Assembly (NCBI GenBank): GCA_019038815.1 | Contig: JAHOYS010000258.1 | Location: 1 to 34,776, forward strand | Direction of reading: 5' to 3' | DNA length: 34,776 bases | From: Desulfobacterales bacterium | GTDB taxonomy: Bacteria > Desulfobacterota > Desulfobacteria > Desulfobacterales > Desulfobacteraceae | Shown here: one piece after another, positions 1 to 34,776 of the stretch | How the letters are laid out: each line of letters begins with the position of its first letter | How positions within the stretch are numbered: position 1 is the first letter of the stretch | Notes under the pieces: generated by a model | What the model was told of the DNA's origin: nothing | What the model saw: the letters and a program-made list of their open reading frames with translations, nothing else | Database searches by the model: none | Translations under genes and position numbers: made by a program

Positions 1-55
1 ATTTTTCTGTATTCATTTATCTTTATCCTTTATTTAGTTTATGCTCCTGATGCTA
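1..55. repeat. Terminal direct repeat, identical to 34722-34776 (circular or terminally redundant contig)
   Basis: atttttctgtattcatttatctttatcctttatttagtttatgctcctgatgcta occurs at both ends, 55/55 nt. Confidence 0.97.
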
Positions 56-114
56 CGATGAATCAAATATTTTAATGCCTCTTCTATGTCGTCTAATCTC
101 TTTTCTATATCCAT
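34..114 (-). CDS. Possible 26-aa micro-ORF MDIEKRLDDIEEALKYLIHRSIRSIN (helical)
   Basis: Own translation; fills the gap between the GT2 gene and the gene at 34737; below the ORF-track length cut-off. Confidence 0.35.
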   Translation of the reverse strand: MDIEKRLDDIEEALKYLIHRSIRSIN

Positions 115-116
115 TT

Positions 117-698
117 TCAATTCCTTTTATTATGTTTTCTTTTATTTCTGTATTGGTAAAAATATATTGGAGGGTCTTCTATCATCACCTCTGAATGTAA
201 ATGGCCTCTAAGTGCAAAAGAGTAGTCTCTATCCTCACCATGAGAAACCTCCTTAAATGGACAGAGAGCCGCTATCTCTCTTTTGACGGGGTTAAGGTGG
301 TTTGGACAACGATAGGCCGTTACAGACCCCTTCTGCGGCCTTATATGGGTATACCATGAGCTAATAGCAAGGCTGTGTATGAAATTTATGGGATTTTTAC
401 CATTTGTTGTCATTTGACCTTTGAATCCAACCACGTCTGGACAAGTAGTGGTGGCTTCTAAAATGAGTGGGATGTACCGAGAATCAACCCAGTCGTCGTC
501 ATCAATAAACGATATGTACGGGGCTGTGGCTTGTGCGATGAGTTGATTGCGTTTGTAACCTATACTATGCTTTTCGCCGGGCTGAATAATAATTTCTACC
601 TCATCCGACCTCTCTTGTGACTGCAAAAAAGAGACAAGCTTTTTCACCATGCTTGTTCGTCTGCGGATAGTGGGAATCAAAATAGATAATTTATTCAT
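117..698 (-). CDS. Glycosyltransferase family 2-like
   Basis: MNKLSILIPTIRR..., ..YISFIDDDDWV.. typical of the GT-A nucleotide-sugar/metal motif; internal Met chosen as start. Confidence 0.75.
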   Translation of the reverse strand: MNKLSILIPTIRRRTSMVKKLVSFLQSQERSDEVEIIIQPGEKHSIGYKRNQLIAQATAPYISFIDDDDWVDSRYIPLILEATTTCPDVVGFKGQMTTNGKNPINFIHSLAISSWYTHIRPQKGSVTAYRCPNHLNPVKREIAALCPFKEVSHGEDRDYSFALRGHLHSEVMIEDPPIYFYQYRNKRKHNKRN

Positions 699-1308
699 TA
701 TTCCACTCCGTGAAATTTTTTTGTTCTGTACGAGCATAGGATGTAGTTGCTAAAAAATCTCTACCTATGTCTTCGAGTACAACTGCTGTGGGCCAATGCT
801 TTGACCTAAAAGAAACTTGATGAATCTGCCATTCTGGGTTTAAATCTGGTGTGAGTATGGCGGCAATCTTTTTGGTCACAGCAGAAAACGTCAAAATTGG
901 GGATAAATTAAATTTATATTTAAAACTCCGGTATGCTCTCAAGTTGATAGCGTCAAGGCGGCGTAAATCACACTTTTTGCGAATGATATCAAAATTAATT
1001 TTGTGCAGCAGGAGCCAATCACACTCACAATGAAAAACGTATTTGCGATTATTTTCTTCATGTTCCCACACACTCTTGACAGCCATCGGGAAATTGGGCC
1101 ATGGGTTTTCTATAAAATAAATCTCCTCAAAATATTTGTAGAAGACAGATTTGACGGCAGAGATGTGTTGTGGCTCAAATATATCCAAGTTTACTATGGC
1201 CTTGGATGGTAACCCTAGGTTGCGAGAGAAGGACGCCAAAGACCGTTCGATGATGGTGTCCCTACCACCTATGACGCATTCTGTAGTTGTAAAAGTCGTG
1301 TTATCCAT
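691..1308 (-). CDS. Hypothetical, probable glycosyltransferase-like protein
   Basis: 205-aa ORF overlapping the GT2 gene start; ..YVFHCECDWLLL.. resembles a GT-A acidic motif. Confidence 0.5.
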   Translation of the reverse strand: MDNTTFTTTECVIGGRDTIIERSLASFSRNLGLPSKAIVNLDIFEPQHISAVKSVFYKYFEEIYFIENPWPNFPMAVKSVWEHEENNRKYVFHCECDWLLLHKINFDIIRKKCDLRRLDAINLRAYRSFKYKFNLSPILTFSAVTKKIAAILTPDLNPEWQIHQVSFRSKHWPTAVVLEDIGRDFLATTSYARTEQKNFTEWNNE

Positions 1309-1756
1309 TATATTTATTTTTCAATTGCTTTATAGCTGATGCATATATGTCACGGCAAATTTCTACGTTGAGATTTAATTTCTCTGACACTTCTGTCCAA
1401 GTTTTGTTTTCCCATAGCCGTGCATATACAATCTCTTTGCCGGTTGGTCCTAGACTATCCATTATGGTCTCCACTACGGTCTGAATATCTGGGTCTTTTT
1501 CTTTAGATGATAAATAATCGAAGTCACGATTAGTAGAGTACTTTTTTTGTTTTTGTTCTGCACTTTTAATTTGTTTGTGTGCCTCAAGTAGGCACAACCT
1601 GCTCGATGCCGATACTCCATCTTTTATACTGCTAAGCGTTTTTACGATTGCCAAGGTGGCAATACCAACTCTATCCTCATAAGAGACACAACTTGACCGA
1701 AATTTAGCAGCTATCCATTTTGAAAATTTAAGAATGTCTTCCCCACCTGTTTCCAC
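1301..1756 (-). CDS. Small sigma-70-like / HTH transcription factor
   Basis: N-terminal region-2-like segment (YEDRVGIATLAIVKTLSSI) and C-terminal region-4-like HTH (LWENKTWTEVSEKLNLNVEICRDIYASAIKQLKNKY). Confidence 0.55.
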   Translation of the reverse strand: METGGEDILKFSKWIAAKFRSSCVSYEDRVGIATLAIVKTLSSIKDGVSASSRLCLLEAHKQIKSAEQKQKKYSTNRDFDYLSSKEKDPDIQTVVETIMDSLGPTGKEIVYARLWENKTWTEVSEKLNLNVEICRDIYASAIKQLKNKYNG

Positions 1757-2220
1757 TACTTCTCCTTAAATTTTTCTGTAACGTCTTGTAGCTTAGATAG
1801 GTTACTGCGATAACTGGCCATCAACCGTGAAAATTCTTTTTCCTTTTGCAGGGTGTGAACTTTATCCGCCAATCGAGGGGCAAGCCTTTTGAATAACAAA
1901 GAACTTTTGGTATAGTACCAGCCCTTTTCTTTATCAATCGCTGACCAGAAACGCTCATCCGAATGGCCATCAAACCCGTACTTGTGAATGAGAATAGTTT
2001 TTTCATCTTCTGTACACATAGCAAATAACTCTTTTACGGTTGCTTCACGCATTTCCCGTTCTTCGGTCTCCTCTGCCGTTTCATACTGTTCAGGCTCGCA
2101 GTCGTCCATGTCTCTCCTTGTCTTGTGGTCAAAACGCTCCTTGCCGTTACCACGCCATCTGTGCGGTGTGCATATCGTACACCTTACGCTTCTTTTGCTT
2201 TTCTTTCTTTTATAATTCAA
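1756..2220 (-). CDS. Hypothetical protein with N-terminal basic CxxC segment and weak sigma-region-4-like segment
   Basis: CTICTPHRWRGNGKERFDHKTRR; ..EDEKTILIHKYGFDG..; ATG overlaps the next gene's start region. Confidence 0.45.
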   Translation of the reverse strand: MNYKRKKSKRSVRCTICTPHRWRGNGKERFDHKTRRDMDDCEPEQYETAEETEEREMREATVKELFAMCTEDEKTILIHKYGFDGHSDERFWSAIDKEKGWYYTKSSLLFKRLAPRLADKVHTLQKEKEFSRLMASYRSNLSKLQDVTEKFKEK

Positions 2221-2395
2221 CGTCTTCTAATAATTTATTTAAAAGTTTAAACCTTACCAGATTCAATTGGTCGTTTTGATTTACCGCTTCTCTATCTTCG
2301 TCTCGCTCTATCAAAACGTTAATACGGTTTGAATCTTCAATTCCGTTAATTTTTTTTAGCAATTCTAAAATTTGGTCGATTGTTTCTAATGTCAT
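2210..2395 (-). CDS. Hypothetical small helical protein
   Basis: 61-aa ORF packed between neighbours with start/stop overlaps. Confidence 0.5.
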   Translation of the reverse strand: MTLETIDQILELLKKINGIEDSNRINVLIERDEDREAVNQNDQLNLVRFKLLNKLLEDVEL

Positions 2396-2724
2396 GATTT
2401 CTCCTTAAGTAACTTTTCATACACAGATATATATGAAGGCGGTTTTGTTTTTTTGTAAGAATAATTTTTTATTTTTAAAAAAAGTTTTGGTCGGTTTTCT
2501 TTGAGCCACTCGCTGAACCAGACACCATTGCGGTGGGCTGAGAGAAAAGAAAATGAGTGACAACCAGCACAAAGTAATAGCCCTTCGCCGAACGGCCAAT
2601 ATTTTCTGTCAACCAGATGGTGAGAATTAAGGTGGTATTCACTGCCGCATACGACACAAACTTTGTCTCGCTCCTTGATAATCTCTGCCCAGAGTTTTAG
2701 GCATTTTTTTCTTGTGTATTTCAT
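2392..2724 (-). CDS. HNH endonuclease-like protein
   Basis: CVVCG...LNSHHL...GLLLCAGCH pattern. Confidence 0.65.
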   Translation of the reverse strand: MKYTRKKCLKLWAEIIKERDKVCVVCGSEYHLNSHHLVDRKYWPFGEGLLLCAGCHSFSFLSAHRNGVWFSEWLKENRPKLFLKIKNYSYKKTKPPSYISVYEKLLKEKS

Positions 2725-2924
2725 AATTTGTTTAGTTGTTCGTGTATTTCACGATGGCACTTAACACAAACCCAAGTTATTTCAAGTGGTTTGGAATAAT
2801 CATCATGATGAGCTTCTATTCTAGTTTTGGGCCTTTCCTCACAAATAGAACAAACTTTTGGTTTCACTAAGCCGCTACGAACCATTCCGCTTATTTTTAA
2901 TCCACATTTAGTACAATATTTCAT
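2721..2924 (-). CDS. Small HNH/zinc-finger protein
   Basis: CTKCG..CSICEERPKTRIEAHHDDYSKPLEITWVCVKCHREIH. Confidence 0.7.
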   Translation of the reverse strand: MKYCTKCGLKISGMVRSGLVKPKVCSICEERPKTRIEAHHDDYSKPLEITWVCVKCHREIHEQLNKL

Positions 2925-2933
2925 ATAATATAT

Positions 2934-2961
2934 AATATACTTTATTTTACAAATATTGCAA
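2934..2961 (-). promoter_or_regulatory. Putative sigma70-type promoter (minus strand)
   Basis: TTGCAA-16-TATATT, directly after the terminator and upstream of the 2924 start. Confidence 0.4.
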
Positions 2962-2962
2962 A

Positions 2963-3000
2963 TAAAAAATAAAAAAAAGAGAAGTCCATTGGACTTCTCT
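2963..3000 (-). terminator. Rho-independent terminator (minus strand)
   Basis: AGAGAAGTCCA-A-TGGACTTCTCT stem followed on the minus strand by TTTTTTTTATTTTTTATTT. Confidence 0.8.
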
Positions 3001-3074
3001 TCTCAGGTTGAGGATTTGAAAGGTTAGGAAAAACTCCTCAACCTTCACCTCGACGGGCAAATTTTGGCATACAC

Positions 3075-3130
3075 GCCTTGCTAAATCTGCCTTGCTAAAT
3101 CTGCCTTGCTAAATCTGCCTTGCTAAATCT
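3075..3130. repeat. Tandem array, 14 bp x 4 (gccttgctaaatct)
   Basis: Four perfect contiguous units. Confidence 0.97.
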
Positions 3131-3330
3131 TCTGAGCCCAATCTTTTCCTTACAAGGATATCAAGCTCTTCCTCCCAAATAGTTTTCATTTTAAAAGAAA
3201 TGTCGTAGTCCTCATAGTAAATTTCATCATCAGTAACCCAACCCTGAGAATTTGCGAATAAAAGTTCTTCCTCGGTAAGCTCCATATCTTCGTCATAAAA
3301 CCATTCTGTGAATTTTGCTTTTGTAATCAT
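3109..3330 (-). CDS. Acidic 73-aa protein
   Basis: 20 Asp/Glu versus 8 Lys/Arg; AAAGG upstream of ATG; own promoter and terminator. Confidence 0.7.
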   Translation of the reverse strand: MITKAKFTEWFYDEDMELTEEELLFANSQGWVTDDEIYYEDYDISFKMKTIWEEELDILVRKRLGSEDLARQI

Positions 3331-3362
3331 TTTTTTAACCTTTCGAGTTAATTGCTATACTT

Positions 3363-3390
3363 ATAATACACTTTTATATACGCTTGTCAA
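3363..3390 (-). promoter_or_regulatory. Strong sigma70-type promoter (minus strand)
   Basis: TTGACA-16-TATTAT with an A/T-rich upstream tract. Confidence 0.7.
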
Positions 3391-3429
3391 ACAAAAAATC
3401 CTAAAAAACTTATTTTTTTTCTAAAATTT

Positions 3430-3572
3430 TTAAACGACCCTTATAGTTTTCACGTAAGATTCAAAATCAGGGTGGTTTTCATTTGCCATGTTTCATTTGC
3501 CATGTTTCATTTGCCATGTTTCATTTGCCATGTTTCATTTAAAATATTATCGTCTAATCCAAAATCCGTCAT
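3430..3572 (-). pseudogene. Small ORF disrupted by the 14-bp array (MTDFGLDDNIL[array]NENHPDFESYVKTIRVV)
   Basis: AAGGAG-ATG start; reads to a stop inside the array; removing 56 bp (4 x 14) restores a 28-aa ORF. Confidence 0.45.
3477..3540. repeat. Tandem array, 14 bp x ~4.6 (tttcatttgccatg)
   Basis: Four perfect units plus an 8-nt partial. Confidence 0.97.
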
Positions 3573-3583
3573 GTTATTCTCCT

Positions 3584-4633
3584 TCATCTATAAATTTTTG
3601 TTTTTTGTAATTCTTTAAACAGAGCATCTGCACCATATTTAATTAACATATCATTCCAGTCTTTACAACCTTTTGATGGGTGAATATATTCAATATTTCC
3701 CCTCGACATTCTAGATAACAAATATTCACATATTTTCTTAGCGGCTCTGATTCCTACCATATCATTATCGAGTGCTACAACAAACTTATAATTTTTAATT
3801 AGACTGTATTGTTTTAAACTAATCTCTGCACAGCCCAAAGCCACTCCATTGAGTCCTACTATGGATATTGCCTTTGCGTCGAACTCACCCTCTGTTATGT
3901 AGATTGTAGAACCATCTGTCGGCCACGTCCCAGCCATATATACCACGTCGCTCTTACCGGGAGAATTTAACCCTTTAGTTGGGGCCAAATATTTTGGTGG
4001 TCCTTCATATTTCTTCATCTTAACAATATCCATATATCTGCCGTTAAAATAAACCAATTTACCCTCTGGGTCATAATAAGGAATTATAATTCTATTCGCA
4101 TGTTTACCTCTAGAGCAAATATACATCTCATCAATAGGTAGGCAGCGACCATTAAGTAGGCAGCGACCATTAAGTATACCAACAGCCTTATCCCTCATGT
4201 GAGACTCTACAGTGTCCTCTCCTGAAGGTATATCGGTAAGCTTGTAGGTGTGCTCGGGTAAATTTATTTTAACCTGAGTGAAACCACAGACAATCTCATC
4301 ACTCATCTTTGCTTCTAACGCCCAACGATATGACATATAATCTGGATTGCTGTGATTGTCCACATACCTGCCTTCACCACAAACTTTTGCCATAGCTTCT
4401 TTTTTACTACAGCCATCTATTTCCATAATTAAATGATATAACCTTTTGCCACTACCCTTACGACTCACCTGACAAAAAAAAGTTCCTTTTTCCACATTAA
4501 TATATAGCTTCTTTTTCCTTGACTCACAATGAGGAGAAACTGAATAAAGCTCAGTGCCATTATCTTTTACTTCTCCAAAATTAGATTCCATATAGTTCAA
4601 AACTTTGTCTTTATTATATTCTTCATTCATCAT
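3584..4633 (-). CDS. DNA primase (CHC2-like N-terminus, Toprim domain)
   Basis: YITEGEFDAKAISIVGLNGVAL..., FVVALDNDMVG Toprim motifs. Confidence 0.85.
   Translation of the reverse strand: MMNEEYNKDKVLNYMESNFGEVKDNGTELYSVSPHCESRKKKLYINVEKGTFFCQVSRKGSGKRLYHLIMEIDGCSKKEAMAKVCGEGRYVDNHSNPDYMSYRWALEAKMSDEIVCGFTQVKINLPEHTYKLTDIPSGEDTVESHMRDKAVGILNGRCLLNGRCLPIDEMYICSRGKHANRIIIPYYDPEGKLVYFNGRYMDIVKMKKYEGPPKYLAPTKGLNSPGKSDVVYMAGTWPTDGSTIYITEGEFDAKAISIVGLNGVALGCAEISLKQYSLIKNYKFVVALDNDMVGIRAAKKICEYLLSRMSRGNIEYIHPSKGCKDWNDMLIKYGADALFKELQKTKIYR
4139..4174. repeat. In-frame 18-bp x 2 duplication inside the primase gene
   Basis: taggcagcgaccattaag twice; protein LLNGRCLLNGRCLP. Confidence 0.95.
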
Positions 4634-4647
4634 ATCTTTTTCTTCTT

Positions 4648-4683
4648 TTCCTTACTAATTTCCTTACTAATTTCCTTACTAAT
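4648..4683. repeat. Tandem array, 12 bp x 3 (ttccttactaat) in the primase leader
   Basis: Three perfect units; minus-strand copy reads attagtaaggaa (SD-like AAGGAA). Confidence 0.95.
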
Positions 4684-4734
4684 TTGCTTACGAAGACAAC
4701 TTGTAAAATCTCATGGCCCTTAGTGTTTTAACTT

Positions 4735-4768
4735 GGCACACTCTAAAGTGTGTGCCTTAACGTGTCAA
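4735..4768 (-). promoter_or_regulatory. Promoter with overlapping palindromic operator upstream of primase
   Basis: Minus strand TTGACA-17-TAGAGT; GGCACACACTTTAGAGTGTGCC (18/22 symmetric) covers the spacer and -10. Confidence 0.6.
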
Positions 4769-4832
4769 CGACGGTCTGAGGTCATCTAAGTCTTTATTCC
4801 ACAGTTGTTTAACGTGGTCTAAAAGCATTTAA

Positions 4833-6518
4833 TCAACGACCTTTTTTTTCAAGCAACGTTTCTCTGTAATATACATCAGGTATTGATGCATTTTTAGATA
4901 GGTTCATTTGACATATTTTTATTTTTTCTTTCAACCTTATCAGGGTGTTAGTCATCAACGTTTTAGTCATGTTTTTAATCTTCTTTTCAGGTTTACATGT
5001 TTTAGGATTTTTATATTCAGTGACGTATTTTATATTTAATTTTTGTAAATCTGACTTAGAAACGCCGGTGTCTCTATTTACCTCAGATGCGGTTAGTATT
5101 GGAATATGTTTAAGCAACGCATTTTCTTGCAAGGAGTTTTCTTCGTCCTTTTCTTTATGCTTTTCTCCAGCAACGGTGCCCTCATATTCAAGAATTAGAT
5201 TAGACTTATTATTTTTAAGTTCAATAGATTTTGTTTTAATTATTATTTCTGGTAGTATTGGTGTAGATTTTGTTTTTATGTATTTTAAATTAAGTTTAGA
5301 TGGTGAACCTTTTGTTTCAAAGGTCCAGTGGATATCAGCATTTAAAGCACCACTGCCTCTGGGGCCAGAGCCAGCGTTGTTGGTGTGATGGATTATTATT
5401 ACTGTAGCACCATCCCACATACGTTTTAATTCATCTGCGACGTTAACAAATATACCCATGGCTGCTGAATCATTTTCACTTATCCCACCCCAACATCTAT
5501 GAAGCGTATCAATGATTACTAATTTTGGAGTAACTTTTGGGTGCTTCTTTTTCAATGCATCAACAAACATTCTGGCTAGGTTCGGAGTTTCAACAAAGTT
5601 TTCTGGTCTATCATATACAATAAAGTCATCATTCGCCAGAACATATTTGTTTGCCTTTTCCCAAGCCTGCCTTCTTTCTTTGATTTCGTGTTGACCTTCT
5701 GCTGCAATATAAAATACGGAGCCTATATGGGAATTATTAACTTTATATTTGCCCAGGAATGGTAGCCCTGAGCATACACTACAAGCCATGTGGCCAGCTA
5801 GATAGGATTTTAACGTACCGGACATACCATAAATCATTCCAAGAGTATCATTATGGAAGAAGTCCTTTATAATCCATTCTTTATCCTCCATATCATCTTG
5901 TTTTTTCTTGTCTAATATGTGGTTAGACATGTTATCTTTAGAAGATAAATTCATAATTGTAGACATATTACTTAGATGAGTCTCATAATCATCTACAGTT
6001 ATTTTTTCTCCTTCATCAGTTTTTACATTTATTAATCTATCAAATTCTCTACGCTCTTCACTGATACTCCTATCTCTTATAAACTCATCTATATGGTCAG
6101 TAATATAGAGTGTAGTGCCCTCTGTAAGTGGGTTAGAGAGAATTTTCTCTAGTTGGTGAGTTGCCTCTGATATTAGGGTATGAGCGTTATCTTCTAATTT
6201 AAAATGATTTCTTATCTCTTTAATAATAATCTTTTTTTCAGGAAGACCGGGATATTTATCATTAAAATCATGTGCAATTTTTACAAAGAGAGCTTGATTG
6301 CTATTTTTAAAAATGCCCGGTTTATCTAAATAAATTAGATTTGCGGTATTAGATGCGTCGGTAAGAATGACTGTACATACATCAAACGGGTCATACTGAA
6401 TTCTTCTTTCTTTAATTTCTTCTTCGTCTAAATCAAAAGTGGGTTCGTGATTTTCTACTAATTTAATATTTGCCTTAGACGCTTTGTACATCTCCTCAAA
6501 TTCATTTTTACTTTCCAT
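4833..6518 (-). CDS. RepA-like AAA/RecA-fold ATPase (replicative helicase)
   Basis: P-loop GMSGTLKS, KLVIIDTLHR, VIIIHHTNNAGSGPRGSGAL; GGAGGA SD before MESKNEFEEM. Confidence 0.8.
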   Translation of the reverse strand: MESKNEFEEMYKASKANIKLVENHEPTFDLDEEEIKERRIQYDPFDVCTVILTDASNTANLIYLDKPGIFKNSNQALFVKIAHDFNDKYPGLPEKKIIIKEIRNHFKLEDNAHTLISEATHQLEKILSNPLTEGTTLYITDHIDEFIRDRSISEERREFDRLINVKTDEGEKITVDDYETHLSNMSTIMNLSSKDNMSNHILDKKKQDDMEDKEWIIKDFFHNDTLGMIYGMSGTLKSYLAGHMACSVCSGLPFLGKYKVNNSHIGSVFYIAAEGQHEIKERRQAWEKANKYVLANDDFIVYDRPENFVETPNLARMFVDALKKKHPKVTPKLVIIDTLHRCWGGISENDSAAMGIFVNVADELKRMWDGATVIIIHHTNNAGSGPRGSGALNADIHWTFETKGSPSKLNLKYIKTKSTPILPEIIIKTKSIELKNNKSNLILEYEGTVAGEKHKEKDEENSLQENALLKHIPILTASEVNRDTGVSKSDLQKLNIKYVTEYKNPKTCKPEKKIKNMTKTLMTNTLIRLKEKIKICQMNLSKNASIPDVYYRETLLEKKGR

Positions 6519-6721
6519 TATTTTCCTCCGGCCACTCATTCTCGTAATGATAACTATCTGAATCTATCAGTATAGAGTCAATTGGTTCTATTGGTTCTAT
6601 TGGTTCTATAGTTTTTATGGGGGGGAAGTTGAGGGGTTTCGTCTGGTAGAGTAAGTTGTTGTAGATATTTGATGTAAGCGTCACCGACAGCATCTATTTG
6701 TTTTTTTGTAAATTTTTTCAT
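6508..6721 (-). CDS. Small ORF split across two frames at a C7 tract (47-aa short form; 70-aa long form if shifted)
   Basis: AGGAAG-ATG start MKKFTKKQIDAVGDAYIKYLQQLTLPDETPQLPP; zero frame ends RTNRTNRTN*, alternative frame runs IKTIEPIEPIEPIDSI...NNGK* into the repA start. Confidence 0.55.
6581..6607. repeat. Tandem array, 9 bp x 3 (attggttct)
   Basis: Three perfect units. Confidence 0.93.
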
Positions 6722-6762
6722 TTTCGCACTTCCTGCCGCACCTTCGTTTAAAAAAAATGTGC

Positions 6763-6806
6763 TGGCCACCAGCACCGAAAGTGCGAGTAAAGAATGCTGG
6801 TGGCCA
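6763..6806. promoter_or_regulatory. 12-bp perfect inverted repeat in the minus-strand leader
   Basis: TGGCCACCAGCA-20 nt-TGCTGGTGGCCA; an additional nested GTGCTGG-cca-CCAGCAC. Confidence 0.7.
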
Positions 6807-6821
6807 TTACTGCACTACCTT

Positions 6822-6849
6822 AATATAGACTTCTCAAATTTTTTATCAA
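6822..6849 (-). promoter_or_regulatory. Putative leftward early promoter
   Basis: TTGATA-16-TATATT on the minus strand in the divergent intergenic region. Confidence 0.5.
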
Positions 6850-6907
6850 CGGAAAAATAAAATAATAATTATATTAAAATAAAAACAACTTTTCTAGATT
6901 TTTTAAC

Positions 6908-6935
6908 TTGGCGCTAGATTTCAGATTGGTACAAT
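6908..6935 (+). promoter_or_regulatory. Putative rightward promoter
   Basis: TTGGCG-16-TACAAT with extended -10 TGG; AGGAG-ATG follows. Confidence 0.5.
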
Positions 6936-6969
6936 GTTTTTTGCTTACTGTATTTTTTAGGAGTAAAAA

Positions 6970-7254
6970 ATGAACGCATTTACAAACGTCACCTATCTAC
7001 TAACCGAAATAGACTGCATTCGGACCTGTATCAAAAAGACATCAAGGGCAAGAGGTTTCATAATCGCTATGATGGATGGGTTTATTGAGGCATTTCAAGA
7101 ACACACCAAGGAGGCCATTTTAGAAGCGCTACCGCCTGATGAGGGCACAGGAGAGCCACGAGAGGCTCTAAAAGAAATTTACAAGTCACTACGTGATAGC
7201 ATTATGATTTTAGATGAGTCTGCATCGTATCCAGAATGGGAAAATATTACATAG
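6970..7254 (+). CDS. Hypothetical protein, 94 aa
   Basis: AGGAG RBS, promoter upstream and terminator downstream. Confidence 0.75.
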   Translation: MNAFTNVTYLLTEIDCIRTCIKKTSRARGFIIAMMDGFIEAFQEHTKEAILEALPPDEGTGEPREALKEIYKSLRDSIMILDESASYPEWENIT

Positions 7255-7287
7255 TCTAAAGTGATGGTTTGATATCAACCTTGCTTG

Positions 7288-7321
7288 GAAGCCCCGAGTC
7301 TGTCCGGGGCTTCTTTTTTTT
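7288..7321 (+). terminator. Rho-independent terminator
   Basis: GAAGCCCCG-agtctgtc-CGGGGCTTC then TTTTTTT. Confidence 0.9.
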
Positions 7322-7322
7322 C

Positions 7323-7350
7323 TTGACTTTATATAAAATTTTGGTATACT
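7323..7350 (+). promoter_or_regulatory. Sigma70-type promoter
   Basis: TTGACT-16-TATACT immediately after the terminator. Confidence 0.6.
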
Positions 7351-7356
7351 GTATAT

Positions 7357-7412
7357 AACAACAGTAAGTTGATGAATTACGAAGGAATGCCCGGCTTGTT
7401 GCCGGGTTTTTT
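7357..7412 (+). ncRNA. Candidate ~55-nt transcript ending in a terminator
   Basis: Predicted start after the 7345-7350 -10 box; GCCCGGC-ttgtt-GCCGGG-TTTTTT at 7389-7412. Confidence 0.35.
7389..7412 (+). terminator. Rho-independent terminator
   Basis: CCCGGC-ttgtt-GCCGGG-TTTTTT. Confidence 0.8.
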
Positions 7413-7489
7413 CTTGATAAAAATTTTTATTTTTTCTGGATTTTTTTATTCTAGCTGCTATACTATACATGTAGAGAAAAATACTTTGA
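7396..7489 (+). repeat. 94-bp perfect direct repeat, copy 1 (terminator 3' half plus extended -10 promoter TGCTATACT)
   Basis: Identical to 7960-8053. Confidence 0.97.
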
Positions 7490-7511
7490 TTTGGCAGCAG
7501 CAACGTTGCTA

Positions 7512-7610
7512 ATGCCAGAGCTTGAATACACAGACCCGAAAATTTACATGGTGGAAATCATGGTGGAAATCATGGTGGAAATCGCAATGCAAGCCATGCT
7601 GAAAAACTAG
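7512..7610 (+). CDS. Possible 32-aa ORF MPELEYTDPKIYMVEIMVEIMVEIAMQAMLKN
   Basis: Own translation; ~48 nt after the copy-1 promoter; no clear SD. Confidence 0.25.
   Translation: MPELEYTDPKIYMVEIMVEIMVEIAMQAMLKN
7547..7582. repeat. Tandem array, 12 bp x 3 (catggtggaaat)
   Basis: Three perfect units. Confidence 0.95.
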
Positions 7611-7781
7611 ACCTTTGGCTACAAGGGCGCATCGACCAATTCAACGAGAAGCAGGATAGCGAACGGGCAGCAGAGCTTGCTTGTCTAGCTGGGGAATCCG
7701 ACCAAGACACAGAGCAGGTTATAGACGCCGCTAAGAGGAAGTAGATTGAAAGAAAAGCGTAACAAAAAAAAGCGATTGAAA

Positions 7782-7910
7782 ATGAAGCGATTAATTCATG
7801 TCAAGGGATATTACCGAAGAAACCCAAACATGCCGGAAGAAGATTGTATTGATATGTTGTTTTTGCTGGCCTGTTGCGGCAGAAGGTTAGACCATCATGG
7901 CTATAGGTAG
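7782..7910 (+). CDS. Possible 42-aa ORF MKRLIHVKGYYRRNPNMPEEDCIDMLFLLACCGRRLDHHGYR
   Basis: Own translation; same strand as the small operon; no strong SD. Confidence 0.3.
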   Translation: MKRLIHVKGYYRRNPNMPEEDCIDMLFLLACCGRRLDHHGYR

Positions 7911-7959
7911 AACGACCTTGACCAAATCTTTTCATAGCGTGCATTCTGAAGCATCTTTA

Positions 7960-8053
7960 TTGTTGCCGGGTTTTTTCTTGATAAAAATTTTTATTTTTTC
8001 TGGATTTTTTTATTCTAGCTGCTATACTATACATGTAGAGAAAAATACTTTGA
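7960..8053 (+). repeat. 94-bp perfect direct repeat, copy 2 (promoter retained, terminator 5' arm absent)
   Basis: Identical to 7396-7489, offset 564 bp. Confidence 0.97.
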
Positions 8054-8087
8054 AAAAGGTACTCTGAACCGCAGGATACGCAGGAAG

Positions 8088-8288
8088 ATGTGTCAACCGC
8101 ACAAAAATTTCCCATGGGATACAGAAGAAAAAATTGATTCTGATGTACAAGCGGTTTTTTCTGGATTTGTGCGGTCTTACAAGTACGGCCCGACATTTTT
8201 GCTTGACATGGATTCGCCACTAGGAAAAAGATTTTTGCAAGCACATCCTCCTCTACCGTCGGCAAAATGGAAAGGACCAAATGGCTAA
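8088..8288 (+). CDS. Hypothetical protein, 66 aa
   Basis: Downstream of the copy-2 promoter; 8-nt overlap with the next gene. Confidence 0.55.
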   Translation: MCQPHKNFPWDTEEKIDSDVQAVFSGFVRSYKYGPTFLLDMDSPLGKRFLQAHPPLPSAKWKGPNG

Positions 8289-8562
8289 AACAAAAAAACC
8301 TAAAACAAAAAAACCTAAAACAAAAAAACCTAAAACAAAAAAACCCGTGCTTAATCGGATTAGCAGGTTGGGTATGATTCCAAAGGAGTTTAAAAATCAC
8401 TACCGCAGGGCGTGGAATCATAGAGGTGGTAAGGACGCCATATATGCTTTCTGCCTTGAGTGTATGAAATTTGATAAAATTAAAATCAAACTTTGTAAAA
8501 ATACAGCCTGTCCGCTGTATGAGTACAAAATGGACGCCTTACCAAAAATTTGTCAGAAATAA
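8281..8562 (+). CDS. Lys-rich N-terminus plus C-terminal Cys motif (putative zinc-binding) protein
   Basis: (KTKKP)x4 then AIYAFCLECMKFDKIKIKLCKNTACPLYEYK. Confidence 0.7.
   Translation: MAKTKKPKTKKPKTKKPKTKKPVLNRISRLGMIPKEFKNHYRRAWNHRGGKDAIYAFCLECMKFDKIKIKLCKNTACPLYEYKMDALPKICQK
8287..8346. repeat. Tandem array, 15 bp x 4 (aaaacaaaaaaacct) encoding KTKKP repeats
   Basis: Four units; the last differs at its final base. Confidence 0.95.
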
Positions 8563-8595
8563 AAATTATTTAAATAAAAATTTAAAAGGAGAAAA

Positions 8596-8766
8596 ATGAA
8601 TTATAAACTAGCATTTAATGAACAAGAATTAAATATCATAATCAAGGCCCTAGGCGAGATGCCGTACAAATTTTCTGCCCAAGTGCTGGATAAAATTCAA
8701 AAAGTTATTAATGAATCTTTAGCTGAATCTTTAGCTGAAGCTACAACTGAATCCAGCGAGGGCTAA
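8596..8766 (+). CDS. Small phage protein, 56 aa (not in ORF track)
   Basis: AAAAGGAGAAAA-ATG; MNYKLAFNEQELNIIIKALGEMPYKFSAQVLDKIQKVINESLAESLAEATTESSEG. Confidence 0.75.
   Translation: MNYKLAFNEQELNIIIKALGEMPYKFSAQVLDKIQKVINESLAESLAEATTESSEG
8713..8736. repeat. 12 bp x 2 tandem duplication (gaatctttagct)
   Basis: Two perfect units, protein ESLAESLAE. Confidence 0.85.
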
Positions 8767-9073
8767 TCCAATCTGTTGAAATTGCAAAAGGATTAAAAGA
8801 ATCAAGTTTGGTTTCTACCCGTGCCATTTTTATCAAAAGTTGTTTTATGTCTTTTGATTGAGACATAAGGGTTTTGTTTAGATTTATAAATTGTTCTTTA
8901 TCTATAATAATGTAATTATCAATTTTTGTATTGACAGTTAGTATATCATTATCAATTTTTGTTTTATGTGAGCCAACATTATAACTCACTGTTATTATTG
9001 TAGTTATACAAGCGATTGCTATACTAGCAATCGCTACAATCCACTTACATTTACTTTTGGTCTTGTCTGTCAT
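8741..9073 (-). CDS. Single N-terminal TM protein with helical tail (holin/spanin-like candidate)
   Basis: WIVAIASIAIACITTIITV then coiled-coil-like sequence; end-of-late-operon position; longer start at 9112 possible. Confidence 0.5.
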   Translation of the reverse strand: MTDKTKSKCKWIVAIASIAIACITTIITVSYNVGSHKTKIDNDILTVNTKIDNYIIIDKEQFINLNKTLMSQSKDIKQLLIKMARVETKLDSFNPFAISTDWISPRWIQL

Positions 9074-9090
9074 GTCTGTCACGACCTTTT

Positions 9091-9231
9091 TTAAAATTTT
9101 CCATGCGGGCATTTGAATCTCGGCGACTTAAGCTTTCTCCTACATCCACCGCACCCTGCGGTTATCTTGCAGTTTTCTTCACACTCTTTACAAGCTGCTA
9201 ATCGAGTTTTCAACATTTCTTTTCTGTTCAT
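9091..9231 (-). CDS. 46-aa Cys-rich putative zinc-binding protein (not in ORF track)
   Basis: MNRKEMLKTRLAACKECEENCKITAGCGGCRRKLKSPRFKCPHGKF; TAATG overlap with the upstream stop. Confidence 0.7.
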   Translation of the reverse strand: MNRKEMLKTRLAACKECEENCKITAGCGGCRRKLKSPRFKCPHGKF

Positions 9232-10985
9232 TAGTCTTTGATGATATAGGCGACACAATACCACGCCGGCCTGTTATCGGTGTCAGCCTTGTCAGGATGC
9301 TCGGATACCGGGTCTTGAACCGGCGTGGTGTTAAGCCCATCAGATGTTTCCGCACCATGTCGTACTTCCAGATATCCACCTGACCCAGTTTTCTGAATCC
9401 CAGTCGTAGCCCATGAGGCCACTGTTGCACCTGAGCCAGACTGAACCGTCTCTGGTCCAGCAGCCATGTGGAGGTGGTCGATGTGGTCGGAGTGATTATT
9501 TTCAGTTAGACCGTGATAGGTTTTTCCACCAGTCTCTCCGGGTACTGCATAATCTCCAGTTTGTCCAAAGGCGCCAGCAACGCCGCCAGACACTACGCCA
9601 GTGCCGTCGTATGAACCTACTACGAATTGACCCCTCATATCTGGTCTATCCCCTCCACCATCACAAAGGCTCCACCCAGAAGGTATGGCATTTATGGCTC
9701 CGCTCCACATCACAATAACACCGCTAGGAATTCCTCCCGCTTCTGCCCCACCAGCAGTAGGCACCACCATCGTTCCGCTGGCGGTCCCTGATACCACTCC
9801 GCTAAAAACCTGCGAAGTTGCGTTAGCAATTTGTTCTATATTTCTACTCATCTGCATGAGTGGGTTGCTTGATTTATCATTTCCTGTTTGGATGACGGTT
9901 GTGGAATCTGTCCAACGGATATTTCTCACGTAACCATCATGTACAAAAGGAACGACCATTGGATATTCATACGTTGTAGGGGACGAATTTTGAGAGGCAT
10001 TGAAAGCTCTCAAGGCCATCTCGCTTGCAACGGCATTTAGCGCTGCTTGGTTTTGAACGGAGCTACCGTCGTGTTCGGCAAGGTAGTTTCCCATGTGCAT
10101 GGGTCGGCTTGATGCTCTCCCAACTCCGTTGACTTCAACTTCTTTTTCATAAAACGGTTCGGCTGCTCTGTCTGCTGAATCCACGCTTTCTTGATAAATG
10201 ATTGGAAAACTACAAGTATAGTTTTTTGGCATGGCTGCATTATTTCTAAGGAATGCATCTGTTGCAAATATTTTTGTAACTGCATCATCATATTTATCAA
10301 ACAAATCTGAGTTGGTTGAACTGATTGAATCGGCATCCCAAAGCGAAAGTTCTCCCGTTGAGTGGTTGAACCCAACCACCATAAATGTCTGTGCTGCAAC
10401 GACTTGTATACATTGCGCTATCGTTAGAGAATTAAAGCTCAAGTTTCTCGGTTTGTAACTTGTGGGCAGCGTACCCGAATTTACAAAAGACATTCCTTCT
10501 GGCATCAAGTTATTTATATACGAAATTACTTCTGCCCAAGTAAATTCAGAGCCACCATTAAGGGTCACCGTAATAAATTCTAAACCGTCTTCTGTATTTT
10601 TTTGTACGTTAAATTGCGTGTTTAAAATAACGTTTAAATCATTTCTAAGGTCATAGCACACAACTTCATAAAAATCATTTCCAGAAGATGCTCCGCTTTC
10701 TGAGTTCTCGCCAAAGTCGATAGAAGCTGGTGCGGCCCCACCAATTTGAACATCAAAGTCGTGAGTATGAATTCCTCTGAAATTGGAGTCGTTTAAAATT
10801 TCTGATGTGAGTGTTAACTTTTTGTTTGTGTTATCACTTTTGTTTATTTGAGCTTGAGGCTCATAGGCTAGAAACCGACCTATGCCCGGCTCAGTCGCCG
10901 AGGCATAGCTCTCGAAACTGTTTGGCACATAACATCCTTTAATAGGTGCTGAGATGCTGTAGTCTTTTAGGGTAATTTCATTCAT
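9231..10985 (-). CDS. Tail protein with C-terminal phage tail-collar domain
   Basis: GGIPSGVIVMWSGAINAIPSGWSLCDGGGDRPDMRGQFVVGSYDGTG...NRPAWYCVAYIIK. Confidence 0.85.
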   Translation of the reverse strand: MNEITLKDYSISAPIKGCYVPNSFESYASATEPGIGRFLAYEPQAQINKSDNTNKKLTLTSEILNDSNFRGIHTHDFDVQIGGAAPASIDFGENSESGASSGNDFYEVVCYDLRNDLNVILNTQFNVQKNTEDGLEFITVTLNGGSEFTWAEVISYINNLMPEGMSFVNSGTLPTSYKPRNLSFNSLTIAQCIQVVAAQTFMVVGFNHSTGELSLWDADSISSTNSDLFDKYDDAVTKIFATDAFLRNNAAMPKNYTCSFPIIYQESVDSADRAAEPFYEKEVEVNGVGRASSRPMHMGNYLAEHDGSSVQNQAALNAVASEMALRAFNASQNSSPTTYEYPMVVPFVHDGYVRNIRWTDSTTVIQTGNDKSSNPLMQMSRNIEQIANATSQVFSGVVSGTASGTMVVPTAGGAEAGGIPSGVIVMWSGAINAIPSGWSLCDGGGDRPDMRGQFVVGSYDGTGVVSGGVAGAFGQTGDYAVPGETGGKTYHGLTENNHSDHIDHLHMAAGPETVQSGSGATVASWATTGIQKTGSGGYLEVRHGAETSDGLNTTPVQDPVSEHPDKADTDNRPAWYCVAYIIKD

Positions 10986-12601
10986 TTAGATTTTTTATCT
11001 GGTTCAGTACCAAAATTAACTTCGAACTCACTTAACGATTCGAAATCTACTTGTGTTTTATCTTCTTTAGAGCGTCTTGGGTCATTTGGATATGTAAGTC
11101 CAGCGAGTTTGAAATTATTATTATGAATCCTTATGACATACCTCCAACTCACAGAGTAGAGTCTTAATCCATTATCTAAAATTGCCACTTCTGGCGTCAC
11201 ATCTCTTTGCATGATTGTGGAATATTTTGGTGCTGGAACTTGAGGAGATTTGTCGTATCTTGACGCATATCCCTGTTGTATAACATTAACAGTTTCCACA
11301 GTCTTTTGTTGCACAATTTGTTTTTCTCCCTTTTTCTTAGGCACATAAACTACCTTGTTAGAATTTATCATTATGCCGAGTGTTTCGACAAAATCCATGT
11401 ATGGATTTTCTTTATGTTCTTTAGATAAATCTGTACTTAGAGCCTTTCTGGTTGGCTTTTTTGTTACTTTAGAAGAAGCTTTATCTTGTGGTTCTTTCTT
11501 ATCCGTATCAGGTTTGTTGATAGCAACATTGAGGCAAGCATCCTCCAAGTCTCTAACATTTGATTGAAGTCCAGAAGACCCCATTAGAGGAATTTTTCTA
11601 GATTTTCCTTTTTCTGACCCCGGCGGCTTATCGGTCATACTAGCGAACACGTTTGTTTTTTTAGTGACATCAAACAGATTTTCTCCGGCTACAGTCCCGG
11701 TGAAAAGGAAATCAATTCTTGGTCCATAGATATTAGTTTTAATTTCTTGCTTTGTGAATATAAAACTATCTTTTTGTAAAGGAAGGAAGTAGTGCCTAAG
11801 CAAATTAAAAATTTCTCTAATGGCTATATCTTTACTTTGGCTACCATCAACTACGAAGTACCCTTGTAGTGTAAGATTTATTAACGCTCCAATCGTAGTG
11901 CTTTGAGAAAAATCAACATCGCCGGATGTTACAGTTTTTGGTCTTGTAAACTTTTCCTCAACGTCTACAAAAGAATAGTTCATTGTGACCCCATCGTTTA
12001 ATACTTTATAAACTTGAGAAATCCTTTTAAAGTTTTGTGGAACTGCTACATTAATTTTTTCTTTAAAACGGTCTGGTGTAAATGCCTGTGAAGTTGTTAC
12101 TAACTGTCCAGAAATTATTCTTTTTGTATATCCATCTCTATCAACGTTATAAGTTGTTTCTTTTGTAATAAGTAGAACATCTTCTCTTGATGAGCTTGGG
12201 CATAGTTTTTGATTAACAACTATTTCTGCTGAATATGCACAGGCCACTCCGCCAAGGAAGTTCTCTACAGTAAAGTTTGTACAAGTTGGTCCAAATTTAA
12301 TATCTTGATTATCATTTGCTGTTGAGTGTTTTATATCATAAAATACAGAACCGTTGTGATTTACTATGAATCGTTGTCTTGGTTTTGATAATGAGTTCTT
12401 CATACTATCGAGCAAAACTTTCATATTTGCCTCTGTCGAAGCAGACAAAAATCCGGCGATGTTGAAAGTAGTTCTGGTATGTGTTAGTGTACGTCCACCA
12501 TCACCAGAAAGTTGATTTTGCGAAGAGACAGACATAGTGGTCCAATCAAATTCATAGTCCCCGTAAGTAATCGTTCTTTTAAACATCGCAGCATCAGACA
12601 T
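10982..12601 (-). CDS. Tail/baseplate-associated structural protein
   Basis: Long ORF in the tail module between tape measure and collar protein; TAATG coupling to the upstream gene. Confidence 0.5.
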   Translation of the reverse strand: MSDAAMFKRTITYGDYEFDWTTMSVSSQNQLSGDGGRTLTHTRTTFNIAGFLSASTEANMKVLLDSMKNSLSKPRQRFIVNHNGSVFYDIKHSTANDNQDIKFGPTCTNFTVENFLGGVACAYSAEIVVNQKLCPSSSREDVLLITKETTYNVDRDGYTKRIISGQLVTTSQAFTPDRFKEKINVAVPQNFKRISQVYKVLNDGVTMNYSFVDVEEKFTRPKTVTSGDVDFSQSTTIGALINLTLQGYFVVDGSQSKDIAIREIFNLLRHYFLPLQKDSFIFTKQEIKTNIYGPRIDFLFTGTVAGENLFDVTKKTNVFASMTDKPPGSEKGKSRKIPLMGSSGLQSNVRDLEDACLNVAINKPDTDKKEPQDKASSKVTKKPTRKALSTDLSKEHKENPYMDFVETLGIMINSNKVVYVPKKKGEKQIVQQKTVETVNVIQQGYASRYDKSPQVPAPKYSTIMQRDVTPEVAILDNGLRLYSVSWRYVIRIHNNNFKLAGLTYPNDPRRSKEDKTQVDFESLSEFEVNFGTEPDKKSK

Positions 12602-13869
12602 TAGACCATCCTTATGTAATTTAAACTTTTCAGTTCGCTCATCCAAAGGTTCATTTGGTTTTCTGCTTTGTTATAATCTTGCAGCATAAGATTCTTAAAA
12701 GCCTGCATAGACTCTTCTATTCCCTTCCTGCTATTACAAGTTGAATTCATGCCCATGTATACATTTTGCTGTGCTGGGGGAACTGCTGTAGGTTCAATCT
12801 CGGGCCTTTCTGGACCTCCGGGTCCAGCAGCACCAGTTTTACCTACTGGACCTGACGCCCCGCCTCCAAAAGCTTTTGGATTACGTGGCTCCCCCTTATC
12901 AGTTATTAATTTTTTACTAACCAAATAATCTTTCATAGCATTAAAGAAATCAAAACCAACGCCTTTTTCTTCATCATCTTCTATTCCAAATAAGCTTTTA
13001 ATCCAATCTCCGATTGAATTAAAAACATCTCCTATTGCATCCCAAACTTTCCCTAGTAGACCACCAACCCAAGTAAACAAATCAAGAATTTTACCCAAAA
13101 CCCATAAAATTGGTTTAAGCACATTTACCAGCAAAGTTATAATCCTAGCCAAACCACTCAACACGGCACCTAGGAATTTCCAAACTGGTCCCAACTCATC
13201 AAATACCTCAGTTAAAGCTTCTATAACTTCGAAAAATCCTTCGAATAGCGGGGCCATTGAATTGCCCAGCTTAACAGCAAAATGTTGGAGATGTACTTGG
13301 TGTTTCAAAAATACTTTAGCCGTTGCTGCGGACCATTTGCTAAGCTTAGAAGCCAAACCATACAATGCAGCCGATAAAATTAGTGCAAATTTCCATATTT
13401 TTTTAATTGCTTTACCAAATCCGCCAAATATTTTACCAAATTTTCTAAAAATATTAGAAAAAGTTTTACCAAATTTTCCAAAAATACTTTTAATATTTTT
13501 GGAAAATTTGGTAAAACTTTTTTTAACTTTCTCAGTATCATAGTCAATCTCCATTACTGGTCTTTTAACAATATCAGTACCACCGCCACCGCCACCGGCC
13601 CCGGCTGTACCACTTAACGTCTGCCCCCCCATACCACCAGCAACACCATAAGCAATCCCCCCAGCAACAGCAGCACTAGCGGCACCAGCACTAGCGGCAC
13701 CAGCACCAGCCGCAGCCGCAGCAGTTCCAGCACCTATAGCACCGCCTATAGCAGCGCCACCAGCAGCCGACGCCCCTCCACCTTTGCGTTTGGTATCATC
13801 TCCAACACCTTGACCACCTTTAATGCCGTCGGCTTCGAATTCTAGTTTTACACGGTATGTTTTAGCCAT
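12601..13869 (-). CDS. Short tape-measure-like protein
   Basis: Gly/Ala-rich and amphipathic repeats (FGKFGKTF..), hydrophobic segments, position in the tail module. Confidence 0.6.
   Translation of the reverse strand: MAKTYRVKLEFEADGIKGGQGVGDDTKRKGGGASAAGGAAIGGAIGAGTAAAAAGAGAASAGAASAAVAGGIAYGVAGGMGGQTLSGTAGAGGGGGGTDIVKRPVMEIDYDTEKVKKSFTKFSKNIKSIFGKFGKTFSNIFRKFGKIFGGFGKAIKKIWKFALILSAALYGLASKLSKWSAATAKVFLKHQVHLQHFAVKLGNSMAPLFEGFFEVIEALTEVFDELGPVWKFLGAVLSGLARIITLLVNVLKPILWVLGKILDLFTWVGGLLGKVWDAIGDVFNSIGDWIKSLFGIEDDEEKGVGFDFFNAMKDYLVSKKLITDKGEPRNPKAFGGGASGPVGKTGAAGPGGPERPEIEPTAVPPAQQNVYMGMNSTCNSRKGIEESMQAFKNLMLQDYNKAENQMNLWMSELKSLNYIRMV
13458..13522. repeat. Perfect 29-bp inverted repeat with 7-nt loop inside the tape-measure gene
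   Basis: AAAAAGTTTTACCAAATTTTCCAAAAATA-cttttaa-TATTTTTGGAAAATTTGGTAAAACTTTTT. Confidence 0.97.
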
Positions 13870-14387
13870 TAATTTAACCCCTTAAATGAAGCATAATCGT
13901 ATTCAAGTCCTACTATCCTATATGCCTGATGAACCGTTAAGTATTCGTGGTCATTTATTGATATTAAATCTATAGCAGATTCAGAAATTTGTTGAACCAT
14001 TTCCATTGTACTCACAATTGCCCCATCACCCTCAGTATCATCAAAATCATCAAACAAATGTATTACTTGTGAGCAACTTGAGGCTATGGTTAAAACATCC
14101 TTTGCAGCTTGGGTATTGCGGTCTAGCGAATCTTGCGAAGTCTCCACAAAAATTCCTACACCAAGAGTCCAATCTCTACGCCAGTTTCCTCCACCATAAT
14201 CTGACAGCGATAATGTTCCCTCATATGCCAATTGTATTGTATTTATAGCATCCTGATGTAGTGCCATAATTGTGCCGACTTGGTAAATATTTCCTATACC
14301 AAGACTAACTCTAGATGGAATATATGCCTTAGCAAATTCGGTTATTAATGCCGCCCTTATGTTATCTATTGATGTTTGTATTTGCAT
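13869..14387 (-). CDS. Hypothetical tail-module protein
   Basis: ORF in the conserved gene block; MQIQTSIDNIRAAL chosen as start. Confidence 0.5.
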   Translation of the reverse strand: MQIQTSIDNIRAALITEFAKAYIPSRVSLGIGNIYQVGTIMALHQDAINTIQLAYEGTLSLSDYGGGNWRRDWTLGVGIFVETSQDSLDRNTQAAKDVLTIASSCSQVIHLFDDFDDTEGDGAIVSTMEMVQQISESAIDLISINDHEYLTVHQAYRIVGLEYDYASFKGLN

Positions 14388-14395
14388 GTCGCTCC

Positions 14396-15700
14396 TTAAG
14401 TTCCAGATGCACAAATACTTGGACACACTGTAGCCAATGCGTCGTCTATTGTTTCGGCCCCCGCTCCAGCAGAATTAAGTTGTTTATCATAATATCTTGT
14501 GAAAAAATTCTGGAACACAGCGTCTCTTGAATTAGCGGTTGTTACATCCACATAATCGTCTATAATCCAATCTGTTGCTCCCGGCACAATATTGTATGCC
14601 ACATTTCCAAAAATAAATGCTGGAGCTATGATTAGGTCATCAATTAAAATTTGTTTGTCAATTGTTACTGTATCGCTGTCAGTCCAATCAATGAATACCG
14701 TTAGTTGGTCTTCATCTCTTGTCGCCGGTAAAGAGAAGAAAACGGAGTAGAGTTGCCATGTTCCGGCTAAGGTACTTGGGTTGGCACTGAAAACCTCAAT
14801 CGGAGAACTGAGTGTTTCATTTTCTGTGTCAATAAAAATGGCTAGATTTGAAGTACCATCCACTTCGTTCTGGTCTTTGAGTCTAACTGTCATGCAATAT
14901 ATTGTATTTTTATCCAGAGATAAGTTTTGGGTCAGAGTTGCAATCGTTGTACCCAGTGTTCCCTCACTGTCGGCTTCTAATAACAAACAGGAGTCTCCAC
15001 GGTATTGGTTGGTCTCTTCTATCTGTATCAATGCTGCTCCGGCGTCGATGGTCCAGCTTTCTGGTTCATTTAATGTCCATGATTCGAAGTCTCCATTAGA
15101 AATTAAATTTGAACCAATGGATGCTGAAGCTGTATCACTGCCATTACCTAAAGGTCTCCAAGATGTTCTGCTAAATTCTAGCTTTCCGGCCACAGAAAAA
15201 GTTGGACTTACAGACCCGGTAAATCTATCTGATGTACATCTGAACTGTACAACCTCATCAAAAATACCTTCAGCATCATTACCATCGATATTAACTACAG
15301 AAGCAAGAACTGTACCATCACCAGTATTACCGGTAGCAGAAACAGAGGGAGTAGTTATTACATTGGCGTTAATTGTTTCAGAGTCCTCAATCATCCTAAG
15401 ATTAAGAAGGTTAAGAATTTCATCAGAATCGGTTGTGGTTGCAATTAACTCATCCTTGAGAGATGCTAAAACCTCGTCCACATATGTTAATCCAAGACCT
15501 ATAGTTTCTTCTAGTCCTGTAGCTGACGAAATAAATGATTCAGTCAGACCTATAGTTTGCTCCGATTCAGACGTTGCGTATTCATCTAATGCGGCTTCAA
15601 CGTAATCAGAAGCTATTAATGTTTGAACATCAAGCATACGATTTGACATACAAACATATACTCCGATTTTACTAAAAATATCTGTGTAATCTACTGCCAT
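14396..15700 (-). CDS. Structural protein with carbohydrate-binding (CBM-like jelly-roll) segment
   Basis: NLISNGDFESWTLNEPESWTIDAGAALIQIEETNQYRGDSCLLLEAD pattern. Confidence 0.55.
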   Translation of the reverse strand: MAVDYTDIFSKIGVYVCMSNRMLDVQTLIASDYVEAALDEYATSESEQTIGLTESFISSATGLEETIGLGLTYVDEVLASLKDELIATTTDSDEILNLLNLRMIEDSETINANVITTPSVSATGNTGDGTVLASVVNIDGNDAEGIFDEVVQFRCTSDRFTGSVSPTFSVAGKLEFSRTSWRPLGNGSDTASASIGSNLISNGDFESWTLNEPESWTIDAGAALIQIEETNQYRGDSCLLLEADSEGTLGTTIATLTQNLSLDKNTIYCMTVRLKDQNEVDGTSNLAIFIDTENETLSSPIEVFSANPSTLAGTWQLYSVFFSLPATRDEDQLTVFIDWTDSDTVTIDKQILIDDLIIAPAFIFGNVAYNIVPGATDWIIDDYVDVTTANSRDAVFQNFFTRYYDKQLNSAGAGAETIDDALATVCPSICASGT

Positions 15701-16029
15701 TATTTTTTTCCTATTGTATATTCGTTGACTGTATATCCAGTCCTTGGAGCAGCTAAATTATTAAGAGCTATTGCCAACTTCATTTTATCTTCCTCGTCAG
15801 GGAAAATTCTTAATAGCAACTGTTGCTTATATTTACTAAGGAATTTTCCCTTATCATCTCTAGGTGCAACCGCTGTTAGTAATATCGCTTCTTGATATTT
15901 ATTTTTAGCATCAATTCTATCAGCCTCTTTAGCTAAAATCAGTCTGTCAGCAGGATGCATAGCAATTAAATCTTTTAAAGTAATTGCACCTCTGAAGGCG
16001 ATGGCGAGGTCACACGCTCCTCTAATTGC
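15700..16029 (-). CDS. Tail assembly chaperone, frameshift-extension segment (T domain)
   Basis: Open -1 frame from the slippery site through MHPADRL...; internal ATG at 15960. Confidence 0.7.
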   Translation of the reverse strand, partial: AIRGACDLAIAFRGAITLKDLIAMHPADRLILAKEADRIDAKNKYQEAILLTAVAPRDDKGKFLSKYKQQLLLRIFPDEEDKMKLAIALNNLAAPRTGYTVNEYTIGKK

Positions 16030-16325
16030 TTTTTTTTTACATCATCCTTAGCAATCTCTTTTACATCACCGAATTCTTTATCAAAAACAACCATCACTTC
16101 TTCTAACAACCCCATTGCTTGTGAGCCAGTTAGCCCATCAATATCAAAAATTTTCTTTACACAATCTATATTTTCAATATTATTAGAACCTAGACTATCA
16201 GATTCATCTACCATGATGACTTCTGATAGAGATTTCGCTAAATCAATTAGGTCATATCTTTTGATATTTCCTTCTTCAATTTCTATTTCTAATACTTTTG
16301 TTTCTATGTCGTTTAACTTAATCAT
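15975..16325 (-). CDS. Tail assembly chaperone, unshifted product (G-like)
   Basis: 116-aa ORF downstream of the tail-tube-like gene, containing GTA AAA AAA AAG at 16029-16040. Confidence 0.7.
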   Translation of the reverse strand: MIKLNDIETKVLEIEIEEGNIKRYDLIDLAKSLSEVIMVDESDSLGSNNIENIDCVKKIFDIDGLTGSQAMGLLEEVMVVFDKEFGDVKEIAKDDVKKKQLEERVTSPSPSEVQLL

Positions 16326-16344
16326 AATACTCCTTTTCTTTTAG

Positions 16345-16815
16345 TTATGAAACAGCGTAATGCTCTCCTGTTGTTGGGTCAGGAAGCAACCTAAACGTTA
16401 TTGGTCCTTGTCTTAATCTTGAGCTTAATAATATTTCTATATCATTAACCACTAGTGCAGTGCTGGCTATGAAGGTTTGGTTATTGTTGTTACGTGTGTC
16501 AACAGGTGAAATATTAAGAATACCTCCTAAAGCTGACATGAGTTTACCAACATTGCCAAAGATGTCTCCTTGGCTTGCCGAACCACCGTTTGCTGCATAC
16601 AATGCTGGTAGCATCTTTGTATACTCTACGAAATCAAATTCAACAAAACAGTTAGAACCTGCAACAAGCATATCTGTTACACCTTCTCCATGTTCATCAG
16701 TCATAATATCACGCTGAAGCTTTTCTTCTCGTAGCGTTATGCCTTCTGCTGTTGTACCAACAGATGTTCCTGCGTATAAAATATTGTAAGGTCCGCTCAC
16801 AAATTGGTAGGCCAT
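16345..16815 (-). CDS. Major tail (tube) protein candidate
   Basis: 156 aa, position between connector genes and tail chaperones. Confidence 0.55.
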   Translation of the reverse strand: MAYQFVSGPYNILYAGTSVGTTAEGITLREEKLQRDIMTDEHGEGVTDMLVAGSNCFVEFDFVEYTKMLPALYAANGGSASQGDIFGNVGKLMSALGGILNISPVDTRNNNNQTFIASTALVVNDIEILLSSRLRQGPITFRLLPDPTTGEHYAVS

Positions 16816-16818
16816 AAT

Positions 16819-17091
16819 TTATCCTCTCATGGCGTTCTCAACGCCTCTATCTGTATATTTATCCGGGTTGAACAGGCGTCTTCTGGTATCCATTATCAAA
16901 CTATATTGTTCGTGGCTGCCTATGTTAAAACCCTTATCAGTTAATTCTAATTCAGTTGACCTCATCAGCCGTCCTGTATCATATGCTCTTTTTTTAATTT
17001 TTCTTTTAATTTCAACAAGAACAGACTCACCAATATCTTTGATGATTTCTTTTCTAACTCTGTCCATTTCGCTTTGTGGTATTTTATACAT
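16819..17091 (-). CDS. HK97 gp10-like neck/tail-completion protein
   Basis: ..IKRKIKKRAYDTGRLMRSTELE.. pattern and gene order. Confidence 0.55.
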   Translation of the reverse strand: MYKIPQSEMDRVRKEIIKDIGESVLVEIKRKIKKRAYDTGRLMRSTELELTDKGFNIGSHEQYSLIMDTRRRLFNPDKYTDRGVENAMRG

Positions 17092-17093
17092 AT

Positions 17094-17495
17094 TTATTGC
17101 CTATTAATTGTGCTCACTTTAGATTTATTAGTATTGGCTCTTCTCTGGTCTGAAGTAGGAATAGCAAGTCTATGTAGTTGTTCAATGCATTCTGTTTTCA
17201 TTTCAGTAACCTGTGTCGGTTCTTGTCCTGTTCTTGTCCATAAGCCACACCAAGTAAGTCTTGCCGCCAAGGTCTCAATTTCAGCACTAGGAGTCGAAGA
17301 AACCTCAACGTCAGAGTTGATATGTCGCAAATAGTTTGCCACTGTGTTCACTGAATCATCAATGTAAAGTTGAACAACTGCGTCTACGACATTATCCGAA
17401 TCATTAGGGTCGGCGGTTTCATCGTCATTAGACAACTTAACCAAAAGATTAGTTCTGAAATACTGCTTCATTTTTGCTACTGTTAAATATGCCAT
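17094..17495 (-). CDS. Head-tail connector/adaptor candidate
   Basis: 133 aa in connector position. Confidence 0.45.
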   Translation of the reverse strand: MAYLTVAKMKQYFRTNLLVKLSNDDETADPNDSDNVVDAVVQLYIDDSVNTVANYLRHINSDVEVSSTPSAEIETLAARLTWCGLWTRTGQEPTQVTEMKTECIEQLHRLAIPTSDQRRANTNKSKVSTINRQ

Positions 17496-17497
17496 AA

Positions 17498-18805
17498 TTA
17501 ATCAGCCAAAAATATCTGGGCTGTAACTCCAATTTTATCTTTTATAAATTTTTCTATATCTGCTTCACTATAAAAACTTTGAATGTTTAATCCAACTCCT
17601 TGGTCCAACTGTTGACTTTTCAAAGAGGTATCTTTTCCAATTTGATGGTAAGCCATTCTAATGCACTCCAAAATTAGATTCTGATGAATGTACAACTCAT
17701 CTTCTTCGTCACCAGAGTCAGGATTAAACCCAGCCTTGTATTCAACTATCACGAAGTTCTGTCGATTGTTCTGAATCGAAGAAAAGAAAATCGGTGCTGA
17801 ATCATGTTCAAAACCATCGAGTAGGCTGATAGCCCCAACATCTGCGTGAAGCTGATATTTCAAACTCGCTGGACTTACAATATCTATTTCAACGCTATTT
17901 TCAGTGAACTCGACATTCGTCAGTTGCCAAATATCAAGCGAAGGTACGTTCTTAACCACCACCGCCGAGACATTGGGTATGTCTGAATTAATTTTATTTA
18001 CTAGAAGTTGTATCGTTGGATAGGTATTAAAGTCTAGTTCGGTTACAGTCTCCACCCCGACAGAACTGATGCTCTGGATAACCAAAGCTCCTTCTCCTGT
18101 CTTGCCTGAATTACGGTTCGTTGATTTACCACCAGCGGTTACTCGTAATTCAGAGCCAGAGTGTGTCAAAGTCATTCCCGATTGTAAACCAGATGAAATT
18201 CTTTTAATATATTTAACTGGCCAATTCTTAACGTTTATATCCCGACCCCTATGGGTTATAACTTTTTCTCTGTAGTCTCGCTCATACAAAAATCTATCAG
18301 CAATTTTTTCCACTTTACTTTGCATAAAATTGGCAAGGTCAGTCAGAAGATAGTCTTTGTCTGTATCAAGATAATCAAGATTTAAAAATCTTTTAATCTG
18401 ATTTAGACTTATTAAACTATAATCGCTGAGCGTTGGAGGGGTAACCCCCTCTGGCCCTTCCGGGTCAACAATTCTTCCTGACCAGTAGAAACGGTCATCA
18501 TTTATTTTTAAGTCAAGTGGATTGGCATCTGTATCAGAAGTTCCAGACTCACCACCAGAGCCTATCACCGACTTCACATAGTATATAACTTTATACCACC
18601 CATTAGCACTGGCTGGCATATCGACGGTAAACAAATTATTATTTGTCTCCGTCATGTCGATAACGTAGTCATCCCAATCAGCCAATACTTCTGCAACGTA
18701 GGTTGCAGAAGTTGGGTTGTACCGATATGAAGTGGACTCTTGGATTAACGTGCAGTATATTTCAAAACTGCCTTGATTATAAACATATAGCTCGTGCATT
18801 AGCAA
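17498..18805 (-). CDS. Head-tail connector-like protein with extra N-terminal beta domain
   Basis: LISLNQIKRFLNLDYLDTDKDYLLTDLANFMQSKVEKIADRFL gp6-like segment; ~110-aa N-terminal extension. Confidence 0.5.
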   Translation of the reverse strand: MLMHELYVYNQGSFEIYCTLIQESTSYRYNPTSATYVAEVLADWDDYVIDMTETNNNLFTVDMPASANGWYKVIYYVKSVIGSGGESGTSDTDANPLDLKINDDRFYWSGRIVDPEGPEGVTPPTLSDYSLISLNQIKRFLNLDYLDTDKDYLLTDLANFMQSKVEKIADRFLYERDYREKVITHRGRDINVKNWPVKYIKRISSGLQSGMTLTHSGSELRVTAGGKSTNRNSGKTGEGALVIQSISSVGVETVTELDFNTYPTIQLLVNKINSDIPNVSAVVVKNVPSLDIWQLTNVEFTENSVEIDIVSPASLKYQLHADVGAISLLDGFEHDSAPIFFSSIQNNRQNFVIVEYKAGFNPDSGDEEDELYIHQNLILECIRMAYHQIGKDTSLKSQQLDQGVGLNIQSFYSEADIEKFIKDKIGVTAQIFLAD

Positions 18806-18838
18806 AAACTCCAGTTGCTTTTCAAATTCTCTCCTTTA

Positions 18839-18879
18839 CCTTACGCCGACAGGGGGCTTTCGCCCCCCATCAGGTAAGG
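18839..18879. promoter_or_regulatory. Strong intergenic hairpin downstream of the capsid gene
   Basis: GGGGGC-GAAA-GCCCCC on the minus strand inside an outer CTTAC/GTAAG stem; no T-run. Confidence 0.75.
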
Positions 18880-18892
18880 AGTAACAAACTTT

Positions 18893-20140
18893 TTACGTTA
18901 CTTCTGAACCGGTGGAACTAGTAAGCCCAAGAATACTGACGTGTGAATACGCCTGCGAATCGGGTCCAACAATATCATCGCTGAGCCACATCTGACCTGC
19001 CCATCGACTAACCGTTCGGAAAACCGTAACATCGTTCTGGAAGTAAAAGTGAATTGACTCATCGGACTTAATTGATTTTTGAGCCAAGTAGTATTCTTTA
19101 AGGTCAACCAAGAATAAATCTCCCTTTACCCCAAGATTCTTACAATAGTGGGTTTCAATATACGGCAGGCCCATTAAAGTATTATCAGGGGCACCTGATA
19201 CCCCATTTGGCATAAAGACATATCTGCCCGCATCGTCGGTCATGGCATAAATAGCGGTTTTTGCTTTTGGAGTTGCCAGCCAAACCACATCTCCATTCTG
19301 ATAAGAGCTTGGAAGAATCTGACTCATCATGGTTACAATATCTGTAAATTCGATACTCCCCGCCGTCGCCCTTTGAGTGGTAAGGTGACATGGAGCAGTC
19401 AGCATCGGTTTAACATTCGCTGAAGTCGAACCGTCTGTTATAATGGCCTGCAAAAGCTTACCATTAATTTTCTGTCCGGCATCGTCTCTGATGAATGCAG
19501 CCATATCAACCGCACTATCTTCAAGCAGTTCATCAGTCACCGGAGTGAACGTGATAAGCTTTTCTAAAACCATGGTCACTTGGCCGAATACTGGGCTGGC
19601 CTCGGTTTTTTCACCGGCCTCGGCTAGCCAATACGCCGTTATTCCTTTACCACTCGACCGCCAAGGAGTTGACTCGCTGGTGGGAATAACTATGCTCTGA
19701 CCATTGGTAATTGTAAATTTTCTAACTCTCGAAAGAATAGGAGAATCGTCAACACCAACCCTTACGATTTCACGCAGAAACTCACGGTCAACGGTGTTTC
19801 CGCCAGCAGTTGCAGTTCCAACGTTTGCATAGGTGGTAAGAGCTTTTTCCTCAGACTCAGAAATTTTGCGATTAGCAATTTTCTTTAACTGAATACCGGC
19901 AATTTCCAAATGATTAACTTCTTTATCCAAACTCTTGGTTGCTATTTCTGCATTTTTTTCATTAACGGAAATCATCTTTTCCAACTTCTCATTAATAGGA
20001 GCCATCAGTTCGTTGGTGATTTTTTTCACTTCAACGTCAGTAAGACCCTGTTCATCTACTACTGTGTAGCCTAACGTATCGTAGGCTTTTTGCTCATCCT
20101 CTGTGAGAGCGTTATAATCTTTTCTAGATACTTCTTTCAT
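18893..20140 (-). CDS. Major capsid protein (HK97 fold)
   Basis: N-terminal helical delta-like region, ..VIPTSESTPWRSSGKGITAYWLAEAGEKTEASPVFGQVTMVLEKLI.., AAGGAT SD before MKEVSRKDY. Confidence 0.85.
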   Translation of the reverse strand: MKEVSRKDYNALTEDEQKAYDTLGYTVVDEQGLTDVEVKKITNELMAPINEKLEKMISVNEKNAEIATKSLDKEVNHLEIAGIQLKKIANRKISESEEKALTTYANVGTATAGGNTVDREFLREIVRVGVDDSPILSRVRKFTITNGQSIVIPTSESTPWRSSGKGITAYWLAEAGEKTEASPVFGQVTMVLEKLITFTPVTDELLEDSAVDMAAFIRDDAGQKINGKLLQAIITDGSTSANVKPMLTAPCHLTTQRATAGSIEFTDIVTMMSQILPSSYQNGDVVWLATPKAKTAIYAMTDDAGRYVFMPNGVSGAPDNTLMGLPYIETHYCKNLGVKGDLFLVDLKEYYLAQKSIKSDESIHFYFQNDVTVFRTVSRWAGQMWLSDDIVGPDSQAYSHVSILGLTSSTGSEVT

Positions 20141-20239
20141 AATAATCCTTATTAAATAAATATATTTGATGTCATTTGACATATCCATTATTTGGCTCGT
20201 GCTCGCTAAAGCACACCAACTCAAAGAATTATCAACTCT

Positions 20240-20998
20240 TTAATCTATGAAAATCTGACCTGTCTTCTTGGCCATTTCCATTGCCAACTCTTTGGCAATT
20301 TGGGCCTTCACGAGATTCGGGTCGGTTCTCCTTGTTATAATGTATGGCTTGACCGCCTTTTTCTGCGAAATTTCAGCCACTACCTTTTCAGCCTTTTCTA
20401 TTTCTTCTCTTTTAATATCCTCTGACTTTGTTTGCATCTCAGGTTCAACTACAATAGGCTCAATTTCTATTTCTTTAGAATTAACTTCTTCTTCGATAGT
20501 CTTAACAGCAAGCATTTGAGCCTCTTCATTAGCTGGCATAGATGTTAGGCTGAAACCAATTAGTTTAGTTTTAGAATAAACTAATTCCGCTTCATCCCCA
20601 AACATGCTCTTATCTTTTTTAGTTGGCATTCTACGTTCTACAGGCATGAAATCAACCGATGCTTTTAGAAGTCCAGCCTTGGCTAAGGCATATGCTTTGT
20701 CTGGATAGAACTCTTGTATTTCAATACCTTCAGGCTTTTCTGGGAATTTAATACTGGCAATTACTTTGTTGCCAACTTTTTCTATCCCAGTAATTTTTGC
20801 AGAAGGCTGGTCTGACCTGTGGTCTAACCAAACAATGTCCCTAGCTCCTTTTTTGATTGCAGATAAATCCATGCCGTCAATCAAAAGCACTTCTTTGTCC
20901 TCGTCTAAAATCTCGGAGGTGATGATAAAAGTTGCTGTACGGTCATCTATACTAACATCTGCACCGATTATCCCTTTAATGTGTTTATTTAAATCCAT
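20240..20998 (-). CDS. Prohead protease (HK97/S78-like)
   Basis: ..GLLKASVDFMPVE.., ..LIGFSLTSMPANEEA..; between portal and capsid genes. Confidence 0.85.
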   Translation of the reverse strand: MDLNKHIKGIIGADVSIDDRTATFIITSEILDEDKEVLLIDGMDLSAIKKGARDIVWLDHRSDQPSAKITGIEKVGNKVIASIKFPEKPEGIEIQEFYPDKAYALAKAGLLKASVDFMPVERRMPTKKDKSMFGDEAELVYSKTKLIGFSLTSMPANEEAQMLAVKTIEEEVNSKEIEIEPIVVEPEMQTKSEDIKREEIEKAEKVVAEISQKKAVKPYIITRRTDPNLVKAQIAKELAMEMAKKTGQIFID

Positions 20999-21000
20999 GT

Positions 21001-22449
21001 TTATTTTTCCTTTTCATCATCGTTATTAAATTCATCAGAAGAACCACGGGGCTTTCTCTCTTCGTCAGACTCTTCCTCTTCTTTAGGCTCGTCTTCTAAA
21101 GCTTCTGGTACTTCTGGTGCATCATCTTCTGAAAAACCAAGTTCCTCACGTACCTTTTCTGCACTAATAATTCCAGCGTCCTTAAGAGAAATTAATCTTG
21201 CTTCTATTTTCTCCTCGTCTTTTGGAATAATTCCGTCATATGCTAAAAACACATCTTCTTCCATTCCATATAAAGGAAGTAAGAACTGATTTAGTGTGGC
21301 TTCGTCCATGTGACATATGTGTGAGATAGTATCTCTCATCCAAGCCTGTTCTGAAATATAAGAAGACGCAAGATTGGAATCATTTCCTTTTATTTTAGAA
21401 ATTGGAACGCCAAGGGCAAATGCTATCTCTTCAATTTTTGCTTCATAAGAATCTTTCAAAGAACTTTGATTTCCAAAATCAATTGTTGGCGGCTTTGCAA
21501 ATTTAACCTGCTCGGAATTATAAACTAAAATGCGACCCGCATTTCTAGTTCCTCTGAACTTGTTATTATACGCCCTCTCGAATTTTGTCATCTGGTCTTT
21601 AGTTCCATTTGGAATACCAGCAGTAACGCTGACTTGTCCCAAATTTTGGAATATAGCTGTCTGGAAGTCGTCCAACGCCTTTAACCAGTTCAGAGCCACC
21701 CAAGCTGGTTCTACAAGACTCTGACCGTAGTACAAGTCGTGTGGGCTGTAGTTACGACCATGAATTATTTCATTGGGTGGAAGTTTTTCTCTGTTGTGTG
21801 GGTCTCGTCCCCACCAATAATTTTTAATTAATTTGGGTCCAGTTTTATATGGTTCTATAACCATATACTCGGATGGGCATACCCATAAGCCAGAAGGCAA
21901 GCCACCAGTAAATCGCACTTGCATATAATAATTTCCACTTAGCTGAAGCTCTGTTATTCTAGCGGCAGTCATTATGGTGCCATTACTTCTGCTTTGACGG
22001 TATTGAGCATTACCCTGACCAAGTAAAACCAGCAGGGGATGCATTCCTTCTACCTCAACAAAATTTTGTCCATAATCTATATACTTTTGCATTACCGAGG
22101 CTGATGGTTTAGTATCAAATCTTCCTTGTAAAAATGCTTTAGTTCTTCCCGATAAAGGTCTAAGCTTCCACGGAGATGATTCTGACATCTGTTTCACAGT
22201 TCGCCCACCTGTCCATGCAAACAGTTTGAGAGGAATTGTGCTAACTGTTTTCGAATTCAAATTGACACAACCCGACAGTATCGGATTAGTTTTAAACATC
22301 TCTACAGCCCTAATGGCACTAAACTGCGGTATTAGCCTATCCCCATGCTGACCAAATGTGTATAAGGGCATAACGCCGTGTTGGGCTGAAGTAGTTGCTA
22401 TTCTTGAATCCCGTTTGTTGAAAAATATTGATTTTATTTTATTAAACAT
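21001..22449 (-). CDS. Portal protein (HK97 family)
   Basis: ..SKTVSTIPLKLFAW.., ..IIHGRNYSPHDLYYGQSLVEPAW.., gene order. Confidence 0.85.
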   Translation of the reverse strand: MFNKIKSIFFNKRDSRIATTSAQHGVMPLYTFGQHGDRLIPQFSAIRAVEMFKTNPILSGCVNLNSKTVSTIPLKLFAWTGGRTVKQMSESSPWKLRPLSGRTKAFLQGRFDTKPSASVMQKYIDYGQNFVEVEGMHPLLVLLGQGNAQYRQSRSNGTIMTAARITELQLSGNYYMQVRFTGGLPSGLWVCPSEYMVIEPYKTGPKLIKNYWWGRDPHNREKLPPNEIIHGRNYSPHDLYYGQSLVEPAWVALNWLKALDDFQTAIFQNLGQVSVTAGIPNGTKDQMTKFERAYNNKFRGTRNAGRILVYNSEQVKFAKPPTIDFGNQSSLKDSYEAKIEEIAFALGVPISKIKGNDSNLASSYISEQAWMRDTISHICHMDEATLNQFLLPLYGMEEDVFLAYDGIIPKDEEKIEARLISLKDAGIISAEKVREELGFSEDDAPEVPEALEDEPKEEEESDEERKPRGSSDEFNNDDEKEK

Positions 22450-22452
22450 TCA

Positions 22453-23796
22453 TTAACTCCACATATCGTCGTCATCGAAGCTGTCGTCTTCACTTATGAC
22501 GTAATCAAAGGCTGGTTGGTTATCTACAGTTAAAAAAACATATCTAGTACTGTCGATTGCATGGTTATATTTACTTATTGGTTTGTCCGTATTTAAATCG
22601 TTTTGATAACAGGAAAACTCATCAAAAATACCGGCAGGTATTCTTTTTTCTTTTAATAGTTCACAATTACTTTTTTGACAATTCTTGTCAAAAAATATAC
22701 CTTCATGATTTAATCTCGTTTTAATTAAATCAATACCAATCTTTATTCCGTCTTTACATTTTTTAACAGGATTGATAGAAAGTCCTGCATTTCTTATCTG
22801 CTCAATGCTTCTCGGCTCTGCTGAGTCTGCAACAATACGTATGTTTTCATACCTTTTTCTAATGTCCTTTAAAATATCAATCCACTCAGATATTTGTTTT
22901 TCTGAATAAATATGAGTTTCTAATACGTATGCAATTTCTTTTCTAAATCCGATTACTACGGCAGCACCAGCAGTCCATCCAAAGTCAACACCAACATATA
23001 CAAAATCAAATTCATCAGGAAAATCTTTTCTATCCCTACAATGTTCTTCCTGACTAAATTCATCAAATACTAGGTTGTCGCCCATGGCCCAAAGACCATC
23101 TAGCAATCTTTTCTTTTGAACACCCGACAATGATTCTGTCAAGTTTTCCATATAGTCTTTACCAGCATTAGTCCAATGACATAATTTTTCATTACCCTCT
23201 ACATGGTGAAAGTGTTTTGGGTTACACTTATGTCCAACAAAAATTCTTTCTCTCTTGGGGCTGGGTTTTAAAAACCTCTGGTTAAGCCAATGCTGTGGCC
23301 ATTGTGGATTAGTACAGACCAATACCTGCCGCCAAGATTTTCCTGTCTCTGGGTCTATCAAATGAGTACAAGACATTCTTGTAGTAATCGCACCAAAATC
23401 TTCTTCAGTTAGCTCGTGTCCCTCATTGATATATACAATATCGAATTCGGCGGACATGATACTATCTTTATTATCCATTCCTTGACAGACAAGTTCTGAG
23501 CCGTTTTTATACATATAAGACTGCCGATTGGCCCGCCTAGGGCCACCAGCGACCAAGTAATGAGATTGGCCTAAAATTTCATCTTCAAATGTCTGTAACA
23601 CACTCTGACTCATGCTCGTTTTTGTTTTTCTTAAAATTAAACCTCTTGCATTTGGGTAAAGACTCATCAACACATGTAGCTTGCTTAGAATTGTAAAAGT
23701 TTTGGAAGACCTAGTTGGCCCCTCTACCAACAATTCAAAAGCTTTAGATTTTATAACCCTTTTGCTCTCTCGTTGATTTTTAAATTTTTTCCCCAT
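22453..23796 (-). CDS. Terminase large subunit
   Basis: P-loop GPTRSSKT, IVYINEGHEL, nuclease YVGVDFGWTAGAAV. Confidence 0.9.
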   Translation of the reverse strand: MGKKFKNQRESKRVIKSKAFELLVEGPTRSSKTFTILSKLHVLMSLYPNARGLILRKTKTSMSQSVLQTFEDEILGQSHYLVAGGPRRANRQSYMYKNGSELVCQGMDNKDSIMSAEFDIVYINEGHELTEEDFGAITTRMSCTHLIDPETGKSWRQVLVCTNPQWPQHWLNQRFLKPSPKRERIFVGHKCNPKHFHHVEGNEKLCHWTNAGKDYMENLTESLSGVQKKRLLDGLWAMGDNLVFDEFSQEEHCRDRKDFPDEFDFVYVGVDFGWTAGAAVVIGFRKEIAYVLETHIYSEKQISEWIDILKDIRKRYENIRIVADSAEPRSIEQIRNAGLSINPVKKCKDGIKIGIDLIKTRLNHEGIFFDKNCQKSNCELLKEKRIPAGIFDEFSCYQNDLNTDKPISKYNHAIDSTRYVFLTVDNQPAFDYVISEDDSFDDDDMWS

Positions 23797-24112
23797 TAAG
23801 CCCCAAAACTGGTTTTATACTCTGAGCGTTATACTCAGCGAATTCTTTTTTATTCACGAAAATTCTAGAAGGCGAACCTACGTATTCTAGATACTCATTC
23901 ATATTTTTTCTTTTCTTTCCAGTCATCTGCTCTTTTTCACGGTCTCCATTCTTGTCTAAATACGAATAGATATAACACATACATTTCTTTTTATGTGCAT
24001 ATGCTTCCTGCACAACCGTATCAACTGTTTTTGAGTCACCTTCAGCCACAGTTCGATTCAACAAAACGTCTTTATCTGTGTCGCAATAGACTCTTTTAAT
24101 CCTCTTTTTCAT
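23780..24112 (-). CDS. Hypothetical protein
   Basis: Between terminase subunits; MKKRIKRVYCDTD chosen as start. Confidence 0.5.
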   Translation of the reverse strand: MKKRIKRVYCDTDKDVLLNRTVAEGDSKTVDTVVQEAYAHKKKCMCYIYSYLDKNGDREKEQMTGKKRKNMNEYLEYVGSPSRIFVNKKEFAEYNAQSIKPVLGLNGEKI

Positions 24113-24120
24113 ATCACTCC

Positions 24121-24540
24121 TTATAATTTGTTCCACTCTTTACCAGTGAAAACAATCGGTTCTCCCTTTGTTGTAATGTCGAGCTTCTGTTCGTTCAACC
24201 CACATATCCTAGCTATGTCTGACATAAACTTTCGATATTGTTCTAGCACTTTTGTTTTCTCGCCAGTGGTCTCTGCTTTTTCAAACAACTCATTGCAAAT
24301 TCTCAGTTTGCTTTGTAATGCAGTTTTAACTGCATTCTGCATATCTCTAATGTTATCTTCTTCGAATTGTTTTTTGGCTCGGGCTACAGCGGTCTGAACT
24401 GTACCTATTGCCAGACCCATCTTTTCACCAATTTCTTTAAGGGTATAACCCTCGGTAGCCAAAATGAAAGCGTCTCTACACCTTTTTTCTGCTCTTATTA
24501 AAAATGCTCCATGTTTATTTTTTTTAGGATTTGGTCCCAT
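24121..24540 (-). CDS. Terminase small subunit-like (HTH)
   Basis: GYTLKEIGEKMGLAIGTVQTAVARAKK HTH, adjacent to TerL. Confidence 0.7.
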   Translation of the reverse strand: MGPNPKKNKHGAFLIRAEKRCRDAFILATEGYTLKEIGEKMGLAIGTVQTAVARAKKQFEEDNIRDMQNAVKTALQSKLRICNELFEKAETTGEKTKVLEQYRKFMSDIARICGLNEQKLDITTKGEPIVFTGKEWNKL

Positions 24541-24548
24541 ATATCCCC

Positions 24549-24869
24549 TTATCTACTGTTGGCGTCCATTTGAATTTTAAGTTCGTCTATATCATCTTGG
24601 AGTGCTTCAATATCTATTTCTGTATCCTCGACCACAATATTTTCGACGGCTAGATGGCCCTCCACTGCGTCACTGATGACCACATAGCCATCGAAACTGG
24701 CTGCTAGACCACTAATGAGGCATACATAATCGCCCCCGGCAATCTCAGTGAAAGATTTAGTAAGCCCCGTGGTTACTTCTACATCAGCCGTGGTATAAAC
24801 TGTTTGTATAAGAGTCATACCTGTGAAGCTTAGACCAAGTACTACTTTATAGTTATATGTTACTGCCAT
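24549..24869 (-). CDS. Small fibre-associated protein with C-terminal coiled coil
   Basis: IDIEALQDDIDELKIQMDAN C-terminus; adjacent to the fibre gene. Confidence 0.45.
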   Translation of the reverse strand: MAVTYNYKVVLGLSFTGMTLIQTVYTTADVEVTTGLTKSFTEIAGGDYVCLISGLAASFDGYVVISDAVEGHLAVENIVVEDTEIDIEALQDDIDELKIQMDANSR

Positions 24870-24878
24870 TTTTATTCC

Positions 24879-27800
24879 TTAATATAGGGGGTTGGCCGTG
24901 CCATCAGTTAAGCCTACGGTCCCGTCTTTAAATACCAATTTACTTTGTGTTGAACTGTAATAAATGCTAAAGTTTGGAGCAGCTGCGTCAGCTAATGTCG
25001 TCGGACTAATCGTGGCATCACCTCTGATGCTCATGCCTAGTACCCTATCCAAGTAGATTTTGAAGTGGGCTTCTACTGGTGGGGCTACAATGGTCGGTGC
25101 GTAAGTTCTAGTAATTCTAATATATTTAGCAGACGTTATTGCATCGCCGTCAGAGGCATTTGAAGCTGCCCAAGCACCGGGAGCGGACCAACTAATCTGC
25201 CCCGACTGTTGGAACCCGGTTGTACCATCCGTTAATATTGGTAGTGTTGCCCATGTGTCATTCCCGGTAGAATACTCAAATGTAGCAACAATATTCTTAC
25301 CACCACCACCTAACTCCGTATATTCAAGAACTTCAAAATCAATGGCATTACCGATTAGGATTTTATCGCCATTAGCCCCAAATATAGTCATATCTGTAGT
25401 GCTAGTATCCAGAAAAGCCGTGCCTGCTTGTGGTGCCCCTGTAACTCTATCGGTTGTTACCCCGCCAACAGCCACGAAATCATAGCCGTAGCTTGGGTCA
25501 ACTGCGGTTGCACCTTGTACAATCACGGCGTTAGTGAATCCGGGAAGTATGCGTAGTGCTGTCGTGTTGGCATCTGAACCATTAACAGTAACGGCCAAGT
25601 AGGCATCAATTTCTGTCGTGGCGTCTGCACTAGTTGCTTCAGAAACATCCACCCTGATGCCCATCCCTCCACCAGTATCACCGGGCTGTAGGTCTCCAGA
25701 TTGATAATCAGCAACAATTGCTTGTACCGCATTATATCCGTTAGCTTTAGCTTCAAAAAAGCCACCGTCAACACCATCAGCCCCGGCTTCTAGCTCTACT
25801 TCAAACATATAGTTAGAATACTGGCTGCCAACCCAATCATTTGAATGTACATCAAAATGGCCCTCGCTGTTGCATTGGAATTCACTATGGTATCCGTCTC
25901 CCATAACGATTTGCGGATGAGTTATTACATAGTATCCAAAATCGGCCAAGTCGTCATCCCATCCCATTGTGTGCAGAACGACATTATCAGTATCAATGAC
26001 GGCAGCAATTGCCGCCATCGCCCCTCTCTTGGCTCCAGTCCTAACAATTATCCAGCGGCCAACATCATCTGAATCGAAAGTTCCGGCGAGGTCTGTCATA
26101 AGAGCCTCAAAAGAACCACCCGTCAGGTCAAAATCTGCTTCATGTGCTGTGTGGTCGTCGATTATATCGAGTCCACCACTATCAAAGCCTATAAGGGAGC
26201 CGCCCCATTCCAGAGCTTCACTTCTAATACCTGATGAAGTGTAAAATCGTCCGTTGCCCTGTATTTGTGCAAGGGTAGCGTCAGAACTATCTGTCCATGT
26301 TTGTAGGTTAGCCGTTTGTGAGGCGTTGCCCTTGACAATTGATTGTACAACATCGGTGGCACCACCAACAGTACTTACGCCCGTAGTAAGAAAGTCGCCA
26401 GTAGTCTCAATATCCGTATCGTCGAAGTCGGCTGTGCCCGCCGTACTATAATCCAAAATAACATCTGTGCCGCCCAAGGCGAGTAGTTGCCGTGCATCCC
26501 AATTGATAGAATTACCTGCTGATGAATCCTTCAGCAGCAGGGTGTTCCAGTTGAGGACTTCAGCGCCAGCCGAATGCATAGTACCTACCGACCAGTCAAG
26601 AGCAGCTGCTCCGCTGGTCATAAGTTGCTCAATATCCAGGTCTATGACGGTCGTACCACCCGTGTCTTTGAGTTCTCGGTTGGTCACATCAAAAGCATTT
26701 TTGGCACTATCGTCTATAATATCAGAAACGCCAGTCAAATCGTTGGCATCAAGGTACAGGTCGCCAGACAGGTTCATAGTACCAAACGCACCATTGCCAG
26801 TAGTGGTTATGTCGCCTGCGAACGTCGCATCGGCGCCCTCAAACTTCATCGGCTCGACTACGGCTCCGTCTAACATCGTGTGGAACGCCCACTTGGACGT
26901 TTCGTCATCGACAGTAGGGTCAAGCCAACTGACTTCCAGGTTAGCGGCTTGGGAAACCCCTCCGCCGCTCTCTTCGAGTTGCATCAACCATCTGAAGCCA
27001 AGGCCTACTCCACCAGAACCACCCCCACGAGCCAGTCGCATCGTGTGGATAGTGAAGATCTCATCTGCAGAGACCTTCGCTTGCTGTGACAATAGACCAG
27101 AACCCTCTATACCGCCTGGATTGATTGACAGGTCCTTCTGCGCAACCAGAGCACCACAATTTGCTTCAATTTCGTCGGAACCCTCATCCCAAACTATAGA
27201 ACCCGAATTGGTCAGCCCGAGGAAATTGATAGTGGAGTCGGTTGCGGCCGTCGCATCTCCAAGATTGAACGTGTGGCCGATGGTAAGGTCGCCTGTGGTC
27301 GTTATGTCACCTGCTTGGAAATCAAAATCTCCTGCCGAGTCAATAGACAAGAACGTGGCCCAAGCCCCACTATTGTATTTCAAATCCAAGTCACCGGACG
27401 TGTTGTTCCGGACAAACCCATATCTTGTGGCGGGCGTAGCACCAAAAGTTAACGGGATGTTATCATACATCCTGAACCCGTTGGTTGTTTTTTCATCTAT
27501 AAATGCGACTGGTGCCCCAGCCTCCAGAAACCTCCACCCCGTCGCAGCGTCAATATTGAAGTAGCCTAATGAATCAATGGACAACTTACCCCACCACGTA
27601 GAACGGTCATCAAATCCATTAATCTGTATGCCAGCGGAGTGAGCAAGTTGATTTACCTGCATAAACCCAGCATCAATATCGCCGGTAGTCTCAAGGTCCG
27701 TGTCGCCGAAGGCTGCTGTGCCCGCCGTACTATAATCCAAAATAACATCTGTGCCATCTGTAGCAAGCAGTTGCCTATCTGTCCAATCTATTGAACTTTT

Positions 27801-28091
27801 ACCAGACGTATCATCTAAAAATTGAGAATCAGCATCTATAACTGCTATGCCCGTTGATTCGTTAATTACGCCCGTAGTTACCTCATTAACATCTATAATA
27901 TCGCCCGCATTAGTAGGTGACAAAGTAGTCCCAGTTCGGGTCCAAGGTCCAAATGCACCAGTACCATCAGAGGCGATATTCAGCCACTTGCTAGTGGCTG
28001 AATTATATCTTAATATATCATTATCTGCTATGCTGGATATGTTGACATCATCAACCAACTCCGATAATCTTTGTAAAATTCTAAATGCCAT
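24879..28091 (-). CDS. Large tail fibre-like protein with internal repeats
   Basis: 1070 aa, repeated D(L/I)ETTGD, GDITTTGN.. segments. Confidence 0.7.
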   Translation of the reverse strand: MAFRILQRLSELVDDVNISSIADNDILRYNSATSKWLNIASDGTGAFGPWTRTGTTLSPTNAGDIIDVNEVTTGVINESTGIAVIDADSQFLDDTSGKSSIDWTDRQLLATDGTDVILDYSTAGTAAFGDTDLETTGDIDAGFMQVNQLAHSAGIQINGFDDRSTWWGKLSIDSLGYFNIDAATGWRFLEAGAPVAFIDEKTTNGFRMYDNIPLTFGATPATRYGFVRNNTSGDLDLKYNSGAWATFLSIDSAGDFDFQAGDITTTGDLTIGHTFNLGDATAATDSTINFLGLTNSGSIVWDEGSDEIEANCGALVAQKDLSINPGGIEGSGLLSQQAKVSADEIFTIHTMRLARGGGSGGVGLGFRWLMQLEESGGGVSQAANLEVSWLDPTVDDETSKWAFHTMLDGAVVEPMKFEGADATFAGDITTTGNGAFGTMNLSGDLYLDANDLTGVSDIIDDSAKNAFDVTNRELKDTGGTTVIDLDIEQLMTSGAAALDWSVGTMHSAGAEVLNWNTLLLKDSSAGNSINWDARQLLALGGTDVILDYSTAGTADFDDTDIETTGDFLTTGVSTVGGATDVVQSIVKGNASQTANLQTWTDSSDATLAQIQGNGRFYTSSGIRSEALEWGGSLIGFDSGGLDIIDDHTAHEADFDLTGGSFEALMTDLAGTFDSDDVGRWIIVRTGAKRGAMAAIAAVIDTDNVVLHTMGWDDDLADFGYYVITHPQIVMGDGYHSEFQCNSEGHFDVHSNDWVGSQYSNYMFEVELEAGADGVDGGFFEAKANGYNAVQAIVADYQSGDLQPGDTGGGMGIRVDVSEATSADATTEIDAYLAVTVNGSDANTTALRILPGFTNAVIVQGATAVDPSYGYDFVAVGGVTTDRVTGAPQAGTAFLDTSTTDMTIFGANGDKILIGNAIDFEVLEYTELGGGGKNIVATFEYSTGNDTWATLPILTDGTTGFQQSGQISWSAPGAWAASNASDGDAITSAKYIRITRTYAPTIVAPPVEAHFKIYLDRVLGMSIRGDATISPTTLADAAAPNFSIYYSSTQSKLVFKDGTVGLTDGTANPLY
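26431..26471. repeat. 41-bp perfect intragenic repeat, copy 1
   Basis: gctgtgcccgccgtactataatccaaaataacatctgtgcc; copy 2 at 27715-27755. Confidence 0.95.
27715..27755. repeat. 41-bp perfect intragenic repeat, copy 2
   Basis: Identical to 26431-26471; encodes TDVILDYSTAGTA. Confidence 0.95.
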
Positions 28092-28813
28092 TAGCTAATC
28101 CTTAATTTATTCATGAAAACTTCCCTACTGTTTACATTCTCTTCCAACCTTGTCATAACCTGCTCGATTGGAGTATATGGCAGTATCTCATTATCGCTGC
28201 AACAAATTATTTCTTTTTTTAATTTTACAGCTTGTTCTTTACACCACAGCAGCCCCTCTGTGGTACGGTCAACGAAGGTGTCTAAATGAAGCTTAGTTGG
28301 ACCAAAAAAGTTCTCTCCCTGCTTAGCACAATCAACTCCGGCAAAAATTATAGGATTAAATCCAAGATTACACGCAATTTGAAACAGTAGGGGTGTTGCC
28401 GTTCTAGACCCGTGTAATCTTAGTAAATTTTGATGAAAATCCCACTCTCCAACTATTTGGCGATATTCAAGCCTTGGTAACGCCTTACAACAGTTTTTAC
28501 GGCATAAAATAAGAGAATCCCTTGCTAATTCGTCTATTTCTTCCTGTTCTTCGATGTTTTTAGTATAAACCGACGCATCTTGAAAGAAAAGAATGTTCGG
28601 AGTCAGCATTTTATAGGCTCTATTTACTCCAATAGTAAAATAAAAATCTTCTAGCTCCTCTGCATATTCTTCTAGACAATTCAAAGACGGTCCACAACCC
28701 AATAAAAAGCAGGGGATATTTTTGAACATCCCCGGCCATTCATGCATAATTTTTTTTCTAACCTCAAACCGAAGTCTATATCGAAGAGGTGCTCTCTGAA
28801 CTCTTCCTGCCAT
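28091..28813 (-). CDS. MptE/DUF115-like putative glycosyltransferase-associated protein
   Basis: PCFLLGCGPSLNCLEEY..IGVNRAYKMLTPNILFFQDASVY. Confidence 0.6.
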   Translation of the reverse strand: MAGRVQRAPLRYRLRFEVRKKIMHEWPGMFKNIPCFLLGCGPSLNCLEEYAEELEDFYFTIGVNRAYKMLTPNILFFQDASVYTKNIEEQEEIDELARDSLILCRKNCCKALPRLEYRQIVGEWDFHQNLLRLHGSRTATPLLFQIACNLGFNPIIFAGVDCAKQGENFFGPTKLHLDTFVDRTTEGLLWCKEQAVKLKKEIICCSDNEILPYTPIEQVMTRLEENVNSREVFMNKLRIS

Positions 28814-28814
28814 A

Positions 28815-29456
28815 CTAGTCCTTTAGTGACTTGACAACTTTTTTGGTGCTTTTATCCTGATTTTCAGCCAATTTGTTGTTGAAAGCTTCTCTATCGTCTG
28901 GAAGCAACGTATCTTTGGCTTTCTGAACACTCTCTACGATGTCCTTCGTTATTTTACCCTTTGTAACGGCCTGATAAGCTCCGCCCAAAATAGGAAGTGC
29001 CGAGAATAAAGGTTTTGCAAAAACAGATACACCGGGAATAAAAGTAGCTCCGAATAGTAATGCAATTCCACCTAAAGAAAAGAAAATTATATTACGACCT
29101 GCAATCCATAGACGCTCGATGAGAGATAAATCTCCGCCTCCGGCGGAGATTTTACCAGCCTTAGTATCTAACAATATCGGCTTCCTGTTAATGCTCCCCT
29201 CTATAGCACTCACGCCAAACGGAGACATTATGCGTGCCCCAAAATACTTATCTGTGGCTGTGTAACTCTCACCCTCGTAGGAATAGTTCTTACCCTCTTC
29301 TCCTGTTTCAACAACAATTTTTATTTCGTATTCATCAGGTAATTCTTTGACGGCCTTCACAATATCTTGGACCAGTGGCGGTGAAGCCTTCTCTACTTTA
29401 GTCGCTGGCTCACACCCAATACAAAACAACATGGCGAGACATAATAATTTATTCAT
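28815..29456 (-). CDS. Lipoprotein with later TM segments
   Basis: MNKLLCLAMLFCIGCEPATK lipobox; ..NIIFFSLGGIALLFGATFIPG.. Confidence 0.65.
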   Translation of the reverse strand: MNKLLCLAMLFCIGCEPATKVEKASPPLVQDIVKAVKELPDEYEIKIVVETGEEGKNYSYEGESYTATDKYFGARIMSPFGVSAIEGSINRKPILLDTKAGKISAGGGDLSLIERLWIAGRNIIFFSLGGIALLFGATFIPGVSVFAKPLFSALPILGGAYQAVTKGKITKDIVESVQKAKDTLLPDDREAFNNKLAENQDKSTKKVVKSLKD

Positions 29457-29610
29457 TTGTATACCTCTTGATGAGTATGGTTGTTTTGGTAGAGCCTTTA
29501 GTAATATCACTCGATGTGATACTAGGCCCGGATTTGCGTGCAGTCACGTCTGTCTTTGCAAAACTGCATCCCGATATTAGTAGTAGCATGATAATTAGAA
29601 ATTTTTGCAT
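29449..29610 (-). CDS. 53-aa lipoprotein (not in ORF track)
   Basis: AAGGGGAG SD; MQKFLIIMLLLISGCSFAKTDVTARKSG..., overlaps the next start (ATGAATAA). Confidence 0.75.
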   Translation of the reverse strand: MQKFLIIMLLLISGCSFAKTDVTARKSGPSITSSDITKGSTKTTILIKRYTNE

Positions 29611-29645
29611 AAGTTCTCCCCTTTTAATGTAGCACTTACATCGTT

Positions 29646-30326
29646 TTAACTGCGAAATTCTGTATAATCCTTAGTCTTTAACCACTTCCTTCTCAGTCGT
29701 CTGAATTTTCTTCGGTCCATACTCGTTTTAAAAGAATCCTCATTGGCTTCCATAAGGTCATCAGAATTATGAAGCCGCCACTCATGTTTAATAATGCATT
29801 TATCTATAAATTTTTGTTTTCCCTCAGTTACGATTGTTAAAAAGTTGTCACAACAGTGCGTGGTAAAGTCTGGATGATATAAATGAGTCATACCGTCATA
29901 CATCCGGCGTCCCATTATGGTCAGCGTGCAGATGTTTCTTTGTCTGTTATCGAAGTACCATAGCAACCCATCTAAATCGGGAAAATACTTCTCCATATCA
30001 TTCCTAATAATATCATCATACCCTTTTATCTGAGGTATTTGGTCGTCAGATACTAACACCACTATGTCCCAAGGTGTGTCTGGCACATCTGAATTGCAAG
30101 CTTCAATCTTTGTTTTACTATTCCCAAACTTTATAGAACAATTTTTAAGAGATTTAACAAACTCAATGATATTGTCATTGTTCATAGAGTCGTCCCCCCG
30201 GTCGGCAGATACTACAAATTCATAATCATCTTTATTTGTCATAAACTCTAAGTACTTGGTAATAGTAGACTTAAACAGTTCTGGACGACTTCTAGTTGGG
30301 TACTTTAGAAGCAATTTTAATCCCAT
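29646..30326 (-). CDS. Glycosyltransferase-like protein
   Basis: MGLKLLLKYPTRSRPELF..YEFVVSADRGDDS..WDIVVLVSDDQIP GT-A-like motifs. Confidence 0.6.
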   Translation of the reverse strand: MGLKLLLKYPTRSRPELFKSTITKYLEFMTNKDDYEFVVSADRGDDSMNNDNIIEFVKSLKNCSIKFGNSKTKIEACNSDVPDTPWDIVVLVSDDQIPQIKGYDDIIRNDMEKYFPDLDGLLWYFDNRQRNICTLTIMGRRMYDGMTHLYHPDFTTHCCDNFLTIVTEGKQKFIDKCIIKHEWRLHNSDDLMEANEDSFKTSMDRRKFRRLRRKWLKTKDYTEFRS

Positions 30327-30398
30327 TTTTTCTCCTTTTTTAATTTATCTAATTTGGTCTTTAAACGGCATAACAACTCCTTAATAAATAAGTTTATA

Positions 30399-31115
30399 TT
30401 ATACCTTATTCCAACCTAAAATACCAGTTAAAACATCATCCGGGTGAAACACTGGTTTTTTATATCTTTCTAAATATTTAAGTTGTTCATCAACACTGTG
30501 CCCAGACTTAATGACGCTCTCTTTGTATTCGGGTTTGTTCGTTCTATCTATTGGCATACTCGGATGATACGATTCATAATAACCGTCCTTGAAGAAGGTG
30601 AAACCCGTCACAAATAATTCTTTAATTTTAAACTGCATCAAATAGTCAATCGCCAACGTGCCCGTACAAGGTTCACCCTGTGTCGCATTCCTGATTTGTT
30701 TATGTATATCTAGTGGGATATAGACAAGTGTGAAATCATTATATTTATTATTAATTTCTTCCAGAGCAGCATATTGTTTTTGTGTAAATCTTGTATATGC
30801 AGGATGATGAACAACTATATATTTCAACCCACTAGCCTTAGCCGGTATATAATAATTTATATAAACATCTTCCATACGCTCTTTGTAATCCTCCTTACGA
30901 GAATTGTGGCACATATAATCCTCGGCCAGACCAGTAATTAATATGTCTGTACGAAGTCCTATGTCTTTATGAAGCTCTTCCGGTGCCGGAAGAGCTGAAT
31001 TCATACGTACAACAATATCATATGAATCTATGAGTTGTCCAGAATCCTTAAGAGACGGGGATGGACCAACAAGACATATTTTCTTTCCATATAAATCTGC
31101 CACAATGCTATTCAT
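30399..31115 (-). CDS. Sialyltransferase (GT29)-like protein
   Basis: KKICLVGPSPSLKDSGQLIDSYDIVVRMNSALP sialyl-motif-like; ATGA overlap with upstream micro-ORF sets the start. Confidence 0.65.
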   Translation of the reverse strand: MNSIVADLYGKKICLVGPSPSLKDSGQLIDSYDIVVRMNSALPAPEELHKDIGLRTDILITGLAEDYMCHNSRKEDYKERMEDVYINYYIPAKASGLKYIVVHHPAYTRFTQKQYAALEEINNKYNDFTLVYIPLDIHKQIRNATQGEPCTGTLAIDYLMQFKIKELFVTGFTFFKDGYYESYHPSMPIDRTNKPEYKESVIKSGHSVDEQLKYLERYKKPVFHPDDVLTGILGWNKV

Positions 31116-31201
31116 TTGACCCCTTTGCGTCTTTTTATATGACAATCCTTACTAAAACTACTCTTCTCTAACAATAGTTCACAACCTATACATTCTTTCA
31201 T
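31112..31201 (-). CDS. 29-aa Cys micro-ORF MKECIGCELLLEKSSFSKDCHIKRRKGVK
   Basis: GGAG SD, ATGA coupling to the next gene, upstream TGTTATAAT extended -10-like sequence. Confidence 0.5.
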   Translation of the reverse strand: MKECIGCELLLEKSSFSKDCHIKRRKGVK

Positions 31202-31240
31202 ATCATCTCCTTAAACCAAAATTATAACATAATTTTAATC

Positions 31241-31786
31241 CTATTTCCATAAGCCAATGTATAAAGTATGGTCACCTTGGAGACCCTCGCTATACATATA
31301 AATATCAGTTATATCTGAGTACTCCTCAAGCTTAACTGTCCACCAGCCCTGACTATTGGCTGAAGGATGAAGCGTCTTACCGTCTTCTGTCCTGTAGCAT
31401 GTCTCCTTCTTGAAGCATACTGTCACGAAGTACCTCTCGCTTACTCGTTTCATCTCCCTTAAGGAAGCGTCAACTTTCTCCTCATCCAAGTGCTCTAAAA
31501 CATCGAAAGACGTACACATATCAAACTCTTTATCTTTGAATGGAAGGTCATGGGCTGAAGCTATTACATCAGCACTTGGACATGCTATGTCTACACCGAC
31601 TTTATCTTTGTCAGATGCCATTGGATAACCCTTCACAAACTCATTGTGACCGCAGCCAATGTCTATAATACTCTTCGGAAAGAGCTTTAAAAGCTTTTGA
31701 AGATGGTCCCTACTATGGTTATCTGAGCCATATTTGCCGTATTTTGCTTGGTTATTATAAATATATTCATAGTCTTCTTTACTCAT
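31241..31786 (-). CDS. Class I SAM-dependent methyltransferase
   Basis: SIIDIGCGHNEFVKGYP..VGVDIACPSADV..FDMCTSFDVLEHL. Confidence 0.8.
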   Translation of the reverse strand: MSKEDYEYIYNNQAKYGKYGSDNHSRDHLQKLLKLFPKSIIDIGCGHNEFVKGYPMASDKDKVGVDIACPSADVIASAHDLPFKDKEFDMCTSFDVLEHLDEEKVDASLREMKRVSERYFVTVCFKKETCYRTEDGKTLHPSANSQGWWTVKLEEYSDITDIYMYSEGLQGDHTLYIGLWK

Positions 31787-31807
31787 AATCTATATTCCTC
31801 TTAATTT

Positions 31808-31951
31808 TTATAAGTGGTCGTTAAAATAATCAACGCCTGTGATTGCGTTTGACGCCAAAAAGCAACTCTGTTTGCCCAAAATTATATGATTACATGTTTT
31901 ACTAATCGGTATTAGCCCACCGAGATATTCGATATCAAATTTTTTACTCAT
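31808..31951 (-). CDS. 47-aa small ORF MSKKFDIEYLGGLIPISKTCNHIILGKQSCFLASNAITGVDYFNDHL (not in ORF track)
   Basis: GGAG SD and 8-nt overlap with the preceding ORF. Confidence 0.55.
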   Translation of the reverse strand: MSKKFDIEYLGGLIPISKTCNHIILGKQSCFLASNAITGVDYFNDHL

Positions 31952-32282
31952 AATCATTCTCCTCCATGTTTTTAAATTCTAAATAAGTTGTTGATAATTC
32001 CAACGCCCGTTCATCGTGAAAAATGTTCTCAAACATAGCAATGACTTCTAATTTTCGGCACACCTCGCCATTATATTCTGAGACATCTCCAGTCATGACT
32101 GTATTTATTTCAATCTCACTACAGGTAAAGTGCTCATAACCCTCAACGGGACAAATACAGTGCAGAAAATCACACTCTATTTTTTCGTTTCGATTATCAA
32201 TTTGGTCTACACCGTCTTCATAATCGAAAGTGAGAATCAGATGTTCTTCTAAACTGTCCTTCAATCGCCCCACTTCTCCCAT
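31944..32282 (-). CDS. Hypothetical protein, 112 aa
   Basis: GGAAG SD before MGEVGRLKDSLEEHL; overlaps the rSAM stop. Confidence 0.55.
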   Translation of the reverse strand: MGEVGRLKDSLEEHLILTFDYEDGVDQIDNRNEKIECDFLHCICPVEGYEHFTCSEIEINTVMTGDVSEYNGEVCRKLEVIAMFENIFHDERALELSTTYLEFKNMEENDYE

Positions 32283-32899
32283 CGCTTCTTCCTCGCCCAT
32301 GGACAAATGACACACAATTGTCCACATTTTTGTATCTCTTTTTTCCAATTATCCGTTACTTCTATACACGTATCTGTGTCTAAGCCCGGACCTGCACAAC
32401 AAGAATATAATCGCCCCTCAAATAAAACGGGACCAATATCTAATCTTTCACAAGCTTGGTCTCTACCTGTCATGTCTGGAAACTGGACATGAACAACGTC
32501 GCCAATTGTAAGTTTTTCTTCAGGCACAATTGTCTGAATATATTGGCATAATTTTTCGTTGTCTTTACAGCCTTCATAAGTTTTTGAGGAATAATGACTT
32601 ACATTTACTTGGTCAAACAACTCAAATGCTTTTTCATTTCCTTTTATCTTGAAACCATCTGTCTGTAGAATTAGTGTCTTAGGTCTATATAGTTTTATAA
32701 ATGTTTTTATATATTTATAAAATTGTTTATGAATTGTAGGTTCACCACCAGTTATAACTACTTCTTCCATATCCTGAAAGTACTTAGAATATTTTTCTAA
32801 ATAATCAAAATCATTATCATGTTTAAATTCGTTATAAGCCGTTCCTAGACTGCACCAATGGCAAGTTCGGTTGCACCTGCTCGTTATACTAAACTGCAT
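32261..32899 (-). CDS. Radical SAM enzyme with C-terminal Cys cluster (SPASM-like)
   Basis: CNRTCHWC (CX3CX2C), VVITGGEPT, C-terminal CERLDIGPVLFEGRLYSCCAG...KCGQLCVICPWA. Confidence 0.85.
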   Translation of the reverse strand: MQFSITSRCNRTCHWCSLGTAYNEFKHDNDFDYLEKYSKYFQDMEEVVITGGEPTIHKQFYKYIKTFIKLYRPKTLILQTDGFKIKGNEKAFELFDQVNVSHYSSKTYEGCKDNEKLCQYIQTIVPEEKLTIGDVVHVQFPDMTGRDQACERLDIGPVLFEGRLYSCCAGPGLDTDTCIEVTDNWKKEIQKCGQLCVICPWARKKRWEKWGD

Positions 32900-32920
32900 T
32901 TTATCTGTTCTTAAAAGAAT

Positions 32921-32942
32921 TTTTATCCTCCTTTTATCCTCC
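32921..32942. repeat. 11 bp x 2 tandem duplication (ttttatcctcc), SD-like on the minus strand
   Basis: Minus strand ggaggataaaaggaggataaaa. Confidence 0.85.
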
Positions 32943-32944
32943 TT

Positions 32945-33631
32945 TTACACTCCTGATGCTACTAAGACATAACCCTTAGTATCGGGTGGCCCATATGTTA
33001 ATAATTTATTTTTACTTGTATCTGTGAATTTCATTTCGAGCTTAGAAGCAATCACGGATGCTATTGACTGGTCATGACGGTGCCCTAAGCATCTCTCATC
33101 AGCCGAGCACTGTCGTCTATCGTTCTTCCACGGGCCTGAGAATACTTCTTTATTTTTACTATATTCATACCAAGTATAAAAGAAGTCCTGACAGATGGAA
33201 GTAGTAAAGTCAAAGCCCATGACGTTAGCCATAGCATGAGGCAAATCCATTGCTTCATCTCTCGTCAAATTCATTATTTCCAATGACTTATCTGTCATCC
33301 AGTTCCCAGTGTTCCAACCATTCTGTTGAAGATAATACCCCTGTTCATCGATTATATCCCAGATAGCATCTAGCCGCTTCGTTACAACACAGCCTGCATC
33401 TATCCAAAGAACTTGCTCATACCCTTGGACTCGTGCGATATTAATAACAAATGGTTTAAATCCGTAATTAATTTCTTGATGTGTTGGGCACCCTTCTGGG
33501 TACTCTGTATAAAACTTCATCTCGCCTATGTGATAATCAAGAACACTTCTTCGCAATTTTCCAAGGGCATTTCGGTATCGTCTCGAACCTTCATCATCTA
33601 TTCCTAAACTTATTACAATACGTTTTTTCAT
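32945..33631 (-). CDS. Glycosyltransferase-like protein (GT-A fold candidate)
   Basis: ..YEQVLWIDAGCVVTKRLDAIWDII.. Confidence 0.6.
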   Translation of the reverse strand: MKKRIVISLGIDDEGSRRYRNALGKLRRSVLDYHIGEMKFYTEYPEGCPTHQEINYGFKPFVINIARVQGYEQVLWIDAGCVVTKRLDAIWDIIDEQGYYLQQNGWNTGNWMTDKSLEIMNLTRDEAMDLPHAMANVMGFDFTTSICQDFFYTWYEYSKNKEVFSGPWKNDRRQCSADERCLGHRHDQSIASVIASKLEMKFTDTSKNKLLTYGPPDTKGYVLVASGV

Positions 33632-33720
33632 TTTCCTTCTCCTTAATCAATTGTTCAAATTGTTGACATCCTCATCTTTTATAAGCTTCGCCTGTTTTAA
33701 ATTTTCTGCATTTTGATAAT

Positions 33721-34320
33721 TTAGTTCCTCGTTAAAAGCAGGTTTTCGGCGTTCTCATATACGACCTTATACTTCAATGGTGCTAGACGCTCAATAATTT
33801 TTTGTTGATTCCCGTCGTGCTCGATTATGACACAGCTACAGTGTCTCAACTCCTCCCATGGGAACCTCACAAAGAGTTGAAAGCTGCTTCCCTCCACGTC
33901 AATATCAATCATGTTAAAGTCCTTACCAAACTGTTGCAGCAAGGCTGCAACAGTTATGCTTGGTATTGATATAATCTGCCAATCAACCCCTCCGGCCTTA
34001 GTACTCCACTTATCTACATGGTCTGTATTTGAAGAAGATATGGCATCGCCCTGCGAGTCATAAAATTCTATCATACCCCCATCAACGGTGACGGCTGCAC
34101 AGACTAACTCGACATCATGGCTCCTGACGTTTCGCATGAGGTTAACGAAGTTGACAGGCGAAGCCTCAACATCGACTCCTGACCAACCGCTCTCAACCAG
34201 ACAAAATGAATTAGAAAAAAGTTTTCCATCGTAGGCTCCAATGTCCAAAAATTTCCCCTTGACATCTTTGAAGTGTTCTAGTATATATTTTTGTTCGTCA
34301 TTTTGCGAATAATTTTTCAT
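33721..34320 (-). CDS. FkbM-family methyltransferase
   Basis: GKFLDIGAYDGKLFSNSFCLVESGWSGVDVEASP..FNMIDIDVEGSSFQLF. Confidence 0.8.
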   Translation of the reverse strand: MKNYSQNDEQKYILEHFKDVKGKFLDIGAYDGKLFSNSFCLVESGWSGVDVEASPVNFVNLMRNVRSHDVELVCAAVTVDGGMIEFYDSQGDAISSSNTDHVDKWSTKAGGVDWQIISIPSITVAALLQQFGKDFNMIDIDVEGSSFQLFVRFPWEELRHCSCVIIEHDGNQQKIIERLAPLKYKVVYENAENLLLTRN

Positions 34321-34331
34321 TGTCTGGGCCT

Positions 34332-34372
34332 TATTTATTTTGAGGTTCCCTGTATTTATTTTGAGGTTCCCT
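34332..34372. repeat. 21 bp x 2 tandem duplication (tatttattttgaggttccctg)
   Basis: Two contiguous near-complete units. Confidence 0.93.
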
Positions 34373-34376
34373 TTTT

Positions 34377-34435
34377 AACGCTAGTGTAACGCTAGTGTAA
34401 CGCTAGTTTTTAACGCTAGTGTTTTTAACGCTAGT
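34377..34435. repeat. Five iterations of aacgctagt at 11-15 bp spacing
   Basis: Starts at 34377, 34388, 34399, 34412, 34427. Confidence 0.95.
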
Positions 34436-34737
34436 GTAGATTTATTGATTACATTCTGGATGCCTTCTTTCTGTCGTTCTGTGGCTCGCACATCAGTTAC
34501 ATACTGTTGACATAACTCAACTATTTCTTTAAGAACTGTACTGTGATATTCGCCGTCATAGGTGCCTATGACGGCATCTCTGAAATAAATATCACTTAGT
34601 GTGTAAAAAACATCCATGTACTCGATTGAGTAAACTAGGCCCCACTTATTTTTATATACGTCTACCGCATATTTCCCCTGCTCCAATGGCAATCTTTCTA
34701 TTTTGTCAATCTTTAAATATAATTTTTCTGTATTCAT
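34381..34737 (-). CDS. Hypothetical protein whose C-terminus is encoded by the repeat array
   Basis: AAAGGAT SD (in terminal overlap); C-terminus STLALKTLALKTSVTLALH from the array. Confidence 0.6.
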   Translation of the reverse strand: MNTEKLYLKIDKIERLPLEQGKYAVDVYKNKWGLVYSIEYMDVFYTLSDIYFRDAVIGTYDGEYHSTVLKEIVELCQQYVTDVRATERQKEGIQNVINKSTLALKTLALKTSVTLALH

Positions 34738-34776
34738 TTATCTTTATCCTTTATTTAGTTTATGCTCCTGATGCTA
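34722..34776. repeat. Second copy of the 55-nt terminal overlap
   Basis: Identical to 1-55. Confidence 0.97.

Follow-up and report, generated by a model that had tools for sequence, protein, structure and literature searches.

A block of putative glycan-modification genes, including a GT29 family member, occupies nearly a quarter of a small phage genome

Phage glycan genes have mostly been reported one at a time. In the mycobacteriophages Che8, Corndog, and Myrna, phage-encoded glycosyltransferases (GTs) glycosylate the virions (PMC12363180, citing Freeman et al. 2023), and for glycosylation of the Che8 capsid the GT named as essential is gp110 (PMC12363180). A second point of comparison is provided by the Maf flagellin glycosyltransferases, which O-glycosylate Ser/Thr with CMP-activated acids, one of them using Kdo. 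Their PF01973 domain resembles CstII, and the Magnetospirillum enzyme has three domains (PMC11339370). The third is the GT29 sialyltransferase family, best known from animals (ST8SiaIII, ST3Gal1, and ST6Gal1), which is also found in islands of large phages such as Stenotrophomonas phage DLP_6 and jumbo phage LR756500. We found no report of a phage GT29 or of phage sialyltransferase cassettes in the literature searched.

The window analyzed here, the whole 34,776-nucleotide stretch of contig JAHOYS010000258.1 from a Desulfobacterales MAG (GCA_019038815.1), is a complete and circular phage contig of 34.7 kb. Since circularity is indicated by a 55-bp terminal repeat, a gene block at 28091–34737 runs on across the contig ends to 1308–117, as the initial annotation had proposed. 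Inspection of the ORFs found them where they had been placed, all on the minus strand and closely packed. These ~8 kb of contiguous genes represent nearly a quarter of the genome and lie, also as proposed, between replication genes (primase/helicase, 3584–6539) and packaging genes (large terminase, 22453–23796), directly preceding the packaging and structural genes. Promoter-like matches in the sequence were not above chance level. (All block features described below are on the minus strand.)

The gene at 30399..31145 had been read as a GT29-like sialyltransferase. Its product matches PF00777 (2.3e-7; 30.9 bits vs. a Pfam cut-off of 23), and its likely true start is the ATG at 31115, which gives a 238-residue protein and overlaps the stop of a 29-aa ORF. 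The protein has sialyl motifs L (IDSYDIVVR) and S (G162 with TGFTFF) as well as H216, which by analogy is the putative catalytic His and is conserved among 19 viral homologues at a level of at least 90%. A profile built from these homologues matches mammalian ST3Gal1 at 3.7e-11 and CstII at 3e-6. When an AF2 model (pLDDT 73, in part low-confidence) was compared to the PDB using Foldseek, the best 30 matches were all GT29 proteins (best E 5.7e-7; TM 0.40–0.52). Together, motifs, profile, and predicted fold firmly assign this protein to GT29. It thus shares motifs L and S, the conserved His, and the fold with ST8SiaIII, ST3Gal1, and ST6Gal1, but it is phage-encoded, only ~240 residues long, and has neither a signal anchor nor a known sialic acid supply. 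The protein has many relatives in other uncultured phages.

A CMP-sugar synthetase is often found nearby in the GT29 clade that contains the window protein: a cytidylyltransferase is adjacent to GT29 or one gene away in 10 loci, and a NeuA-like gene adjoins the nearest relatives. Among genes neighboring GT29 relatives, PF02348 was found in 5/84 and an MptE-like protein in 3/84. We detected no CMP-sugar synthetase in the window phage and no NeuA/NeuB match among the phage proteins scanned. In the MAG, the only CMP-sugar synthetase found is KdsB-like; the NeuB-family matches were rejected as sialic acid synthases and read by us as DAHP synthases, because of an aroB-like neighbor or of fusion to a prephenate-dehydratase-like part. 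Lacking such a gene, the phage would draw on a host CMP-sugar, possibly CMP-Kdo, as donor.

Next to the GT29 gene lies a class I SAM methyltransferase (31241..31786; PF08241/Methyltransf_11, 4.7e-10), and an FkbM-family O-methyltransferase is found at 33721..34320 (PF05050, 4e-9; NCBIfam TIGR01444, 4.1e-11; both above cut-off), in agreement with the original calls. The profile checks suggested for GT29, PF05050, PF01973, and PF04055 all gave scores exceeding the Pfam cut-offs. The class I enzyme belongs to a subfamily with an invariant LH...WW signature that recurs beside phage GT29 genes, and a subfamily profile made without the window sequence still matches it at 1e-10. The order methyltransferase-GT-GT29 was seen in ~25 viral loci including DLP_6, some of them near-identical, vs. 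0/80 terminase-selected loci; counted by independent GT29 clusters, it occurs in 4/12 vs. 0/80 (Fisher p 1.8e-4). The GT29 clade of this trio differs from that of the window protein, the window methyltransferase is nearer to phage homologues encoded away from GT29 (L169, 2e-14) than to those of the trio, and profile comparison did not link the trio's small GT to any of the three GT candidates in the window. Another locus, L178, independently joins the same methyltransferase subfamily to a radical SAM and an MptE-like protein. As in the GT29 islands of DLP_6 and LR756500, the window combines GT29 with methyltransferases and other GTs, but the other genes differ, and its radical SAM, FkbM, and MptE-like genes are unmatched there.

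The likeness to Maf enzymes comes from an MptE/Maf-like putative GT (28091..28813) matching PF01973 above cut-off (6.3e-10; 39.5 bits vs. 34.6). Its stop codon overlaps, within TAATG, the start of a 1070-aa gene (24879..28091) encoding a repeat-containing, S/T-rich (S+T = 18%) putative virion appendage or adhesin. This gene has a 117-nt internal duplication, and the N terminus of its product matches phrog_29752 (2.3e-5); no phage homologue was found. Because of the overlap, the 1070-aa protein is the most likely candidate acceptor for a glycan. The window thus shares with the Maf systems the PF01973 domain and, next to it, a large S/T-rich putative surface protein. However, the MptE-like protein has 240 aa and one domain in the Pfam scan, in place of the three-domain Maf architecture, and there is no flagellin. 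It gave no match when compared by profile to the GT29 alignment.

At least five GT-like proteins had been noted in all; four have library support, and the fifth is weak. Besides the GT29 and MptE-like proteins, the supported ones are a GT2 enzyme (117..737; PF00535, 4.4e-7; phrog_14775, 4e-33) and a putative GT-A protein (29646..30326) with an SDD motif, which matches phrog_14945 "glycosyltransferase" at 2.1e-5 and has no support in the Pfam scan. The fifth, a possible GT8-like protein (32945..33631), shows a VLWIDAG motif and matches PF01501 at only 0.086; its single-sequence structure model was unusable (pLDDT 31). Another possible GT-A protein (691..1308) displays a DxD-like ECDW motif (HCECDW), seen by eye only, and has no match in profile libraries or by tblastn. 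The GT2 enzyme is related to actinophage GTs, with 31–34% identity to Che8 gp108 and LittleE gp15 by tblastn. Phage-encoded GTs are a feature that the window has in common with Che8, Corndog, and Myrna. The Che8 match is gp108, in contrast to gp110, the GT reported as essential, and the window set is larger, with GT29, Maf-like, FkbM, and radical SAM proteins among its members.

The radical SAM enzyme (32261..32899) matches PF04055 (4.7e-11; 43.6 bits vs. a cut-off of 29.5) and carries a CX3CX2C motif, CNRTCHWC, at residues 9–16. The second Cys cluster noted earlier is present at the C terminus (Cys 150, 167, 168, 178, 192, 196, and 199), but the SPASM domain PF13186 gave no match up to E 1. 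Matches to NCBIfam are limited to the generic core and below cut-offs (HxsC, 1e-10, far under its cut-off). A degenerate DNA pattern of the radical SAM motif had no match in viral contigs.

How widespread is this arrangement? The whole block is absent from every other genome or locus examined. Neither the 50,697 phage records nor the viral loci fetched yielded a relative of the radical SAM, FkbM, or MptE-like proteins or of the three GT candidates. Searches within the order or phylum of the MAG (~300–400 genomes for each query) likewise gave none for the radical SAM, MptE-like, GT8-like, and 691–1308 proteins. Single-protein scans of IMG/VR, where relatives were reached by alignment queries only, gave no match with terminase, capsid, radical SAM, or GT29. 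The proposal of one glycan pathway is supported as regards its chemistry, by GT29 sequence, motifs, and fold, by curated MptE/Maf-like, GT2, and FkbM models, and by the recurrence of part of the block, but not as regards a single co-conserved unit. That the block performs glycan chemistry of some kind is probable.

We tentatively favor, as a reading that is plausible but falls short of probable, a phage-encoded island whose cytosolic enzymes, late in infection, equip at least one virion protein with a short methylated O-glycan. The MptE/Maf-like enzyme would attach the first sugar to Ser/Thr in a virion protein, for which the 1070-residue product is the most likely candidate, and the GT2 and other GT-A-like proteins would lengthen the glycan. 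GT29 would then add the acid sugar from the host-derived CMP donor, the class I and FkbM methyltransferases would cap the glycan by O-methylation, and the radical SAM enzyme may alter a sugar or residue. We infer the acceptor, donor, step order, and radical SAM role, as well as the participation of all genes in one pathway. The initial annotation had left the target open between virion, host surface, and another phage product. We lean to the virion, because flippase and O-antigen-conversion proteins are missing and the Maf-like gene is coupled to a giant late-region protein, although sequence alone does not decide between virion and host surface.

FkbM, GT2, and GT29-type enzymes serve in the synthesis of surface glycans, and the block might remodel a host glycan (LPS, capsule, or S-layer), blocking superinfection or masking receptors. 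The KdsB-like CMP-Kdo synthetase of the MAG would suit LPS chemistry, and in the islands of large phages GT29 is accompanied by genes of a kind common in polysaccharide synthesis (aminotransferases, epimerases, and GT1 enzymes). We nevertheless consider this somewhat unlikely: the block has no flippase, Gtr-type membrane protein, acyltransferase, or clearly membrane-spanning enzyme (the top hydropathy peak among its enzymes is 1.62, in the MptE-like protein), and it sits immediately before packaging and structural genes. O-antigen conversion of the gtrABC type was set aside since its markers, a membrane flippase and a bactoprenol GT with membrane helices, are missing, the only membrane-type protein in the block being a lipoprotein (28815–29510). 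Missing markers also speak against DNA hypermodification, in which the GTs and methyltransferases would act on modified bases. Some phages glycosylate hydroxymethylated bases, but no thymidylate-synthase-like or other base-modifying gene was found among the proteins scanned, and to our knowledge GT29, FkbM, and MptE-like proteins are not base-modifying families, which makes this reading extremely improbable.

Unrelated cargo genes gathered in a tolerant site, with no common pathway, would explain why direct comparison found no relatives of the radical SAM, FkbM, MptE-like, and GT8-like proteins in fetched viral loci, why several genes have their own ribosome-binding sites and intergenic gaps of 45–157 nt, and why lipoproteins and unassigned ORFs are interspersed. 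This is unlikely, since all assignable enzymes except the radical SAM one point to sugar chemistry, the methyltransferase-GT29 neighborhood recurs, and L178 brings a similar set together independently. Very unlikely is a peptide natural-product or signaling-molecule pathway, with a radical SAM maturase and decoration by methyltransferases and GTs. Small unassigned ORFs are close by, and the weak HxsC match is to a peptide-maturase model, but such matches cover the generic core only, no SPASM domain was found, and several glycan genes would need another reason.

The preferred virion reading has a bolder extension, which we regard as unlikely: that a Maf-like protein O-transferase and GT29 allow small phages to cap their virion proteins with a methylated acid derived from a CMP-sugar (Kdo-like or nonulosonate), that the radical SAM step yields an unprecedented sugar or linkage, and that the trio forms the shared core of a glycosylation module widespread among viruses. 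Phages hold a broad branch of GT29, whose genes recur together with those for a methyltransferase and a small GT and, in one clade, for a CMP-sugar synthetase. The idea that phage particles or infected cells bear acidic, methylated glycans thereby becomes testable. If true, such glycans would bear on particle recognition, host range, and defense evasion.

Finally, several block genes fall outside these families. The gene at 28815..29510 (likely start ATG 29456) encodes a lipoprotein with a lipobox (LFCIGC) and a hydrophobic segment (hydropathy peak 2.10); it is not a glycan gene and has no Pfam or PHROG family. An ORF at 31944..32348 (start uncertain), which shares 88 nt with the radical SAM gene, and a 118-aa protein ending in tandem repeats (34381..34737) are both without family assignment. 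A small lipoprotein ORF (29610–29449) precedes and overlaps the 28815–29510 gene.

The window carries a 55-bp exact repeat common to both contig ends and is accordingly circular, with a closed length of 34,721 bp; its genes for an HK97-type capsid, portal, terminase, tape measure, tail fibre, primase, and helicase identify it as a tailed phage. The terminase shares ~30% identity with its counterparts in Streptomyces phage Dagobah and others, and IMG/VR yielded no near relative. The window was binned as contig C2 into a metagenome-assembled genome (MAG) of 2.83 Mb, which does not make that bacterium its proven host.

Followed as it is transcribed, through the point where the circle closes, the minus-strand block starts with an unassigned ORF bearing a DxD-like motif (1308–691), followed by GT2 (737–117), an ORF without family assignment (34737–34381), FkbM (34320–33721), a weak GT8-like match (33631–32945), radical SAM (32899–32261), another ORF without family assignment (32348–31944), class I methyltransferase (31786–31241), GT29 (31145–30399), a PHROG-assigned GT (30326–29646), lipoprotein (29510–28815), and MptE-like (28813–28091) genes. 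A gene for a 1070-aa protein (28091–24879, minus) comes directly after, its ATG overlapping the MptE-like stop as TAATG. The block occupies ~7.9 kb, or 23% of the phage genome, and is not a chance pattern since most of its enzyme assignments exceed curated cut-offs. The cassette described in the initial annotation is borne out, with small corrections, and its glycan reading is well supported. Within the block, a 29-aa ORF with a CxxC motif (31201–31112) has a stop that, read by eye, overlaps the probable GT29 start, and a tandem pair of overlapping lipobox proteins (29610–28815) resembles spanin or exclusion lipoproteins.

A tblastn search placed relatives of the GT29 protein in two phages, Stenotrophomonas phage DLP_6 and a jumbo phage of 462 kb, in each case within a cluster of methyltransferases and GTs. 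An alignment seeded with these two gathered 31 viral and 17 bacterial loci; GT29 motifs are retained in 19 viral rows, where D40, R47, G63, G162, G181, and F184 are invariant and H216 is present in at least 90%. When searched against the PDB, the profile picked up GT29 structures from mammals (4e-11) as well as bacterial CstII (3e-6). The first thirty structure matches of an AlphaFold model (pLDDT 73) were all GT29, with moderate TM-scores (0.40–0.52).

Among 84 genes within ~4.5 kb of GT29 in eleven viral loci, Pfam detected methyltransferases, GT1, GT2, epimerases, five cytidylyltransferases, and three MptE-like proteins. A cytidylyltransferase gene adjoins GT29, or lies one gene downstream, in viral loci L100–L104, L113–L115, L117, and L129, and the tree places the window GT29 on this side (support 96/95), its own place within it not being firm. 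In a second clade, a methyltransferase, a small GT, and GT29 follow one another in a constant order; this arrangement occurs in ~25 loci including DLP_6, some near-identical or one contig found twice. Profiles built without the window recover its GT29 (6e-32) and methyltransferase (1e-10), and match nothing in 80 terminase-selected loci (1.02 Mb). The methyltransferase is present in 4 of 12 GT29 clusters (60% identity) versus none of these 80 loci (p = 1.8e-4), a comparison calling for caution because the query that found the methyltransferase loci was itself made from GT29-linked members. A second caution is that the closer phage homologues of the window methyltransferase have oxygenase-like and collar-fibre-like genes as neighbours, those in the fixed three-gene order being more distant. 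In viral contigs L104 (7227–9881) and L099 (7264–8699), GT29 adjoins GT7 (beta-galactosyltransferase family) or GT6, so that phages hold as neighbours families known chiefly from animals; L104 additionally carries SIS-domain and cytidylyltransferase genes. Two others, L109 (2106–8657) and L111, have a capsid gene distantly related to that of the window ~6 kb from GT29.

The block may act as one pathway; the complete gene set was found nowhere else. Its closest parallel is viral locus L178, where a member of the same methyltransferase subfamily comes first, a radical SAM/SPASM protein and a 2OG-Fe(II) oxygenase come next, and an MptE-like protein scoring below cut-off follows. This row (2153–5863) is consecutive, ends with one or two MptE-like proteins, and precedes a gene resembling a single-strand DNA-binding protein. 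Phage glycan islands are an already known category; the new variation on it lies in the GT29–methyltransferase module and in a phage of 35 kb joining this module with Maf-like and radical SAM enzymes.

For the acceptor, we favour a virion protein on three grounds: hydropathy suggests soluble enzymes, late genes follow immediately after the block, and the MptE-like gene shows coupling to that for a large Ser/Thr-rich protein (Ser+Thr 18%) with repeats. The main rival is modification of the host surface instead, and a high Ser+Thr share is not unique to the 1070-aa protein (21% for 14396–15700). As to the supply of a donor, no cytidylyltransferase or NeuB was matched among the window proteins scanned. 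The two NeuB-family matches in the MAG are DAHP synthases, and its strong cytidylyltransferase match is, judging by its start sequence, presumably KdsB. Since a Clostridium Maf enzyme takes CMP-Kdo and CMP-Neu5Ac as donors (PMC11339370), host CMP-Kdo is a possible donor, provided that the MAG is the host.

An exact 94-nt direct duplication (7396–7489 and 7960–8053) lies in a sparsely coding region, and 42-nt inverted repeats, 83–88% complementary, lie inside the tape-measure-like gene (13426–13535). Perfect or near-perfect short tandem arrays with 11–28-nt units (3075–3144, 3477–3540, 4647–4691, 8285–8345, and 34332–34437) are numerous for a phage genome, and the 34381 gene ends in one of them.
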